IMG/VR virus record: IMGVR_UViG_3300009103_000026
Coordinates: 1 to 64,000 of that record
DNA length: 64,000 bases
Strand: one strand, 5' to 3'
Source of the DNA: a virus
This document shows, piece after piece, positions 1 to 64,000 of this stretch (positions within the stretch are counted from its first letter, which is position 1; every line of letters begins with the position of its first letter). Position numbers and translations under genes: made by a program. The notes beneath the pieces were generated by a model, which saw nothing but the letters and a program-made list of their open reading frames with translations, had not been told where the DNA came from and did not search any database.

Positions 1-68
1 GGATGAAAAGGATATTCCAGCATTCGTATGAAAGTGTAGGAAAAAAAATAGGGGATTTGCTGGCATGA
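1..68 (+). CDS. C-terminal end of a truncated upstream gene
   Basis: A reading frame enters from the left edge and stays open to a TGA at 66-68. The stop overlaps the ATG of the next gene at 65 in an ATGA arrangement, typical of translationally coupled genes. Only about 21 residues are visible, ending in Ser-Tyr-Glu-Ser-Val-Gly-Lys-Lys-Ile-Gly-Asp-Leu-Leu-Ala. A helix of this kind often closes GT-B glycosyltransferases, which would fit the sugar genes that follow, but the fragment is too short for a real call. The ATG at position 3 could be internal; the true start is probably outside the window. Confidence 0.5.
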   Translation, partial: MKRIFQHSYESVGKKIGDLLA

Positions 69-769
69 ACCCAATACAAACGACAATGCGTAAGTCACTT
101 AGAAAAGAAGGGGAGAAATTAAATATATTTGCGGTCTTAGATCCAAGTATGGTTGATTACAACCTTAAATTAATATCTACTGGGCATATATTTTACCTTG
201 CCAATAACGGTGCTCACCAAGCAATGGAAAAAGAAAGATCACTAAAATCAAATATTTCTTCCTTCGGCAACGATTATATAGCACCAGACTATATTCAGGT
301 AGGAAATAACTATGCGGATAAAGTGATTTTACCTTCATATATAGCCCCAGATATAATCCTTTGTTCTCAATTAGATCATCAGCCTTTATGCTGTAGTCTC
401 GCACACAAACACCATATGCAATCAATAGGGATAAGAAATACTTTACCACATCAAAATTGGGTTAACTCGCACCAAAACCAATGGAAAGATATACTTCTAC
501 ATCCTACAGAACATACCGTTTATTTAAGCGAGCAGGCACAAGAGGCTTGGTCTAATATGCCAAGGCTGGAACATCTGGGTACTGAGGATAATGAATATGT
601 TATCGAAGAAACCTGCGAGGACTTTGTAGAAAAATGGTCTCAGTTATTGACATCCGTAGCAGATTCTACATATGTACGAAACATAGGGCTTGACATAGGT
701 ACTAATGGACCGGGAATACTTAGCACAAGTAGGAATAATGAAATCCTCGTTCCTAAAATAAAAGGATAA
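65..769 (+). CDS. Glycosyltransferase-like protein, uncertain
   Basis: Encodes 234 residues with no signal peptide or membrane segment. It starts with a Met-Asn-Pro stretch, then a basic segment and Leu-Asn-Ile-Phe-Ala-Val. The middle is rich in His and Asn, including a histidine pair near residue 115 and Pro-His-Gln-Asn-Trp near 128. A later segment (Val-Tyr-Leu-Ser-Glu-Gln-Ala-Gln-Glu-Ala-Trp) resembles the part of GT-B glycosyltransferases where the protein speaks of a position on the donor side. I do not see a definite catalytic motif. It overlaps the preceding partial gene by 4 nt and is followed after 5 nt by a methyltransferase-like gene, so it belongs to the sugar-modification run. 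The glycosyltransferase call is inference from context and general look. Confidence 0.4.
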   Translation: MNPIQTTMRKSLRKEGEKLNIFAVLDPSMVDYNLKLISTGHIFYLANNGAHQAMEKERSLKSNISSFGNDYIAPDYIQVGNNYADKVILPSYIAPDIILCSQLDHQPLCCSLAHKHHMQSIGIRNTLPHQNWVNSHQNQWKDILLHPTEHTVYLSEQAQEAWSNMPRLEHLGTEDNEYVIEETCEDFVEKWSQLLTSVADSTYVRNIGLDIGTNGPGILSTSRNNEILVPKIKG

Positions 770-774
770 TTATT

Positions 775-1212
775 ATGGATCTTAAGGTAGCAATACATAA
801 CGAGGCTTCTAAAGAAGTTGTCTTGGATGAATACACTAAAATTAGCATAGAAGACCTGTCAAATAAGCAAAATGCATCTCTAAAGGAAATATTTCTCGGA
901 GACTTTTTGTGCTTCGTAGATCAAAAAGATATCGTTGCAACAACTGATTTGGTTATAAGTAAAATGAGATACGGTGCTAATATCATAATTACCGGCAGTG
1001 ACATATTAGAAATATCTAGGATGATTATGAATAGGAATATACCCCTAAACACAGCCCGCGACCTTTTGTACTCAGAAAAAAAATCTTGCTATACTTATCT
1101 AGAGATCATTAGCTTGTTAGAGTCAAAAGGCTTGAAGATCTTAAGAAAAATACTAACTGGATTATCATATTCTATAGTAGCGGAGAGGCCAGATGTCACA
1201 ACAAAAAAATGA
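775..1212 (+). CDS. Methyltransferase-like protein lacking the SAM-binding N-terminal half
   Basis: Encodes 145 residues. The C-terminal two thirds match the back half of class I SAM-dependent methyltransferases: a Leu-Gly-Asp-Phe-Leu segment near residue 42, a gly-rich strand with Ile-Ile-Ile-Thr-Gly-Ser-Asp near 80, then a helix and a closing Leu-Glu-Ser-Lys-Gly-Leu-Lys-Ile followed by an Ala-Glu-Arg-Pro end. The usual motif I glycine loop that binds SAM is not visible, so it may be a degenerate or regulatory relative, or may use another subunit. A good Shine-Dalgarno (AGGA, 8 nt before ATG) supports the start. The next gene begins 20 nt before this one stops. The fold assignment is inference; enzymatic activity is doubtful. 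Confidence 0.4.
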   Translation: MDLKVAIHNEASKEVVLDEYTKISIEDLSNKQNASLKEIFLGDFLCFVDQKDIVATTDLVISKMRYGANIIITGSDILEISRMIMNRNIPLNTARDLLYSEKKSCYTYLEIISLLESKGLKILRKILTGLSYSIVAERPDVTTKK

Positions 1213-2035
1213 GTCCGTTGATAGCGTTCCTCTGGCCCCAATACACACCTCTTGTCATGGGTGCGTGTGGCAAGAGCACGATAACAAAATTTTACAAACA
1301 GGATGTACCTTAGGAAGAATAGATAAATACAAAGAGGTGGGAGCTATCGTCTTAGAAGCATCAAACGAAGACGACGAGGAGTTTTTTATAATTAACGACA
1401 GAGTGTGTATGGCCAAAAGATCTCCGTACTGGAAGGGCAGAGCCGAAGAAGAGGGGATGGATTTAATTGAGCAGGTTTATGAAGAAATGAAAATAAAATA
1501 CCACACCACAATAATTTTAAAGGATGAAGATCTAGACAGACTTGCTGCTAGCATAGAATCTTTAAAATCTCAAGACCCTCAGCCAAAACACGTAACGGTG
1601 ATAACAACAGTAGACTCCAAAGTCTCTCCTGAAAAACTAAGACGACTATTAGAAGAATGCGGCTTTCCTTGGAAGATACAATCAATGCAGGTTGATATGC
1701 CAGAAGCAGAGGCCGTAGACCTAGTTTTATCTGGCTTTTTGCCATCGTATCGAAAGAAACTTCCATTTTATATGAGCATCGATTCAGGAGATATTCTGCC
1801 AGAAAATTTGATGGAAAAGCTTAGCGACAAAGTTAGTAAAGAACTATTGCAGTTTGCTGTTTTGGAAATTAAACCCGATACACACTCTATAATAGCTTCT
1901 ACGTATCTGCATAAACACTTAGGGGGGAATAGATTAAAAGAAGAACATGGGGACAACAAAAGTACTTTAAAACAAGCACTACAAAAGGATGAAGAATGCA
2001 ATATTCCAATAATGAGCCTAGGGGAAATACTGTAA
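1193..2035 (+). CDS. Cysteine-motif protein, possible glycosyltransferase A-like
   Basis: Encodes 280 residues. The N-terminal 75 residues carry four spaced cysteines: a Cys-His-Gly-Cys pair at about 21-24, Gly-Cys near 38 and Val-Cys near 72, a pattern suited to binding a metal or Fe-S centre. From about residue 132 a strand reading Val-Thr-Val-Ile-Thr-Thr-Val is followed by a Pro-Glu-Lys-Leu-Arg-Arg helix. This looks like the first beta-alpha unit of a GT2-type nucleotide-diphospho-sugar fold, and a Ser-Ile-Asp-Ser-Gly-Asp segment near 197 could be the acidic sugar-nucleotide site. GGAGAGG just before the ATG supports the start, which lies inside the previous gene. Function is not established; the context says surface-sugar metabolism. 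Confidence 0.4.
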   Translation: MSQQKNESVDSVPLAPIHTSCHGCVWQEHDNKILQTGCTLGRIDKYKEVGAIVLEASNEDDEEFFIINDRVCMAKRSPYWKGRAEEEGMDLIEQVYEEMKIKYHTTIILKDEDLDRLAASIESLKSQDPQPKHVTVITTVDSKVSPEKLRRLLEECGFPWKIQSMQVDMPEAEAVDLVLSGFLPSYRKKLPFYMSIDSGDILPENLMEKLSDKVSKELLQFAVLEIKPDTHSIIASTYLHKHLGGNRLKEEHGDNKSTLKQALQKDEECNIPIMSLGEIL

Positions 2036-2640
2036 ATTATCCTAAATTAGCAGTAGTAACAACTTCTTCCAGTGCTCCAAAAAATTTTGCCTACGAGGGC
2101 GAGTCGTTCGTAATATCAACCCCCTCTTCTCCAGAAAATACTTCTTTGTTTTATAACGAAGTGTTGCATGAAATAATAGATCAGTACGATGTATTTGCTT
2201 TTTTAGAGAAGGAGGACGATTTTACTTTTTTAGAATCTTGCAATATGATCGTAAACAGACTATTTAAAAATGATATGGTGGGGTCTGTTTACTCTGATTG
2301 CCTGTCTGCAAATGGAAAAGATTCTTTTTCAGTCTTTGTTCCAACATTTTCTCATGATAATTATCTTGGTAACAATAAAATATTTCATCAGCCTATTTTT
2401 GCGAAAAGAGACGCCCTTAAATATGGGGCAGCTCACTTGTCTAAAGTAAGTTGTTTCTTAGATCAGCCACCTCAATATTTTGACAGCCGGTTAAAAAGAC
2501 TGTGCTTCCATGGGCTTCTTGGAGTACTTTCCGGAGGGTGGGTTGTTTCTCATATAGCCGAGCCACTATTCACCTGCCAAAATAAAAATTTTGATATCGA
2601 AAACTCAAACAGCGACCTCAACATACTTTTTAACAGATAG
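1996..2640 (+). CDS. GT2-like glycosyltransferase, probable
   Basis: Encodes 214 residues. After a short polar leader the chain enters Leu-Ala-Val-Val-Thr-Thr-Ser-Ser. Residues 60-105 contain Tyr-Asp-Val-Phe-Ala-Phe-Leu-Glu and then Met-Val-Gly-Ser-Val-Tyr-Ser-Asp, which resemble the central strand and following acidic segment of GT-A (family 2) glycosyltransferases. Such enzymes transfer a sugar from a nucleotide donor to an acceptor glycan. The classical DXD is replaced by Tyr-Ser-Asp-Cys, so the match is loose. The ATG overlaps the previous gene by 40 nt but has AAGGA upstream. A sugar-nucleotide pyrophosphorylase-like gene follows after 5 nt. Confidence 0.45.
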   Translation: MQYSNNEPRGNTVNYPKLAVVTTSSSAPKNFAYEGESFVISTPSSPENTSLFYNEVLHEIIDQYDVFAFLEKEDDFTFLESCNMIVNRLFKNDMVGSVYSDCLSANGKDSFSVFVPTFSHDNYLGNNKIFHQPIFAKRDALKYGAAHLSKVSCFLDQPPQYFDSRLKRLCFHGLLGVLSGGWVVSHIAEPLFTCQNKNFDIENSNSDLNILFNR

Positions 2641-2645
2641 GCAGC

Positions 2646-3359
2646 ATGGGTTCGACTAGAAACATAGCACAGGCAAAAGATCTTGGGTCTTTAGATATAA
2701 TAATACCGGCTGCCGGGGTCGGAAGAAGAATGAAATCTTATGGCTGTAAATCATTAATTAAAATTGATGGATCATCATCTATAATAGAAAGACAGATAAA
2801 TCTAATTAAGAAACACTTAAGTTTTAAAAAGACTATATTGGTATCTGGGTTTGAGTCAGATAAATTAATGAAAAATACTCCAAAAGATATCTTAAAGGTC
2901 GAAAATGAAAGATATGAAGTTACCAACGTTGTCAGAAGCATAGGGATGGGCCTAAGAGTGTCTAAGGCAGAAAGAATTTTGATTATATACGGAGACCTTG
3001 TATTCAACGAAATAACAATGTCAAGAATGCCCGATTTCACCAAGTCCTTTGTTCTTACTGAAGATTGTAATGAAATGAGCGAAGATGAAGTTGGTTGCAT
3101 TGTTGTCAATGGCAGGCTTGAACAGATGTTGCCAGACATACCAAATAAGTGGTCTCAAATCTCCTTTTTTGCAGGAAGAGAGTTGGAGATATTAAAAAAA
3201 ATTGCTTGGGATAGAAAGAAGGAAACTTACTTTGGGTTTGAGGCAATAAATAGTATAATAGATAAAGGGGGCATCTTCAATGCTCACAAAATAAGGGGGT
3301 CAAAAATTATAGATATAGACTGTTCAAAGGATTTATCTAGGGTTAAGGAAATAATATGA
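2646..3359 (+). CDS. Sugar-phosphate nucleotidyltransferase (LicC/GlmU/RmlA-like)
   Basis: Encodes 237 residues of the NTP_transferase fold, which activates a sugar phosphate or choline phosphate with an NTP. The signature Pro-Ala-Ala-Gly-Val-Gly-Arg-Arg-Met occupies residues 21-29, followed by the substrate lysine region Lys-Ser-Leu-Ile-Lys-Ile at 35-40. The second acidic site is Tyr-Gly-Asp-Leu-Val-Phe at 115-120, with D117 as the likely metal ligand. Length fits a single-domain LicC-type enzyme without a C-terminal acyltransferase. It overlaps the next gene by 4 nt (ATGA), so the two are likely co-translated. Donor specificity cannot be read. The fold is clear; the substrate is unknown. 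Confidence 0.8.
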   Translation: MGSTRNIAQAKDLGSLDIIIPAAGVGRRMKSYGCKSLIKIDGSSSIIERQINLIKKHLSFKKTILVSGFESDKLMKNTPKDILKVENERYEVTNVVRSIGMGLRVSKAERILIIYGDLVFNEITMSRMPDFTKSFVLTEDCNEMSEDEVGCIVVNGRLEQMLPDIPNKWSQISFFAGRELEILKKIAWDRKKETYFGFEAINSIIDKGGIFNAHKIRGSKIIDIDCSKDLSRVKEII

Positions 3360-4198
3360 CAACCGCTGTTTTTTTAGGTTCTGAAAATTTAAATCATGGA
3401 GAAACTCTTAGGGGATTGGCCATGTCTCTTGGTTCTGTGAATATGGATTCTATACTATGGCAAAAACATCAAAAGCCAGTTTTTGACATGCTGCATGAGC
3501 TAAGACCAAAGGCCCTATTTTGTTCTTCTTTCGATATTGATAACGATATTTTGAATGCTTTGGATGAATATAAAGATACTAGGCTCGTAGCTATTGGATA
3601 TAGGCCAGAGATACAGTTAACTAAAAATTGTCTAATTTGCTATGAAACAGAAAAACCAGAAGATTATATTGCGTATCACTTAGAACCAGCAGCAAATACG
3701 GCTGCGATAGGAGGTAGTTATAATGAAATATATAAATGTGACATAATGTCTATATGTGAACAAAAGCCATCTATAATAAATACTATTTTGGCAGACTATC
3801 AAATAAAGCTGTTTAGTTTTTTTAATCATATTCAAGATGATTATAGATATCTTGGTAAAATACCATTAAATATGTTTGGTAGCTTGGTGAGGTCTAGCAA
3901 AGTCTTTTTAGAAGAACATGGTAGCATACATAATTTAATGAATGCCTTGGCCAACGGAGGATCGGTATTAACTAAAAATAAAATTTTTCTAAAAAATGAC
4001 AGTATAAAAGTTTTTAATGAAGAAAATATTGAAGAAATATTAGAAGAGGCAATAGTCAATAAAAATGATAATTCTGATTGTCAGTTTGATATATTAAAAA
4101 ATCATACATATCTCAATAGGCTTTCAGATATCATGAATATACTGGGCCATACCAAAGAGGCTTCCCTATGCAAAAAACAAATCACAAATCTAGTGTAG
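3356..4198 (+). CDS. GT-B-like glycosyltransferase, probable
   Basis: Encodes 280 residues. The start Met-Thr-Thr-Ala-Val-Phe-Leu-Gly and the strand-helix alternation fit a Rossmann-like fold. A motif around residues 171-205 (Phe-Gly-Ser-Leu-Val-Arg-Ser-Ser-Lys-Val-Phe-Leu-Glu-Glu-His-Gly-Ser) resembles the donor-binding part of GT-B glycosyltransferases and spore-protein CgeB-like enzymes, where a serine/glutamate pair handles the nucleotide sugar. The segment Leu-Ala-Asn-Gly-Gly-Ser-Val-Leu that follows fits the same part. It overlaps the gene before by 4 nt and the one after by 31 nt, consistent with a tightly coupled sugar operon. No acceptor can be predicted. Confidence 0.5.
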   Translation: MTTAVFLGSENLNHGETLRGLAMSLGSVNMDSILWQKHQKPVFDMLHELRPKALFCSSFDIDNDILNALDEYKDTRLVAIGYRPEIQLTKNCLICYETEKPEDYIAYHLEPAANTAAIGGSYNEIYKCDIMSICEQKPSIINTILADYQIKLFSFFNHIQDDYRYLGKIPLNMFGSLVRSSKVFLEEHGSIHNLMNALANGGSVLTKNKIFLKNDSIKVFNEENIEEILEEAIVNKNDNSDCQFDILKNHTYLNRLSDIMNILGHTKEASLCKKQITNLV

Positions 4199-4662
4199 TA
4201 AAAGTAGCCATTCTTACAGAAACACTAGGGATGTCACAAAAGTCAATGTCCTTAACAAAGGGGCTAAACGAAATAAGCTGGCCATACAAAAATATAGACG
4301 CTGCTGTATTTTGTTTAGATGCTAGCGTGCCTCCCGTAATCCCAAGATTTGGCACCTTACCGATGATAAAGGCTTTTTGCCACGAAGCTATTTTTTTGGC
4401 AACTAACCTAGAAACTGCAAGCTTGCTAGTAGATTTTCCTACGGCAGTAAAGAAATATTTTTATATTTGGGACTTAGAATGGGTTTGTAAAAATTATAAC
4501 TATCACGAGATGTTAAGGGTATATTGTAATAACGAATTGAATCTTGTGGCCAGAAGCAAATCTCACTTCAAGGCTATAAAAAATTCTTGGAAAGAGCCTT
4601 GTGGGATCGTAGAAGACTTTGATTCAAAAGCCATACTAAAACTTATAGAAGGGAAAGAGTAA
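4168..4662 (+). CDS. Unknown protein in the sugar-gene operon
   Basis: Encodes 164 residues. The leader Val-Val-Lys-Val-Ala-Ile-Leu-Thr-Glu-Thr looks like a first Rossmann strand. Later features include Ala-Ile-Phe-Leu-Ala-Thr-Asn-Leu-Glu-Thr-Ala and an aromatic stretch Phe-Tyr-Ile-Trp-Asp-Leu-Glu-Trp near residue 94. The end (Gly-Ile-Val-Glu-Asp-Phe) recalls the tail of GT-B enzymes. It may be a shortened glycosyltransferase, or a partner subunit for the neighbour whose 3' end it overlaps by 31 nt. It ends in TAATG, sharing one base with the nuclease gene that follows. I cannot name a function. Confidence 0.45.
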   Translation: MQKTNHKSSVVKVAILTETLGMSQKSMSLTKGLNEISWPYKNIDAAVFCLDASVPPVIPRFGTLPMIKAFCHEAIFLATNLETASLLVDFPTAVKKYFYIWDLEWVCKNYNYHEMLRVYCNNELNLVARSKSHFKAIKNSWKEPCGIVEDFDSKAILKLIEGKE

Positions 4663-5447
4663 TGAAATCCGTATCTTTAACTAAAGAATTTTTAATCGAA
4701 CAATACCTAGTGAATAAGCGAAGTTTTGCTGATATAGCAAGTCAGCTTGGTACATACCCCAATAAGATAAGGCGGCAGGCTATCAAGATGGGAATTGAGC
4801 CAAGAGATAAAAAGAAGGCTCAGAAAGAAGCCCTTAAATCCGGAAGACATAAGCATCCGACAATGGGCACAAAAAGAAATAGTAAAATCAAGGAAAAAAT
4901 TAGTGAAAGTATGGGCAAGGTTTGGGAAAACATGGACAAAAAGGAAAGATCTCATAGGTCTCAGATTGGAAAAGAACAATGGAATAAAATGACACCAGAC
5001 CAAAGAAAAGAATTTCACAGACTTTCTCATGAAGCTATAAGAAAAACTAGCAAAGAAGGGTCAAAATTGGAAAAATATCTCCTAAAACGCTTGACAGAGG
5101 ATGGTTTTAGAGTAGAATTTCATAAGGAACACCTTGTTGTAAATGAAAAATTGCAGATGGATCTTTTTTTGCCAGAGCTGAATGTCGCTATTGAAGTTGA
5201 TGGCCCTTCGCACTTTAAGCCTGTGTGGGGAGAAGATGCTCTAGCTAAAACCCAGAAATCAGACCAACAAAAAAATGGCCTATTGATTTCTCGCGGAACA
5301 ACAGTTATCAGGATTAGGCAAGAAAAATGTTTGTCACAAAAGTATCAAAGGGACCTTTATCGTAAATTGTCTGAATCGTTATCCAAGATTACGAGTGGAA
5401 AATTGTCAAAAGATGATATGTATATTGAAATAGGAGATACTAAATGA
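4662..5447 (+). CDS. Vsr/DUF559-like endonuclease with helix-turn-helix, homing-endonuclease type
   Basis: Encodes 261 residues. Residues 20-45 (Phe-Ala-Asp-Ile-Ala-Ser-Gln-Leu-Gly, then Ile-Arg-Arg-Gln-Ala) read as a helix-turn-helix. Residues 62-105 are basic with Gly-Thr-Lys-Arg-Asn-Ser-Lys-Ile-Lys and Ile-Ser-Glu-Ser-Met, close to the NUMOD3 DNA-binding segment of homing nucleases. Residues 160-215 hold a PD-(D/E)XK/Vsr-like core: D167, then Ile-Glu-Val-Asp-Gly at 177-181, followed by His184 and a later Val-Ile-Arg-Ile-Arg strand. This order suggests a free-standing homing endonuclease that cuts related phage DNA. No intron or intein is visible here. It lies between the sugar genes and the recombination genes and overlaps the latter by 4 nt. 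Confidence 0.7.
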   Translation: MKSVSLTKEFLIEQYLVNKRSFADIASQLGTYPNKIRRQAIKMGIEPRDKKKAQKEALKSGRHKHPTMGTKRNSKIKEKISESMGKVWENMDKKERSHRSQIGKEQWNKMTPDQRKEFHRLSHEAIRKTSKEGSKLEKYLLKRLTEDGFRVEFHKEHLVVNEKLQMDLFLPELNVAIEVDGPSHFKPVWGEDALAKTQKSDQQKNGLLISRGTTVIRIRQEKCLSQKYQRDLYRKLSESLSKITSGKLSKDDMYIEIGDTK

Positions 5448-6388
5448 TGACAGTACAAATTGATATTAGTAAAATGAAGGTTAAGGATATTAAAGATATG
5501 TTGGTGAAAGATCATGGTTATGAAGCTTCTGATCTGAACAATACAAAAAAGATGGACCTAATTGAACTTTTGCAAAGTGAAAGCAATATAGAAAATCTTG
5601 ATATCAGTTTTGGGGATGGTGATGATACTGGAGACTTTGAAACTAATGACACCTCCTCATCTCCTGCCGCCCCAGAGACCTTAACCACAACGGAAGAAGC
5701 AGAAAGTTTGCTGCCTCCAAGTATATTTGAGCCCTCTTGGAGTGATTATGTTTTGTCTAAGTTTGAACATGATGAAATGATAGATGGGAACCCAACGGTA
5801 GACGGCCTGAGAAGAGTTACAGAACTGGTCATGGGGGGAATAACAGCCTCAACTACCGAAGTTGTACAGGTTCCAACTAAAGAGAATAAGGGTCGGGCTA
5901 CTGCGATACACACAATATCAGTTATTATGCCGGATGGGATTAGTAAGACCGTGTCAGGATCGGGTGATGCTTGGTATAAAAATGCAGATATGCCATATAG
6001 CAAATTTCCGGTGGCTATGGCTGAAACCAGAGCAGAGGGACGAGCACTAAGAAGGCTGTTGCAATTAAGAAAGGTTGTTGCAGCTGAAGAGCTTTCTCAA
6101 AATTTGGATGGGGAGTCAGATTATGGGGATGAGTTTGTAAACGATAACCAAATTAGTTTTATCGATGTTATGTGTGGTAAGGGGAATAGGGGTCTTGATA
6201 TAAGTGTTTATAAGCTGGTGAATTCTGGGTCAAAGACCTATAAAAGCATAAGAGAGGTATCTTATCACACGGCAACTAAAATAATTCAACAGTTGTCGAC
6301 GTACCAACAAAACTCGGAGTCCATACCGGAGACACTTAAGGGCTATGAAGATAATTGGAGGGATAGTTTCGATGTCAACAATTCGTAA
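5444..6388 (+). CDS. SAP-domain protein, candidate single-strand annealing protein (Erf/Rad52-like)
   Basis: Encodes 314 residues. Residues 11-45 look like a SAP DNA-binding motif (Val-Lys-Asp-Ile-Lys-Asp-Met-Leu, then Lys-Met-Asp-Leu-Ile-Glu-Leu-Leu). An acidic, Ser/Thr-rich linker spans about 50-95. The core (100-215) ends with Ala-Glu-Thr-Arg-Ala-Glu-Gly-Arg-Ala-Leu-Arg-Arg at 193-204, similar to the conserved Ala-Glu-Thr-x-Ala-x-Gly-Arg-Ala-Leu signature of phage Erf/Sak-type annealing proteins. The C-terminal part has a helical unit that resembles a protein-docking tail. A role in annealing single strands during phage recombination is inferred and supported by the ssDNA-binding-like gene that overlaps its 3' end. 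GGAG 8 nt upstream supports the start. Confidence 0.6.
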   Translation: MMTVQIDISKMKVKDIKDMLVKDHGYEASDLNNTKKMDLIELLQSESNIENLDISFGDGDDTGDFETNDTSSSPAAPETLTTTEEAESLLPPSIFEPSWSDYVLSKFEHDEMIDGNPTVDGLRRVTELVMGGITASTTEVVQVPTKENKGRATAIHTISVIMPDGISKTVSGSGDAWYKNADMPYSKFPVAMAETRAEGRALRRLLQLRKVVAAEELSQNLDGESDYGDEFVNDNQISFIDVMCGKGNRGLDISVYKLVNSGSKTYKSIREVSYHTATKIIQQLSTYQQNSESIPETLKGYEDNWRDSFDVNNS

Positions 6389-6899
6389 AAAAACTCAGTG
6401 GAGAGTCTACAAGCCCAATAAAGAAAAGTCTGGAGCTGCAAGTAGGCTTGAAATGAAAATCGTTAGTGAAGAAAGGTCCGGTAAAGATGGAAAAGAGTAC
6501 ACCTACAGAGACGTACAAATGTTCTGGGTGGCATCACCACAGACTGGAATAGACTCAAATGGTAACGCCTCCTTTTCTTGGAAAGATTCAAATGATACTA
6601 AATCAATCACATTGAAACTTGGGGAGACTGATATTGGGGAGTTATTGGCTGTCCTTGATGGAGAAAAACCTGAGGCGGGTAAGGTTGGAGGAAAGTTTCC
6701 CGGAATATTTCATCAAAACGCTAGGGGAAATACAACCTTTTCTTTTAAAAGGGCGGAAGGACAGGGTTATTATATAAGACTGGCAAAAAAACCAAAGGGA
6801 GGGCAGCTAACCGAAGTCAAGCACACCCTCTCTTTTGGTGAAGGTCAGGTTCTTAAAGTATTGTTAAAAAGGGCGGTTGAGCAAAAGTACCAGTGGTAG
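6372..6899 (+). CDS. Putative single-stranded DNA-binding protein
   Basis: Encodes 175 residues from the ATG at 6372; an upstream in-frame ATG at 6345 would overlap the previous gene more and lacks a clear ribosome binding site. The chain is a run of beta strands with basic and aromatic residues: Gln-Trp-Arg-Val-Tyr-Lys-Pro-Asn-Lys, Phe-Ser-Trp-Lys-Asp-Ser, Lys-Phe-Pro-Gly-Ile-Phe-His-Gln-Asn-Ala-Arg-Gly-Asn-Thr-Thr-Phe and Gly-Tyr-Tyr-Ile-Arg-Leu-Ala. It ends in a helix that closes with Gln-Lys-Tyr-Gln-Trp. This resembles PC4/whirly-like ssDNA-binding folds rather than the OB fold of bacterial SSB, and it lacks an acidic tail. Overlap with the annealase-like gene supports a recombination role. 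The assignment is inference. Confidence 0.55.
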   Translation: MSTIRKKTQWRVYKPNKEKSGAASRLEMKIVSEERSGKDGKEYTYRDVQMFWVASPQTGIDSNGNASFSWKDSNDTKSITLKLGETDIGELLAVLDGEKPEAGKVGGKFPGIFHQNARGNTTFSFKRAEGQGYYIRLAKKPKGGQLTEVKHTLSFGEGQVLKVLLKRAVEQKYQW

Positions 6900-7169
6900 T
6901 TATGGCAACTTGTCCAATTCTGTTCTAAGTCTAGCTATCTCTGTATTCAGTTCAGAAATTACTTGTGTGTTTTGTTTAAGAGCCTCATTTATATCTTGAA
7001 TACTTTTTAGTACTAGTTGCCTATCAAGTAAATAAGGAGATTCTGTTTGTATCATCTTGGAAACGTCTGCTCTGCTTACGTAATCGCTTGCTTCCACCAT
7101 CCAGAACCCAACCATCAGAATTAAACAACTGAACGAGCTTACCGCTATAGTTTTCCATAAGTGTGACAT
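6900..7169 (-). CDS. Small membrane-anchored coiled-coil protein, spanin-like candidate
   Basis: Encodes 89 residues. Residues 7-27 form one hydrophobic segment (Ile-Ala-Val-Ser-Ser-Phe-Ser-Cys-Leu-Ile-Leu-Met-Val-Gly-Phe-Trp), and residues 52-88 form a heptad-rich coiled coil that ends Leu-Arg-Thr-Glu-Leu-Asp-Lys-Leu-Pro. This topology matches inner-membrane spanin subunits and also simple membrane scaffolds. It is the only minus-strand gene inside the plus-strand block, ends directly against the ssDNA-binding-like gene (convergent), and is divergent from the nuclease at 7235. An AGGGGG ribosome binding site and a candidate promoter at 7205-7214 precede it. No outer-membrane partner or endolysin is visible nearby, so the lysis role is weak. 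Confidence 0.55.
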   Translation of the reverse strand: MSHLWKTIAVSSFSCLILMVGFWMVEASDYVSRADVSKMIQTESPYLLDRQLVLKSIQDINEALKQNTQVISELNTEIARLRTELDKLP

Positions 7170-7204
7170 AAAAGCCCCCTAAAATAATTATATGTGCCTA
7201 ATTA

Positions 7205-7214
7205 AATATACACC
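7205..7214 (-). promoter_or_regulatory. Candidate promoter motif GGTGTATATT
   Basis: On the minus strand this reads GGTGTATATT, 35 nt before the start of the small membrane protein. It is one of five near-identical elements found between genes, always pointing at a minus-strand gene. It looks like an extended -10 box (TATATT preceded by GGTG). A second TATAAT-like box lies 14 nt further downstream, so the exact start point is uncertain. Confidence 0.4.
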
Positions 7215-7234
7215 GCAAAAACTGGAGATTATTA

Positions 7235-7738
7235 ATGTTTGAGTCATTTAAAGTTACCCCAGAAAAAGTCTGTAAGGCCATGGAGATGGGAAAAGTGATT
7301 GGTAGGTTAAGAAATTCGATAAGAAAAGGGTCTGGAAATTGGATCGGTTGTTTAGGAGAAATAGTTGTTTCTGACAGAATCAAAGGAGAAATTGTTGGAA
7401 CTTACAACCATGATATTTTGAAAAACAACAAAAAAATAGAAGTAAAATCTAAAGAGAGGTCTGTTCCCTTAAAACCTCACTATGAAGTTTCTATTGCGGT
7501 TCCTAGTAAACATCAACGTCCTGATTATTATGTTTTTGTTAGCATACAAACTAACAATGGCAAAGCTAAAAAAGTTGAAATTGCGGGGTGGATGGAAAGA
7601 GATGAGTATTTCAAAAAAGCCAAGTTCTTAAAGAAGGGGGACATAGACCCGTCCAACAACTGGAAAGTCCTGCTGGACTGTTACAATCTTCGGGTTGACC
7701 AGCTAAAGCCTATGGATGATTTTCTTACTGAAACGTAA
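7235..7738 (+). CDS. PD-(D/E)XK nuclease-like protein
   Basis: Encodes 167 residues. The metal-dependent nuclease core is readable: Gly-Cys-Leu-Gly-Glu (E42) in the first helix, Tyr-Asn-His-Asp (D60) starting the core strand, then Ile-Glu-Val-Lys-Ser-Lys with E69 and K71. Spacing and order E...D...ExK match small phage PD-(D/E)XK enzymes that are resolvases, restriction-like or DNA-degrading nucleases. The remainder is beta-rich with basic residues and has no extra domain. GGAG 8 nt before ATG supports the start. It is the last plus-strand gene before the strand switch. Substrate is unknown. Confidence 0.65.
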   Translation: MFESFKVTPEKVCKAMEMGKVIGRLRNSIRKGSGNWIGCLGEIVVSDRIKGEIVGTYNHDILKNNKKIEVKSKERSVPLKPHYEVSIAVPSKHQRPDYYVFVSIQTNNGKAKKVEIAGWMERDEYFKKAKFLKKGDIDPSNNWKVLLDCYNLRVDQLKPMDDFLTET

Positions 7739-7777
7739 CGGCTAAACAATTCTGGTTGGAATTTTCTTACCTGTTAT

Positions 7778-7804
7778 AAAAAAAGGAGGTACTGGAACAC
7801 CTAC
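7778..7804 (-). terminator. Weak candidate terminator after the giant tail gene
   Basis: Read on the minus strand, a short inverted repeat (AGGT...ACCT around a loop of about eight bases) is followed by seven T residues. It lies about 40 nt beyond the stop of the last gene in the long minus-strand transcription unit, where a terminator is expected. The stem is short, so strength is doubtful. Confidence 0.35.
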
Positions 7805-7842
7805 TATTTTGTTTAGATTCGTTACAAGACGACTCAGGGCCT

Positions 7843-10800
7843 CTAAACATCAACATCAGCCTCCCACCTAGGGGGGTTATCCGGACAAGATTCTGTCGCC
7901 CAAGCCAGCTTATTCATAAAATTACCCTTCATGGTAATTCTACAGCCACAAAGACTACAGGCACTTCCAGTAAAGTGGGGGCATCTCTGGCAAGTTTTAA
8001 ATATTTCATTTATTCTTTCTTGAGACCTCACGGGCTTTCCATTCTGGGTCCATTTTTGTCTAGCATTCATATACCTCTTAGTCTGCTTTGCAAAGCCCCC
8101 CCTAGTCCCCTTATTCTTTTCCCATGCCTCCATCTGCATTTTTTCTATATCTTCTTCCTTTGAATCAACAACCCTACCCCTATCTTTGGCCGGTACGATT
8201 TTATCAATTGAAGGTGCCTTAGTCTCAGGAACCAATTCTTCATTTCTTTTTATCTCCACCATTCCCACTCCATTTGTTAACGGGGTTGGATTTTCTGGTC
8301 TGGTTTCTCTTTTTTGGGCTCTCTTAACATATTCAACTCTTTGTATTTTATTTTGTCGGGTCTCTCCCTCTTGCATATGTTCCGTTAAAAATTTCCAGTC
8401 TTCACTGGAAAGTACGGGCGAAGCTTTTAATGAGGATGCTTGCAGGAGCCCATGTCCGGAAACCCCTTCTCCCTTTACTTCGCAAGCACAATTTGGATTC
8501 CACACTTCTACTGAGCCGGGCAAATCACAGCAAGTTCCTTCATTAGCAAAACCAGATGCCAAGTAAAATAGATTTCTTGTATCTCCATCAGCCTCACAAT
8601 TAAAATCGTCACAAACCCAGACAGCACTCAGGCCATACTTAGATCCTCCAATTTCTGTAACGAAGGAAGCATGTGGGACATTTATTTCTAACCACCTTCT
8701 TTCATATTGTTCAGTAACATGCGCATGGTAGTCTGCGCTTGAATCCACATCAGGACCTACCGCACAAAGTTTTCCGGGGACATCTGGACCCTGTTTAGTA
8801 GCTGACTGACGAAAGCTATTAGACACTTCGTGAGCATTGTATCTTGCCCAGTAATTATCTACCCCCATTGGCCATGCATAGCTTCCCGATGGGTGGGGAG
8901 CAGATATAGATTCCCACTTGCCCATTTCTGTATGCTCATACCCAGTAGGATATAGTAACTGACCTTTTGTACCAAGTAGAGGTATGGCATTACACTGTTC
9001 TTCAGGATCGTTGTAAAACCAGTTTGAGCTACATCTAGTCTCTCTCCACCCATTCAATCCTACAAAATGTACTTCTGGAGCAGAGTAATAGCCCGCTCCC
9101 ACTTCATCAATTACTATAGCACCTGTGCCCAGCGGGATTTGGCCATTTGCATCTACACCAGTAACATAGGCATGTCCTCCGCAATACGAATTCAGTCTGC
9201 TGCCCGGATCTTGGTCATAGTAAAAAGGAGTGGGCTCAGAACTAAGTCTTCCAGCATTACCCGGATCGTAGTCTCCTCCTCCCCCCTTAGAACAGGAGTC
9301 CTGAAGTCCATAGCCGGGAGCAGTCTTCAATGCTCTCTGAGATGAAAATCTAATGTAGGGAAGTACAGGAGTTGATATTCCTCTTGAAAGATTTGGTTGT
9401 TTATAAGAAATGGCCCTACCAAATTCATCGTAAGAATCTCCTCCGTAAGTTACATATACCCTATCAATACCAAGCATCCCAGCAGAAAGAGACGTACCAT
9501 TAGGGTGGCAACACTTCTGATCTACGGTAACTAATTCGCAGTCTTCTTCTGCCGGATCACAACCGGGATCTTCAATTCTAATAGTAAATGTTTCACATTG
9601 ATCATTATATTGTTTAGCCCATCTAGCCTCAGCACAATTTGTGCCGCCATACTCATCTGCAAGAGCACGATTCCTATCCCATTCTAGCATCCCCGTAGAA
9701 AATCCAGAAGGCCAGCATTTGCCTATCGCCGTAGAAGCAGCACTAGTTGTCACCGCAGGATTTACTTCTAATTTTCCTTCACATTCAAAGAATGCTTCTG
9801 GGGGAAGAAGGTATCCGGTTCCCTCCTCATCCAATACAACCTTGGTCAACGTCATTTCAGCTATGCACTCTGCGGGAGTCTCGTTTGTTTTGCAGAAAGG
9901 ATATTCTACCATAGTTACCCTTGGAACACTTGTATACCCATATCCGTGGTTAGTTATGGTTATTCCGGACGCCATTTCTTGAGATATGGTACCACTACCA
10001 AATACAGCTCTTATGTCAGCATCTCTTAGTTTACTTATTATTGTTTGATTAACATCAAGGTCGTCATTACATCCAAGGCCCTCGGGGTCCCCACAGCAGT
10101 TTAAAAGCCCAATAGCGCCACCGGGCCCATCTATACCAATGCCACCCAAGCCCTCCAAATTGTCCATTTTGCACCCACCGTCAGTGTCTTCGCCAAATTC
10201 AGAATAGTAGAACGCCCCAACAGGAGCAAAGCCTTCATCCATCACAATCCTCTTCACCCCTATTATAGGTATGCCGTCAGCATGCTCTCCTTCTCCGGCG
10301 CTCCAATCTATTGATGGCATGCCATTTATTTCACCGTCGTCCCCAGCATCAATTATATCTACGGCTATTATTTCACCACAATTTACTCTGGCTATACCCT
10401 TTGCCTCCCCCGGACCTGATATAGTTACTTCAAAGTCTTCCGTATATCCACACCCTCCGCTACACATAAAGACACCAATAACACCCATTACAGGAGTACC
10501 TGTAACTGCTCCTTGTGGTCGATCATCAGCAGGCATAAATGAGGCATGGATGGAACCCTTGTCTCCCGGCCCACCAATTCCGATGTCTGGAAGTTCTCCA
10601 TCGACAGGCCCCTCGCCTTCTGACATATAATATCCCCACCCCCCATCAACAACTTCTAATGCTACAACAGTTCCTTCCAGATTTTCAATCTTTGCTTGCG
10701 CCCCCCAAGCAGAGGTTCCCGTAGGACTACACTCCCTAGAATTACTATCTCGATGCCCACTTACGGGGGCCTCTATCACAATGCTAGGAGGATGGCTATA

Positions 10801-13800
10801 GCCCGCTCCCGAGGTAGTTACATGAAGATCAAAAAGTTTCATTTCAACATGGGCAGCAGCACCATCACCCTCTGGTTCATAATATAGTTGGTTGAAGTGA
10901 TCTTCATCATAGGCCCCGTCTCCCCATGTCCAGTCTGTAGATTGGACTCCTCCTTGGATATTGGTGCCAGCTATAGTGCCGGAAGGTATCTTTCCACAAT
11001 AAGCACCTTGACCACTTTGAGGTACAAACCTGACGCTAGGAGTTTCAAAGAATCCAGAGCCAGCAGCCAAATAGGGATAGTATGGATATGTCTCCTTTGA
11101 GTTCGTCTTCGGAGGACAGGCATTCTCACCCTGACAGATCCATAAGTCACCTACCTTCTCGCCACCATCAAATTCTACAGTATCTAGAGTTCCTAGGGTA
11201 GAAACTTTCATAGTACAATATCCGGTAGCTCCATGACCAGCAAGCTCAAGTTCCCCGTGTGAGGGCCCCGGATCACTCGCATCCTCCATCGTATGATGCC
11301 CCGGCATAAAGTCAGAATCTTGTGTCCCCTCAAAAAAATCATAAACTAAATAAGCCCTGACCCTACAGCCAGTATCAGGATCTCCAGTATCAAGATGACT
11401 ATATACCCCCTCGCTTCCGTAAGGGAAATGATCATAATACACTCCAGAACCTAAGCTACTACCATCTGCCCAGTGCAATATTTCTTCATTTGGTCTTGGC
11501 CAATACATTTGTCCGCTGCGACTTAAAAAGTCTCCTACTCCTTCTGAGGCCTCGTCGCCTAATTCTTTACCAGCCAATGTGTTTAAAGTATTTCTAAAAG
11601 GATAGTACTGCGCCCGATGACCAGAGTTCTGATAAGATGTTCCCTCCATTAAATATCCACTCCAGCTATCAATATGTATGCCGTCGACAATACCGCTTGG
11701 ATGCCATCTGTGGGGAGGTTCGTGTCCCGTAGGATTCATATCCCTACACCCAGCCTTGCCCCCTTCATTCCAATAGCCATTGGTATATGAGCTTTCTACA
11801 TACCCAGTTCCATCTCCATATACAACCCCTCTTCTTGTTGAGCTGGTTTCGCCAAACGACGAGGAAGCCCCCTCTGCATGCTGAGGACTAAGCCACTCAG
11901 TAAACTTTCTTGACAAGTCTCTTACTCTAGTTATATAAGTTTCTCTGATATCTGACGACATACCAGCCATAGGAAATTTAGTAAAGTCTTCTGCTATGGT
12001 AGCATCGCTTCTGTTTGCGTGAGAATGGTAGCACTGAAGAATAAGTCTGGGAGTTCCTATCCCCCTAGTAAATAACTCAGATATTCCTCCGGGACACGGA
12101 CCCGCACTTGGATGTACCCCAGCCCATTCCCCATTAACCATTTCTCCTTGGTCGCACTGTCCAAATGGTGGGGGAGGGCCATACCCCCATATTTTTACCC
12201 CTGTGTCGGGAGCACATCCAGCAGTCGAGCCTGCAAAATATCCACAGTTTGCGGGATTTCCATCTCCTGTGTGTCTAATGCAATTATCTCTAGGGTCTGT
12301 ACAACAGTCTCCCCTTCCGTCATTAGCTCCGGGCTGACTCTCGCCATATTCTCCATCGGGGCAATCGTCTCCTACGCCCTGCGAGCACCCCCATTGCGCT
12401 GATGTCCAGTATCCAGTAATAGCTTCTTCCATGCCGGGAGCCCCTTGCAGCCCTGTCCAAGCGACACACTCTGGATTCCCGTCCCCATCAAAACAATTCT
12501 CACAACCAGTACAATCTAAAAGTAGTCTGCCTCCCTGAACAGGAAGAGTGGGAGAAGACCCCGGCACATGAGGGTAGTAAGGAGGAGAACCTAATAGTCC
12601 TAGTTCGTCAGAAGTAACCTCCGCTCGACATCCCGACCACGCATCAGCATCACAAGTTTTAGAGGTATTCCTATCTATACCACTACAACATCTTGGAGCA
12701 TAAGGACCAAACGACCCGTTGGTAATCCATATGCCACCATCGCCAGAACATAATGCTGGAACGTCCGCACCAACATAGCCAGCTCCATAAGAAGGAGGGT
12801 CTGCCGTCGCACCACAGCATTCCCAGTCCCCGGTCTTTGCGGTTCCATCTTCAGTCCAGCTAATACCCATTGGAACTATAGGACAACAACTACCATCATG
12901 AGGATTTTTACCCGTTGAATATATCCACTCCTGACCATTTCCCTCTGGGCACCATCTCCCACCCTGAGAATCAGGGGTTATGTGCGAGGGAGGATATGCA
13001 TCTCCTTCAGTGATCATTCTGTGTGGCCCACAAGGGCCCGCACTAAACTCTTCTCCTGTCGAGATCCATGGAAGTCCCCCTCTTACATTGTCTGCTACTG
13101 GAACATTTTCAGCAAGGTTTGCGTCTCTTGGACGTTGGTCAAATTTCATTTTATGAACTGAGGGTTCTGCTCCTCCAACTGCCGCAGCCCCTAGTGTCCT
13201 AAGAGGCCCTTCCGTCGAAAGATCTGAATAACCCTTCCAAGGGAATGGTGTTCCGGGATTTGTTTCTCCCTCAGTATTAGAAAATCCTATAACAGTTCCC
13301 GCTCCAAACCCTGCTATGAAACTATTTCCTTCTGGAGCGATAAACTCAGGAGTGCTTAAGCAATAACCTGTCGCACCGGTCGCACTGGGTCCTGCTCCCG
13401 GACAACACTGCGCCGTCAAATCGTGTCGCTGCCATTCTCTAGCACCTACTTGGTGAGTAACCCCAGACATATGTCCGGTCTCATGAAAATAAGGAGGCAA
13501 AGAACAGTGTGATGGCACCCATGTAGGAGCGTGACCGCCTAATGCCAAAACCCTTGGATAGGAGACATGGCCATTGCCCCACCTTCCGGGCCCAAACCCT
13601 ATGTCTGGTCCTATGCATATAGTATGAAAGTTTGGATACCAACCTGCTGGACTATCCCCTTCCGCCTCAGCAACAGTAACGCTGTTCAAATCTCCAGTTC
13701 CACTAAGCCCAAGATGATATCTGTATACTATTGGAGGACCGGCACTGGTAAGGGAAATACCAAAGGAAAGAGGGACAAGATAACCACTCCCTCCATAAAA

Positions 13801-14766
13801 ATCCCCAACCGGATCTCCGTTTGAATCAACTACTAATCTGCCACTCTCGTCTATCTCAACATATCCAGTAGCTTGCCACCCATCTTTTATTTCAGTTCTT
13901 CCGGGAAGTTTGTAGGCATAGTGTGATTGTGGAGGATCTATGATTAATGGTATTTTGTTGTCGCCAAGGGGCCGCTCGTCTCCCTGTATTATTCCAGAGC
14001 CCCTCGCCGTTGTAAAATCGGCACCTCCGCAGAGTCCGGGAGCAAGTTCTAAGCCTAAAAGAGAATGTCCGGGCGAAGCATATGTCCATTCGCAGCTTCC
14101 CGGCTTATGATAGTCATACGGCGTAGCGGCGGCCCAGTTTTGATTTCTGTCCCCTTCAACATTTCCCGGCCCATGAGCAAAAGGTATCCCCTCTGCATCA
14201 TACCCACCCAGAGCTGAAACTCTATCGTGTATTTTTTCACACAGGGTTTGATCTTCAAATAACAAACCGGAAGATGTATAATTTTCCCATCCGGGAAGAT
14301 CACTTACTTCTGTCTCGCACCCTCGTCTATCGTTGGTATAGGGAGGGCCTTGATATTTAGTAACCTCATTGCCATAATCCAATGGCAAGCAAGACATATC
14401 TACCAAATCGTCACCAATTTTCCAGTGGGTACATTTCTTAAGGAACGGGGCCAAGGGAACTCCTTCCCCAGCATTTACATCGGAGTGCGTACCAAAATTC
14501 CCCAAGAAACGCACCATGAACGTATCTCCCGGAGGATTGAAAGTTTGTGAATTAGGGGTGCAAGAAGCTAGGCCCGAAATAGTGGTTGCCCATCCAGCGC
14601 TAAGTTGAGATTCATCCCAAGTGGATTCACCTTCACAACAACACCCTTGACATTTGCTACATGTCGCACAAACCTCTACCCTAGCCGCACCTTTTACGCG
14701 ACCTCTGTTGTGAGGGCCATGTCCACCATCTAACCCATGATCTCTTGAACTTCTATGTCCTGCCAT
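7843..14766 (-). CDS. Giant Cys-rich tail protein with metzincin-like zinc motif, G-x-G-Y repeats and C-terminal zinc ribbon
   Basis: Encodes 2,307 residues, the last gene of the tail block. Parts by position: a Cys cluster at 33-46 (Cys-Ala-Thr-Cys-Ser-Lys-Cys-Gln-Gly-Cys-Cys-Cys); His-Glu-Thr-Gly-His-Met-Ser-Gly-Val-Thr-His at 428-438, a perfect HEXXHXXGXXH zinc signature; long Gly/Pro/Cys-rich stretches with many Cys-Cys pairs; at least seven Gly-x-Gly-Tyr-type repeats followed by Pro-x-Val strands (about 1230-1905); and a C-terminal zinc-ribbon-like unit with cysteines at 2259, 2262, 2270, 2273, 2275 and 2294. I infer a virion tail-tip or receptor-binding protein stabilised by disulfides or metals. 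A protease role is possible but unproven, since I see no clear Met-turn. It follows the 2,111-residue protein by 12 nt. Confidence 0.75.
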   Translation of the reverse strand: MAGHRSSRDHGLDGGHGPHNRGRVKGAARVEVCATCSKCQGCCCEGESTWDESQLSAGWATTISGLASCTPNSQTFNPPGDTFMVRFLGNFGTHSDVNAGEGVPLAPFLKKCTHWKIGDDLVDMSCLPLDYGNEVTKYQGPPYTNDRRGCETEVSDLPGWENYTSSGLLFEDQTLCEKIHDRVSALGGYDAEGIPFAHGPGNVEGDRNQNWAAATPYDYHKPGSCEWTYASPGHSLLGLELAPGLCGGADFTTARGSGIIQGDERPLGDNKIPLIIDPPQSHYAYKLPGRTEIKDGWQATGYVEIDESGRLVVDSNGDPVGDFYGGSGYLVPLSFGISLTSAGPPIVYRYHLGLSGTGDLNSVTVAEAEGDSPAGWYPNFHTICIGPDIGFGPGRWGNGHVSYPRVLALGGHAPTWVPSHCSLPPYFHETGHMSGVTHQVGAREWQRHDLTAQCCPGAGPSATGATGYCLSTPEFIAPEGNSFIAGFGAGTVIGFSNTEGETNPGTPFPWKGYSDLSTEGPLRTLGAAAVGGAEPSVHKMKFDQRPRDANLAENVPVADNVRGGLPWISTGEEFSAGPCGPHRMITEGDAYPPSHITPDSQGGRWCPEGNGQEWIYSTGKNPHDGSCCPIVPMGISWTEDGTAKTGDWECCGATADPPSYGAGYVGADVPALCSGDGGIWITNGSFGPYAPRCCSGIDRNTSKTCDADAWSGCRAEVTSDELGLLGSPPYYPHVPGSSPTLPVQGGRLLLDCTGCENCFDGDGNPECVAWTGLQGAPGMEEAITGYWTSAQWGCSQGVGDDCPDGEYGESQPGANDGRGDCCTDPRDNCIRHTGDGNPANCGYFAGSTAGCAPDTGVKIWGYGPPPPFGQCDQGEMVNGEWAGVHPSAGPCPGGISELFTRGIGTPRLILQCYHSHANRSDATIAEDFTKFPMAGMSSDIRETYITRVRDLSRKFTEWLSPQHAEGASSSFGETSSTRRGVVYGDGTGYVESSYTNGYWNEGGKAGCRDMNPTGHEPPHRWHPSGIVDGIHIDSWSGYLMEGTSYQNSGHRAQYYPFRNTLNTLAGKELGDEASEGVGDFLSRSGQMYWPRPNEEILHWADGSSLGSGVYYDHFPYGSEGVYSHLDTGDPDTGCRVRAYLVYDFFEGTQDSDFMPGHHTMEDASDPGPSHGELELAGHGATGYCTMKVSTLGTLDTVEFDGGEKVGDLWICQGENACPPKTNSKETYPYYPYLAAGSGFFETPSVRFVPQSGQGAYCGKIPSGTIAGTNIQGGVQSTDWTWGDGAYDEDHFNQLYYEPEGDGAAAHVEMKLFDLHVTTSGAGYSHPPSIVIEAPVSGHRDSNSRECSPTGTSAWGAQAKIENLEGTVVALEVVDGGWGYYMSEGEGPVDGELPDIGIGGPGDKGSIHASFMPADDRPQGAVTGTPVMGVIGVFMCSGGCGYTEDFEVTISGPGEAKGIARVNCGEIIAVDIIDAGDDGEINGMPSIDWSAGEGEHADGIPIIGVKRIVMDEGFAPVGAFYYSEFGEDTDGGCKMDNLEGLGGIGIDGPGGAIGLLNCCGDPEGLGCNDDLDVNQTIISKLRDADIRAVFGSGTISQEMASGITITNHGYGYTSVPRVTMVEYPFCKTNETPAECIAEMTLTKVVLDEEGTGYLLPPEAFFECEGKLEVNPAVTTSAASTAIGKCWPSGFSTGMLEWDRNRALADEYGGTNCAEARWAKQYNDQCETFTIRIEDPGCDPAEEDCELVTVDQKCCHPNGTSLSAGMLGIDRVYVTYGGDSYDEFGRAISYKQPNLSRGISTPVLPYIRFSSQRALKTAPGYGLQDSCSKGGGGDYDPGNAGRLSSEPTPFYYDQDPGSRLNSYCGGHAYVTGVDANGQIPLGTGAIVIDEVGAGYYSAPEVHFVGLNGWRETRCSSNWFYNDPEEQCNAIPLLGTKGQLLYPTGYEHTEMGKWESISAPHPSGSYAWPMGVDNYWARYNAHEVSNSFRQSATKQGPDVPGKLCAVGPDVDSSADYHAHVTEQYERRWLEINVPHASFVTEIGGSKYGLSAVWVCDDFNCEADGDTRNLFYLASGFANEGTCCDLPGSVEVWNPNCACEVKGEGVSGHGLLQASSLKASPVLSSEDWKFLTEHMQEGETRQNKIQRVEYVKRAQKRETRPENPTPLTNGVGMVEIKRNEELVPETKAPSIDKIVPAKDRGRVVDSKEEDIEKMQMEAWEKNKGTRGGFAKQTKRYMNARQKWTQNGKPVRSQERINEIFKTCQRCPHFTGSACSLCGCRITMKGNFMNKLAWATESCPDNPPRWEADVDV
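9060..11070 (-). repeat. Region of G-x-G-Y...P-x-V protein repeats
   Basis: The translated giant protein contains repeated short units of the form Gly-x-Gly-Tyr/Phe, two to four residues, Pro, then a beta strand. Copies include Gly-Ser-Gly-Phe-Phe-Glu-Thr-Pro (about 11030), Gly-Ala-Gly-Tyr-Ser-His-Pro-Pro (about 10800), Gly-Cys-Gly-Tyr (about 10450), Gly-Tyr-Gly-Tyr-Thr-Ser-Val-Pro (about 9935), Gly-Thr-Gly-Tyr-Leu-Leu-Pro-Pro (about 9810) and Gly-Ala-Gly-Tyr-Tyr-Ser-Ala-Pro (about 9085). Such units recur in structural proteins of large marine phages. The repeats are diverged at the DNA level. Confidence 0.6.
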
Positions 14767-14778
14767 TTTTATTCCCTG

Positions 14779-17700
14779 TTAAGTAAAAGACCCAACGCAT
14801 GTACTTCCATCTACTCCTGTTGGACAGGTACCGTAGCAACTTGGGGCATATTTCGGCCTAGCATAAGCGTCGTTGCCTATTCCCCCTAGACCATGATTAT
14901 CTCCGTGTCCCTGCCCGCCACTCCAAAGAATAGGATCTGTTGGAGTGTTTACAACATCTACTAAGTGCCCAAAGGCATCAAATTGCAACTCCAAAAAACA
15001 AACATGCAAAGACCCGTCGTTACAACACTGAACATCAGTAACAATAGGAACCCATTTTGCTACCCCTCTTTCTTCGTGGGCTGTGCTAGCCCTAATTGCA
15101 TCTAACCTTCCTGCTGCGGTGTGTGGATATTCACCACTTCCGGTAGGAGCAATAAAAATACCATTAGCACCATTAATATCATATACTATTCTGCCTCCAT
15201 ATCCAGTTGGGCTAATCCCAGACATGCTAGTTGGAAGATCTATCCAATTGCCGTCTTCACCAATTCCGGGGAACGGATCTCCAATTCTTTTGTAGGGAGC
15301 CGAAACTCCGGCAGATACGCTACCGCTACCCAACCATCCTAAAACATCGTTTCCAACCGGAGCAGGGCCTCCGCTTCCCGGATAAGGATGGTCTGGTTGA
15401 GCGGGTCCGTCATCCGATCTTCCCGGCCAATTATAGTAAGAGCCGAAAGGTTCTGTGCCTGCCCTAACGCACCTTGCCGCAGCATCATCTCTGGGCCACC
15501 TATTCATATGTCCCAAGGGATGATATTCTGAAGTTTGGGTGTCATAATATGCTGTTATAGTTGCCCCAACCGTAAGCTCTTGAGAAGTATTATTTGCTAA
15601 TGTAATAGTAGGAGCCGCAATTCCAGATCCGCTAGCATCATAATATGTGTATCCCACACCCTGAGCATCATTAGTTAGTGGGTCTACGGGACCATCTCCA
15701 GTCATACTCATTAGTGTGGCCCTTGCGGGCATGTCTGGCCTAGCATGCTCAATCATTTTAGCTCTTACAAGACCAAAGTTCTGAGGTGCTGTCCAAACGC
15801 CCCTGACTCTATCAAACCTAAGATCTATAGGAGCAACTGGCCAAGTATGAGGTTTCTTTAACCAGTCAGGATAGAAAGTGTCTTTTAGATTTGCTAGCTT
15901 AAAGTCTCCTTCGCTAGCTGATGACTCTATGTCTGCTGCATTGGGAATCGGTTTTCCTTGAGTGTCATAGCCCCACCCATGAATAATCAGTGGACCTCTA
16001 AGACCCAAGGCCCTGACATCGTCAGCATAGGCCCCGTAGCCTTTGCCATCCGCCAAATTACGGTCAGCAACTTCCTTCTGCAAACCACCTCCGGGAATTA
16101 GTCTTCCGTGAGCAGTAATAAAAATATCATTTCCATCTCCAGAGTGTCTTATGCCTCTGCATGGAGATGTTGAGCCGCACCCAGTACCCACATCAAAAAG
16201 ATCAATGGAAGTATGCATGGCAGACCAATCATACTGTTTCATTAATCCTCCGGGATCAAGCTTTGTGCCTGTCCCAACCCAATTTCGAATATTTATTCCT
16301 GTAGGATTTGTTGTAGAGTGTGACTCGTTAGTAAATGGGTTTAAATAACTTAAACTAATTACAGGAGACTGCCATTCGTGTACCGGTGGGGCAGGAGATA
16401 TTGAATTGTTAGGAAATCCTTGGTGGCCAAGAGGTGGTCGTGTTTCGACCGAAGGGTAACTTTCTCCGCCTCCCCCCGTACCAATACCATATTCTGGAAT
16501 CCCGCTGATTAATAACGGAGAAAGGCCAGATTGTTCAAATGCAACTCTTGGATTATTAAGCCACCACTGGTGGTTTTGCGCCCCCGTAGGCTCGACAACA
16601 CCGCCATGAGGTATTCGGGCTTCTAAGCTAGTAAGTATTTTCGTAGGATCTTTGGCCCAAGGCTGCTGATGATCTTCGCTACCTCCGGTGCTTCTCCATT
16701 CAGCGAAAAAGTTATCATATATACCACTGTTTGCGCCAGACGATGCGGGCCATCGAAAATAAGTTGTTTCGTCAACTTTCTGATAAGGCCTTTTTATATT
16801 TGTGTTATAATATTGTGGAAGGCCTCCGCCCCCACTCATTGAGATAGGTCTCAATAGCCCGTCGTAACTCATCACTGCGGAACGAGAATAAGTATTGTAA
16901 AGAATCTCGCCAGCATCATTTGTAATATTTGCAAATTCAGCTTGTAGCTCTCCAAAATTATGAGACACAACGCTTGAACGCCTATAATTTCCATCTCCTG
17001 TCGGGGCAGACAATGTTTGTTTCGTAGGGTCTGTTTTAGACATTTGACCAAAGAGAACGCCTTGTGGGGAAGTTCTTGATGAAGCTTCATCTGAGGCATC
17101 AGGGGTGCGAATGTCCTTAAAGGCTATGTCCATTCCCTGAACACCAACCCTTAAACCTTTTTCAAAAAACTTCCTAGTGTCTCTTTGCATTTTATGAGAC
17201 AGGGTAGACATTTGTTTCAGTCTGTCGGCATTTCCCTTTGTAAAAGTTCCAAATTTAGGGCTATATGTCCTCATTGAATAATTAGTAGTTATACCACCCG
17301 GCGAGACCTCAACACCTACACTTGTTATTGGGGGCCCATCTAAGCCACTAGCTGGAAGCCTTAGTCTTTCATGGACCTGAAGAACATCCATGCTAAGATT
17401 TTGTTTTCTAGCGGGAACAAGCTCCATTTCAAGAGTGCCTCCTCTAGAAATAGCTCCCGGCCCCGGTTCCATTATATGATTTCCAGTATCATAATAAAGC
17501 CTTTCCTTACTAAAAAGATGTGAGTTCCAGTCATATGGCTCGTGTATGTATCCAGTTTCTGTAAATCTTTTTAATTTCCACTGCCTGTCTCCATCAATCA
17601 AATTACCATTACCATCTCTAATTTTGTCAGTGAGATCAAAGTTAGCAGCATTTAACTCAGTACCAAGAGGCTGAGTAGGATATCCGGGGATTCTTATGCT

Positions 17701-20700
17701 TCCAAGCTCACCTTCTGTCATAAAGGTAACGCCCTCAGAAACTTTATACCCACCAGCTATTCTCATGTAATTTATACTGCCGTAGCCCCAAGGATTAAGG
17801 CTGTCGTCACTTACCACCTGCATTTTTCCCGGAGGGCCGTGTACATACCAAGGACCGTAAACCATGGTATTGCTCTTAAGAGGTATCGCCGCACTAAGAG
17901 GTGTCAAGCAATCAAAGCTAGCTTTTTGGTAGTGTGTTTGTTTACCTGAAAATTGACTAACTTCCTTTTTGAAATCTTCTACGCTTTGTTTTCCAAGTAT
18001 TTTCTTTACTGCCGCCTTAGCTTTAGCTTTTGCTTCATCCGTGGCGCCGGGCCTACTGTGCATTTCGCTAGCTTCTTGAATCAGCTTCCATTTTACACCA
18101 AGCTCTAATCCTCTTATTAGATCGCTAGTTTCTCCAAAATTTTCAAGCTTTTCTATGGGGCCCGGTAAAGTTATTACAGCCCTAGGACTATACAAAGTAC
18201 TTCTATTTGTATAAACAAGCTCGTTTTCTAAATTAGCCTTTACATATAGGTACCATAAGTCCTCTGGTACAACCGAGTACGATTGTGTATTTACTAAGCC
18301 GTCTGTACCCGGAAACGGAATATTGTGATATATCTTAGTTCCCGCCGGAGTAACAAATAGTTCATAGTCTTCTGGTGAAAGCCCCTCAAGCTTTACATTG
18401 GTTGCGTTTAGAAGGCTTCCGTCTGCACCGGTTATGGCTTCTCCAGAAAATTTAACAAAAGGAGTTATCTTTCCTTCCTCGTCGGAAAAAGTGTCTAAAA
18501 ATATGCTTGGGTTCATTATGCCTAGAACCCTAGGAGTTTCAGTCCAGCCAGCATCAGTGGGTTCTTCGCTAGTTATTAACGTCGCTGTATCTTCATCAAA
18601 TCTTCCGCAGGTAAAAGGCAGCCTAACCATATATTCTTTGCCGTATTTTGCAGCAAATTTCATAATAAATTTATGAACTATCTTAGCGTCTTTTAACCCG
18701 TCCCCTAAGGAGCTAGAATATGCAGAGCCTGTTTTTGTTACGGTCTTCTTTAAATTTTGATTGCCTCCCGCCGCGCCAAATATTCTTGGTTCGTCATCTG
18801 CGCCAGCTTCTTTTTTATCTCTTGCATCCTTAATTGCCTTAGATACTGAAGATATGTTTATATGAGGGGATACATCTAGATAAAATGCCCATGGACTTCT
18901 AGACGCATTCAAGAAAGACACCCAAGAATCAAATCCTTTTATTGCGCACTGCATTTCAGACAGACTCAAAAGTATTGATCTAAATGGCATTCCTCCCGTT
19001 GCACCAATAGTACCCCCTCCCAACGGATATGTGGCTGGATCATTTGCTTTTAAAACATTCCATCCGGGACCTGTTTTTAAGGCCGGGTTAATTTCTGAAA
19101 TATCTACCTCAATATAATATTCACCCGTAGGCATTGCCCAAGGTATTGAGGTCCAACCGGCAAGCAATGTTTCTTCGCTATTTTGAGCGATCCACTCCGG
19201 TCTTTTTGCCACGACCTTTGAAACTTCGACATCTATTCCATTAGCATCTTTCTCTATAGTTGTTTCGTAAACCCATCCTAATCCTGATGTGGCTATTTCT
19301 GCCGCAGTTGGAGTCATTTGGGATATCTTGGAAACTTCTCTATGTTCTCCATAACCGGCAGATGTCGATAGGGTAGGAGGATACAAATGGGGTCCATAGG
19401 TATGTCCGACTATAGCATTTCCACTAGGATCTAACCCCCAGTAAGGAGTAATTACATCATCTATAAATTTATCAAAAATAGCAGTATATTGATTATCGTC
19501 TCCATCTATCGCAACTGATTCCTGAGACCATGCTCTCTCACCAGCAGTTTCATTTGCCTGATAAATCATCTGAACAGGAGAACCTATAACAAAAGAATTA
19601 CATATCTCATTTCTTAGTTCTCGGCCTGACGTGTTTTCTATTATTTGATTTTCTGGCTTGTTAACAAAAGTCTGTATCTGATTCAAGTCAGTAGGCTGAA
19701 GGACCCTGCTTACTGTTCTCACTTTGATTACCTTTGCAACCTTATTTTTTTTATAGTCTGTCTCTCCTTCAAATGTAGATTTTTTAATAGTTACAAGTTC
19801 TATATAATAATCACATCCGGCACTTTCACAAACCTGACCGATGGCTTCCAATAAGTTTATATTGGTTCCTCCCATCCTAAACCAAGGAGGGGTTTCTGGC
19901 AGCTCAGTAAAATCTATGTAGTACTCAGAGAAATAAAAGTCTGCTGGGTCTGGCCACTTATTTTGCAATGCGTCCTGAGTCGTTGGATATCTTTGTTTTA
20001 ATTTTCTGTCGGGCCTCATCAGACCCCACCCCTCGCTACCCCAGTTAATTTCTTGCCCCTCTTCGCTCAGTGGACTTACATTGGAGCCTGAAATTATGTT
20101 ACCGCCTTGGTGTTTTCTAACCCGATCTTTATTCTTGTCTCCTAAGGGAGTTGCTTTAAAAATTAGTCGTGCATATGGGGACCATGGCCGGAAATCTTTG
20201 CCCTGACCATGTGTTGAGCCAGCTCCGTCGTTTTTACGGACAATGGGTACAGAAGATGTTAGTAGTTCTACTCCCTCCCTTATACGGTTCCATTGCATGC
20301 CATTTTCGTTTATATTAGAACCGCCAAATCCACCCGCAGGGGAACCAAAAACCGTATCATCAACACGATCTCTAAGGGCCATCGCAGTACCCGGACCATT
20401 ATCCAAAAAAGGACAGTAGTGGGCAGTTTGACCAAAGTCTTCGCCTAGAGGGTTTTCAGGATTGGGTCTATGTGGATCTGGATTTCTAATATTAAATTTT
20501 TCCATAAATCCATAGACATTAATCAAATTAAACGTTCCATGAACGCTGCTAGCATAATCCCCGATGATAAGTTCCGTTCCTTCAAGAACTGCTCTCGGAT
20601 CAACTATCTTTACGCTGTATGTTGGGTTTCCTCCGGTCCCCTTGCTCTCAGACCAGCTTTGTAGAAGGCCGCAGAATTCAAAGTCTGCAACTCTAAAATA

Positions 20701-21114
20701 AACGGCAGAACCAAGAGATGCTGCTTCTGTTCCGTTTTTTCCATAGGTAAAGAATCCGGGATCTGCCTTAACCCAATGCCTTTTTTCTAGATGGGTATCA
20801 TAATATATTTTTGGATTAGAATAAAGCTTATTTTCAATAATGGTCCCAGAAAGTCCTGCTCCCGGCAATCCGGGCGGATCAAGAGGAACTGTATATGCGT
20901 CTCCATCGTCTCCATAGGCAACAATATCATTACCACTGGAATCCTTCATCGCTTCAACACCACAGTCATCTTGAACTAAAGTAATAGTTATTTCTGTGGT
21001 TTGCTGGTTCCATCCTACTGATGCAGAAAAAGAGGCTATACTACACCCCAAGAACAGGGTCTGATCATATGGCCCGTCTATATTTTGTGTTAAATTACAT
21101 TCTGTTGATGCCAT
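14779..21114 (-). CDS. Giant tail-tip / baseplate hub-like protein
   Basis: Encodes 2,111 residues. The first 50 residues have Phe-Leu-Gly-Cys-Ser-Ile-Ala-Ser-Phe-Ser-Ala-Ser and an Ile-Thr-Ile-Thr-Leu-Val-Gln-Asp-Asp strand. About residues 140-205 read Tyr-Phe-Arg-Val-Ala-Asp-Phe-Glu-Phe-Cys-Gly-Leu-Leu-Gln-Ser-Trp and then Tyr-Ser-Val-Lys-Ile-Val-Asp-Pro-Arg, similar in style to the beta domains of phage hub proteins of the gpD/gp27 type. A later Asn-Leu-Leu-Glu-Ala-Ile-Gly-Gln-Val-Cys segment (near 420) supports that. The rest is long, Gly/Pro/Asn-rich and without recognised domains. Position after the tape measure and the 633-residue tail protein indicates the tail tip. Hub identity is inference. 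Confidence 0.7.
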   Translation of the reverse strand: MASTECNLTQNIDGPYDQTLFLGCSIASFSASVGWNQQTTEITITLVQDDCGVEAMKDSSGNDIVAYGDDGDAYTVPLDPPGLPGAGLSGTIIENKLYSNPKIYYDTHLEKRHWVKADPGFFTYGKNGTEAASLGSAVYFRVADFEFCGLLQSWSESKGTGGNPTYSVKIVDPRAVLEGTELIIGDYASSVHGTFNLINVYGFMEKFNIRNPDPHRPNPENPLGEDFGQTAHYCPFLDNGPGTAMALRDRVDDTVFGSPAGGFGGSNINENGMQWNRIREGVELLTSSVPIVRKNDGAGSTHGQGKDFRPWSPYARLIFKATPLGDKNKDRVRKHQGGNIISGSNVSPLSEEGQEINWGSEGWGLMRPDRKLKQRYPTTQDALQNKWPDPADFYFSEYYIDFTELPETPPWFRMGGTNINLLEAIGQVCESAGCDYYIELVTIKKSTFEGETDYKKNKVAKVIKVRTVSRVLQPTDLNQIQTFVNKPENQIIENTSGRELRNEICNSFVIGSPVQMIYQANETAGERAWSQESVAIDGDDNQYTAIFDKFIDDVITPYWGLDPSGNAIVGHTYGPHLYPPTLSTSAGYGEHREVSKISQMTPTAAEIATSGLGWVYETTIEKDANGIDVEVSKVVAKRPEWIAQNSEETLLAGWTSIPWAMPTGEYYIEVDISEINPALKTGPGWNVLKANDPATYPLGGGTIGATGGMPFRSILLSLSEMQCAIKGFDSWVSFLNASRSPWAFYLDVSPHINISSVSKAIKDARDKKEAGADDEPRIFGAAGGNQNLKKTVTKTGSAYSSSLGDGLKDAKIVHKFIMKFAAKYGKEYMVRLPFTCGRFDEDTATLITSEEPTDAGWTETPRVLGIMNPSIFLDTFSDEEGKITPFVKFSGEAITGADGSLLNATNVKLEGLSPEDYELFVTPAGTKIYHNIPFPGTDGLVNTQSYSVVPEDLWYLYVKANLENELVYTNRSTLYSPRAVITLPGPIEKLENFGETSDLIRGLELGVKWKLIQEASEMHSRPGATDEAKAKAKAAVKKILGKQSVEDFKKEVSQFSGKQTHYQKASFDCLTPLSAAIPLKSNTMVYGPWYVHGPPGKMQVVSDDSLNPWGYGSINYMRIAGGYKVSEGVTFMTEGELGSIRIPGYPTQPLGTELNAANFDLTDKIRDGNGNLIDGDRQWKLKRFTETGYIHEPYDWNSHLFSKERLYYDTGNHIMEPGPGAISRGGTLEMELVPARKQNLSMDVLQVHERLRLPASGLDGPPITSVGVEVSPGGITTNYSMRTYSPKFGTFTKGNADRLKQMSTLSHKMQRDTRKFFEKGLRVGVQGMDIAFKDIRTPDASDEASSRTSPQGVLFGQMSKTDPTKQTLSAPTGDGNYRRSSVVSHNFGELQAEFANITNDAGEILYNTYSRSAVMSYDGLLRPISMSGGGGLPQYYNTNIKRPYQKVDETTYFRWPASSGANSGIYDNFFAEWRSTGGSEDHQQPWAKDPTKILTSLEARIPHGGVVEPTGAQNHQWWLNNPRVAFEQSGLSPLLISGIPEYGIGTGGGGESYPSVETRPPLGHQGFPNNSISPAPPVHEWQSPVISLSYLNPFTNESHSTTNPTGINIRNWVGTGTKLDPGGLMKQYDWSAMHTSIDLFDVGTGCGSTSPCRGIRHSGDGNDIFITAHGRLIPGGGLQKEVADRNLADGKGYGAYADDVRALGLRGPLIIHGWGYDTQGKPIPNAADIESSASEGDFKLANLKDTFYPDWLKKPHTWPVAPIDLRFDRVRGVWTAPQNFGLVRAKMIEHARPDMPARATLMSMTGDGPVDPLTNDAQGVGYTYYDASGSGIAAPTITLANNTSQELTVGATITAYYDTQTSEYHPLGHMNRWPRDDAAARCVRAGTEPFGSYYNWPGRSDDGPAQPDHPYPGSGGPAPVGNDVLGWLGSGSVSAGVSAPYKRIGDPFPGIGEDGNWIDLPTSMSGISPTGYGGRIVYDINGANGIFIAPTGSGEYPHTAAGRLDAIRASTAHEERGVAKWVPIVTDVQCCNDGSLHVCFLELQFDAFGHLVDVVNTPTDPILWSGGQGHGDNHGLGGIGNDAYARPKYAPSCYGTCPTGVDGSTCVGSFT

Positions 21115-21126
21115 TCCTATTGTCCT

Positions 21127-23028
21127 TTATTCAACGCATCTTTGATACGTAAATGATACGTTCCTATTGTACTTACCTGTCTTAGGGTCCCAAGATTCGC
21201 TATCGGCATTTTTAAATACTTTATTGCCATTAGCAAGTAATTCAAAATAAAATATATTTATTAAGTTGCTAACTTGTGGCTTGGGATTATTATAGAAAAG
21301 ATGTGTTCCTACACCTCCATTATAAACATCTCCAGAGCCATATGTATAATCTCTATGATATCTAGGTCCGCCAGTAAGATTTCCGGTAGCTGATGTTAAG
21401 GCACCGCTTTCGTATGGATAGTCTATACCAACCTTATCTCCTTCAGCATTTATGAGATACGCCCACTGAGCGTCCAAAGAAAGAGCTGTCCCTTCCCTGC
21501 TTGCGGCACTGTCTAAGAAAGCATTTCCTGTGGAGGGGCCCATCATGGCCTCCACGTTGATTTCTCTAGTTGAGCTTGTAACTGTTCCTATGGCTTGTAA
21601 AACTGGGCCAGTTCGCCTCCCCAGTACCTGTATTTCTGCAAATACGTCTGTTGGATGGTTATCATTTATACTAATAGTTTCTGAAAGAGCACCTGAAATA
21701 TGGTTTGAGGGCCTATCATCATATGCGTAGCTATATGTTATTGTTCCAGCACCCGGCTCATGGTTTATGCTAGTAGATGTTGCAATGGGATTAAGGGGTA
21801 AGACACCAGAAATAATGGTACTTGCAGGTTTTCCAGCAACAAGCCGAGCCCTTTCCAACATCCTGTTCTGTACGACATTGAAATATCCAGAAGCTGAGGC
21901 ATATTTAGTTTCAGTTATTTTATAATCCCTGTCAGGATCATTCACAAGCCCCAGACATTGTTTGTTCCCAGTGAGAGAGCCATATTCTCTTGTTTCATAT
22001 CCTTGGACTGTACCATCTATTTTTATACTAGTTAATCCATCTGTAGCACTAGTATCTGATGACACGGTCCAAGTTTCTGTGGCGTTGCCCGGAATTCCAA
22101 CTCCAGTATTAAAGACAACCCAGCCTTCGGTTACGGAATAGCCTCCTCCAAGCTCATCCAAAGCAACAGACCTAGTATGATTATAGAAATCAAAGCCAGT
22201 ACCACATAAATTAAGTACTCCTGACTGTCCAACGTCAGCATTTCCAGTACCTAGTAGAGGTAGGACATAGTCCCTTGCTTGTTGCCAAGCGGGTTTGACC
22301 AATCCGTTAGGGCCATATTCTCTTTTTCCATTTGCCGAAACAGTATGGGTAATGGTTATTGCATACGGGGGTCGATCTATATTTCCAGATATTCCTCCGG
22401 CCTGTAGAACGTCTTCGCTGAGAGCTAAGTCATAATAAGATGTATCTTCATTTATTTCATAATCCCAGCTTTCACTAGCATCAGACACAAACGGAGACTG
22501 AGTGCTATCAATCAAAGCTCCAGAGAACGTTCTTCCAGAAGGAAGCATTGAGTCTGGGTCAATTCCACTTCCCAGTGCCCCGCTAGTATTGTCAATAAGA
22601 CCGGTTACATTTTCTCTCTGGGGAGAGACATCATATTCCAAGGATATAGAATACGGCCCCTGTTGATACCAATTTTGTTCATGTTCGTCAACACCAAATG
22701 AGTTAATGCGAGGATAGCATCTGAAAGAGTCAAATGTTCCGTCTTTTCCACTAGTTGAAATTGTAAATAGCTTGCCTTCTTCTTTGAAGGCTTCTCTAAG
22801 TTGCTCTTGTAAGGTAACAACGCCAGAAAAACTTCCAAAAGCTTTGTCGGATGCAGCAGGATACGGACCGGGAGACAGGCCGGGAATAAGCGTTCCTGCT
22901 AGAGTAAAGGAGTGTACGGTTCCTATGATTGTTCCGTCTCCAGCTTTTGTAAATTCTTTTTCTAAGCTGAATTTTGGAACTGGTGAAAATTCATAATCAC
23001 CATATTTCATAATAGTAGTATAAGCCAT
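21127..23028 (-). CDS. Tail structural protein, likely distal tail/tail-tip
   Basis: Encodes 633 residues. The start has Tyr-Gly-Asp-Tyr-Glu-Phe-Ser-Pro-Val-Pro and Ser-Leu-Glu-Lys-Glu-Phe, followed by repeated beta strands such as Ile-Gly-Thr-Val-His-Ser-Phe-Thr-Leu-Ala-Gly-Thr-Leu. These look like the beta-sandwich of distal tail proteins. The C-terminal end Arg-Asn-Val-Ser-Phe-Thr-Tyr-Gln-Arg-Cys is also strand-like. No enzyme motif is seen. Its ATG overlaps the stop of the tape measure gene in TAATG, so the two are translationally coupled. The place directly after the tape measure is where distal tail proteins sit in siphoviruses; the specific call is inference. Confidence 0.65.
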   Translation of the reverse strand: MAYTTIMKYGDYEFSPVPKFSLEKEFTKAGDGTIIGTVHSFTLAGTLIPGLSPGPYPAASDKAFGSFSGVVTLQEQLREAFKEEGKLFTISTSGKDGTFDSFRCYPRINSFGVDEHEQNWYQQGPYSISLEYDVSPQRENVTGLIDNTSGALGSGIDPDSMLPSGRTFSGALIDSTQSPFVSDASESWDYEINEDTSYYDLALSEDVLQAGGISGNIDRPPYAITITHTVSANGKREYGPNGLVKPAWQQARDYVLPLLGTGNADVGQSGVLNLCGTGFDFYNHTRSVALDELGGGYSVTEGWVVFNTGVGIPGNATETWTVSSDTSATDGLTSIKIDGTVQGYETREYGSLTGNKQCLGLVNDPDRDYKITETKYASASGYFNVVQNRMLERARLVAGKPASTIISGVLPLNPIATSTSINHEPGAGTITYSYAYDDRPSNHISGALSETISINDNHPTDVFAEIQVLGRRTGPVLQAIGTVTSSTREINVEAMMGPSTGNAFLDSAASREGTALSLDAQWAYLINAEGDKVGIDYPYESGALTSATGNLTGGPRYHRDYTYGSGDVYNGGVGTHLFYNNPKPQVSNLINIFYFELLANGNKVFKNADSESWDPKTGKYNRNVSFTYQRCVE

Positions 23029-26000
23029 TATCCTCTTCTCCTAGCCTTTAGTCTTTTTAAAATGCCCCCACCTTTTTCCATGGAATCTCTGGTTTCACCA
23101 GTAACACTGTTCATCTTCTTACCAATCTCAGCCTCAATAACCTCATTTACATAATCTTTAATGCTTCCTTCCATCAGTTTTGCAAACTCTGTTCCTCCAG
23201 TTACAGAAACAGCCACATCAACCTTTCCTGTCATCTGTATAGAACCGTGCTCGTGGTAAATTGGGGGAGGATTCCAATCCTTTAGCTGTTGAACCCAGCT
23301 ACCAAATGTGGTCATAGCACCCTTAATTATATTTGCCGCCTCTATACTAGTGCCGCCAGCACCACCACCAGTTTGGAGTCCCTGCCTAGCCCCTCTTCGC
23401 GTAACTCCCTTAGCCCTAAACCTACTGTCACCATTATTTATAGATTCCAATAGCCCCCTGTTCTGTTGGGCTGCTTGTCTATTAACAACATATTCTCCAG
23501 CAGTTAACATGGCAGGAATAGTGTCTGTTGTGCCCTTTGAAGATGAGCTTCCTACCCAACCACCCTCAGCAAAATAGTTTCCGCTACCACCTTGCGGGGT
23601 ACTACTAATCCCCCCTCCCGAAACTAGGGCCCGCTTCTTAGCCATTCCTTCTGCCGTAGGCCTTAAGAAAAATTTAAAGAAAGCGTCTTCTTTCATCGCC
23701 CTACCGAATCTATCTCCTGCGTCTTTATCTAACTGAGTGCCCGTCTTACCCTGTAGGACATCTTCACTATACAGTTCTTCTATTGACTTCCAATCATCTC
23801 CGAGGGCCAACCTCCTAAGTGTCGCAAGCGCGCCGGTTTCAGCACCCAGTGAATCATATCCCGGCTTGAAACCCTTGTTTAGTTCATCCATTCTCTCCAT
23901 CCAAGTTTCTATCATCCGTTGTCTATGTCCACTGACATAATCCGACCGTAACTTCGTATCCTGAGCTGCTTGCTTCCATATCTCAGGAAATCGGTCTCTC
24001 AGACCTTCCCAGTCGCCGTACAATTCATCGTTGAAGGTACTGTCTCTAAAGCGCGCGCCTGAAACCACGGCGTCAAGAGCAGCCTGACCTTTGGTTTCTT
24101 GATTGGCTGGCGGATTGTCTGGGTGCCCCGTTTGGAATGCTTGGTCTTTAACGGGTATCTTAAGTGCTTGGTTGAAATCAAAAGTACCCCCATAATTGAA
24201 AGACTCCCATTCCTTCTGCCCCTCCAATGCAACCGATGCTTTATCTCCGAGACCAGCTCCCCATGCGAGTATACCACTATCAGACCCGCCAGCAAGCTCA
24301 AGGGCGTCCCACGCTGGGGTTGTGAGGGTAGAAGCGCCGACGCCACTACCATCAGTCGAGAAAAACAGAGGGAAAAACTTCTGCCAAGCAGCACGCAATC
24401 TGGCCAGCCTCATTTCCCTAACTTCATCGCTTATCTCTGCCGCAAAAGCAGGATCGCCGCCCCCCTTCAACTTCTCCAAAGCCAAATCATTCTGACCTAC
24501 GTTTACAAACCATGAGGGTTGACCTACGTCGTCTCCAATCCCACCCATGCCTCTAGTAGACGGCCACGACCACAGAGCATTCTGCTCTCCCATAAACTCT
24601 AAGCCTCTTCTGACATCAACGTTGGTCCTGTCTGCACCCGGATGGCCAGAACCGGGGGAGGTGTCTCGCCTACCCTTTCTTTCCCATATATGCCTATCAC
24701 TTGCTATAAGCTGTTGCCACGCAACCTTCAGGGCTCCCTGAGACTGCATTTGCGCCTCCAGATTTTTACCAGCATACCAAGCTTCAAGCATAAACTTTTG
24801 TATGGCATCCATTCCCTGAAGACTAACTTCGCCCACGCGAGCCGCATCAATTTTTTGCTCCATCGCCTGTATTTCAGAGTCTGCTGGTTCATTAATGCCC
24901 TGAACTACTGAACTTACCAAATCCTTTTCCCAGAGATTAGGACTACCTAAATCAGGTAGTTGTCCCTGAGAAGTTCTCAACCAATCTCCGGCACCGGCTC
25001 CCCCTACTCCCTTAGAAAGACCTATCAACCGATCTATGGCTTCTCCGGCCCCATATTTTCCCCTGAAGAAAGCAGCTAAAATTCCCGAAACTCTTTGAGG
25101 GTCTATCATAGACCCTGCCTCCATCGCAGCCTCTCTGTTTGCACGAGCCGCAGACTTTGGTGCTTCGCCAATCTGATTTTCTGCCTGTTGACGAGACCTT
25201 ACCAATGGGCCCGTATTAAAGGACGTTGCTTTTGCATAAACATAACTACTTAAATTAGCTTTGGCTATTTTACTAAATGCAAGCCCTTCTTTACCCAAGG
25301 CCTTCCTTCTTCCAGTCATATCGGAAGCCTGACTCTCTCTTGTTGAGCGAGGAAGTATCGAATAAGGATCAATGTCCAGTCCTTTTTGTTTTGCTCTAGC
25401 TACCCTTAGATAAGCTTTCGCAAAATCCATTTTTGTTTTGTCTTCTAGAGGAGCCAGCTTCGTTTCACCAGTTGTTCCACTACTTGGTTGGACCGGAGGC
25501 GGATAAGAATACCATCCCATAATACCCTTATCTTTAGCAAGCTTTCGACCTCTAGGAGTGGCCAAAAACTGATTCATTTTGTATATTGTCTCTACCTCGG
25601 AAATACCCGCATAGTCTTTGGGAACTCCCGGCGCTGTTAAGGCCTCTCCTCCCACAGCCTGCTGCGGAGATTGCCGCTGCTTCATCCATGCTTCAAATTC
25701 TGGGCCGTCTATTTTTCCACTGGCCCCCGGCGTTGAAAGAAATCGTTTATAAAGTTTCTGTTTTAATTTCTCGGCGTTTTGCGCCCGATACTTTTCTTTT
25801 CGTTTTTCTTTTGCCGCTAGCTTAGGATTGCTCGCTATTACACGCCGCCTAACAACGGCTCCAAAACTTTCAGCCGCAGCCTTTTGTTCTTGTTGCAGTG
25901 CGGCTTCAACTTGATCTGGGGCACCTCCCAAGATGTCAGCCTCTCTAGCTTCTGCCTTGCCCATCGACATGAGATCTTTTTCGTACTTACCTTCTCCGGC

Positions 26001-29000
26001 ACTTTTAACAGCTCCTATGAAGCGACTAAGTATTGATAAGCCAGCCGGGTGACTACTACCCTTTCTGGGATTTGCAGGATCAACTAACTGCACAGCACCC
26101 GGATGCAAGGTCCCTGCACCTACGAACCAGTTATGCAGCCAAGGAGGTAGGTAGCCCCCTCCCAATATTCCTGTCAGTTTTGCAGTGGTCATGGCCATGG
26201 GAGTTCCCATATCAGCCGCCGTCAGTCTTCCTTTCACTGGAGTTGGCTTAAGACCAAAGAAAGCCTCTTTGCTTAGGGCCTTTTTCGCATTTAGTACAGT
26301 AGGCTCCTGTTCTTTCCATCGAGGATGTGCAACCCATGCACCCGTATCATCTTTTATGAGAGGAGGATAAATTTCCCAATATTTTTCAGGTGTAATCTTG
26401 GTAGTCCCCGGAGCTAGTCCCGGAGATGTTTTTTCTGCCTGCTTAAAGAATTGTCTATGGCCACTCTTAAATAGCTTATCAGCAAATTCATTCTTTCTGT
26501 CTTGTCTTGCTTGTACGTCATGCCAAAGCTGTTGTTCGACTTGGTCTTGGTTACTCTGAGCAGCCACGTTAGCTTCATGTTTTTGTCTTATGTCTTCCTT
26601 TAGATTTTTTGCATAGCTTGTATATAAGATACTCATGACATGAGGACTAACTGACCTATGTCCGATTATCATTCTCTCCAACTCTTTTCCAACTAGCGCA
26701 GCGTTAGCTTTTTTTCCCTCTTCGTCCATGGCTTCCTGAGCAGGAATAAGACCTTCCTGTATAAAAGTCTTTACCATTTCAGGAGGGGGATTGCTTTTAT
26801 GTTGAGCAACAAAACTTTGAAAGCTTTTAGCCCAAGGAGCTGACGGAGAAAAATACCCGGCCTCTCCTTGTTCTTTGTGCATTTCCGCATCTCCGGATGC
26901 GGTAAACCTATTCAATACTGGAACCTGAATAGTGTGACGACCATACTTCTTTCCCTTGATCCACGCTTTAAAACTGGCATCACCCTTGGTGAGGTTTTTT
27001 CCTTTAAGTGCTTGCAAGTCACCTTTTACCTGTTTCTCCAACGCGACGTTAGCGGACGATGACCCCTTGCTCGACTTACCCTTCGGAGCAAAAGTTGGTA
27101 GCAGCGGGGTTATATTTCCTTGAAATTTAAAATAATCATATAGTGCTATCAAAGCGGGATCATTTTTAATCAACTTTCCTTTATCATCAACAGTGCCTGC
27201 TACCTTACTCAAATTCGACATCGCAGAAGGACTAATACCTGAAGATTGCAATGCCCCCTGAGATCTCAGGTCTAAGATTTTATCTTCCTGATCTTTGATC
27301 CGTTTGTTTTGACGGGCAATCTCCTTCTCAATTTTTTCTCCCCGCTCTTTATATTTCTGCGATGCAGCATCGTACGATGCTAATGTCGCCGGGTCCGCAG
27401 TGCCTGTTGTTGGATCGAATCCCCCGCTAAAACGCCCTCCAAACTTACCCCCCGGATGAGCTGGTGTTCTAGTAAGACTCGGTATCATCACGGGGTTCTC
27501 CCGCTTTTTCTTTAGTTCCTCCCACATCAATAGAACTTCTTTAGTTTTTTTCTTTGACTTCTCTATACTTAAGATAGCAGGGGTATCTCCATAGCCCCCC
27601 GCCCTCTCTTCATTCTTTAGTCTTGCTCTTTCAGCATCAATCTCTTTTTGTTTCTTTTTCTCTTCTGCGTTGAATGCTCCTGTTGGTCTTGTAACATTTC
27701 CCCCGGCTGCAAAATATTGTACCGGGCCACCCAGAGCCATTTTATGACCAGAATTAATTTTATGAAGTAGGCCTCTGTTCTTGCTCGCAGCATTCTTGTT
27801 GATAACAAACTCACCCGGAGTCAGCATGGCTGGAACAGTGTCAGTGCCTTTGGCGGTACCTCCGGCAGCAAAGGGAACTCCTAAGGCCTCTTTTTCTTTA
27901 TCGGTGAGAGAGTCAAGCAATTCTTGCGTAACCTGCCCTCCCAGCCTCGGAGGACCAACCGTTGGCTTGGGCGTCTTCGCGCCAAACCCAGCAGCCTTAC
28001 TGCGAGAACCGTGAATACCCAAAAAGTCCTGAAGCATCAGGTCGAAACCTACTGCGGTGCGACCAACTTCATGAGCCCCTTTTCCGATTCCACGACCAAT
28101 ACCTTTCCATCTAGCGATATCTTCGTCCCATTGCTGCTTGCCGGATGGCATTCGTTTCGTACTGCTGCCAGCCCTCAAAATTGTCATCAATGGGTCGCCT
28201 ACATTCTTTTTCGCCCCAGACCCTAACTGCTTCCATCTCTCAATATCCTCATCCCATTGCTGCTTGCCAGACGGCATCCGCTTCGTACTACCGCCAGCTC
28301 CCAAGATTACTTTTAAGGGGTCCCACAGATTCTTCTTGACCCCACCGCCATCAGCAAACCCCTGCGCATTTATAGCATGCAGTGCGTCAGTCCCCACCTT
28401 ATTAACACTAGACTTTTTAATTACAAATTCGCCGGGAGTAAGACTAGCCGGTACAGTGTCACGATTACCAACTCCGGGAACAACTCCGCCCCTAGCCATA
28501 CCCGTGGTAACTCCCGTGGTCTGGAATTCAAAGGCCACCTTATCAGCCATATTTTGGACATCTGAAACCATAGTATTAAACGCTGTCCGTGCTTGAAAAA
28601 CAAGCTCGTCCATTCCGGTTTCCATAATTTCGATCTGCATGTCAGTAGCAAGCTTTTGTATGTCGCCAAGCCGTTTCATTTCTCCAATCAGCCCCTGCTC
28701 CACCGCAGACCCGCCCTTCCCAGCAAATGCCCCCCCAAGAACTCCGGGCATAGCCCCTCCTAAGCGAGAAGCAACATTACCTCCCCCCCTACCAAGAAGC
28801 CTAAAGAAGTCATCTCTACCTCCTCCTGTACCGCCACCCGCAAGCTGATTAAGGGATGTGAGACCAGCTAACTGTTGTCTAGCGCGGCCCCCAGAAGCAG
28901 ATATTCTTCCCGTGGCTTGGGCTGCCAATCCAGCATTTATTTCTTCAGATATCTTTTGCAGTTCTTCTGGACCAGCAGTAGCAAGTCTTTCCAGAATACC

Positions 29001-30740
29001 TCTTTGAGCTTGCTTCTTTTGCTCAAACTGAGCAAGCTTAGTTTGGACAGCTTGCAGTCTACTGGTGTCAGTAGCTAATTGATCTAATGCTTTTTTGTTA
29101 TCATTAAGAGCATTAATAACAGGATTTAATTCTTCTATTTGTATAGTCGTTATTTCATCTTCAGTTAATTGTCCTGAAGCTATCTGACTTTCTAGGTCTC
29201 TCCTTCGTCCTTCAAGGTTTTGTATTTGTTGGGCTATGACTAGAGGGTTTGATGCGGCGGGGCCCTGTAGTCCGGTCTTCCTTTCCATCCCCTGCGTAAA
29301 AGCTGATGTCATTTCACTTAATGACATATCTTCAAATCTACCTACTGCCTTAGCTATAGAAATATTTGTATTTTGCTGTATTTTGGCACCCTTGTCATAT
29401 AATTTTCCAACTTTTTGATGTATCTGAGCAGTTTTATTCAGAACGTCAATAAGATTTTTTCTTCCGGCAGCTATAGCATTCCATGCAGCTAACGCTGGAG
29501 CAAGGGCATTTTCAGTTGTGTTTCCTATAATTTGTCCTATCTTCTCTGGGTCTTGGGCGATTTGTCCAGCCGTAAGACCTTGACGAGTTCCTTCTCCAAG
29601 TACCTTTTGAAGAGACTGCTCCAAGGCTCCCTGCATTTCTTTCGGAAGGAAGTCTAATGCTCCCCCTCCTTTAAATGCATTTCTAATTGCTTGCGCCCTG
29701 TCCTCAGCATTTAAGCTGGCCAAGGTTTGAACGAATGTAGGAAGAATAGTTTCAAGCTTCTTACTAACTTTGATACCCGTATCCATCATGCCCGCCGCAG
29801 GCCCCCCTCCCATCATTCCTGTTGTTTGGGCTACGGCAGAGGCAATCTCCCCCGGAGTGCTATTTCTAATATCTTTTAATATTTTAACATTTTCTTGTGC
29901 GGCAGCAGGACCCTGTACTTTTGACATGCCACTCAAGGAAGCAAATAGACCCAGAATTGATTCCTTGGCCCCTTTAGCATCTTCACCAGCCCTCTCTATT
30001 GCTCCGGCCATATCAGCCATAGCCATATTCAAAAGGTTCATTTTTGCTATAGCTTTAGATGTTGCCTGATTAGCTTCTCTCGTTTCTGTTGCTTGTTCAA
30101 AAAGTATCTTAGCTCTTTCTTGAGCCTGAGCTATTTCAAATTGCCGTATCTCGTTTAATGATTTACCTTCTGCCTTCATCCTTAGCATGATTCTTATGGT
30201 TTCCTGATCAGTTGAGTTGAGCGCCCTCAACATCTTTATCTGCCCTGCCGTAAGCTTGCTGGAGTCTGCTGTTGCAATCCCCATCTCCTTCATGGTATTT
30301 CCCCCCACCACAGCAGAATGAAATGCCTTCTCTGCATTTGCTTGGTATTCTTTCGCTGCCTCAGCGCCCTTTCTTGCAATTTCCGCACGACCTCCTTTTG
30401 CCGCCTCCTGAAGACCCGCCTCCCCCTTAAACATGCCAGTAATCATCGCCATGAAAGGCCCACCGGCCCCAACAGCAGCTTGACTCATTAACGCGCCCTG
30501 ATCCAATCCCTGCCGACCAAAAGCTCCTAAGGTTCCTCCTTGTGGGCCGGTCGATCTGCCGGACCCGAAGAGCCCACTAGTACCACCCAACAAGCCCCTT
30601 CCCGCAGTTATACGACCAAAGGCTTCAAACATATCACCAATCGCCGCACCCGTTGCGGCACCAAACACTGCTACTTGAGTAGCCGAATTATTTGACAAAG
30701 TATTAGCGTAATCTTCTCCTGCCTTTAAAGCCGTTCCCAA
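23028..30740 (-). CDS. Tape measure protein, C-terminal part in a second frame
   Basis: Encodes 2,570 residues from a TTG at 30740. There is no ATG or ribosome binding site there, and the same frame is open upstream to 30830, just after a TAG at 30831-30833. Joined to the 978-residue ORF it would continue one tape measure protein (about 3,574 residues). Content: Ala/Gly-rich helical segments, long Lys/Gln/Ala coiled-coil runs, a near-tandem duplication at 28104-28343, and three copies of the tape-measure motif Asp-Thr-Val-Pro-Ala-x-Leu-Thr-Pro-Gly-Glu-Phe-Val (near 28400-28480, 27780-27850 and 23470-23540). It ends with a basic tail. The role is setting tail length and, at the end, DNA passage into the host. 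A separate gene is less likely than a broken or recoded single gene. Confidence 0.8.
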   Translation of the reverse strand: MGTALKAGEDYANTLSNNSATQVAVFGAATGAAIGDMFEAFGRITAGRGLLGGTSGLFGSGRSTGPQGGTLGAFGRQGLDQGALMSQAAVGAGGPFMAMITGMFKGEAGLQEAAKGGRAEIARKGAEAAKEYQANAEKAFHSAVVGGNTMKEMGIATADSSKLTAGQIKMLRALNSTDQETIRIMLRMKAEGKSLNEIRQFEIAQAQERAKILFEQATETREANQATSKAIAKMNLLNMAMADMAGAIERAGEDAKGAKESILGLFASLSGMSKVQGPAAAQENVKILKDIRNSTPGEIASAVAQTTGMMGGGPAAGMMDTGIKVSKKLETILPTFVQTLASLNAEDRAQAIRNAFKGGGALDFLPKEMQGALEQSLQKVLGEGTRQGLTAGQIAQDPEKIGQIIGNTTENALAPALAAWNAIAAGRKNLIDVLNKTAQIHQKVGKLYDKGAKIQQNTNISIAKAVGRFEDMSLSEMTSAFTQGMERKTGLQGPAASNPLVIAQQIQNLEGRRRDLESQIASGQLTEDEITTIQIEELNPVINALNDNKKALDQLATDTSRLQAVQTKLAQFEQKKQAQRGILERLATAGPEELQKISEEINAGLAAQATGRISASGGRARQQLAGLTSLNQLAGGGTGGGRDDFFRLLGRGGGNVASRLGGAMPGVLGGAFAGKGGSAVEQGLIGEMKRLGDIQKLATDMQIEIMETGMDELVFQARTAFNTMVSDVQNMADKVAFEFQTTGVTTGMARGGVVPGVGNRDTVPASLTPGEFVIKKSSVNKVGTDALHAINAQGFADGGGVKKNLWDPLKVILGAGGSTKRMPSGKQQWDEDIERWKQLGSGAKKNVGDPLMTILRAGSSTKRMPSGKQQWDEDIARWKGIGRGIGKGAHEVGRTAVGFDLMLQDFLGIHGSRSKAAGFGAKTPKPTVGPPRLGGQVTQELLDSLTDKEKEALGVPFAAGGTAKGTDTVPAMLTPGEFVINKNAASKNRGLLHKINSGHKMALGGPVQYFAAGGNVTRPTGAFNAEEKKKQKEIDAERARLKNEERAGGYGDTPAILSIEKSKKKTKEVLLMWEELKKKRENPVMIPSLTRTPAHPGGKFGGRFSGGFDPTTGTADPATLASYDAASQKYKERGEKIEKEIARQNKRIKDQEDKILDLRSQGALQSSGISPSAMSNLSKVAGTVDDKGKLIKNDPALIALYDYFKFQGNITPLLPTFAPKGKSSKGSSSANVALEKQVKGDLQALKGKNLTKGDASFKAWIKGKKYGRHTIQVPVLNRFTASGDAEMHKEQGEAGYFSPSAPWAKSFQSFVAQHKSNPPPEMVKTFIQEGLIPAQEAMDEEGKKANAALVGKELERMIIGHRSVSPHVMSILYTSYAKNLKEDIRQKHEANVAAQSNQDQVEQQLWHDVQARQDRKNEFADKLFKSGHRQFFKQAEKTSPGLAPGTTKITPEKYWEIYPPLIKDDTGAWVAHPRWKEQEPTVLNAKKALSKEAFFGLKPTPVKGRLTAADMGTPMAMTTAKLTGILGGGYLPPWLHNWFVGAGTLHPGAVQLVDPANPRKGSSHPAGLSILSRFIGAVKSAGEGKYEKDLMSMGKAEAREADILGGAPDQVEAALQQEQKAAAESFGAVVRRRVIASNPKLAAKEKRKEKYRAQNAEKLKQKLYKRFLSTPGASGKIDGPEFEAWMKQRQSPQQAVGGEALTAPGVPKDYAGISEVETIYKMNQFLATPRGRKLAKDKGIMGWYSYPPPVQPSSGTTGETKLAPLEDKTKMDFAKAYLRVARAKQKGLDIDPYSILPRSTRESQASDMTGRRKALGKEGLAFSKIAKANLSSYVYAKATSFNTGPLVRSRQQAENQIGEAPKSAARANREAAMEAGSMIDPQRVSGILAAFFRGKYGAGEAIDRLIGLSKGVGGAGAGDWLRTSQGQLPDLGSPNLWEKDLVSSVVQGINEPADSEIQAMEQKIDAARVGEVSLQGMDAIQKFMLEAWYAGKNLEAQMQSQGALKVAWQQLIASDRHIWERKGRRDTSPGSGHPGADRTNVDVRRGLEFMGEQNALWSWPSTRGMGGIGDDVGQPSWFVNVGQNDLALEKLKGGGDPAFAAEISDEVREMRLARLRAAWQKFFPLFFSTDGSGVGASTLTTPAWDALELAGGSDSGILAWGAGLGDKASVALEGQKEWESFNYGGTFDFNQALKIPVKDQAFQTGHPDNPPANQETKGQAALDAVVSGARFRDSTFNDELYGDWEGLRDRFPEIWKQAAQDTKLRSDYVSGHRQRMIETWMERMDELNKGFKPGYDSLGAETGALATLRRLALGDDWKSIEELYSEDVLQGKTGTQLDKDAGDRFGRAMKEDAFFKFFLRPTAEGMAKKRALVSGGGISSTPQGGSGNYFAEGGWVGSSSSKGTTDTIPAMLTAGEYVVNRQAAQQNRGLLESINNGDSRFRAKGVTRRGARQGLQTGGGAGGTSIEAANIIKGAMTTFGSWVQQLKDWNPPPIYHEHGSIQMTGKVDVAVSVTGGTEFAKLMEGSIKDYVNEVIEAEIGKKMNSVTGETRDSMEKGGGILKRLKARRRG
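28104..28343 (-). repeat. Direct duplication inside the tape measure gene
   Basis: Two copies of about 115 nt (28104-28218 and 28229-28343), spaced 125 nt apart, both encode a Ser-Thr-Lys-Arg-Met-Pro-Ser-Gly-Lys-Gln-Gln-Trp-Asp-Glu-Asp-Ile unit followed by Arg-Trp-Lys. DNA identity is high but not perfect, so this is an older tandem duplication. It changes tape measure length by about 41 residues. Confidence 0.75.
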
Positions 30741-30814
30741 GGAATCTTGAAATCTATGTAGCGCAACAGTATTACCTTCTGCTATTTGGTTCTGGAGTTC
30801 GCCAAAAGAATCCC

Positions 30815-33751
30815 TTACTTGGTTGAGGCCCTATCCAATTTCTCCAAGGATTCAGCAGTCTCTAACTCTCCCAACTTCTTAAAGTATGTTGTTGCGGCAA
30901 CAAGACCCCCTATTAAAAGACCACCCTTTAGGCCAAGTCCCATCATGCCTGCCATAGCACCAGCCATTATGCCTGAGCCAGCAGCAGCACCCCCAGCACG
31001 GGTTTGCTTACTGAACCTATCTTTGTCCAAGGCTTGCGATATCATTGGTGCTATCATCATCGCCATAAACATGCCGCCCATGCCGCCCCCAGCGCCGAAC
31101 ATACCCTGAAGCTTCTTTGCAAAACCTCGAAGTCCCGTTACGGCCATTCCCAATCCCCGACCCAACAGAGCTATTCCTCTGCCAGCCAGCTTCGTGGCAC
31201 CGCCAGCCGTGTTCATGGAGGCGGTAACCGACTTAACCGCTGCGTTCTGAATACCGCTCCAGTGTGAGGCATTCTGCGTTCTGGTGCCAAGTGTGTTCAG
31301 CTCCCCATTCAAACGTTTGATGTTCTTGGTGGTCGTCTGCCTTAGCCTGTTTGTTTTTTCCGATGAGTCTTTGAGAACCCTTGTGTCGACTGGCATCACG
31401 TCGGACCGCCGGGCCCCTCCTAGCATCCGATTCGCAGCGTCCATACTCATTGGCTTGCCCGAGAGGTTGCTACCGCTGGTTGTTCCTCGCACACCGGGCA
31501 CAATTCCTCCGCCGCTACGGTTCCGAGCAATCACAGCCTCTCTGTTGTCTGGTAACTGATTCACCCACGACGGTGTGCTGCCGCGAGGCGATCCGGGGAT
31601 AGGGCCCGACTGCCGAGCAAATCCAGTACCCATGCCGAAGGACCCGCTGCCCTGCCCGACACCGAATCGAAGCGAATCGACAGGCACGGCGGGCGGGAGC
31701 ACTGCTCCTCCAACCCCAGACGCCTGACCGGGCTGGATTCCCGGCACGGGCCTCTTTCCCTTCGCTCCTGCTGCCACCGGAAGCATCCCCCCGGCACCGC
31801 CCCCCCTTGCCTGCAAAGCGAGAATAAGACGCTCTATGGAGGCTACCAACGTTTTCGTCGAGGATTCAATTGCCACGGTATTAGCGCCTGTTGCCACGGT
31901 ATTAGAGCCTAGTGCCGTGTGAACGAACCGATTCGCCTTGAGCAGGTTGTGATTTGAGGCCCGCATAATAACGATTTCCGCCGAGTTGAGTTTTAGTGCC
32001 GCACCTAAAGCCTGCATACTCCCCGTATTAGCCACTATCGACTTCTGCAAAATCCCCGCTATCTTGACTAGAGCTTTCATGGGTGCAGCTTCTGCGGCTC
32101 CGGTTCCGGTACTAATTACCCCACCCCTGACGCCTGCCAGCCCTCTGCCCGCCGCTGCCGCACCGGTCCCGCCTGCTATCTTTTGTGTGATCGCTCCCCC
32201 CTGACCCGCAGTCCCTTCTCCCGCCACCGACTTTAACCCTCCAAAGAAACCCCCTCCAAACTGTTTTAGCATCATGATACCTTTAACAGCCATTAAACTT
32301 GTAAGCATTGGAAGAAAATCTTTCATGGCATCTGCAACTTTTATGAAAGCACTAGCCAGCTTAAGTACCATAGAAGCCATATTTTGGAAAGTTCCTGTTT
32401 TCGTCATCTCTCTCATCATCAATGTGAATTCTTCACGCACCTTCATCAACTGAACAGCAAGAGTCTTTTGTGCTTGCTCAGCGTCTTTAGTTAGAGATGC
32501 AGATCCTTTTATAGCCGCTTGGCGAGCCTTTTCAGCCGTACCAAACTGCTTAATAGCTGGAATTAATTTACCAACCTGCCTAAACCCACCGAGTTCTTCA
32601 ACAATTTTAGCAAATTCACCAGACCTAGTTGGAATTTGTTTTAATCCTGCCGACAGCCGTCTGAACGCTTCATAGGTACCTACAAAATTTCCTTGTAAGT
32701 CCAAAAGTTCAACGCCATACTCTCTTAAGAAATTAACAGTCTGACCACGCTGAATACGAGTAAAAATAGTTCTCAAGCCAGTAGCAATACTATCAGCACT
32801 TTCTCTAGTCGTTGCTCTAACAGAAGTAAAGATTGCGGCAAGTTCTTGCAACTTACCTATGGGGGTTCCTATCCCCTCGCTAGCAGCAGCAAAGACACCA
32901 CCAGCACGACGTATAACAGAAATTATATCATCAGCTTCAACTGCAAATTTACCAGCAATTGCATTTATTGAGCCTAAGGTTGCTTCAAGCTGATCTGCTT
33001 GAATATCAAATTGACGCATGGCAGCAATAGCACCCTCTGCCGTTTTCTTAATATCAGTGAAAGTTGGTGCTAGGGTAGTTTTTGCTAAAGCCTCTAAAGC
33101 TACTTTGGTATCTCTTGCGCTCAGACCTGATTGCTTTAAGATAAGAGACATCTCAACCAGATCTTTAGACGCCACGCCCAACTTTACAGAAACACGATCT
33201 ATTTCATTTGATAATTTACTCATGCCAGCAACGGTGGAATTAGACACCTGTGCTATTCTCATCATCTGTCTCTCAAAAGAAACAGCCTCTTGCACAGCCT
33301 CACTTATTGCCCGAATAAATCCAAAAACAACTGTTGTTGCAATGGTGAATCCAGCAAATCTACGTAACGCTAGGCCGGAAACCCTACCAAATTCATGCAT
33401 AGAGCTAGTTGCCATTTTCGTCTGAGCGGCAGTTTTCATGGCGGACCCTCCAACTCCCGCCATTCCCGCAGCAGCCGCCGCCGACGTTTTACTTGCCGCA
33501 GACATAGACCCGCTAAGCGCAGCGGTAGAAGAAGTTAGTTTTTGAGTTCCTCCACTAGCTCCACTGGCACTAGCATTAAGTTTTTGTATGCTAGTAGTTA
33601 GATTATTGACTTGCGCCTGAGCGTTTCTGTCGACCCTTACTCGCACATTAGCCTGCAACCCACTTTGCAGCTGCTTCTGGATGCCTGCTATAACAGGCCT
33701 TATATTTGCAGGTCCAACCAAATTTAGTTGGGCGGTAAGTTGAAATGCCAT
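30815..33751 (-). CDS. Tape measure protein, N-terminal part (TP901 family)
   Basis: Encodes 978 residues. Residues 110-400 form the TP901-type tape measure core: a hydrophobic helix with Phe-Ala-Gly-Phe-Thr-Ile-Ala-Thr-Thr-Val-Val-Phe, then Ser-Phe-Glu-Arg-Gln-Met-Met-Arg-Ile-Ala-Gln-Val-Ser, Leu-Ile-Leu-Lys-Gln-Ser-Gly-Leu-Ser and Arg-Thr-Ile-Phe-Thr-Arg-Ile-Gln-Arg-Gly. A second hydrophobic stretch with Gly-Met-Gly-Gly-Met-Phe-Met-Ala-Met-Met is near 890-905. A GC-rich, Gly/Pro-rich part lies between about 510 and 890. The stop TAA at 30815-30817 cuts a helix that resumes smoothly in the next frame. Helix-rich proteins of this family extend through the tail lumen. The start is ATG in the usual gene order after the tail assembly genes. 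Confidence 0.85.
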   Translation of the reverse strand: MAFQLTAQLNLVGPANIRPVIAGIQKQLQSGLQANVRVRVDRNAQAQVNNLTTSIQKLNASASGASGGTQKLTSSTAALSGSMSAASKTSAAAAAGMAGVGGSAMKTAAQTKMATSSMHEFGRVSGLALRRFAGFTIATTVVFGFIRAISEAVQEAVSFERQMMRIAQVSNSTVAGMSKLSNEIDRVSVKLGVASKDLVEMSLILKQSGLSARDTKVALEALAKTTLAPTFTDIKKTAEGAIAAMRQFDIQADQLEATLGSINAIAGKFAVEADDIISVIRRAGGVFAAASEGIGTPIGKLQELAAIFTSVRATTRESADSIATGLRTIFTRIQRGQTVNFLREYGVELLDLQGNFVGTYEAFRRLSAGLKQIPTRSGEFAKIVEELGGFRQVGKLIPAIKQFGTAEKARQAAIKGSASLTKDAEQAQKTLAVQLMKVREEFTLMMREMTKTGTFQNMASMVLKLASAFIKVADAMKDFLPMLTSLMAVKGIMMLKQFGGGFFGGLKSVAGEGTAGQGGAITQKIAGGTGAAAAGRGLAGVRGGVISTGTGAAEAAPMKALVKIAGILQKSIVANTGSMQALGAALKLNSAEIVIMRASNHNLLKANRFVHTALGSNTVATGANTVAIESSTKTLVASIERLILALQARGGGAGGMLPVAAGAKGKRPVPGIQPGQASGVGGAVLPPAVPVDSLRFGVGQGSGSFGMGTGFARQSGPIPGSPRGSTPSWVNQLPDNREAVIARNRSGGGIVPGVRGTTSGSNLSGKPMSMDAANRMLGGARRSDVMPVDTRVLKDSSEKTNRLRQTTTKNIKRLNGELNTLGTRTQNASHWSGIQNAAVKSVTASMNTAGGATKLAGRGIALLGRGLGMAVTGLRGFAKKLQGMFGAGGGMGGMFMAMMIAPMISQALDKDRFSKQTRAGGAAAGSGIMAGAMAGMMGLGLKGGLLIGGLVAATTYFKKLGELETAESLEKLDRASTK

Positions 33752-33823
33752 GTTATCTCTCTAAAAAAAAATGGTTATACCGGTAGCGTAACAACTTCGC
33801 TATCCGATACAACCACTATCCGA

Positions 33824-34708
33824 CTATTCTTCAGAAGCCTCTTTCTTTTCAGACTTAGGCTTCCTACCTCGCTTAGGTTTAGGTTTTTCTTCTTTCTTAG
33901 CTAAGGCCTTTTCAGCCTTACTCAAAACAGGATTTCCGTCATCGTCCAAAAATGGCTTAGCATCAAAAAGATAATTACCATCTTCATCTAACAAATTTCC
34001 TTTGTTATCAATTCTATGGCCATCGTCGTTTACTAAAAAGCCATCTTTATCAATTTTCTTTCCATCTCTGCTTATTAAATTTCCGTCTTCGTCAACTAAT
34101 TGCAAATCATCATTAAGAAACCCATATTCCAATAAAAACTTATTTTCTGTAAGATTTTGTTCAAAATTGTTGTCTAATCCATACATCATATTTGCCAAAG
34201 TTTTTGCTGATTCCACAGCAACCGGTTTATTGGCATTGGTCAAATAATCAGCTAAGCTTTCAAACACCTGCTCCCCATTATCATACACCGGACAGGCAGA
34301 TACTAAATAATTAAATTTCGCATTGTCTGCTTGCCCCTCGGCAGTATTATTATCCATACTTGTCCTATCAGAGATTAATGCAGTTAATTCATCTCTAAGG
34401 TCCTTCATCTCTAAGGCTTTTTTCTTAGCTTGATTCAATTTTATTCCACCTTTACCAATTTCTTTTTCTCTTTCTGTCAATTCCCCTTGTATGCGATTAA
34501 ACTCAGTTTGCTTATCGTCGTCCCACATGCCTTGTTTTCTCATATGGTCATCAAGCTTTACTCGAAGCAAAGCCCCAGATTCTAGGGCATCTCTAAAAGC
34601 CCTATTATATTCCTTTTGTGAATTATTAAGCTGTTGAACAGTAGGCTGTTCTACATTGACAGTTCTAACCTTGCCATCAACAGTAATAGTAAAATGTCGT
34701 TTAGTCAT
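33824..34708 (-). CDS. Tail assembly protein with DxDG repeats, putative chaperone
   Basis: Encodes 294 residues from the ATG at 34708, which has GAGGAG upstream; the upstream ATG at 34723 lies over that ribosome binding site. The first 150 residues are alpha-helical with charged heptads and fit a tail assembly chaperone placed between tail tube and tape measure. From about residue 210 to 270 there is a run of Asp-x-Asp-Gly or Asp-Asp-Gly turns (about six) separated by 6-8 residues, reading like beta-roll or calcium-loop repeats. The end is basic (Lys-Pro-Lys-Arg-Gly-Arg-Lys-Pro-Lys). It overlaps the preceding gene by 8 nt. No slippery frameshift site was seen. The chaperone role is from gene order. 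Confidence 0.5.
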   Translation of the reverse strand: MTKRHFTITVDGKVRTVNVEQPTVQQLNNSQKEYNRAFRDALESGALLRVKLDDHMRKQGMWDDDKQTEFNRIQGELTEREKEIGKGGIKLNQAKKKALEMKDLRDELTALISDRTSMDNNTAEGQADNAKFNYLVSACPVYDNGEQVFESLADYLTNANKPVAVESAKTLANMMYGLDNNFEQNLTENKFLLEYGFLNDDLQLVDEDGNLISRDGKKIDKDGFLVNDDGHRIDNKGNLLDEDGNYLFDAKPFLDDDGNPVLSKAEKALAKKEEKPKPKRGRKPKSEKKEASEE

Positions 34709-35063
34709 GATCTTTCTCCTCATTGTCCTTTAATAGTTTAAAATCAATATGATACCGATTCCAAGTCATTGTATATTCAGATATTTCTTCCTGAGCTATA
34801 CGCAACTGGGTATTTCCATTATTGAGAACTTCCGTCCTAGCAGCTTCCCATAGATGCTTGAATTCCTCTTGTTCTGGTGTCAAGCCACCACTATTATTAT
34901 GACCCCATAGGTCCCCAAAGTATTCTTCAAAAACAGCCAAAGATCCAATCATTGTTGTTTTAAATTTTTTTTCAATATTTTTTATCAATCTATTCTTAGA
35001 ATTTTCATTATATTTTTCCTGATTATTTTTTTTTGCTAATTCTCCTAGTTTTGCTTTGTCCAT
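34701..35063 (-). CDS. Small protein of the tail assembly region
   Basis: Encodes 120 residues, hydrophilic and mostly helical. It begins with a Lys/Asn-rich helix; the middle has Phe-Gly-Asp-Leu-Trp-Gly-His-Asn and the end a Trp-Glu-Ala-Ala-Arg-Thr-Glu-Val segment followed by Trp-Asn-Arg-Tyr. No domain is recognised. Its stop overlaps the following DxDG-repeat gene by 8 nt, and the preceding 350-residue gene ends 13 nt before its start, so the three genes are a unit between tail tube and tape measure. That is the usual place for tail assembly chaperones (gpG/gpGT-like), but I see no classical slippery site joining this gene to its neighbour. Confidence 0.5.
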   Translation of the reverse strand: MDKAKLGELAKKNNQEKYNENSKNRLIKNIEKKFKTTMIGSLAVFEEYFGDLWGHNNSGGLTPEQEEFKHLWEAARTEVLNNGNTQLRIAQEEISEYTMTWNRYHIDFKLLKDNEEKDHD

Positions 35064-35076
35064 ATTTCACCGTCCT

Positions 35077-36129
35077 TTATTTAACACTCTGAGCCATTTC
35101 CCTATTAGCCTGCATGACTATTTCTTGTCTGATATCTGGCAATTCAGATTCGTATACCGCCCTTCCCTTGTTCTTCTCTATATATATACGTCTCTGTCTT
35201 TTAATCATTTTTCCGCGAATATCATTTAAATCATTTATCTTTGCTGCATCTTTGTTGTCTTTAGCTGTGAAAAATACCTCAGTTGCATTTGGATGGTTAT
35301 CAAGCATTCCTTCTACCTTTTTCTGTGTTTTTCGTTTTTCTGATTTTCTTCGTTCTAATATCAACCACCCATCAATACAGTCGTCATCTTGCACGACCTC
35401 CGTCGCTGGGCAGTCGGGATGCTGACTAATTCCATCATACATACCACTAAACATAGCTAGCATTTTCTGATCTTCTGTCCAGTCGGCAGTAGGTTTACCA
35501 AATGGATTTATGTTTTTAGATACAGACCAAATTGATTTCCAAGGTTCTGTTCTTGCTAGTTCCCTAATTTTGTCTGGGCCTATTTTATTAGCATTAATAT
35601 TCATCATTAACTTATCTAGTAAGGATGTTTTTTGCTTTAAATTATTAGGATCAAATACTCTAGAACCATCTTCTTTGAAAAGGCAGCAAGCCGTCAAATA
35701 TTGAGCTTTAACCATAGAAGCGTAACCAATGTCTGTCACGTAGTTTAGAGAATCTTTAATACTTAATATGCGGCGCTGGTCTGTTCTTATTTGCTCAAGT
35801 ACAGATCTTATTACATTTGCTTTTTCTTCGTTAAAAAAAGATTCATATAGCTTAACCTTTAAAGCTTCTATGTCCTTTGCATATTTCTCTAAAACTTCCT
35901 CATATTTATAGTCCCACAACCCTTTTTGCGCCAAAATATCTAAAGCTTGTTCTTGAGTATAAAATTCTGAAAAAGAAACTTCTCTCAGAGACTTCTCATA
36001 AAGAAGCTGAGCTTTATATCTCTCAATAGAAGAAGAATATTTTAGCGTATATAAACTATTAGCATACTCAAATATATAAGTTCCAGAAATTATCCTTGAT
36101 ACTAATAGAGTCCTTTCCTTATCTTCCAT
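35077..36129 (-). CDS. Unknown tail-region protein
   Basis: Encodes 350 residues, mostly helical and charged, with no signal peptide or membrane segment. It has an aromatic N-terminal segment (Tyr-Ile-Phe-Glu-Tyr-Ala-Asn-Ser-Leu-Tyr), a Lys/Glu-rich helix at 75-130, a Cys-Cys pair near 155, a Trp-rich part (Pro-Trp-Lys-Ser-Ile-Trp) near 200 and a Lys/Arg-rich C terminus. Located directly after the tail tube terminator and before the other assembly genes. I recognise no catalytic motif. Tail assembly or virion role is inferred from position only. Confidence 0.5.
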   Translation of the reverse strand: MEDKERTLLVSRIISGTYIFEYANSLYTLKYSSSIERYKAQLLYEKSLREVSFSEFYTQEQALDILAQKGLWDYKYEEVLEKYAKDIEALKVKLYESFFNEEKANVIRSVLEQIRTDQRRILSIKDSLNYVTDIGYASMVKAQYLTACCLFKEDGSRVFDPNNLKQKTSLLDKLMMNINANKIGPDKIRELARTEPWKSIWSVSKNINPFGKPTADWTEDQKMLAMFSGMYDGISQHPDCPATEVVQDDDCIDGWLILERRKSEKRKTQKKVEGMLDNHPNATEVFFTAKDNKDAAKINDLNDIRGKMIKRQRRIYIEKNKGRAVYESELPDIRQEIVMQANREMAQSVK

Positions 36130-36208
36130 AATAATCCTTATCTATATAAAATGTCAGGTGTTTCACTTGCCCGACCGGGAAAGAAAGGCTATCGCTACGC
36201 ACCTGACC

Positions 36209-36246
36209 AAAAAAAAGGGGGGCGAAGAATAAACCTCGCCACCCCT
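36209..36246 (-). terminator. Rho-independent terminator after the tail tube gene
   Basis: On the minus strand, a GC-rich stem (GGGG-T-GGCGA paired with TCGCCCCCC, one bulge) is followed by eight T residues. It lies about 18 nt beyond the tail tube stop. The tail tube is needed in many copies, so partial termination here would raise its transcript relative to the tail assembly genes. Confidence 0.75.
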
Positions 36247-36263
36247 CTATTATTGGTCAATCA

Positions 36264-37484
36264 TTAACTAGCTGCCGCTGTATACAGATACCCAGCAGTA
36301 GCTCTATTAGTCCAAAAAGTCGATTCCTGTCTGTGAATGACAGTTAAGTCATTAAAGTTGGTATATGAGAACGTTGTAGTAACGTTACCACCGCCAGCAT
36401 CTCCACCGGCATAGTTTACTGAAGATAGCTTGTTCTTAGCTCCAAGGCCAAGTCTCAAGCCTTCAGCAGTTGCAATACGAATCGACTGGTTGGACAAGTT
36501 ACCTAGGTCCCGACCGGGCTGGGACGATGTGGTCAACTTACCTTCTTCAGTAGCCGAAATCAAGTCACCACTAGTAGTAGTGGTTTCAATCTCACAAGTA
36601 ACTTCGGTTGGGAAGGTGGCAAATCTATGATAAGGGCCTTTTCGTCCCAGTTCCAGAATTTGCTCACGACCAAGGTCAGTAGAAACAGTAATACTATTAA
36701 TATGGGCACCAAAGTTTCCAGCGGCATCTTTAACATTCATCCCAGTACTATTAATACCCGGAATTTCTGTTGGAAGGGCACAAACATCAACATAGGTGTG
36801 CATACCATTAAGATCACCGGCGGATTCACCGCGTCCGTTAACGCTATCACCGGGAACAATACCCGTTGCAAACAACAGATCTTGACGTCTATTAACACCA
36901 CCACCAGTAAAGGTAAGGGAGGTAGGTTCGTCATTAGCCGCCTCAAACTGGCCGTCAAAGACCGCAGTTGGAATATAGAACTGAGCATGATCCGTGCCAG
37001 TTTCTCCAAACGTACTATCATTTAACCAGTGCTTGTGGTTTCCGACAAGGGTTATATCTTCTGTAAAGTTATCTTCCAGCGGGAAACTATAGCTAAGCGA
37101 TGATACGTACATACCAGAACACTCAAGTTGTTGATTGGCAGTTCCGGAAGCTCCGTCTAGAGTATCATCAAAAACAGAAAGACCAAAAACGCATCTTTCA
37201 TTAGAACGCCCAACCAAAGTTGGCCGAGTGGCATTCTGTGTTGCACTACAGTACATAGGCTTATAGCCATCAAGTACCTTGGTCATACTTACTTCCACAT
37301 CAGGAAGATCTTCAATATTCTCATAAATGGAAATCTGACCAAGCTCAAAAACCTGAGCCAGATTAAAGTTGGTTGTTACGCCAACGCTCTGAACACCATG
37401 AACCGTATCTCCAGCGGCCCAACTCTGGTCTCCAGTAGCCTTGATGCCTACTTGCTGACATGCATAAAAAATTCTGTTAGCCAT
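36264..37484 (-). CDS. Major tail tube protein
   Basis: Encodes 406 residues and is beta-rich. Features are Gly-Val-Gln-Ser-Val-Gly-Val-Thr-Thr-Asn-Phe-Asn (25-40), Glu-Asp-Leu-Pro-Asp-Val-Glu-Val-Ser-Met (58-67) and Tyr-Val-Ser-Ser-Leu-Ser-Tyr-Ser-Phe-Pro-Leu-Glu-Asp-Asn-Phe-Thr-Glu (near 125-140), which resemble tail tube beta-barrel strands and their long hairpin. It is the only structural gene here with both a strong ribosome binding site (AAGGAG), a candidate promoter at 37546-37555 and an immediate terminator. That is the profile expected of a highly expressed gene. Its position just before the assembly genes and tape measure agrees. A sheath gene is not seen next to it. Confidence 0.7.
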   Translation of the reverse strand: MANRIFYACQQVGIKATGDQSWAAGDTVHGVQSVGVTTNFNLAQVFELGQISIYENIEDLPDVEVSMTKVLDGYKPMYCSATQNATRPTLVGRSNERCVFGLSVFDDTLDGASGTANQQLECSGMYVSSLSYSFPLEDNFTEDITLVGNHKHWLNDSTFGETGTDHAQFYIPTAVFDGQFEAANDEPTSLTFTGGGVNRRQDLLFATGIVPGDSVNGRGESAGDLNGMHTYVDVCALPTEIPGINSTGMNVKDAAGNFGAHINSITVSTDLGREQILELGRKGPYHRFATFPTEVTCEIETTTTSGDLISATEEGKLTTSSQPGRDLGNLSNQSIRIATAEGLRLGLGAKNKLSSVNYAGGDAGGGNVTTTFSYTNFNDLTVIHRQESTFWTNRATAGYLYTAAAS

Positions 37485-37545
37485 GAAATATATCTCCTTT
37501 TAAACTATCCATGAATAGTGTTTGTTTTGGCGAATTCGTTATTAG

Positions 37546-37555
37546 ATAATACACC
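37546..37555 (-). promoter_or_regulatory. Candidate promoter motif GGTGTATTAT
   Basis: Minus-strand GGTGTATTAT lies 61 nt before the tail tube start, in a 91-nt intergenic spacer. It matches the elements at 59237, 56728 and 7205 in eight or nine of ten positions. No good -35 box is seen, so it may act as an extended -10 or as a phage-specific late promoter. Confidence 0.45.
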
Positions 37556-37575
37556 AATTCACTAAAAATATAAAG

Positions 37576-38556
37576 TTATTCTATAGTCCCACCTAACACA
37601 ACCTCAAAAGTAGTCCTTACAGTACCCCTATGAAGAGTGGGACTTAATGTCTCATTATCACTTATTCTTGCATTTTGAAAAGTACACTTTTTCCAACGAT
37701 ACCCACCATTATCTGAAGTATTTACAAGTGTAGGATACATAATAGGGTCATTTACCAACATTCCCCTGTAATCTAATGGATATTTTTCATCTTCAACTAA
37801 TCTATTATCATTATAAAGATAAATAGATTTATCGTTTTGTAGTGCTATTATATCAATTAATTGATTTTTATCCCACTTATTTTCAGTAAAAATATGGAAT
37901 AAAACATCTTGATGAACCCAATTGGCAGAATTTCCAAGCTCATATCCCCTTGATACTCTCCTAGGAACAGTTTCTATTACTATTGCAGGTAATTGTACAC
38001 GATTATGAGATAGAATGCCCCATTCGCCCGAGGTAGTCTGCGATACATGAGTATTGTCTACTCTAAATGAACCATTTTGTATCTCCCTCCACCAAGGAGC
38101 CCTGTCAGAAACATAAGTTTGAACCCATCGATGACTATAATTCATTGTTACTGAGCTAGAAGTACTTATAGCACTATCAAAAACTACCCTTCCATTGGGA
38201 TAGTCCACGTAGTGCCCATAGGTAGCATCTCCAGTCCCATAAAAAGAACCTCCGACCCAAACACCAGAAATTTGTATGGGCTGAGTATCATAGCTAACAC
38301 CCGTTTCCCAAACCAAATCTTTTCTCGGGGTTTCCCACACCTGTCCGGCAGAGTAAGAGGGGTCGTCTACCAACCTTAAGGTATGAAAATTTCCCCCATA
38401 AGCTCCTGATGTCGGAATGGTTGCATCAAACCAACTTCCTATACCTAAAAAAGACCAGTCTAAAAAAGTTTTTAAATTATTTTCTAAAATAGTCATAAAC
38501 AGGCTATTGCCAATATGATCTAAGCCTTTAAATTGGGTATATGAATTTACTGCCAT
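37576..38556 (-). CDS. Virion structural protein of the neck/tail region
   Basis: Encodes 326 residues, beta-rich with many aromatics: Phe-Leu-Asp-Trp-Ser-Phe-Leu-Gly-Ile-Gly-Ser-Trp (31-42), Gly-Val-Trp-Val-Gly-Gly-Ser-Phe-Tyr-Gly (near 97) and Met-Asn-Tyr-Ser-His-Arg-Trp-Val-Gln (near 138). It ends Thr-Thr-Phe-Glu-Val-Val-Leu-Gly-Gly-Thr-Ile-Glu, which is strand-like. No catalytic motif. It lies between the connector genes and the tail tube, so it may be a tail terminator, tail completion or neck protein. Neighbour stop and start are 1 nt apart (38558/38556). The specific job is unknown. Confidence 0.55.
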   Translation of the reverse strand: MAVNSYTQFKGLDHIGNSLFMTILENNLKTFLDWSFLGIGSWFDATIPTSGAYGGNFHTLRLVDDPSYSAGQVWETPRKDLVWETGVSYDTQPIQISGVWVGGSFYGTGDATYGHYVDYPNGRVVFDSAISTSSSVTMNYSHRWVQTYVSDRAPWWREIQNGSFRVDNTHVSQTTSGEWGILSHNRVQLPAIVIETVPRRVSRGYELGNSANWVHQDVLFHIFTENKWDKNQLIDIIALQNDKSIYLYNDNRLVEDEKYPLDYRGMLVNDPIMYPTLVNTSDNGGYRWKKCTFQNARISDNETLSPTLHRGTVRTTFEVVLGGTIE

Positions 38557-38557
38557 C

Positions 38558-39196
38558 CTACATTGCCCTCATCAATTCTGTTTCCATGATCTTAGTTACT
38601 GACGCATACACCCCGCCGTTTATAATAGCTCTAGTTATCACGTTGTCGTGTGCGGTGCCAGAATACTCAGGGGGAACCCCCCAGTTTCTCTTAGAACGAA
38701 CCATAACTGCTTTTCCTGTTCTACTTTTCTTTCCCGGAGGAACGACAAAAGACACATCATAAGAACGAATAAGAGTAGAATCTCCTGCCAACAAAAGCCA
38801 TTCTAGCCACGGAATTACTCGGGTTGTTGCAGAATACTTTACTGAAGGCAAGCTCAATACGTCACCCCAATCATCTCTTATACCAAATAAAGTAAGCGTA
38901 GATTTTTTTAAGCCTACTCTCGAAGTTATTCCTATATTTGACAACCACACACTTAACATGTCCTCTAATGCGGCAGTAGGGTTAGGGACTCCCAACTCAG
39001 CCTGAAGCTTTCCTCCGAGTAAACTCTCAATTTCTGGAGAAGTCATTATAGCCAGTCTTACAGCCTCTTTAATTCTTGATAATATCCTTGGGGTTGTCTG
39101 CACAAACACTGCCACTATTTTCTTTTTAATTTCCTGCTGTATTTTTTTTTCTATAGAAGCAGCGCCTTCGCTAAGTCTCAAATTAAAATTAAGCAT
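38558..39196 (-). CDS. Head-tail joining region protein
   Basis: Encodes 212 residues from the ATG at 39196, which has AAGGA upstream; an upstream GTG at 39214 lies in the same frame but lacks one. The N terminus is a charged helix (Ile-Glu-Lys-Lys-Ile-Gln-Gln-Glu-Ile-Lys-Lys-Lys), followed by Thr-Pro-Arg-Ile-Leu-Ser-Arg-Ile-Lys-Glu-Ala-Val. The second half is beta-rich with Trp-Leu-Glu-Trp-Leu-Leu and a basic loop Pro-Gly-Lys-Lys-Ser-Arg-Thr-Gly-Lys. The size and place suggest a neck or HK97 gp10-like protein; the identity is not established. Confidence 0.5.
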   Translation of the reverse strand: MLNFNLRLSEGAASIEKKIQQEIKKKIVAVFVQTTPRILSRIKEAVRLAIMTSPEIESLLGGKLQAELGVPNPTAALEDMLSVWLSNIGITSRVGLKKSTLTLFGIRDDWGDVLSLPSVKYSATTRVIPWLEWLLLAGDSTLIRSYDVSFVVPPGKKSRTGKAVMVRSKRNWGVPPEYSGTAHDNVITRAIINGGVYASVTKIMETELMRAM

Positions 39197-39198
39197 AT

Positions 39199-39723
39199 TT
39201 ACATCCTTTTCCACATTGTTACTATGAATTCTGAATCAGCAAGTCCCGCAGGATTTGGCTCTCCGTCCCTTTTAAATCTATGTCTTACAGAAGGCTGTAG
39301 GCCGGTATCTATTATTATTTCTTGGGCCCTTTTGATTTTTGGCAGAGTTACGTATTTACTAAAAGTCTGTACGAGGCCTTCTGGAGATTGAAGATTTATA
39401 TCAAAATTTATCCACTGTTTGTAGTCCCAGATAGGCATAAGATACATAGATTCGGTAGTTTCAGTCATCAATTTTCCCACCCCATGACATAGTGGACATA
39501 TCTGACCATTATTGAATGGTATGGGACCTCCGGACAAATACCTGTTTGCTGACTTTCTTCCAATAGGGTCATATATACAATTTGCACACGTTGAGAATTT
39601 TCCACCGTATATTAATGTGCAAGGAACCGTCAATGCAGCATCGTCCAACAATGCTGATATAGCATTCTTGAATGTGGCTTTCATACTGCTAGTTATTATT
39701 CCAGAGAAAGGATTGTGTGCCAT
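39199..39723 (-). CDS. Zinc-finger-like connector protein
   Basis: Encodes 174 residues. Cys-Ala-Asn-Cys near residue 47 and Cys-Pro-Leu-Cys-His-Gly-Val-Gly near 76 form two CxxC pairs, like one half of a DnaJ-type CxxCxGxG zinc centre. The rest is beta and loop with a closing Glu-Phe-Ile-Val-Thr-Met-Trp-Lys-Arg-Met. It sits among neck genes and ends 3 nt before the following ATG (39196). A zinc-stabilised head-tail connector is the inference; direct metal binding is not shown. Confidence 0.5.
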   Translation of the reverse strand: MAHNPFSGIITSSMKATFKNAISALLDDAALTVPCTLIYGGKFSTCANCIYDPIGRKSANRYLSGGPIPFNNGQICPLCHGVGKLMTETTESMYLMPIWDYKQWINFDINLQSPEGLVQTFSKYVTLPKIKRAQEIIIDTGLQPSVRHRFKRDGEPNPAGLADSEFIVTMWKRM

Positions 39724-39735
39724 GGTATCTCCAAA

Positions 39736-40257
39736 TTAGTCAGGAATTGACAATGCTTGCTTTATGGTAACTTGAGGGTCGGTGTTAATAAAAGCAGATA
39801 AGTCCAGTTCTATATTTTCTATTTCCTCAACGCTTAACGCATTATCTATATCGTTTTCTACCGCTATGGTGGAGGCAGTAACTAGCTTTACCCAACTCAA
39901 AAGTGAAGTAATATAATTTGCTCTATTAGTTAGCCCCTGTGCCACTGCCTCAGCAGACAAAGCCTGAAACATCATCAATCTAAAGGAAGGGTATCTTCCT
40001 TCAACAAATGCCGCTGCCTTTCTAGCTATTTCTTCTATTTTATCTTGTCTACATGGTTGTAGTAAAAGAGAATCCAAGTTAGCCATGTAGTGAGATACCG
40101 CATCATCAAGGTCTTGTTGAGAAACTTCTCTTACGTACAATACGCCGCTATCATACCAATGTTTATTGCTGAGGACATTTTCATCTATAGATAAGCCAGC
40201 TAATTTTACTATTTCTACTAAGTTATGTTCAGCTGAGATGGAAACCTGTGCTATCAT
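39736..40257 (-). CDS. Unknown helical protein of the connector block
   Basis: Encodes 173 residues, mostly alpha-helical, acidic, with no membrane segment. Repeated short helices (Val-Ser-Gln-Gln-Asp-Leu-Asp-Asp-Ala-Val-Ser, Glu-Ile-Ala-Arg-Lys-Ala-Ala-Ala-Phe-Val-Glu) fit a small head completion protein. Its start shares one base with the stop of the C1q-like gene (TAATG), so it is translationally coupled. It lies directly before the zinc-finger-like connector. No motif identifies a function. Confidence 0.45.
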   Translation of the reverse strand: MIAQVSISAEHNLVEIVKLAGLSIDENVLSNKHWYDSGVLYVREVSQQDLDDAVSHYMANLDSLLLQPCRQDKIEEIARKAAAFVEGRYPSFRLMMFQALSAEAVAQGLTNRANYITSLLSWVKLVTASTIAVENDIDNALSVEEIENIELDLSAFINTDPQVTIKQALSIPD

Positions 40258-41132
40258 TATGGCGACCTCCAGAGGGGTTCATATATCCCTGTTCCTATTG
40301 AATTATGAGTTAATTCGGTAACCCTTAATATTGGCTTATAATGACTGGGATATGACTGATCTTGACTGTCAGACGATGATGCGTTCTTCGACCCCGCAGC
40401 ACTATGAGCAAGTACCAACCGTACAAAGTCACCTTTCTTTAGATTTACCACCCCCTCACAGTTTGCATAAGAATCAAAATCAGACTTCACCATTCCCAAA
40501 TATTGAGACAATGGCCACCATGACAAGGTTGGATCAAATCCTCTGTCTGTAATCGTTTGACCAGTAATTGCAACAGCAACTACGCCCCAATGTTGATACC
40601 CGATATTATGGACAGCCCCTTGTGCTTGACACAAATACTTACCATCTCTTCTAATTTCAACATAATTATTAGTCAGGTCTCCTATGCCACCAATATCATG
40701 ATACTTTCCATCAAATGTTATAGGCACTGAAGTACTAGCAGCAATTGCTTGAACACCCGATGCTTCAAGCAATGTTGAGTGGGGAGACATATTTCTACTA
40801 GTTGTAATCCAGTTATTACCATCAGACATAACAGTAACAACATCGTTATTTACAAATAGTTCAATAAAGCCCGTACTATCTATAGTATCGCTACCACTAG
40901 GATTGATTCTTATTACATTAGAGCTTGAGTCTACTTTCTTTATAGTATATGTTCGACCTTCTATATTGGACGCAAGAGGAAGGGTGAGTTCTTGGAAGGC
41001 TGTGCCGGGGAAGGAACATGTGTAAAAGGCTGCATCTGATAGATGCCATGGAGACCCAGCAACGTCTCCCCAGTGATCTACGTCTGTATCGCTAACAACA
41101 GAAGTGGGTTTATTAAGCCATGAACTAGACAT
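40257..41132 (-). CDS. C1q/TNF-like domain protein, putative fibre or decoration
   Basis: Encodes 291 residues. The first 110 residues are beta-rich with Trp-Gly-Asp-Val-Ala-Gly-Ser-Pro-Trp-His. From about 130 to 280 the chain reads like a C1q jelly roll: Gly-Lys-Tyr-Leu-Cys-Gln-Ala-Gln-Gly-Ala-Val-His-Asn, Trp-Gly-Val-Val-Ala-Val-Ala-Ile-Thr-Gly, then Val-Asn-Leu-Lys-Lys-Gly-Asp-Phe-Val-Arg-Leu-Val-Leu-Ala-His and a closing Leu-Arg-Val-Thr-Glu-Leu. C1q-like domains in phages form trimeric tips of fibres and can bind surface sugars. It lies between the small structural genes and connectors, so it may be a head fibre. The domain is likely; the location in the virion is not known. Confidence 0.55.
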   Translation of the reverse strand: MSSSWLNKPTSVVSDTDVDHWGDVAGSPWHLSDAAFYTCSFPGTAFQELTLPLASNIEGRTYTIKKVDSSSNVIRINPSGSDTIDSTGFIELFVNNDVVTVMSDGNNWITTSRNMSPHSTLLEASGVQAIAASTSVPITFDGKYHDIGGIGDLTNNYVEIRRDGKYLCQAQGAVHNIGYQHWGVVAVAITGQTITDRGFDPTLSWWPLSQYLGMVKSDFDSYANCEGVVNLKKGDFVRLVLAHSAAGSKNASSSDSQDQSYPSHYKPILRVTELTHNSIGTGIYEPLWRSP

Positions 41133-41142
41133 TTACGAGCCC

Positions 41143-41445
41143 CTATACAATTAACCACCACAATTTAGAAGAACTGCCTGTGCTGGCAAGAACATACACA
41201 GATGAAGGGTTTCTTACTCTCATAACCACACTATCTCCGGGATCTAGTGGAAATCCATCGGTAGAATCAGAAGAATCTGCGGTAATACTAGAGCTACTAC
41301 CTACGTATAGAGTAGCAGTATTATTTTTATCAGCATATATCAAAACACCCTCATCAGCCTTAGTAAGGTCCGATGTAATTTGAGTAGGGGACGTTCCTAT
41401 GCTACTTTTTCTTCCTGTTAGGAAGGTTGTTGATACATCTGCCAT
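41143..41445 (-). CDS. Small beta-rich virion protein
   Basis: Encodes 100 residues with about eight short strands (Gly-Val-Leu-Ile-Tyr-Ala-Asp, Ala-Thr-Leu-Tyr-Val-Gly, Asp-Ser-Val-Val-Met-Arg-Val, Ser-Val-Tyr-Val-Leu-Ala) and Ser-rich turns. It resembles small decoration or fibre-base modules found next to capsid and connector genes. No signal peptide. Coding is supported by position in a run with 10-18 nt spacers. Function not established. Confidence 0.5.
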   Translation of the reverse strand: MADVSTTFLTGRKSSIGTSPTQITSDLTKADEGVLIYADKNNTATLYVGSSSSITADSSDSTDGFPLDPGDSVVMRVRNPSSVYVLASTGSSSKLWWLIV

Positions 41446-41462
41446 TTCTCACCCCCCTATAT

Positions 41463-41675
41463 TTATGCACCATAGTATGTGGGATCGTCAAACCTATCAT
41501 CGTACTTGACAAACAGAGTACCGCTAGCTGGCAATGCCGAAACTTCTCTCGCATGAGAGCCAGTAGAAATAGTATTTTGCATTATAGATATCCCGGAGGC
41601 ATGTTGCAGAACAACAGCCGTACCGTGTTTTATTGTTGTTATTGATGAATGTGCGTTAGCAATGTCATTAGCCAT
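41463..41675 (-). CDS. Small hypothetical virion-region protein
   Basis: Encodes 70 residues, beta-rich with Thr-Ala-Val-Val-Leu-Gln-His-Ala-Ser-Gly and Gly-Thr-Leu-Phe-Val-Lys-Tyr-Asp-Asp-Arg-Phe-Asp-Asp-Pro. No domain seen. Its neighbours are all small structural-like genes in the same orientation, and the spacer to the next gene is 17 nt, so it belongs to the same operon. It may be a small decoration or neck protein. Confidence 0.4.
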   Translation of the reverse strand: MANDIANAHSSITTIKHGTAVVLQHASGISIMQNTISTGSHAREVSALPASGTLFVKYDDRFDDPTYYGA

Positions 41676-41692
41676 TTTTTACTCCTATTTAG

Positions 41693-42208
41693 TTAATTAC
41701 TTCTCTGTGATGAGCCCCCCCTAGGATCATAATTTGGTCCAACGAAAGGAGAGAGAACAGCTCTGATAGCCTGCTGCGCTTGAGCATCTCCCATCTCATA
41801 TTCCCACTTAAGTCTTTCATATGTGGCGCAAGGACCCTGCTCTAATAACAATGCATAGCCGTTTAAACTATTTGATGTACTAATTGAAGCTGGTCCAACT
41901 TTAGCAGTTATACCGGCTTGCTGAGCCCTTGTTCTAAGCGTACTTTGGTCAGCCAAACAAGCAGCTTTTAGCACGACCATATTTTGAAATACCGTATCCT
42001 TTTGTGTGATTGGATCTGGAGAAATTGACGTAGCTGCAATATCCACTGTATAAGTATTAGAAAAAGCCATTTCTTGTATAACTAAATTGGCAGCAACAAC
42101 TATCAACTCTTCCAAACGGGCATCTGTATATACACGATCATCAACATCGTCTGGGGCATCGTAAATTACCAATCTAAGCATAGTAGTTAGATTATATTGC
42201 CAAGGCAT
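41693..42208 (-). CDS. Head-tail connector / neck protein
   Basis: Encodes 171 residues. The N-terminal helix part Leu-Thr-Thr-Met-Leu-Arg-Leu-Val-Ile-Tyr-Asp, then Tyr-Thr-Asp-Ala-Arg-Leu-Glu-Glu-Leu-Ile-Val-Val-Ala-Ala, matches the helical bundle of gp6-like head-tail connector proteins, where a Trp-Thr-Asp-like start is followed by long helices. A later Met-Val-Val-Leu-Lys-Ala-Ala-Cys-Leu-Ala segment and a disordered Gly-Gly-Ser-Ser-Gln-Arg tail follow. It sits just before small structural genes. The gene is probably real; the connector role is inferred. Confidence 0.6.
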   Translation of the reverse strand: MPWQYNLTTMLRLVIYDAPDDVDDRVYTDARLEELIVVAANLVIQEMAFSNTYTVDIAATSISPDPITQKDTVFQNMVVLKAACLADQSTLRTRAQQAGITAKVGPASISTSNSLNGYALLLEQGPCATYERLKWEYEMGDAQAQQAIRAVLSPFVGPNYDPRGGSSQRSN

Positions 42209-42218
42209 AGTAGCTCCT

Positions 42219-42545
42219 TTAAATATCTGTTACTCGTAATATACCGTCGCCTTCTAATTTTTGTCCAGAGCTAGTAGTTACCTGAACTTCTATTCTATAT
42301 GTATTTCCCGAAGTCCCTCCCTCTATCCATAACAAAATTTTATTCGCATCAGAATTTATAGTGTTGCTATATCCGACTGCCGGGATCGTTAGGTCAGAAG
42401 CCCCTCCCTCCAAAGTTTCAGATGTAACTGAATCAAGTGCAGTTATAGTTTCACTCGTATCTAAAGGCCTAGTAAAATCCATCGTAAACTTTTTTCGTTC
42501 AGATGGCTGTTTATATAACCTTTCCCCCGCCGTTACAATAGACAT
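42219..42545 (-). CDS. Phage fibre-tail adaptor-like protein
   Basis: Encodes 108 residues. The pattern Phe-Thr-Met-Asp-Phe-Thr-Arg-Pro-Leu-Asp-Thr-Ser-Glu-Thr-Ile (20-35), a Leu-Trp-Ile-Glu-Gly-Gly-Thr-Ser-Gly-Asn-Thr-Tyr-Arg-Ile segment (71-84) and Val-Gln-Val-Thr-Thr-Ser-Ser-Gly-Gln (86-94) is that of phage fibre-tail adaptor proteins, small immunoglobulin-like beta modules. It shares one base with the stop of the 259-residue gene (TAATG) and 11 nt separate it from the connector gene. It is likely to bridge a head or tail fibre. Confidence 0.55.
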   Translation of the reverse strand: MSIVTAGERLYKQPSERKKFTMDFTRPLDTSETITALDSVTSETLEGGASDLTIPAVGYSNTINSDANKILLWIEGGTSGNTYRIEVQVTTSSGQKLEGDGILRVTDI

Positions 42546-43324
42546 TATGTAGTACTCCCAGAAGCTCTCAAAGTAAATGTAGTATTAGTAGCCACCGTTC
42601 CATCGGGAAGATTTAACTTCAACCAGACACCAATTCCGCTACTTGGCCCTAAGGAAGTAGTTGGAATGCTTTTGCTACTATCATCAAAGGTAGGAGATCC
42701 TAACATCCCCCCTCCAGCAGGTGGTGTTACTCTATTTGTACTTGTATTTGATCCATTTTGAGACGACTCAAGATCAAAAGTAACGTCTGCCAAAACTGCT
42801 TCTGTACCATCGCTTGCCTCAACAAGACTAGCATTTAATAAAGCGTTAGTGGAATTGTTATTTTTTAAAAAAACTTTTTCATAATAATCTCTGTCTGAAC
42901 CCCCAGAAACATCGGCAGAAACATTGTAGAAAGGCCTTCTGACTGTAGTAATAGCAGGTTCCATCGTAGCAACGGTATTAGGACTACCCTCACTGTCAAT
43001 AATAGTAAGAGTTCCAGTATGCGAAGTAGTCACCATCTTGAGGATTCTTTCAAAAGACTTGGTGCCTACTACCGTGCTAGTACCATTCAATGATAACGCA
43101 TCTGTTATAATGGTCCCTGAAGAATCCCTTCCAGTAATAGTTAGGGTTTGGGAGTTGTCTCCAGACGCACTGCTACTAACTTTTAGAATAGAAGCACTGG
43201 GAACTATATCTGTAAAAACTATTTTTACCGCCGTATCGATAGCACCGCCCTGAGTATCAGAGTCATTTTCTGCCATCGCGTTGCTACCATATATAACAAG
43301 ATCAGTTGAGGTAACGCTAGCCAT
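42545..43324 (-). CDS. Beta-rich virion structural protein
   Basis: Encodes 259 residues dominated by Ser/Thr/Gly strands: Val-Lys-Ile-Val-Phe-Thr-Asp-Ile-Val, Leu-Thr-Ile-Thr-Gly-Arg-Asp-Ser-Ser-Gly and a gap region rich in Asn/Ser/Pro near 190-215. It ends with Gly-Val-Trp-Leu-Lys-Leu-Asn-Leu-Pro. No signal peptide or enzyme motif. It is placed between the LamG fibre-like gene and the adaptor-like gene, so it fits a fibre or neck-associated structural protein. The identity is unknown. Confidence 0.55.
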   Translation of the reverse strand: MASVTSTDLVIYGSNAMAENDSDTQGGAIDTAVKIVFTDIVPSASILKVSSSASGDNSQTLTITGRDSSGTIITDALSLNGTSTVVGTKSFERILKMVTTSHTGTLTIIDSEGSPNTVATMEPAITTVRRPFYNVSADVSGGSDRDYYEKVFLKNNNSTNALLNASLVEASDGTEAVLADVTFDLESSQNGSNTSTNRVTPPAGGGMLGSPTFDDSSKSIPTTSLGPSSGIGVWLKLNLPDGTVATNTTFTLRASGSTT

Positions 43325-43337
43325 TTATAAATCTCCT

Positions 43338-44774
43338 TTAGTTACTTGAAGCTGACGAGCTTCCTTTTATAAGTGTCCATGTATTTTGATCGTTTTTAAG
43401 TGTCCATAAATTTTTATCGTTTATTAGGGTCCATTTCAGTATTGACGATACGAATTCCGTACCCCCAAACGATATTGGTATTATGTCATCATGCTTAAAG
43501 GTTTCTATTATTTCTGTTGCCAAAGACGAGTCGGCCCCAGAATCTTTCAAAAAACCTATATATGTATCTATTTCCACCCCAAAATCAAGGGCCCACTCAA
43601 TATCTAATACACCGTTAAGAACGGCAGGGGTCCTCCAATCCGTATTAAGTTCTAAATCTGGACCTATACCTGACAAAAATACTACAGAGGTCTCAGTATC
43701 TTCTCCAGTATCATGTAAAAATGACGCTGACGATGTGGCTTCAGCAATTAGGCCCTTCACAAAGTATTCTATAGGAATTTCTGGGTCAATCTTAGTTCCA
43801 ATCTTATTTGAAACTGGGAACGTAGAGTCTATATATGGGTTTCCATCTAGATCAACGAGAATTCTCCATGACAAATATATTACTTGAGACGAAGGCGTTA
43901 GTTGTAGGAAGTCTACTTGAATACCTTCATGACCATTAAATGGGAAGGTTCTATAGGAACCACCATTTACAAGTTCTGAAATATCTCTAGTAGTAAGTTT
44001 TTTATTCCAAAACCCAACCTCATCTATATCTCCAAACCAATGATTTGTCGTGGCTGCGCCAGCACTGCGTGCTCCCATTATTAATCTAGAACTATTAGAA
44101 GCATTTCCACCTCCAGTATACGGGGTAGTTACGTCATGTTCAAGACCACCAGAAGTGTTATAAATTTTTAGCCATAAAAGACCTGCCAAGCTATCCCAGC
44201 CAGCTATAGCATAATACCAAGTCGAGTGAGCAAGGCTGGACCCTATTATCGCCTCTGCCGAGGAAGATCCGTTAGATAGATAAAATCCTACCTTTCTGTC
44301 CGGATGTGGGCCGTGCATTCTTAATGACCAGTTTTCAGAACCAGTATCAGTCTTTGAAAAAATCGTTCTAGTATTATAAGGAATGTCTTTGTCAAACCTA
44401 AACCAACCAGCGATAGAAAAAGCATCAGTAGGATTAAATATCGAATCATGACTTCTGTAAAGATACTCAGATGAAAGATGATAAAACGTAGAAGCCGCCC
44501 CAAAGATCCCTGCCACAGAACCGACACTATTATAATTAGTAAGATGATAGCCACCGCTGTAAGAATCTAATCTAGGTGCATAGGAGTTATTTTCATCTAA
44601 TTTCCAATACGCAACAATATCATTCATAAGTCCTTCCTGAGTTGCCGGAGAAAGAATTCCTAGCCTATTTTCTATATTTATGGCTTCATCGGCAAAAATA
44701 CTCGTTGTGACAGCGCCAATAATTGGCTCTATCGCGCTAAAGGGTCTTTCGCTGTAAGAATGAAATCCAAACAT
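43338..44774 (-). CDS. LamG (concanavalin-like) domain protein with C-terminal W-T-L repeats
   Basis: Encodes 478 residues. Residues 48-275 form a LamG/concanavalin-like lectin domain: Tyr-Trp-Lys-Leu-Asp-Glu-Asn-Asn-Ser-Tyr, a Phe-Ser-Ile-Ala-Gly-Trp-Phe-Arg-Phe strand pair, Trp-Tyr-Tyr-Ala-Ile-Ala-Gly-Trp and Gly-Asp-Ile-Asp-Glu-Val-Gly-Phe-Trp-Asn-Lys-Lys-Leu. Such domains bind sugars and are common in phage adhesins. The end has three Trp-Thr-Leu units spaced 9 residues apart (near 449-470), followed by a Ser-rich tail. I infer a virion carbohydrate-binding fibre, perhaps on the head or neck because it lies between capsid and connector genes. Confidence 0.7.
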   Translation of the reverse strand: MFGFHSYSERPFSAIEPIIGAVTTSIFADEAINIENRLGILSPATQEGLMNDIVAYWKLDENNSYAPRLDSYSGGYHLTNYNSVGSVAGIFGAASTFYHLSSEYLYRSHDSIFNPTDAFSIAGWFRFDKDIPYNTRTIFSKTDTGSENWSLRMHGPHPDRKVGFYLSNGSSSAEAIIGSSLAHSTWYYAIAGWDSLAGLLWLKIYNTSGGLEHDVTTPYTGGGNASNSSRLIMGARSAGAATTNHWFGDIDEVGFWNKKLTTRDISELVNGGSYRTFPFNGHEGIQVDFLQLTPSSQVIYLSWRILVDLDGNPYIDSTFPVSNKIGTKIDPEIPIEYFVKGLIAEATSSASFLHDTGEDTETSVVFLSGIGPDLELNTDWRTPAVLNGVLDIEWALDFGVEIDTYIGFLKDSGADSSLATEIIETFKHDDIIPISFGGTEFVSSILKWTLINDKNLWTLKNDQNTWTLIKGSSSASSN

Positions 44775-44783
44775 GTTCTTCTC

Positions 44784-47732
44784 CTAATCTATTGTCCAAG
44801 GTAAAAACGAAGCATTATCAATCAACCATTGTTCGCCAGCTAAGCCCTCAATAGCACCCATGTCCCAGTCGTCAAGATTAAAGTTTGGTCGGGTAGTTCC
44901 GGTGCCACTATGACAATAAATAGAATTAATATCTATGTCTGGGAAAGCATGGAAACATCCTGATGACAAAACACGCGCCGTGCTATCTACAAAAGTTCCA
45001 CCCTGATTTGAGGCCCAGCTCTGACCACCTAGAAGAGGACCATTCTGCCCGCCCACAGAATTGGACCAGCGTAGGTTTTTGTCGTCCGGAGGTGGGTCTC
45101 CACTATAATTCCAGTTAAATCCAGCACCTACACAAGGAGAACCAGATTTTAATGTTAGTCCCCCTATAGAATGGTTTACGCCGGTCGGACATCCCGTAGT
45201 ATACCATATATTTGGCATATGGAATACTTCATACGGCCCCCGGTTATTGATTGCTTCGTTATGGGTGTCTCTATAGATTCCTGTCGCACAGTTATATCCC
45301 CACTCGCCAGACGGAACTATAGGTCTATCACAGCCCAAGGCAATATTTGAAACACAGGGTGAGGGGACCCCCGTATTGGGGTAACCGGCCTTGGTGCTAC
45401 ATCTCATAACATTAGACCCAGAAGGCCATCCCGATGGAAAAGCTTCTTCATAATAAATTCCAATGCCGCTGCCGCCGCCGCCAACAACATTATAAACAGT
45501 ATTATTCGCTGCGATACAGTCTTTCATCCCAATACCTATACCAGCCCCTCCTTCTACAGTAACTCCAGCAATTACGTTTCTCCATGCTCTACATTTCTCA
45601 AGGGCTACCGCATTTGCTGACGCAGTGTTTGAAACCACCCCAGTAATTATAGAATGATGTACAATTATCCCTAGGCCTGTTCCTTGGAACGCTTGGCTCT
45701 CAATAAGAGTCCTTCCTCCGCCAGCGCCAGTTGAAGTCAAAAGACACCTGTTAATGTGCAGGGGAGCTGGATTATTTCCATCTCCAGTCCATTTAATATT
45801 CTGGCTACTATTTGCCATATGCCCCGTAACGTTTTCTAACATCCAACCGATGGGCCAAGAACACTCGTCAGTCAAATTACCATTAAAAGTTGCTCCTGTA
45901 GTTATATCTCCGCTTTCCGCAACCCAAAAAGCATCCTCTCCACAACCAGTACCGGTAGGAGCATCGGCAAACCCCTGAAGACTACCTGCATTTAAATCAT
46001 AATAGTGCCAAACCTGATGTGCTCCATAGTCCGATTTTTTACATACATGATGTCTGTAGGAGCCATTTAAAGACCAGCCATACGCAACTCGCCTCGCCTC
46101 ACCATCAGCACCATATGTTGTTTGATTCGCTCCTCCTCGATGAACTGATTCGTTGGGCCCTGCCCCCTCTTCTTCAAGCATCCTCCCTGCTCGCGGAAAC
46201 CCAAGAACATTTTTAACTCGCCACGGCCCGCTAGGAACCTTGTTGCAATGAAAGGCCGTTGAAACGTTACGGGTGACACCGGGACTGGAACCAAAACCTG
46301 AATCTGTGTCTGCCGGAGGTGTAAAGCATTCTATGCCTGTTTGAGATATAAGCCCTTGAAGCATACTGGTTTTATATCGTTGCCCATCCCAAGTATCTGT
46401 CCTTCTGCCTGCCTCGGCAGGGCTAAGCACGTTGCCAGAGCAACCTACTCTCATATCTACACAAACACCCCCATACCCACTTTGCGCAGCTACATCAGCT
46501 GCCCACCAAGCCGCCGACTCAGCGGGCGCAGATGGGCCACCATCATTAAACCCCGATAGTTTTGGCTGCCAAGGGTGTGACTTTCCGACGCTTCCACCAG
46601 TTGGATTTACAGCTACCGTTGTTCCAATAGAAATGTCTGTTCCGGTAGCATATGACTGCCCGTCCGGTGACGAGAAAGCCACTGTGTCTGGGAATTGACC
46701 AGACCCAAGTTCCGTACCCAAGGCCCCAACCAACACACCCACAAGCGTCCTATTTTTACTGCCCGCATCATCTTCTATATCTATTCCTATAGCTAACGGA
46801 CTAAAGGTTGCATCCGTATCATCCAACTGCGAGTAATCTCTAACGCCAAACCCAATATCAGCAATAGTGCAGTTTTTCATTACTAAACACCCGGTACCCT
46901 TAGGAAGATGAACTCCTACCGCAGTAGATTCCTGCGCGGCTGAAGCCATGTCCTGCCCAAAGCAACTATAAAAAGCACAGTCCACAAATTCCATTTGGCC
47001 AGATTGAGCATAAATATTTGCAAGTACTGTCTTCGTTCCGTCATGATGACCTTTCCAGTTGCCAAATTCCATATGTTGAAACATTTGACCTATGCCAGAA
47101 GCACTCTGAGCCCCAAACATATACTCATCAATATCAAGATTAAGCGCAGTTCCGTTCGTACCAGTACTAAAGCTCCATCGACCATCAATTTTTCCATTGT
47201 ACATACCAAACGTACAACCCATTCTTACGTCTAGAATATAATGTTCAGCGTGCAAAAGAGTTCCTGTAGATGGTTTAATTGTAAACCTTCGTTCGTTGTC
47301 CTTATAATATCCAGAAGGACACGCATTTGAAACATCTCCCGGCGCCCCCCCACTCGCACCAACTATATAGAGGCCCTCTATATTTTTATTACTATATTCT
47401 CCAAAGTCCTGACCCCCATTAAAAACAATATCCGCCTCATCAAAATTTCCATGAGCGAATGCCGTTATTATATCCCCATCTTGATAGACATCCTCTTCAT
47501 CAAGCTCAGCTTCGAATAGACTAAAAAGTGAATAGGTCAATGGGGCGGGAGTGTCTAGTCTTTGGTCTATGTGTGCTGCCCACGGGCTGCCAGCGGACCC
47601 ATTATGGTTGCCGCTCCAAACATTAATTGTTCCTGAATATAATAGTTGCCGCCCGTCGCTGGTGGCGGGTGGCTGGTCATGACTCGCAAGTCGTGGTCCT
47701 AGGGGATGGGTTGGCTGTGATCTTAGCGCCAT
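44784..47732 (-). CDS. Right-handed beta-helix protein, tailspike-like
   Basis: Encodes 982 residues. From about residue 70 to 800 the sequence has short repeated turns with stacked hydrophobic and Gly/Asn residues (for example Cys-Thr-Ile-Ala-Asp-Ile-Gly-Phe-Gly-Val, Ala-Trp-Arg-Asn-Val-Ile-Ala-Gly-Val-Thr-Val and Met-Lys-Asp-Cys-Ile-Ala-Ala-Asn-Asn-Thr-Val-Tyr), typical of pectate-lyase-like parallel beta helices used by tailspikes to bind or cut polysaccharide. No catalytic acids can be named by eye. Its start shares one base with the gene before it (TAATG). It is the largest protein in the adhesin group and likely an exposed sugar-binding or depolymerising fibre. Where it sits on the virion is unknown. 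Confidence 0.65.
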   Translation of the reverse strand: MALRSQPTHPLGPRLASHDQPPATSDGRQLLYSGTINVWSGNHNGSAGSPWAAHIDQRLDTPAPLTYSLFSLFEAELDEEDVYQDGDIITAFAHGNFDEADIVFNGGQDFGEYSNKNIEGLYIVGASGGAPGDVSNACPSGYYKDNERRFTIKPSTGTLLHAEHYILDVRMGCTFGMYNGKIDGRWSFSTGTNGTALNLDIDEYMFGAQSASGIGQMFQHMEFGNWKGHHDGTKTVLANIYAQSGQMEFVDCAFYSCFGQDMASAAQESTAVGVHLPKGTGCLVMKNCTIADIGFGVRDYSQLDDTDATFSPLAIGIDIEDDAGSKNRTLVGVLVGALGTELGSGQFPDTVAFSSPDGQSYATGTDISIGTTVAVNPTGGSVGKSHPWQPKLSGFNDGGPSAPAESAAWWAADVAAQSGYGGVCVDMRVGCSGNVLSPAEAGRRTDTWDGQRYKTSMLQGLISQTGIECFTPPADTDSGFGSSPGVTRNVSTAFHCNKVPSGPWRVKNVLGFPRAGRMLEEEGAGPNESVHRGGANQTTYGADGEARRVAYGWSLNGSYRHHVCKKSDYGAHQVWHYYDLNAGSLQGFADAPTGTGCGEDAFWVAESGDITTGATFNGNLTDECSWPIGWMLENVTGHMANSSQNIKWTGDGNNPAPLHINRCLLTSTGAGGGRTLIESQAFQGTGLGIIVHHSIITGVVSNTASANAVALEKCRAWRNVIAGVTVEGGAGIGIGMKDCIAANNTVYNVVGGGGSGIGIYYEEAFPSGWPSGSNVMRCSTKAGYPNTGVPSPCVSNIALGCDRPIVPSGEWGYNCATGIYRDTHNEAINNRGPYEVFHMPNIWYTTGCPTGVNHSIGGLTLKSGSPCVGAGFNWNYSGDPPPDDKNLRWSNSVGGQNGPLLGGQSWASNQGGTFVDSTARVLSSGCFHAFPDIDINSIYCHSGTGTTRPNFNLDDWDMGAIEGLAGEQWLIDNASFLPWTID

Positions 47733-48082
47733 TATTCAAGTCCCTCCAACAATCCAGCGACTTCCTTATCCACGGCTATTTCATCTAGAGAATATATTGT
47801 ATCACTTTCAAACATAATGCTGGGAGTTCTTATATCAACCATATTATCTGTAAAAATATCCCAATAAGGAATAAACCACCTTCTTTTAGCTAAAATTTTA
47901 TTTCCCTCTCCATAAACTATTGAGGTTTTTCCTCTACGCACCTCATCATAACATTTTATAATTAGAAATGAACTCTTTTCTGTGTCTGAGAACACATGAT
48001 TATCACCGACTATGCTAACAATGTCTCCATCTTGATAGCTAGGGTTTGGTCCAGTTGATTTTACCTTAATTATAACCTGCAT
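47732..48082 (-). CDS. Small protein before the beta-helix gene
   Basis: Encodes 116 residues, beta-rich at first (Gln-Val-Ile-Ile-Lys-Val-Lys-Ser, then Gly-Asp-Ile-Val-Ser-Ile-Val-Gly-Asp) and helical at the end. The Trp-Phe-Ile-Pro-Tyr-Trp-Asp-Ile stretch is near residue 68. The stop overlaps the next gene's ATG in TAATG, so the two are translated together, and it may be a chaperone or adaptor for the beta-helix protein. I recognise no domain. Confidence 0.45.
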   Translation of the reverse strand: MQVIIKVKSTGPNPSYQDGDIVSIVGDNHVFSDTEKSSFLIIKCYDEVRRGKTSIVYGEGNKILAKRRWFIPYWDIFTDNMVDIRTPSIMFESDTIYSLDEIAVDKEVAGLLEGLE

Positions 48083-48085
48083 CCT

Positions 48086-48763
48086 TTATCTCCTAACTAA
48101 CCTAGAATACTTTTCCATCAGCTGCTTGATTGTATGCTTTCCAGAGAACCCAGCAAAGTGCAATATAAACTCCCCGGCCCTGTTTTTCCTAGGGCTGTAA
48201 AAAGCATTAAATTGATTATTATCTGGCTCTACATAAACACGATCCTCAAAATTCATAATATTGTTATGCCACATATAATTCATGGCACACTGCTCCCAAA
48301 ATTTAAGCTTTAAAAATTCCATCTTATTATATTTTTCTGGCCAGTCCCATATCTCTTGAAGTATATCCTTAGACCACTGAGTATTCTTCACAAAATAATT
48401 TCCGCAGCACAAAGAACTTTTTACAAATTTATATTCAACCAAACCGCCTCCCTGATTTGGAATTATCATATGGCAATTAGGCTTTATAAGGTCTTCAAGC
48501 CTGATTGTGTGGTCCATGATTAATGCGTCTATGTCACTCCAAAAAACCCAGTCAACGTCTGTAGTTTTCAACACCTCTTTTATCAATAAAATACTATGCC
48601 AACTTGGATGTCTGCCTAATCCTTCACCATATAAACCTTTTTTTGTGATTAACGAATATCCGTACCTATCACAATATTCCTGCTTATTTTCTTTTACAAT
48701 ATATGCCCAATCATCAAAATTAGAAGTGTATAATTGGACTACTGCTATTTTTGCCTCTGTCAT
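48086..48763 (-). CDS. Glycosyltransferase, GMA12/MNN10 (GT34)-like
   Basis: Encodes 225 residues. The GT-A core shows Trp-Val-Phe-Trp-Ser-Asp-Ile-Asp-Ala with acidic residues D77 and D79 as the metal/sugar-nucleotide DXD, preceded by Thr-Asp-Val-Asp. Later parts match the family: Lys-Asn-Thr-Gln-Trp-Ser-Lys-Asp-Ile-Leu, Phe-Trp-Glu-Gln-Cys-Ala-Met and a Phe-Asn-Ala-Phe-Tyr segment near the C terminus. Family members transfer a hexose from a nucleotide donor. It lies between the pyruvyltransferase and the beta-helix adhesin. A motif of the promoter class is at 48769-48778 but too close to the start to act in the usual way. Acceptor unknown. Confidence 0.75.
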   Translation of the reverse strand: MTEAKIAVVQLYTSNFDDWAYIVKENKQEYCDRYGYSLITKKGLYGEGLGRHPSWHSILLIKEVLKTTDVDWVFWSDIDALIMDHTIRLEDLIKPNCHMIIPNQGGGLVEYKFVKSSLCCGNYFVKNTQWSKDILQEIWDWPEKYNKMEFLKLKFWEQCAMNYMWHNNIMNFEDRVYVEPDNNQFNAFYSPRKNRAGEFILHFAGFSGKHTIKQLMEKYSRLVRR

Positions 48764-48768
48764 TATAT

Positions 48769-48778
48769 ATTATACACT
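48769..48778 (-). promoter_or_regulatory. Weak match to the candidate promoter motif (AGTGTATAAT)
   Basis: Minus-strand AGTGTATAAT matches the candidate consensus in nine positions but lies only 5 nt before the glycosyltransferase start. If it were a -10 box, the transcript would begin inside the coding sequence. It may be functional with an internal start, or may be chance similarity; I give it low weight. Confidence 0.2.
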
Positions 48779-48783
48779 ATTCC

Positions 48784-49500
48784 TTATAACTTGTCTTGCC
48801 ACGCACACCCAAGATCAGATAAATACTCGTCAAATATTGTTTTATTTTTATGATAATAGACAGGAAGAAGGGTTACTTTTGCCTTCATAGCCATGCCACA
48901 AATAGCGAAATGGAGCCTATCTGTCATAATAGATTCAAATTGTGCTGCATATTCCCAATAATCCTCAGGGGTATGGCAAAAAGAAGCCGGGTCTTTCCTC
49001 CTCTCTCTTGGAATATAAATAAACACGCTTTCGTTGGTTCTTCTAAGAAATGTTTCGTCCCCACCCTTCTTGCAGTTCGTCTCTGGAAAATCAAAACCCA
49101 AGGCTAGGTCTGGAATTATTTCCCCCTTTCCAACTATATCTCTACTGACAGACTCCCTAAAAAAGAGCCTCTCAAAAGGGAGATCTTCTTCTTTAAAGAC
49201 AGACTGAGGTAGCATCCAGCAAGGTATCCCAGATTCATATGCCTTTCTTCTTATGGCTGCACATTTGGGGTATCCAACATTGCCCCCGGCGAAAAGTAGC
49301 AATTTATCACATCTAGGAACAGGGTCTTCAGCCAAGGGATTTATTGTGAAATGATCTACGTCAAATTCGTTGCAAAGTTGTCTTGTGGCTAAATAAAGCA
49401 GGTCGTCACCAACGTTTCCAAAACCGTCTACGATTCCAACACGCAGCCCCTTAAGCTCTCCAAACATGGGTTCAAAGTTAGACAATTCTAACAATCTCAT
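48784..49500 (-). CDS. Polysaccharide pyruvyltransferase-like protein
   Basis: Encodes 238 residues of the CsaB/pyruvyltransferase type. The N-terminal Rossmann-like part has Gly-Asn-Val-Gly-Asp-Asp-Leu-Leu-Tyr-Leu-Ala (28-38) and Leu-Leu-Phe-Ala-Gly-Gly-Asn-Val-Gly-Tyr (68-77), the nucleophile/donor loops of this family. The C-terminal half keeps Thr-Asp-Arg-Leu-His-Phe-Ala-Ile-Cys-Gly-Met-Ala-Met-Lys (about 192-205), the family's hallmark. Such enzymes add a pyruvate ketal to a sugar, giving a charged group. The gene overlaps the sulfotransferase-like gene by 4 nt (ATGA), indicating coupled synthesis. It is shorter than many bacterial CsaB proteins, but the two signature blocks are present. 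The exact acceptor is unknown. Confidence 0.75.
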   Translation of the reverse strand: MRLLELSNFEPMFGELKGLRVGIVDGFGNVGDDLLYLATRQLCNEFDVDHFTINPLAEDPVPRCDKLLLFAGGNVGYPKCAAIRRKAYESGIPCWMLPQSVFKEEDLPFERLFFRESVSRDIVGKGEIIPDLALGFDFPETNCKKGGDETFLRRTNESVFIYIPRERRKDPASFCHTPEDYWEYAAQFESIMTDRLHFAICGMAMKAKVTLLPVYYHKNKTIFDEYLSDLGCAWQDKL

Positions 49501-50087
49501 TTTTCATACTCCCCTTTGACAAAATCCTCATGATGAAGATAATATATTAAATCTTTTTGTTGCTGAGATAACTTAAAAGAAGAAAAGTCCACACCGTAGT
49601 TTTTACTGTCTGCCAATTTCCATGACTCGTTAAGGTGTGGGAAGGGACATTCTTCCTTAAATAGATCAAATCTTTTTAATTCTTGTTCAATATTTTCAAC
49701 TTTAATTAATTCATCATATTCATATAATTTGGTGACAGGAAATTTAATTAATTGCTTGGAATGAACCATCAACCACTTATTGAAAGATACATTCTCGCCC
49801 TTAGATATGGTAAACTTCCATTGACTAATTGCTCTATCATAAGGATTTCTTATTGGCAATAGCTTCTTAAAATTAATAGCCCGCTTAGGATACCAGTTTG
49901 TATGACCTAAAGACGGTTCATTCTCTGGATTTAGTACATCATTAGGTAGGTAGGGGACCGGACCCTGTACGAATTTAAATCTCTCTTTCCCAAAAACCCT
50001 GTAGCTACAAAGATACTTATTCAATGACGTACTGTAATTTTTAAGAGGCTGCCAAACAATTAGCTCTCTTTCTTTATTAATCAGCAT
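49497..50087 (-). CDS. Sulfotransferase-like protein
   Basis: Encodes 196 residues from the ATG at 50087, which has GGAGGA six bases upstream; a start at 50135 would overlap the previous gene more and lacks a binding site. The PAPS-binding loop candidate is Lys-Asn-Tyr-Ser-Thr-Ser-Leu at 16-22, and the 3'-phosphate motif is Arg-Asn-Pro-Tyr-Asp-Arg-Ala-Ile-Ser at 80-88. Both fit carbohydrate sulfotransferases, which move sulfate from PAPS to a sugar. The size is small for the family but contains both key sites. It overlaps the pyruvyltransferase-like gene by 4 nt. Sulfation of a phage or host glycan is the inference. Confidence 0.7.
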   Translation of the reverse strand: MLINKERELIVWQPLKNYSTSLNKYLCSYRVFGKERFKFVQGPVPYLPNDVLNPENEPSLGHTNWYPKRAINFKKLLPIRNPYDRAISQWKFTISKGENVSFNKWLMVHSKQLIKFPVTKLYEYDELIKVENIEQELKRFDLFKEECPFPHLNESWKLADSKNYGVDFSSFKLSQQQKDLIYYLHHEDFVKGEYEK

Positions 50088-50949
50088 TTTTCCTCCAAAT
50101 CGGCCTAAATCTTTCACGGCCATACTCATTTTCATTAGGCTCTAAATGCCGAAAGAACGAATAGTCTTTATCAACAAGTCTCTGAAGCAGTTCTAGTCTG
50201 TAGCTTGCTGGCCTTGACCCATTCGCATGTATAAAATAGCAGTCTTCTATCTTAGACCAAAAATCAAAGTCTATAAATTCTAAATTATATTTCCAGTTTA
50301 GTATATCAAACTCATTGTCTTCCAAGTTTATTAATAGATAGTTTTGATCAAAACACCATCTTTTAGGATACGGCAATTTTGGCTGATGGTATCTATGAGA
50401 AAGCTTTTTAGGTATAAGCATTACACCACCATTAGGCTGTATGCTTCTATTATTTTTTTGTAGATTTGGATATTGCTCTAGTATTTCTTTTCGTTCTCTT
50501 TTGATGCTTTCAAATATTAAATTATAAGACTGTTTAATAATGTCCCACTCATCGACAAACGATATCCTTTCCTTGCCGAGTGTTTTAAATACATCTGGGG
50601 TATTATCCTTAACTACAATATCACAGTCTAAGTATAGTGTATTTTCATACTTTTCTGTTACTTGTGATACCCTGTACTTATTTGACATGGGCCATTCGGG
50701 TGATTGGTCTCCGGACAACTCTATATAATCTGCCCCACATCTATCCGCATAATTTAAGATGTTTCTTCTGGTGACATTCAGTTGTTCCATAGCAATTTTA
50801 TTAGCTGGAATTGTACATATAGCTATGTCTGATTTTTGTCTTGGTAAATCGTCTTGGAATACTGTCGGTATAACTAAATCTGTGGGAAGAGGAGGAGGGG
50901 GATACCCTCCCCACTTAGACCACCCACCATCCTTTACATCATGTCTCAT
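50077..50949 (-). CDS. Glycosyltransferase with DXD motif
   Basis: Encodes 290 residues from the ATG at 50949, 2 nt after the fibre gene's stop; a longer ORF starting at 51033 would run into that gene. The GT-A core shows Tyr-Leu-Asp-Cys-Asp at 106-110 (D108, D110), preceded by Leu-Asn-Tyr-Ala-Asp-Arg-Cys-Gly-Ala and followed by Gly-Gly-Val-Met-Leu-Ile-Pro. The pattern resembles GT8 or related glycosyltransferases. It ends inside the sulfotransferase-like gene by 11 nt. It begins the glycan cassette, so the cassette is GT, sulfotransferase, pyruvyltransferase, GT. Donor and acceptor cannot be told. Confidence 0.65.
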   Translation of the reverse strand: MRHDVKDGGWSKWGGYPPPPLPTDLVIPTVFQDDLPRQKSDIAICTIPANKIAMEQLNVTRRNILNYADRCGADYIELSGDQSPEWPMSNKYRVSQVTEKYENTLYLDCDIVVKDNTPDVFKTLGKERISFVDEWDIIKQSYNLIFESIKRERKEILEQYPNLQKNNRSIQPNGGVMLIPKKLSHRYHQPKLPYPKRWCFDQNYLLINLEDNEFDILNWKYNLEFIDFDFWSKIEDCYFIHANGSRPASYRLELLQRLVDKDYSFFRHLEPNENEYGRERFRPIWRKNAD

Positions 50950-50953
50950 AATA

Positions 50954-53515
50954 TTAACAAGAGAGATTTTTTCCGATAGTAAATCCTTCAAATGTTGGTC
51001 CTGAGGCATCCACAACCAAGAACCCAAATACATCTACTCTATTTGCATCGGGAGTTAAGGTTGGCACAGCATCATTAGGCCAACAAACCGTATCAAACCA
51101 AGTAACAGTTCTATCTCCAGTCCCGTCTTGCAGCAACCTAACAAGAAATCTTTGGCCGTTGCTAGGGCCGGTAATACCAAGAGCTACCGGACTCCCTGTT
51201 AGAAGAACACTGTGAACATTGGTCTCATTTAAGTTTATAGAATCTCCAGTTCCTGAAACAGCGAAAGAAGCATCAATATTAACTTTTGTCGGTAAATCCA
51301 AAGTAACAGTATCAGTTGCGCTAACAACACTTTCAACCCCATAAGCAGTCCCCGTTACTTTAAGAGTATTTCCATCCTCAATAGTCTGCGTGTTTGATCC
51401 GTCAGACAGAGTAAAGTTACTCATTTTAGTAGCATCGGGAGCACCGCTGATTACAACTGTCTGGAAATCTGCGCCAGAAAGTGATACAGATGTTGTGCCC
51501 TGCCCAGTAAAGACTACATAGTCTGTAGTGTCAACTTGACCACTGGCGGGAACGCTAGGCTCGTCAATATCAACCCCCGAAACAAACCAATGACTATAGC
51601 TTCCTCCTCCGCCACCACCAATTTCATCCTCAAGATCTTCTATGGTAACGTATTTCCAACTGCTGGCATCTTCATCCCAAATAAGCATCCGGTCAGCATC
51701 TACTATAGTACCTTCGTTAATGGTCGTGCCATTTGCAGGATCATCTAATGTAAAGGTACTCCCTCCCAATAGAAGGCCGTTGCCTGCGTTATATTCCATG
51801 CCGCTACCACTAATTACAACCTTGTGAGGCGGGCCTGCCTCAACAGCTACCTCAATACCACCAGACCCACTAAACTGAAGATTTTCAAGACTTGAAACTG
51901 CTTGGTTGTCTCCTCCGGCACCAACGGTCCAATAGTTATATTTATCAAAGCTTGAGGTCCCCCAGTCATAAACGGCATTTGGAGTGACAGCCTTAGTAGT
52001 AACACCGTTAGTAACTGCATCTAGCAATTCAGTGATTCCACTTTGACCGGTGGTAGCGAGATAGTTATTGAATTCCTGTCCATCTAAAAGTAAGCCGGTT
52101 CCAGCAGTATATGCAGGACGCCAAGTATTCACTGTCGTCTCTGTTGCTGTCTCAATTCCGTGAACATGACCATACGCATCAAGAGTTATATCTTGTATGT
52201 AAGTTCTACCGGAATTATTAGAAGTCGATGCTCCTGTTGAAGCATGCCCAATATTAAAGACTGTAGAAGACTTAGAAGACGAAAGACCGCTAGTAGCAGT
52301 TAGCGTTCGCTCATCACTTAAATCATCCGATGCTTCCCACGTTATATATGGACCATCAGCAGGGGCTGGGGCAAGAGCATCGATAGAAGTTTGAAGATTT
52401 CCCGACACATCGTAAAGAGCATTCGGTGTGACAGCTATACCAGCTACATATCCGTCGCTTCCAGAGTCTTGTAATTTGACTATCCCAGTCGGATAAGCAC
52501 CACCAGTATCTGCTATATGAATATTAAAGGTAGTAGCAGGGTCAAAACTTAAACCAGTACCAGCATAATAGGCAGAACCGCCGCCGGGTACACCTGTACA
52601 GCCAGTATAGGCAACAATCTGCACCTGACCATCTGGGTATCGAACCCCGCCTCTAAAGTTACCAGTTCCATGAACATCAAGAGTATAATCAGCGGTACCT
52701 GAGCCAATACCAATTTGCCCCTTAGAAGCATCCGCTCTAAAATAAACATCAGAAGAATTGTCATTAATGACAAAGTCAGCATTGCTAGCTTCGTGATTGA
52801 TCGTGACTTGATGGGGAGCACTGCCCTTTTTATGTAACCCAAGCAGATTAAGTCCGCCAACAGTAAATCTTATTCTATCGTCGGTAAATCGTATAGATGT
52901 GTTGTCGTCACCATTATGATAGAGATATTCGTCAAATCCGGCATTCCCCGCAACGTCAAGAGTATAAGTCGGTGGATACGTACCAATACCAAGCTCGTCA
53001 AAATAGCCAGTGCCAGAAGTATTGAACCCGGTACCATCTACTAAGGTGAGTCCGGTGCCAGCGTAATAGGTAGAACCTCCACCGCCGCCGCCCGTTACAT
53101 CAACACTATCCCAGAAAAGAGTCCCACCGACATTGTAAAGTCTATTAGAAGTATCTTCTGGTGCGGAGCCGGTTCGGATAGGTACGAAGTCTCCAGACTC
53201 ATAATATACTGAGCCTGTTGCTGGGTAGGTACAAAAGGCGTCTTTGACCCCCGCTGAAAAATTTACAAGGGCATTATTATTAGAGCTTTGATATACCTGA
53301 TTTCTTATTAAATTAGCACCACTGACAGTGCCAAAGCCAACCTCCCACTCTTCATAAGTGTTTATCTCTTGGTGGACAATTGTATAATGACAAGTATTTC
53401 CACTGCCGATACCACCAGTAAAACTCTGAAATCCAGAGGCGGCACCACCTAAAGATATATTGCCATCACCTGCTGTGGAGGTTGTTTCTTTTACCCGGTC
53501 ATTCAAGTTGAACAT
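50954..53515 (-). CDS. Tail fibre-like protein with G-T-G-L repeats
   Basis: Encodes 853 residues from the ATG at 53515 with GGGAG upstream; a GTG at 53521 lies in frame but is less likely. The sequence is beta-rich with repeated fibre-type units: Ala-Gly-Thr-Gly-Leu-Thr-Leu-Val-Asp-Gly, Ala-Gly-Thr-Gly-Leu-Ser-Phe, Ala-Gly-Thr-Gly-Leu-Leu-Leu-Asp and Ala-Gly-Asn-Gly-Leu-Leu-Leu. Two Gly-Ile-Gly-containing Tyr-Thr-Leu-Asp-Val segments lie near residues 180 and 280. This pattern is typical of elongated phage fibres. No chaperone-type S74 domain was recognised. It is the first gene after the capsid terminator, so it may be a head or tail fibre. Identity as a fibre is likely; attachment site is unknown. 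Confidence 0.7.
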   Translation of the reverse strand: MFNLNDRVKETTSTAGDGNISLGGAASGFQSFTGGIGSGNTCHYTIVHQEINTYEEWEVGFGTVSGANLIRNQVYQSSNNNALVNFSAGVKDAFCTYPATGSVYYESGDFVPIRTGSAPEDTSNRLYNVGGTLFWDSVDVTGGGGGGSTYYAGTGLTLVDGTGFNTSGTGYFDELGIGTYPPTYTLDVAGNAGFDEYLYHNGDDNTSIRFTDDRIRFTVGGLNLLGLHKKGSAPHQVTINHEASNADFVINDNSSDVYFRADASKGQIGIGSGTADYTLDVHGTGNFRGGVRYPDGQVQIVAYTGCTGVPGGGSAYYAGTGLSFDPATTFNIHIADTGGAYPTGIVKLQDSGSDGYVAGIAVTPNALYDVSGNLQTSIDALAPAPADGPYITWEASDDLSDERTLTATSGLSSSKSSTVFNIGHASTGASTSNNSGRTYIQDITLDAYGHVHGIETATETTVNTWRPAYTAGTGLLLDGQEFNNYLATTGQSGITELLDAVTNGVTTKAVTPNAVYDWGTSSFDKYNYWTVGAGGDNQAVSSLENLQFSGSGGIEVAVEAGPPHKVVISGSGMEYNAGNGLLLGGSTFTLDDPANGTTINEGTIVDADRMLIWDEDASSWKYVTIEDLEDEIGGGGGGSYSHWFVSGVDIDEPSVPASGQVDTTDYVVFTGQGTTSVSLSGADFQTVVISGAPDATKMSNFTLSDGSNTQTIEDGNTLKVTGTAYGVESVVSATDTVTLDLPTKVNIDASFAVSGTGDSINLNETNVHSVLLTGSPVALGITGPSNGQRFLVRLLQDGTGDRTVTWFDTVCWPNDAVPTLTPDANRVDVFGFLVVDASGPTFEGFTIGKNLSC

Positions 53516-53545
53516 GCCCACACTCTCCCTATTGATAAATTACAC

Positions 53546-53587
53546 AAAAAAAAGGGAGCGGCAACAGCAAGCTGCCGCCAACTCCCT
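53546..53587 (-). terminator. Rho-independent terminator after the major capsid gene
   Basis: On the minus strand a long stem (GGGAG...TGGCGGCAGC paired with GTTGCCGCTCCC, about 10 bp with a small mismatch) is followed by eight T residues. It starts about 20 nt after the capsid protein stop. Strong and well placed to end a capsid-rich transcript before the fibre gene. Confidence 0.8.
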
Positions 53588-53605
53588 TATTTTTAATACT
53601 GTAGA

Positions 53606-54610
53606 TTACAATGATCCAAGTATAACTCGTCGATTATCAAGAACTGCAAATCCTTGTTCTGCCCATCCATAAAGGCCAGCACGTTTTTGACGATGAAGAT
53701 TGTCGTCTTCAAAGACCTGAACTTGCTCACGCATCGGCATAACAAACGAATCTCGTCTACTGAGATCCAGACCCACAACACTTTCTACATCCGTTCCGGG
53801 CAGAGCACCGCTAAGTTCGGAACTATAGAACAGTTGATATTCTTGACCTTGTCCTAGTTCGTCTAGGTCGTGAAGATTGACGCTAAAGATTCGGTTAATA
53901 GCACCGTCTTCGGCCACGTAAATTTCTCTACGCGTAACTTCATCAACTTGGTCAACGCCCCAGTTGCGAATATCTTCCATGGCTTCTGGACTAACATATA
54001 GGTCAGTCAATCGACCACGGTTAAGGGAGGTTGAGTTACCGCCGCCATTACGACGCATAACGGTTTTCAGCAAGCTAACCAATCTCTTGGTAAACTGACC
54101 AGCATTCGCATCACTGTCATAAACAACAATGTTACGATCAACGCCAGCACTAAGGATAGTGTGCCAACCGTCGTCACTCAACTTCTTGGTAAATTGGGCT
54201 TCCATGACTTCCATGGCACGACCCACAACATCCCAGCGGGCGTCACGAGCATACTTCAGGAGCCAATCAATCGAGGCACCAATGTCATACGTCGGAACGA
54301 TTACGTAATCGCCTTCGACGTGTCTTTCCGGAATCCGGCCATGATTAGGAATCGTGTAAGCCACGAAGTCCCGTTCCGTTCCCGGAGCGATGAAATCTAG
54401 AGGAAATTCAGTAGAGGCACCCGGAGCCATTTGAATAGCTTCGAATATATTACCAAGAATATCTCCAGACAATAAACCTTGTCGCAAAGGAAGCTCAAGA
54501 GCTTTTGCAAGCTCAGCAGTTGCGGCCAGAGCCACTTCCTTTCGCGGTGAACCAGAGTCTTTAAGAAGCTGGTCCATTTCAGGCGTAGGAGTAAAAACTT
54601 TATCAGCCAT
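53606..54610 (-). CDS. Major capsid protein (HK97-type)
   Basis: Encodes 334 residues. It has a helical N terminus (Glu-Leu-Ala-Lys-Ala-Leu-Glu-Leu-Pro-Leu-Arg), an extended Glu-Arg-His-Val-Glu-Gly-Asp-Tyr-Val-Ile-Val-Pro-Thr-Tyr segment (about 92-110), a spine helix with Ala-Met-Glu-Val-Met-Glu-Ala-Gln-Phe, and a P-domain-like Leu-Tyr-Val-Ser-Pro-Glu-Ala-Met-Glu-Asp-Ile segment. The end reads Arg-Ala-Gly-Leu-Tyr-Gly-Trp-Ala-Glu-Gln-Gly-Phe-Ala-Val-Leu, like the last strand of many capsid proteins. It sits after protease, scaffold and decoration genes and before a strong terminator, as expected for the main capsid subunit. AAGGAAG lies before the ATG. Confidence 0.8.
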   Translation of the reverse strand: MADKVFTPTPEMDQLLKDSGSPRKEVALAATAELAKALELPLRQGLLSGDILGNIFEAIQMAPGASTEFPLDFIAPGTERDFVAYTIPNHGRIPERHVEGDYVIVPTYDIGASIDWLLKYARDARWDVVGRAMEVMEAQFTKKLSDDGWHTILSAGVDRNIVVYDSDANAGQFTKRLVSLLKTVMRRNGGGNSTSLNRGRLTDLYVSPEAMEDIRNWGVDQVDEVTRREIYVAEDGAINRIFSVNLHDLDELGQGQEYQLFYSSELSGALPGTDVESVVGLDLSRRDSFVMPMREQVQVFEDDNLHRQKRAGLYGWAEQGFAVLDNRRVILGSL

Positions 54611-54627
54611 TTTATTGCTTCCTTTCT

Positions 54628-55101
54628 TTATACTATGTTAACCCAGACTTTGACGTATCCGTCAGCGTCTTTCGTACTAAGAAATCTTCCAACCTGATCC
54701 GAAGTCGTGCCAGTGGTAAATTTACCATCTGTATCGAAATGTGCAACGTCTCCGGCCAAGATTGTAGACGAATCAACTTGATCAGTTACAACCCAACCCT
54801 GTCTCATCAACAATACCTTACCACCCAGCTGGACTTCGTCCTGATGCTGGTTAAGGTGCTGTCTGGTAAGATCAATATCAACTACATCATTTAGAAGCAA
54901 TCCAGCCGGTTCAGCTGTGTCGCCAGCTACAGACCCGCCGGGAACAGCTACAATAGCTTCCGCCTGATCCATACCTATGCCAGAGCCGCCGGACTGAGCC
55001 GAGCCGTTGCCATGAACAACGATGATTCCGCGTTCCATAGCCTCATTCCCAAAGAATGAGTTATCGGTAAGCGCTTCATATCGGTCACCTTTAAGAGCCA
55101 T
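54628..55101 (-). CDS. Head decoration protein-like
   Basis: Encodes 157 residues, beta-rich: Gly-Ile-Ile-Val-Val-His-Gly-Asn-Gly (25-33), Ala-Glu-Ala-Ile-Val-Ala-Val-Pro-Gly-Gly-Ser-Val (47-58), Val-Leu-Leu-Met-Arg-Gln-Gly-Trp-Val-Val (near 97) and Val-Gly-Arg-Phe-Leu-Ser-Thr-Lys-Asp-Ala-Asp-Gly. This resembles gpD/DUF2190-type decoration proteins that bind the capsid surface. It lies between the scaffold and the major capsid genes with 17 and 28 nt spacers, the usual place. No enzyme motif. The call is based on size, strands and gene order. Confidence 0.65.
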   Translation of the reverse strand: MALKGDRYEALTDNSFFGNEAMERGIIVVHGNGSAQSGGSGIGMDQAEAIVAVPGGSVAGDTAEPAGLLLNDVVDIDLTRQHLNQHQDEVQLGGKVLLMRQGWVVTDQVDSSTILAGDVAHFDTDGKFTTGTTSDQVGRFLSTKDADGYVKVWVNIV

Positions 55102-55129
55102 ATTATGTCTCCTTCACATATAAAAAAGT

Positions 55130-55849
55130 TTAAACTTTTAAGTACTTGTTAGAAATGAACTCGGTCAAAGCCGAACGAGCATGCCCAATTTCGTCTGATT
55201 CAGAAGAGGCAGATAAATCAGGTTGCTTGTCAGCTTCAACATCATCAAGATCAGCGGCTTCGGCTTCTGCCTCGGCTTCATCTTCAGTTGTATCTTCTGA
55301 CTTAGCATCTTTCTTTTTCTTCTTCTTCTCATCATCTTCCTCTTCATCATCCTTCTTCTTAAAGTCAGGAAAAGCTGCCTCAACGTCCTCTTCAGAAGTT
55401 TCGGCCTCAAAAGCAGACTTGGTAATTTGGACAATAGCTTCAAATTGCTCATCATTGAGATCGGCAAATTTGGCTACCGTGTCTGTCGCCTTGTCTTCAT
55501 CTAGCCCTGCTTCCACCAAAATAGAGATACGGCTCTCTGTTCGCATCTTTTCTTTGATTTCCGAAAGCTCAGAATCAACGGCAGACTTAGCCTCTTCAAT
55601 TTCTTGAATCTTGGCTTCAAGACCTTCAACGGTCTCTTTATTTTCACCAATTTTAGAGTTCAAATCAGCAATAGTTTGTGTGTCAGCTTCTACATTCGCT
55701 TCTAGTGCAGCAATGGTATCTTCGTATTGCTTGGCACCAGCATCGACCAATTTTTTCTCAAGCTGACTATTGGTCTCTATAAGAGTGTCCACCTCGGCCT
55801 TTAGGCTTTGTATCTGGTTCTTATAAGCTTCCATATTCACTTCAGACAT
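55130..55849 (-). CDS. Nested scaffold protein from an internal start
   Basis: An in-frame ATG at 55849 (Met278 of the protease-scaffold ORF) has GAGGAG with a six-base spacer, as good as any ribosome binding site in the window. Translation from it gives 239 residues: coiled-coil heptads, then an acidic C-terminal region and a short basic end (Ser-Asn-Lys-Tyr-Leu-Lys-Val). Such proteins guide prohead assembly and are removed afterwards. The layout copies lambda Nu3 inside gene C. Expression is inferred from the binding site. Confidence 0.6.
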   Translation of the reverse strand: MSEVNMEAYKNQIQSLKAEVDTLIETNSQLEKKLVDAGAKQYEDTIAALEANVEADTQTIADLNSKIGENKETVEGLEAKIQEIEEAKSAVDSELSEIKEKMRTESRISILVEAGLDEDKATDTVAKFADLNDEQFEAIVQITKSAFEAETSEEDVEAAFPDFKKKDDEEEDDEKKKKKKDAKSEDTTEDEAEAEAEAADLDDVEADKQPDLSASSESDEIGHARSALTEFISNKYLKV

Positions 55850-56680
55850 TAGTATCTCCTCTTTATTACTATTGTGTACTGCTGCTGCGCAGGTAGGGAG
55901 CAATAACTTTGCACTACTATTCTTCGGAGCAACGAACGGTTGATACTTGTTAAAAATAATACTAGAAAGATTGGCTGGTCTGTCAACCAAACCCTTTCCA
56001 CAAAACGCAATATCTCTCAATAAACGACCCACCCTGTAATCTTCATATACACCATCCCCCCCATAAGACCGTAAATGTTTGGTTAAAAAGGAACTTTCCT
56101 CATTCCTAGCTATGATGTGGCTCCCTCCGTCAGGGGTCATGATCGCGTAATCAAATCCCCTAAACAGGCATTCCATAGATACAAACTTACTGCCAGACTC
56201 TATCTCCTTTATTAAGGATTCTGTTCTGCCCAGAAGTTCGGGGTCTGTCCAGTTTTTGTAGATAACCGCGCTAGTAACAATATGATATGTGTCTGGTAGT
56301 TCTTCGGCAGACAGGTCATTTGAGATAACGCTATGATTTTCGTGCACGGGCCAGTTTGCCGTAATATGCCCAATTATCTGCTTTTCGTCGTGTTCTAAAT
56401 TAAAGGGCTTGTGTTCTGGGGTGTTTCTAGCGGCCCACACTTCTTCTTTATTAAACACATCGTCATTCTTATTCCAGCAGGTGGTAACTAAAATAGAATC
56501 GAGATAGTAAAGATCCTCTTGTTCGTTTGCTGAGGCCTCAGACTTATCTAAGTTTTGATAAATAAAATCTTTTCTTTTTTGACTTTCGGCAGGCTTGAGT
56601 TCTGCGACATAAGCAAGAGAATTTCTTTGAGAAATTACGTCGCTTAGACCGTCAGCCATTTCTTGTTGAAATATTTTCAT
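55130..56680 (-). CDS. Prohead protease fused to scaffold
   Basis: Encodes 516 residues. The N-terminal 200 residues resemble phage prohead proteases: Asn-Leu-Glu-His-Asp-Glu-Lys with H97 and Ile-Gly-His-Ile-Thr, then Ser-Lys-Phe-Val-Ser-Met-Glu-Cys with S168, the probable His/Ser pair. The protease would mature the head proteins. Residues 278-400 form a coiled coil (Ile-Gln-Ser-Leu-Lys-Ala-Glu-Val, Leu-Glu-Ala-Lys-Ile-Gln-Glu), followed by an acidic Lys/Asp/Glu-rich tail (430-490): a scaffold. An in-frame ATG with its own GAGGAG at 55849 could make the scaffold alone, as with lambda C/Nu3. A candidate promoter is at 56728-56737. Catalytic assignment is inference. Confidence 0.7.
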   Translation of the reverse strand: MKIFQQEMADGLSDVISQRNSLAYVAELKPAESQKRKDFIYQNLDKSEASANEQEDLYYLDSILVTTCWNKNDDVFNKEEVWAARNTPEHKPFNLEHDEKQIIGHITANWPVHENHSVISNDLSAEELPDTYHIVTSAVIYKNWTDPELLGRTESLIKEIESGSKFVSMECLFRGFDYAIMTPDGGSHIIARNEESSFLTKHLRSYGGDGVYEDYRVGRLLRDIAFCGKGLVDRPANLSSIIFNKYQPFVAPKNSSAKLLLPTCAAAVHNSNKEEILMSEVNMEAYKNQIQSLKAEVDTLIETNSQLEKKLVDAGAKQYEDTIAALEANVEADTQTIADLNSKIGENKETVEGLEAKIQEIEEAKSAVDSELSEIKEKMRTESRISILVEAGLDEDKATDTVAKFADLNDEQFEAIVQITKSAFEAETSEEDVEAAFPDFKKKDDEEEDDEKKKKKKDAKSEDTTEDEAEAEAEAADLDDVEADKQPDLSASSESDEIGHARSALTEFISNKYLKV

Positions 56681-56727
56681 ATGATTTTTAGTGCCCTCAT
56701 ATATGTATTATACGCCTCACTCAAAAA

Positions 56728-56737
56728 AATATACACC
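56728..56737 (-). promoter_or_regulatory. Candidate promoter motif GGTGTATATT
   Basis: Minus-strand GGTGTATATT lies 47 nt before the protease start in an 84-nt spacer. It matches the 7205 element in all ten positions. A separate TATAAT box lies 17 nt further downstream, so either may be the -10 element, with the first then near a -35 position. It would start the head-gene transcript. Confidence 0.45.
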
Positions 56738-56764
56738 ATAAACTATAAAAATGGACGAATAATC

Positions 56765-57028
56765 TTACTCTACGGTCTTTCTCCAACCAATCTTCCATAG
56801 TATGTTAGCAATGTCAGTTCCAATTCTTTCTATCCATTCTTCGTCTTTCCACCAGTCGGCAGCATGAAGCAATTCATGTATGGTTACATCAAGCTCTTCT
56901 TTGGCAGGAAGATTTTTTCTCACTACTATCTCCTTTCCCTTACTATTAGGAGAGTCGCAGTATCCCTTGCATTTTTTTAAATTACTAAATCTAAAATTCC
57001 ATACCTTTCCTGCAATCTTTACTCGCAT
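56765..57028 (-). CDS. Mini-metallopeptidase-like protein (HEXXH)
   Basis: Encodes 87 residues. The sequence Thr-Ile-His-Glu-Leu-Leu-His-Ala-Ala-Asp (H51, E52, H55) is an HEXXH zinc motif, preceded by Leu-Asp-Val and followed by Glu-Glu-Trp-Ile-Glu-Arg-Ile-Gly. Two Cys near residues 20 and 24 lie in a Cys-Lys-Gly-Tyr-Cys segment. Small proteins with His-Glu-Leu-Leu-His-Ala and an acidic helix appear in phages next to head genes. A protease or zinc-binding structural role is possible; the third ligand is not clear. It lies between portal and protease genes and may work in head maturation, which is inference. Confidence 0.55.
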   Translation of the reverse strand: MRVKIAGKVWNFRFSNLKKCKGYCDSPNSKGKEIVVRKNLPAKEELDVTIHELLHAADWWKDEEWIERIGTDIANILWKIGWRKTVE

Positions 57029-57048
57029 AATATCCCCTCCAAAAAGAC

Positions 57049-59190
57049 CTATGAATTATAAACAGCATATATATCAGCCTGCATATCTCTAGATTCTTCT
57101 AAAGATGACTGCCTTCCCATTTTACTTGAAAATTCTGACAACCAGTCTTTGTACGTGGCAGAAATTTCTGGCGGTAAGGGGGCCTGTAGAGCGTCATGTA
57201 CTGTTTTTTCGTCTATGTTAGAAAATGCCCTCAGGTTACAAAGGACACCAAATCTTATTGTCTCGGCTTCGTTGGCCTGTTTACTACTTAGGCTTCTCAT
57301 GTTCTTCTTTTTGTAGTGATCAAGAAGCATGGGATTTACAAAATTCGCAATTTTTGCCTGAGCTTCTTTTGCCCATAGTTTTACTACTGCTCCAGTCCTT
57401 GGGTTTACATGCTTTTGTTTTCTGGGCTTTGTGTCTTTTTGATTAGGAGGCCTGCCCTGTCCGGGTTGTCCGGGAGGACCGTCTTTTTCTGGACCCGGCT
57501 TAGGGGCTCTCATCTCTAGACTATTCTTTTCACCCTCTTTTCTTTCCTCTAATTCTAAACCTACCTCACTTGGGGTAACGATACCTGTTTGCAAAGCAAT
57601 TTTCCTAAGGTTAGCATCATTATTTGCGTCATGGAATGGGCTAGCCTTATCTGGGGCCTTTCCGCCATCTCTATCTTTAAATTCACGAGAAATTCTAATT
57701 TTTTCCATATCAGGATGATCACCAAATTTTCTTTGTAATGTTTCATTGCTAACTAAATTTCTATCAGCTAGTTGTATTAATAGTTGCTTTTCTGAATCTT
57801 CATTAGATAATGTCATCCTATCAAATTCTACATTAGCAGGAAGTTTGAAATTCATTGCTTTTTGAACTATGGCAATTTCATTGTTCCAAAAAGAAAGCAG
57901 CATATTTCTTCCATATTCTAGTCTTTCTATCAAAGTTTTGAGAGACATAAAATTATTGGTAAGGCCCCCTCCTGCGGAACTAAGGCCAGTAAGACTTGGA
58001 GGAATGCCCAGTCCAGCATAAATAGAATTAAGGGTAGGCTCGTATTTTCCTTGACCTAAAAATTGATGGACGGATGTTTTTGATTCTAGCAGTTCTATGT
58101 CTGGCCCCCAAACCAAATCCGTTGTTCCTCCGCCTACATTATTTTCTAATATATCAGCCAGCTTTGCGGCTGCGGCTGGGGTAGGAGCTATTCTATGTTC
58201 TAAATTTCCTAACTTAAAAATCCTAATATTTGATATTGCCCCATCTAAAGCAGCGGTGTCTGCCAATTTTAATTTTTCAAGCAAAATAACATCGTCAAGA
58301 ATAGCATAGATCATGGGGTCTGCCCATATCTGCCAATCATCTTTTTTATAATGAAAGACAAGTGTGTTTTCTGAGGGGAGAGGATAGGGTTTATTTGTTT
58401 TGGCTGCCTGTATAAGTTCGGGAGGCAGTTGAGAAATTATTTTTTTCTCCCCTTCTCCTTTGGGGGAATTGATAGCTTTTCTTAAGCCCGGAGGAAGAAG
58501 AATGGCGTAATTCTTTTGACCAACAAAGTTGGAAAGCTCATTGCCTACCACCGTAATAGTAGCTGGATCTAAAAATATATATTTCCAAGGTATCTCTTTC
58601 CTTTTAGTTTTAAGAAATTCTATGTCAATTTCAGGAGCGGCAGACCCCTTATATAGATTGTTTGCATTTTTGCTAGAAATCTTTGCCGTTTGCCTTCGAA
58701 CAACAAGGTTTCCGGTTCTATAAAGATTATTTAGAAATCTCTCAGACCTTTCTTTACCTCCAACTCTAATAAACCAATTTTTATAAAATTTTTCAATCTT
58801 TTTATTTGGGTGCGATAGCCTTATTCCCTGACAAGCAAAATCTCCCATCAGATCTATAATATTTCTTATTAGGCCAACTCTCTTGTATGCAGTATTGGCT
58901 GCATGGATTATTTCTTTGTGCTTCTCTGGTACTGTCTCACTAGGTCTGAAATAATCATAATCTGGCCTGCCCATTCCCGGTCGAGCAGATATGTTAGGTG
59001 CTACCAAATGAAACTGTTGTCTAAAGCCAGCATGGGATCTCTCCACCATTCTATACTCATCTAATGTTTTACCAGAATCTTTAAAAGCTTGCCTTTTTTC
59101 CTCATCAGTTCCCCACGTAACGTAGGCTTGAGGATGCCGGTCTTTTGGATTCTTCATATTGTGAGCATTTTCGTATTTTTTAGCTGCCAT
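57049..59190 (-). CDS. Portal protein
   Basis: Encodes 713 residues from the ATG at 59190 (GGATG upstream); the in-frame extension to 59205 would need a TTG start. The first 150 residues carry His-Ala-Ala-Asn-Thr-Ala-Tyr-Lys-Arg-Val-Gly-Leu-Ile-Arg-Asn-Ile-Ile-Asp-Leu-Met, the helix-rich start of portal proteins. The middle has Phe-Leu-Asn-Asn-Leu-Tyr-Arg-Thr-Gly-Asn-Leu-Val-Val and, near 400, a Leu-Gly-Ile-Pro-Pro-Ser-Leu-Thr-Gly-Leu segment. The C-terminal part has a Pro/Gly/Lys-rich linker. A portal is the ring through which DNA enters the head. It is next to the terminase gene (59 nt spacer with a candidate promoter), as in most tailed phages. Confidence 0.8.
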   Translation of the reverse strand: MAAKKYENAHNMKNPKDRHPQAYVTWGTDEEKRQAFKDSGKTLDEYRMVERSHAGFRQQFHLVAPNISARPGMGRPDYDYFRPSETVPEKHKEIIHAANTAYKRVGLIRNIIDLMGDFACQGIRLSHPNKKIEKFYKNWFIRVGGKERSERFLNNLYRTGNLVVRRQTAKISSKNANNLYKGSAAPEIDIEFLKTKRKEIPWKYIFLDPATITVVGNELSNFVGQKNYAILLPPGLRKAINSPKGEGEKKIISQLPPELIQAAKTNKPYPLPSENTLVFHYKKDDWQIWADPMIYAILDDVILLEKLKLADTAALDGAISNIRIFKLGNLEHRIAPTPAAAAKLADILENNVGGGTTDLVWGPDIELLESKTSVHQFLGQGKYEPTLNSIYAGLGIPPSLTGLSSAGGGLTNNFMSLKTLIERLEYGRNMLLSFWNNEIAIVQKAMNFKLPANVEFDRMTLSNEDSEKQLLIQLADRNLVSNETLQRKFGDHPDMEKIRISREFKDRDGGKAPDKASPFHDANNDANLRKIALQTGIVTPSEVGLELEERKEGEKNSLEMRAPKPGPEKDGPPGQPGQGRPPNQKDTKPRKQKHVNPRTGAVVKLWAKEAQAKIANFVNPMLLDHYKKKNMRSLSSKQANEAETIRFGVLCNLRAFSNIDEKTVHDALQAPLPPEISATYKDWLSEFSSKMGRQSSLEESRDMQADIYAVYNS

Positions 59191-59236
59191 GTTTTTTTCA
59201 TCCAATAGGTATTATAAATGTATTACAGTACATATT

Positions 59237-59246
59237 ATTATACACC
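59237..59246 (-). promoter_or_regulatory. Candidate promoter motif GGTGTATAAT
   Basis: Minus-strand GGTGTATAAT lies 46 nt before the portal ATG, in the spacer after the terminase stop. It has a perfect TATAAT core and is the clearest copy of the shared element. No -35 hexamer is seen upstream. Confidence 0.45.
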
Positions 59247-59248
59247 AG

Positions 59249-61282
59249 TTATTGTCTCCTGTTGATTCCCTTACAGATATTTTGACTAACTCCTTTTACG
59301 TACCATTCTGGACCGCTATACATTTGGCCCATCTTCTTAGTATCTATCATTTTTGTAGTGCCCCCTATTAAAGAATAGTCTGGGGGCCTAGAAGCTCTCG
59401 CTATTTGTCTGGCCATCATATTAGCAATTAGCAATGCGCTATATCTATCTTTTCTCATTCTTCCTTTTTTGCCGTTTGGCAATTTAACTTCGGGAGTATC
59501 CCACTTGTCCCTACTGCTGATACTGGTTTGACTCATGATTATTGTACATAGTTCGTCCTTGAGATCTTCAATCTCCATAACGCAATCTTCTAGTGAGTCA
59601 TAAAGTCTGGTTTTGTCTCCGCTATTGATAGCCCTTTTGTCATCTTCAATTGCAAGGCCAATAGTAATTGGGTCGAATCTTGGAAAAATTAAAACCTGAT
59701 CTTCCATATCTTTTCTTAGTCCGTGATTTGCCTGAGAGGTCCATTCGGCTTTGGCAAATTGTACTAATTCTAAAACGTGTAGGCCTGCCTCTACGTCCGT
59801 ATCTGCCTTTTTTTCTGGGTCTATAACAGGCCAAATCAACAGCTCTCCTTTTTGCAACTTATCTGGGTCGTGTAAAGCTTCTTCTATTGCTATCCCTCCC
59901 CCCTGAGCATCTATCCCTATCCTTTCACAAGGAAAAATTTTCATCAAATCTCGAATTTTCCTAGCGCAGTAATGATAAAAATCATGCTCACAATCAAGAC
60001 CAGCTTCTTTAGATTTCCTAAGTCTTTCTTTAAATTTTTGTCTGTTGGTGGACCAGCCATAGACAATCCTACTGTGATCGTCTCGCAGCTCTATTATTAT
60101 TATACTAAAATTATCTTGCTCTGAAGCTGGGTCGATTCCATAAACATATTTTGATGAAGAGCTTCCTTTTGTCACAGCATCAAAAAATACTGATCCTGAC
60201 GGCAAGTTTACTGGTTTTGCTTCTGACCCAACGCATCTTTCTATGAGGCTTCTTTTGAAAAATCCCTCACTGTCCATAGTAAAAACTGCCCCGTATTCCA
60301 TTTGATAAATTCCGTTATGAATAGTAGCCTTGGCTCTAGCAACATTCTTATCATCCATAAACCCAGACGGAACAAGCTCATAAGGAATTCTTATTATTGA
60401 ATAGTCTCTCCAATTAAAATTGTCAGGAACTCCTTCTCCAAATAGTTCTAGTAATTTTTTTTCTTCTCCTCGACTCTCTATTATTTTTTTATATCTTTTC
60501 CAGTAATCAGCAAAATGATTAAAATCATAGTATGCTGTACCAGACAATATGGCTTGGTTCGATGTTCTCTTGTCATATCTTGTTTCGTGAGCGTCCGTCC
60601 ATTCTCCAGTTTCTTTTAATGCTTTTCTTCTTGCTGCCTCTTTCACGTTTTGTACGGGGGAGGCAGAAACAGCAGTAAAGCCAGCGACAACTGTTTCATA
60701 GATATCTGGTGGTATAGATGCAAATTCATCTGATATAATTGTATGGGCTCTTAAACCACGAATTTTCTGTCCGTCTCCCAGAGGAACAGCAATTGTCCAG
60801 CTATCATTTATTCTCATGGTACATCTGTCGACATCTCTACGAGGGCCGCTGTTTGTGTCGCAGATACTTCTTAGTATCGGTGCGTCTCTCCAAATAGTCT
60901 CCATGTATTCAAAGATTATTTTTGATTGTCTAAAAGCAGCACCAACAATAACTACCTTACTATTTGGTATGAGGGAACATTTTAACATGGCATAAACAGC
61001 CAGCAACCAAGACTTTCCAAACCCACGAGAGGCGACGAACATTGGGAACGGCCTCACCCACAGCTCCCTTAAAATAGCAGCTTGCACTGGAAGTAGTTCT
61101 ATACCTAAAAGGTGTTTGCAGGTGAATGAAAAATAGGCGGGATTTCTCATTATCCGTAAGATATGAAGATCCGGCCTGCTCATGTCTTTTTCAGACCGAT
61201 GTATTAAAGGATTCTCTATTTGTATCTCGTCTTTGCCCAAGCCAAGCCAAGCATCTTCTGCGGATGTTATAATTTTTGACAT
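59249..61282 (-). CDS. Terminase large subunit
   Basis: Encodes 677 residues of a packaging ATPase-nuclease. Walker A is Ala-Ser-Arg-Gly-Phe-Gly-Lys-Ser at 84-91; Walker B with the catalytic acid is Ile-Ile-Ser-Asp-Glu-Phe (D185, E186). The C-terminal RNase-H-like nuclease has Tyr-Gly-Ile-Asp-Pro (D384) and Arg-Ile-Gly-Ile-Asp-Ala-Gln-Gly-Gly-Gly (D458). It cuts and pumps DNA into the head through the portal. Length and domain order match terminases of large tailed phages. The next gene upstream is a small ORF, and the portal follows. No intein or split is seen, and the start at 61282 is an ATG close after the preceding stop. Confidence 0.9.
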   Translation of the reverse strand: MSKIITSAEDAWLGLGKDEIQIENPLIHRSEKDMSRPDLHILRIMRNPAYFSFTCKHLLGIELLPVQAAILRELWVRPFPMFVASRGFGKSWLLAVYAMLKCSLIPNSKVVIVGAAFRQSKIIFEYMETIWRDAPILRSICDTNSGPRRDVDRCTMRINDSWTIAVPLGDGQKIRGLRAHTIISDEFASIPPDIYETVVAGFTAVSASPVQNVKEAARRKALKETGEWTDAHETRYDKRTSNQAILSGTAYYDFNHFADYWKRYKKIIESRGEEKKLLELFGEGVPDNFNWRDYSIIRIPYELVPSGFMDDKNVARAKATIHNGIYQMEYGAVFTMDSEGFFKRSLIERCVGSEAKPVNLPSGSVFFDAVTKGSSSSKYVYGIDPASEQDNFSIIIIELRDDHSRIVYGWSTNRQKFKERLRKSKEAGLDCEHDFYHYCARKIRDLMKIFPCERIGIDAQGGGIAIEEALHDPDKLQKGELLIWPVIDPEKKADTDVEAGLHVLELVQFAKAEWTSQANHGLRKDMEDQVLIFPRFDPITIGLAIEDDKRAINSGDKTRLYDSLEDCVMEIEDLKDELCTIIMSQTSISSRDKWDTPEVKLPNGKKGRMRKDRYSALLIANMMARQIARASRPPDYSLIGGTTKMIDTKKMGQMYSGPEWYVKGVSQNICKGINRRQ

Positions 61283-61286
61283 TAGT

Positions 61287-61457
61287 TTATTCGTATAGAG
61301 CCCTTAACATTTCTAAGCTTTCCTTGAGCGACTGGTTTTTACTCACTTGACCAACTTCGTCATCTAATCTTCTGGTAAGTTCTTCGGCAGTAGAGATCTC
61401 CATATATTCATTTATTATAGAATATATCTTGATTGCTTCATCTGGACTTGTTGGCAT
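61287..61457 (-). CDS. Small hypothetical protein before the terminase
   Basis: Encodes 56 residues from the ATG at 61457, which has AAGGAG five bases upstream; a longer frame from 61520 would overlap the nuclease gene. It is helical and acidic with Ile-Tyr-Ser-Ile-Ile-Asn-Glu-Tyr and Leu-Glu-Met-Leu-Arg-Ala-Leu-Tyr. It stops 4 nt before the terminase start, so it is co-translated. It could be a terminase partner, but there is no motif to prove it. Confidence 0.45.
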   Translation of the reverse strand: MPTSPDEAIKIYSIINEYMEISTAEELTRRLDDEVGQVSKNQSLKESLEMLRALYE

Positions 61458-61468
61458 TTCTTCTCCTT

Positions 61469-61939
61469 CTAATTTTTTGCTTCGTAAACTCTTTTCATTA
61501 TGCTGGTTGCCATGTGCCATGCTGAAAACTTATCTCCACAAGGAACAACATGCACCCCATAAACTGTTTGTATTTCGGATATTTTTTTCATTAGAAAATT
61601 ACCACTGACTCTTAGCTTATCCCACGTTCTTTTAGGTATGTCTGAACCAACCGGAAAAGCCCTTACATCTTCTAATGAAAATTCTAATAATAAAAATCGA
61701 AATTCAAAGTCCTGCATCCTCTCAAGCTCTCTATCAAATCTTTTATCAACAAAGTTGTTCGCTATTTCTGCTGTGCTAGCTTTTCTTTCTATGCATAAAA
61801 TTTGCTCCATACCCTCTATGGAATAATCACCAGTGTCGAGCTTTTTCTCTATCATTCCAGAACAATAGTCGCTCTCTTTGAAGAACCATCCGTTTTGTTC
61901 TCTAGTATCTTTTATAACTGTAAATTTATTCTTTGTCAT
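61469..61939 (-). CDS. ERCC4-type (XPF-like) nuclease
   Basis: Encodes 156 residues. The ERCC4 nuclease core is visible: Asp-Thr-Arg-Glu-Gln (11-15), Thr-Gly-Asp-Tyr-Ser (36-40) and Ile-Glu-Arg-Lys-Ala-Ser (50-55) with E51, R52, K53. This order matches metal-dependent ERCC4 nucleases that cut branched DNA. The rest is helical with Arg-Phe-Leu-Leu-Leu-Glu-Phe. It overlaps the HNH nuclease start by 14 nt. In phages such enzymes help process replication or packaging intermediates; the exact role is not shown. Confidence 0.75.
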   Translation of the reverse strand: MTKNKFTVIKDTREQNGWFFKESDYCSGMIEKKLDTGDYSIEGMEQILCIERKASTAEIANNFVDKRFDRELERMQDFEFRFLLLEFSLEDVRAFPVGSDIPKRTWDKLRVSGNFLMKKISEIQTVYGVHVVPCGDKFSAWHMATSIMKRVYEAKN

Positions 61940-62243
61940 CTTTCATTATGTTTCGCATAATTATTTTGTGAAAAAATAATGCGTACTCCTCTTCTTTACC
62001 GTGAATTCTATCATGACATCTTTTACATAGCGTTATACCATTATTTGTATTAAATCTGACATGGGAGTCGTCCGCCCATTTCTTTATGTGATGAGCATTA
62101 AGTTTCTTTGAAGATCCGCAGTCGGGCCATTGACACGAATAGCCATCTCTGGCAAAAACCTTCTTTCTCCATTCCACATACTTTGGATCGTCAAAATTCC
62201 TAGTATGACTGCGTTTCCAGTGGCGCCTCTTGCGACGATTCAT
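61926..62243 (-). CDS. HNH endonuclease
   Basis: Encodes 105 residues. A basic N terminus leads to Trp-Arg-Lys-Lys-Val-Phe-Ala-Arg-Asp-Gly-Tyr-Ser-Cys-Gln, then Leu-Asn-Ala-His-His-Ile-Lys-Lys-Trp and Asn-Asn-Gly-Ile-Thr-Leu-Cys-Lys-Arg-Cys-His-Asp. These are the zinc-bound HNH elements, with four Cys and the His-His pair. Next to the terminase, HNH proteins often take part in DNA cleavage during packaging. The start overlaps the GDP-mannose dehydratase gene by 44 nt and its ribosome binding site is weak. The HNH domain is clear. Confidence 0.8.
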   Translation of the reverse strand: MNRRKRRHWKRSHTRNFDDPKYVEWRKKVFARDGYSCQWPDCGSSKKLNAHHIKKWADDSHVRFNTNNGITLCKRCHDRIHGKEEEYALFFHKIIMRNIMKDDKE

Positions 62244-63300
62244 GTTTTAAGTCTGACCTCACCATTCTTTTTACTAAGTCGGTAAAATTAATTTCTGGCT
62301 GCCAATCCAAATGTCTTAACGCTTTAGAATATGACCCCTTAAGAAATTCAACTTCTGCCGGTCTATAAAACTCAGGGTCTATAACGACATATGATTCATA
62401 ATTCTTTATATTCACACGATTGAAAGCCTCTTTTAAAAAGTCTCTTACCGAGTATGTCTCTCCAGTAGCTACTACGTAATCGTCTGAGACATCTTGCTGT
62501 AGCATCAGCCACATTGCGCGAACATAATCTTCAGCATGTCCCCAATCCCGGTACGCATCTAAATTACCTAAACGAAGTTTTGGAAATGTCTTAGGGCTAT
62601 TTCTTGGTATACAAATTTCTTCTTTCTCTAATATCAAATCGTTAGGTAAAACATTATGCTCTTTCTTCCATGCTACAAATTTCGCAATCCATTTTGTTAT
62701 CTTTCTTGTTACAAAACTCTCTCCCCTTCTCTCACTTTCATGATTAAACAAGATACCACAACTTCCATGAATTCCATAAGACTCTCTATAGGTATGAACT
62801 AAGTTATGCGCTGCCATTTTAGCTACGGCATAAGGAGAACGAGGAGCAAACCGAGTTTCTTCGTCTTGATACCCATATTCATTAACGCTATCTCCAAACA
62901 TTTCGCTAGTAGAGGCTTGATAAAAGCGAATATCAGAATTTATGCTACGAACAGATTCCAAAATATTCAAAACCCCACCGAGATTTACTTCAAAGGTTGC
63001 AGAGGGTTGTTTAAAGGAAGTTCCTACATGGCTCTGTGCTGCTAAGTTATAACATTCTGCTATCTCCGGCGTAGACAGATATTCCTGTATAATATTAGCA
63101 ACAGAAGCAGCGTCTGTAATATCTCCCTCAACCAAAGTAAAGTTTTCGTGCTGCCTTACATAGTTGCCAATTCTTTCGGTTGTGTCAACACTGGACCGTC
63201 TCTTAACAGCCACCACATGATAATCTTTTTTAAGTAGTAGTTCAGAAAGATAAGAACCATCTTGTCCTGTGGCCCCAAAAATTACAGCAGTTTTGTTCAT
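62200..63300 (-). CDS. gmd: GDP-mannose 4,6-dehydratase
   Basis: Encodes 366 residues of an extended short-chain dehydrogenase. The NADP-binding loop is Gly-Ala-Thr-Gly-Gln-Asp-Gly (9-15), followed by Arg-Arg-Ser-Ser near 34-37. Ala-Ser-Thr-Ser-Glu-Met-Phe-Gly (129-136) and Tyr-Ala-Val-Ala-Lys with Y157 and K161 give the catalytic set. It converts GDP-mannose to GDP-4-keto-6-deoxymannose, the precursor of fucose, rhamnose and other deoxy sugars. Length is normal. It lies far from the other sugar genes at the left, but a circularly permuted genome would bring the two ends closer. Product specificity beyond the keto sugar cannot be read. Confidence 0.9.
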   Translation of the reverse strand: MNKTAVIFGATGQDGSYLSELLLKKDYHVVAVKRRSSVDTTERIGNYVRQHENFTLVEGDITDAASVANIIQEYLSTPEIAECYNLAAQSHVGTSFKQPSATFEVNLGGVLNILESVRSINSDIRFYQASTSEMFGDSVNEYGYQDEETRFAPRSPYAVAKMAAHNLVHTYRESYGIHGSCGILFNHESERRGESFVTRKITKWIAKFVAWKKEHNVLPNDLILEKEEICIPRNSPKTFPKLRLGNLDAYRDWGHAEDYVRAMWLMLQQDVSDDYVVATGETYSVRDFLKEAFNRVNIKNYESYVVIDPEFYRPAEVEFLKGSYSKALRHLDWQPEINFTDLVKRMVRSDLKHESSQEAPLETQSY

Positions 63301-63301
63301 C

Positions 63302-63985
63302 TTATTCTTTATCCTTTTTAAGAATTGTATCAGGTGTCAACATAGGCATATCTACTATTTTATCTTCATACGTATGATATTCAGAAAGCTGCTCAGTAGA
63401 TTTATCGGAAGCAACTCTCATCAGTTCCAAGTCTCGTCCCTCTCTCTCTCTGATAGATTCGTCTTCAAGCATTCTTATCAGCCCTATCCAGCTAGTCTTC
63501 CCATCCTCAACGCGCTTTAGTCTCTGATCTCTCGTTGCCTTTAAGTCTTTAGAAAGAGCCTTCGATTCATTAGAAAGTTTCGTATACTCATTGGTATAAG
63601 ATGTCTGGGAGCTTCTGGCCATGGAAAGCTGTGTTTCTAGATTCATGATCCTATCAGAATTTCTTTCCCCGAGCGGCCTCGCATATTCTTCCTGAATGAA
63701 ATCATCTAGTCTCTCTATTTCCTGCATACATCTTTTTCTTTCAACCATAGAACGGTTGATCAATATTTCCGTAGTAATCAGCTGTTTAATTTGCAGCTCT
63801 TCGGTGGGCAGTATGTCTTCTCTAAATTGTTGAACCAGATCTATCCAAATTGATTCAAAATAAATCAGTTCATTTTCCGTAAGCTGTTTTTCCACCTCTT
63901 TCCAATAAACCCTATTTCTGAGCTTCTTTCTTAGATCGGTCTCTGTTCTCTCTTTGTCAGACATGCCAACATAAGATAAGGACAT
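63302..63985 (-). CDS. Coiled-coil protein, possible terminase small subunit
   Basis: Encodes 227 residues. The body is long helices: Glu-Lys-Gln-Leu-Thr-Glu-Asn-Glu (33-40), then Ile-Glu-Arg-Leu-Asp-Asp-Phe-Ile, and a heptad-rich stretch near 110-160 (Leu-Glu-Thr-Gln-Leu-Ser-Met-Ala). Small terminase subunits of large phages often show this helical form, and the gene is in the packaging operon, but no DNA-binding helix-turn-helix can be named. A later ATG at 63964 is a possible start. It is followed by gmd after 1 nt. Confidence 0.45.
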   Translation of the reverse strand: MSLSYVGMSDKERTETDLRKKLRNRVYWKEVEKQLTENELIYFESIWIDLVQQFREDILPTEELQIKQLITTEILINRSMVERKRCMQEIERLDDFIQEEYARPLGERNSDRIMNLETQLSMARSSQTSYTNEYTKLSNESKALSKDLKATRDQRLKRVEDGKTSWIGLIRMLEDESIREREGRDLELMRVASDKSTEQLSEYHTYEDKIVDMPMLTPDTILKKDKE

Positions 63986-64000
63986 ATTTTCAATATGCTT

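Follow-up and report, generated by a model that had tools for sequence, protein, structure and literature searches.

A tape measure gene divided by a single frame change in an uncultured phage contig, probably through a one-base sequencing or assembly error

The tape measure gene found in the window (the whole stretch of 64,000 nucleotides analysed here, taken from a 65,471-bp virus record of IMG/VR) was divided between two reading frames, and we consider, with a probability of roughly 0.8, that a one-off, one-base sequencing or assembly error divided a gene that is otherwise unbroken and about 3,575 codons long. According to this explanation, the deposited sequence would carry a single -1-type frame disruption within positions 30818-30830, the disruption would be a one-base error made during sequencing or assembly of the viral contig, and the tape measure protein of the actual phage would be produced in one piece, like that of its relatives. 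We infer that the indel is most likely located in the data rather than in the phage DNA.

The ORF upstream of the frame change scored above the curated cut-offs of TIGR01760 (71.7 bits, cut-off 28.8, E = 5.3e-20) and PF10145 (75.4 bits, cut-off 33.2, E = 7e-21), so that by domain content it is assigned to the TP901-type tape measure proteins, and its N-terminus was 43-54% identical over ~500 residues to the tape measure proteins of relatives. A single long ORF between the genes in the chaperone position and the next tail gene is the usual arrangement, not one needed for membership by the TP901-type domain, and in the window this ORF was broken. Despite the break, the gene order around the tape measure gene agreed with that of the relatives. 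The downstream part had a PHROG tape measure match close to its C-terminus and was followed by a tail gene homologous to the ORF that immediately follows the tape measure ORF of L276, L227, L223 and others (E down to 1e-99), which, judged by this homology, marks the true 3'-end of the tape measure gene. Both the length of the joined tape measure gene and its downstream neighbour fitted the relatives. The coordinates of these features are listed in Table 1.

Table 1. Features in and around the divided tape measure gene, with the evidence for each one.
Feature	Position in the window	Strand	Evidence
Tape measure gene, 5' part (978 codons, TP901-type domain)	33751-30815	minus	ATG at 33751, TAA at 30817-30815
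Tape measure gene, 3' part (-1 frame, 2,600 open codons)	30830-23028	minus	Open frame, profile of relatives and PHROG match
Stretch of 13 nt holding the frame change	30818-30830	minus	Flanking stops and codon-usage switch
TTG nominally opening the downstream ORF, in all likelihood not a real start	30738-30740	minus	Weak ribosome-binding-site match, homology upstream of it
Next tail gene (633 aa)	21127-23028	minus	Homologue of the ORF that follows the tape measure ORF of relatives
Two small genes in the tail assembly chaperone position	34701-35063 and 33824-34723	minus	Similar ORF pair in relatives

The two small genes in the chaperone position overlapped slightly, the second one having its own ATG with AAAGGA upstream, and the relatives retained two adjacent or overlapping ORFs at this place; no lambda-type frameshift therefore seems to be needed for the expression of this pair. 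The tape measure gene belonged to a row of giant ORFs on the minus strand (7843-33751), encoding 2,307, 2,111, 633 and ~3,575 aa. Elsewhere on the same strand, a GDP-mannose 4,6-dehydratase gene (62200-63300; PF16363, 6e-111), probably an auxiliary sugar-nucleotide gene, adjoined the packaging genes, and the portal gene (phrog_2739, 57049-59205) had a mechanically assigned TTG start with no visible ribosome-binding site.

The -1 frame was closed by a TAG at 30833-30831 and then remained open from 30830 to the stop at 23028, an open frame of 2,600 codons (2,570 when counted from the TTG at 30740) that far exceeds chance. The frame of the upstream ORF and the -1 frame consequently overlapped only along the 13 nt of the junction, which in the upstream frame were read within AGG GCC TCA ACC AAG TAA. 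The preliminary description of this DNA had given the TAA at 30815-30817, the TAG at 30831-30833, the 13-nt overlap between them and a 2,570-residue ORF starting at a TTG in the -1 frame, and all of these were reproduced. Its statement that the overlap lacks an X XXY YYZ slippery heptamer also held when the overlap was read in the upstream frame. Between the scoring windows that start at 30883 and 30823, codon-usage scores, trained on the other minus-strand genes of the window, changed abruptly from favouring the upstream frame to favouring the -1 frame. An extra base in the GGG at 30829-30831 had been suggested as the change that would restore the gene; such a base is possible within the overlap, and the GGG is just one of several positions compatible with it, the affected base not being fixed by the sequence. 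There was no long homopolymer at the junction, and the repeats near it were short, in two copies only and likely to be there by chance.

The relatives indicated that both frames encode one protein. When the two parts were read through, with an X at the junction, the product aligned in a single frame with the undivided ORFs of L280 (107 bits), L263 (94), L258 (92), L297 (89), L225 (68) and L223 (67); in the best of these alignments, TAESLEKLDR-X-LNQVRDSFGELQNQIAEGN of the window was matched to ITNALENIAKSSGDLDTAFKQLESSFTSSN of L280. A profile built from the unbroken ORFs of eight relatives, with no window sequence included, matched the read-through product with 65.6 bits over residues 863-1488 and without a gap at the junction; the downstream part alone gave 52.5 bits, starting from residue 6, and the upstream part alone gave 1.3 bits. 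The members of the profile were chosen by their similarity to L280, which was itself found through a match to the window, so that their letters are independent of the window and their choice is not. The homology to the profile began ~25 codons upstream of the nominal TTG start. Because the profile crossed the junction without a gap and started before this TTG, the two frames encode parts of one protein, in agreement with the single product of ~3,574 residues that had been proposed previously. The profile was used at the junction because the region 30269-31724 was too divergent for the frame-switch test with the ORFs of relatives; wherever the relatives cover the window, this test found no other frame switch.

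The two ORFs could also be read as two distinct proteins, the first one, the tape measure protein, ending at 30815 and the second one beginning at a downstream start such as the TTG at 30740. Candidate starts are present (this TTG and an ATG at 30632), but neither had a convincing ribosome-binding site: the best match upstream of the TTG was the 3-nt AAG, compared with matches of 4-6 nt in 22 of the 34 listed genes. The homology to the single ORFs of relatives, which runs on from the first part before this TTG is reached, also speaks against two products, and no relatives with two proteins divided at this place were found. The TTG is thus most likely not a real start, and we regard the synthesis of two proteins as extremely unlikely.

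How the relatives were obtained is relevant to these comparisons. Searches with the whole upstream part, the downstream part, junction-flanking peptides and an exact 25-mer found no near-identical or close copy of the junction. Because direct searches with tape measure peptides found nothing, the terminase and major capsid genes were used first to reach relatives, and an alignment of the conserved domain was used next. Among the 49 records of the first set, 33 had a tape measure match and no stop fell within any of these matches. The survey of lengths comprised 120 tape measure ORFs, which were reduced to 86 dereplicated groups; 72 of the 86 had an open length of 1,300 aa or more and 63 one of 2,000 aa or more, the longest one reached 5,863 aa, and most of the shorter ones ran to a contig end. 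Comparison with homologous tape measure genes, proposed in the preliminary description as a check, therefore showed a predominance of unbroken single ORFs and no break common to any of them, and a search among the relatives for homologues formed by two proteins, each one with its own start, found none. The relatives, which are uncultured IMG/VR phages such as L280, L258, L223 and L246, resembled the window in the N-terminal domain, in a glycine-rich hydrophobic stretch before the junction, in the place of the gene between the chaperone-position genes and the conserved downstream tail gene and in being collinear across the junction; they differed in having one unbroken ORF, whereas that of the window contained a single frame change. 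The contigs closest by their capsid protein (L083 and L315, 100%; L084-L087, 86-88%) had no tape measure match.

A real frameshift mutation in the phage DNA, carried by a defective genome or by a minority variant present in the consensus, would leave the same sequence with an inactivated tape measure gene. The remainder of the contig looked accurate, because L315, a second contig of this phage, agreed with the window without a single mismatch along 11.4 kb (47381-58792) and the parts covered by relatives showed no further frame break, and the junction is not a long homopolymer; these observations favour a mutation and count against an error. The searches also found no other record of the phage across the junction, which counts against an error as well. 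The identity to L315 shows that the contig is good in general and is uninformative on the junction itself. Against a mutation, codon usage in the downstream frame was normal, with no sign of decay. Truncation of the tape measure protein should leave a tailed phage unable to form infectious virions, and genomes bearing a real break in this gene should therefore be rare. We consider that a real mutation is unlikely.

Breaks in other records support the explanation by a one-base error. The tape measure gene was also broken in L247, L299 and L303, at positions not shared with the window. Along 21.49 kb, L246 and L247 differed in nothing but two 1-base insertions in L247 (at 18745 and 21150), one of which, in an A-run, broke the tape measure gene of L247; the other one was found in a GATG/GATTG context, showing that indels of this kind also occur outside long runs. 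In L299 there were two frame changes close to A-runs, and in L303 the break was at an apparent short tandem duplication, the ORF that followed still matching tape measure proteins. These were 3 broken records among 90 tape measure ORFs (~700 kb, not dereplicated), and at this frequency a single break within 64 kb is unsurprising. L309 and L310, both from one bacterial assembly, contained further short ORFs with internal ends. A comparable case is BtI1 of Bacillus thuringiensis, a relative of phage 0305phi8-36, whose tape measure gene was split by one frameshift and was read as an error of the draft sequence since the relative has one gene (PMC2147016). Both cases present two ORFs opposite one gene, joined by a single frameshift; BtI1 belongs to a draft bacterial genome, whereas the window comes from an IMG/VR virus contig.

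The alternative left by the preliminary description was an unusual recoding site, at which a frame shift of -1 or +2 by the ribosome or the RNA polymerase, somewhere along the 13 nt, would yield the full protein. In favour of recoding, both frames are long, intact and overlapping, and the product would be collinear with those of relatives. However, the overlap has no slippery heptamer, and the RNA downstream of the junction was unremarkable as a stimulatory structure (z 0.45; 130 of 200 shuffled sequences folded at least as well, in pseudoknot-free folding), with no Rfam element matching at the junction. The relatives have single ORFs, and a conserved frame change was not found among them, the closest being just 51-54% identical in the N-terminal domain. 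There is also no obvious gain from recoding in a structural protein that is required in every virion. The programmed -1 frameshift of the lambda tail chaperones (G/GT) is likewise a -1-type change of frame among tail genes; it has a slippery site and is placed in genes that precede the tape measure gene, and neither applies to the window. Known conserved frameshifting in phage tails resides in chaperone genes, ahead of the tape measure gene (PMC5009743). With neither a heptamer nor a strong RNA structure, efficient recoding within the 13-nt overlap would be a decoding event undescribed for tape measure genes in the literature that we consulted, and it seems to us exceedingly improbable here; programmed recoding as a whole is highly unlikely. 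Between the two possibilities proposed at the beginning, the indel is strongly favoured, with no break shared by the relatives and one-off breaks in other records, and recoding was left unsupported.

Finally, tape measure genes are sometimes interrupted by insertions, as has been proposed for phage ICP1, whose gene is interrupted by an HNH endonuclease gene (PMC9040626), and an intron, an intein or a mobile endonuclease could in principle have split the gene of the window. The likeness to ICP1 ends at the divided gene: an insertion divides that of ICP1, whereas the two parts in the window overlap by 13 nt, which implies that there is no intervening sequence and nothing has been inserted. No Rfam intron matched, and no intein or endonuclease family was found in either the upstream or the downstream part. 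The overlap refutes an insertion, against which the absence of these signatures also counts and the probability of which is practically nil.

A one-base error thus being the probable cause, the split is most likely ordinary and not a new mode of decoding. L246 and L247 show that records of this collection can differ by single-base indels alone that break a giant gene, and a lone frame break in one contig of an uncultured virus is therefore weak evidence of recoding. Annotation should merge both ORFs into one tape measure gene, marked as having a probable frame error, instead of listing two proteins or a recoding site.
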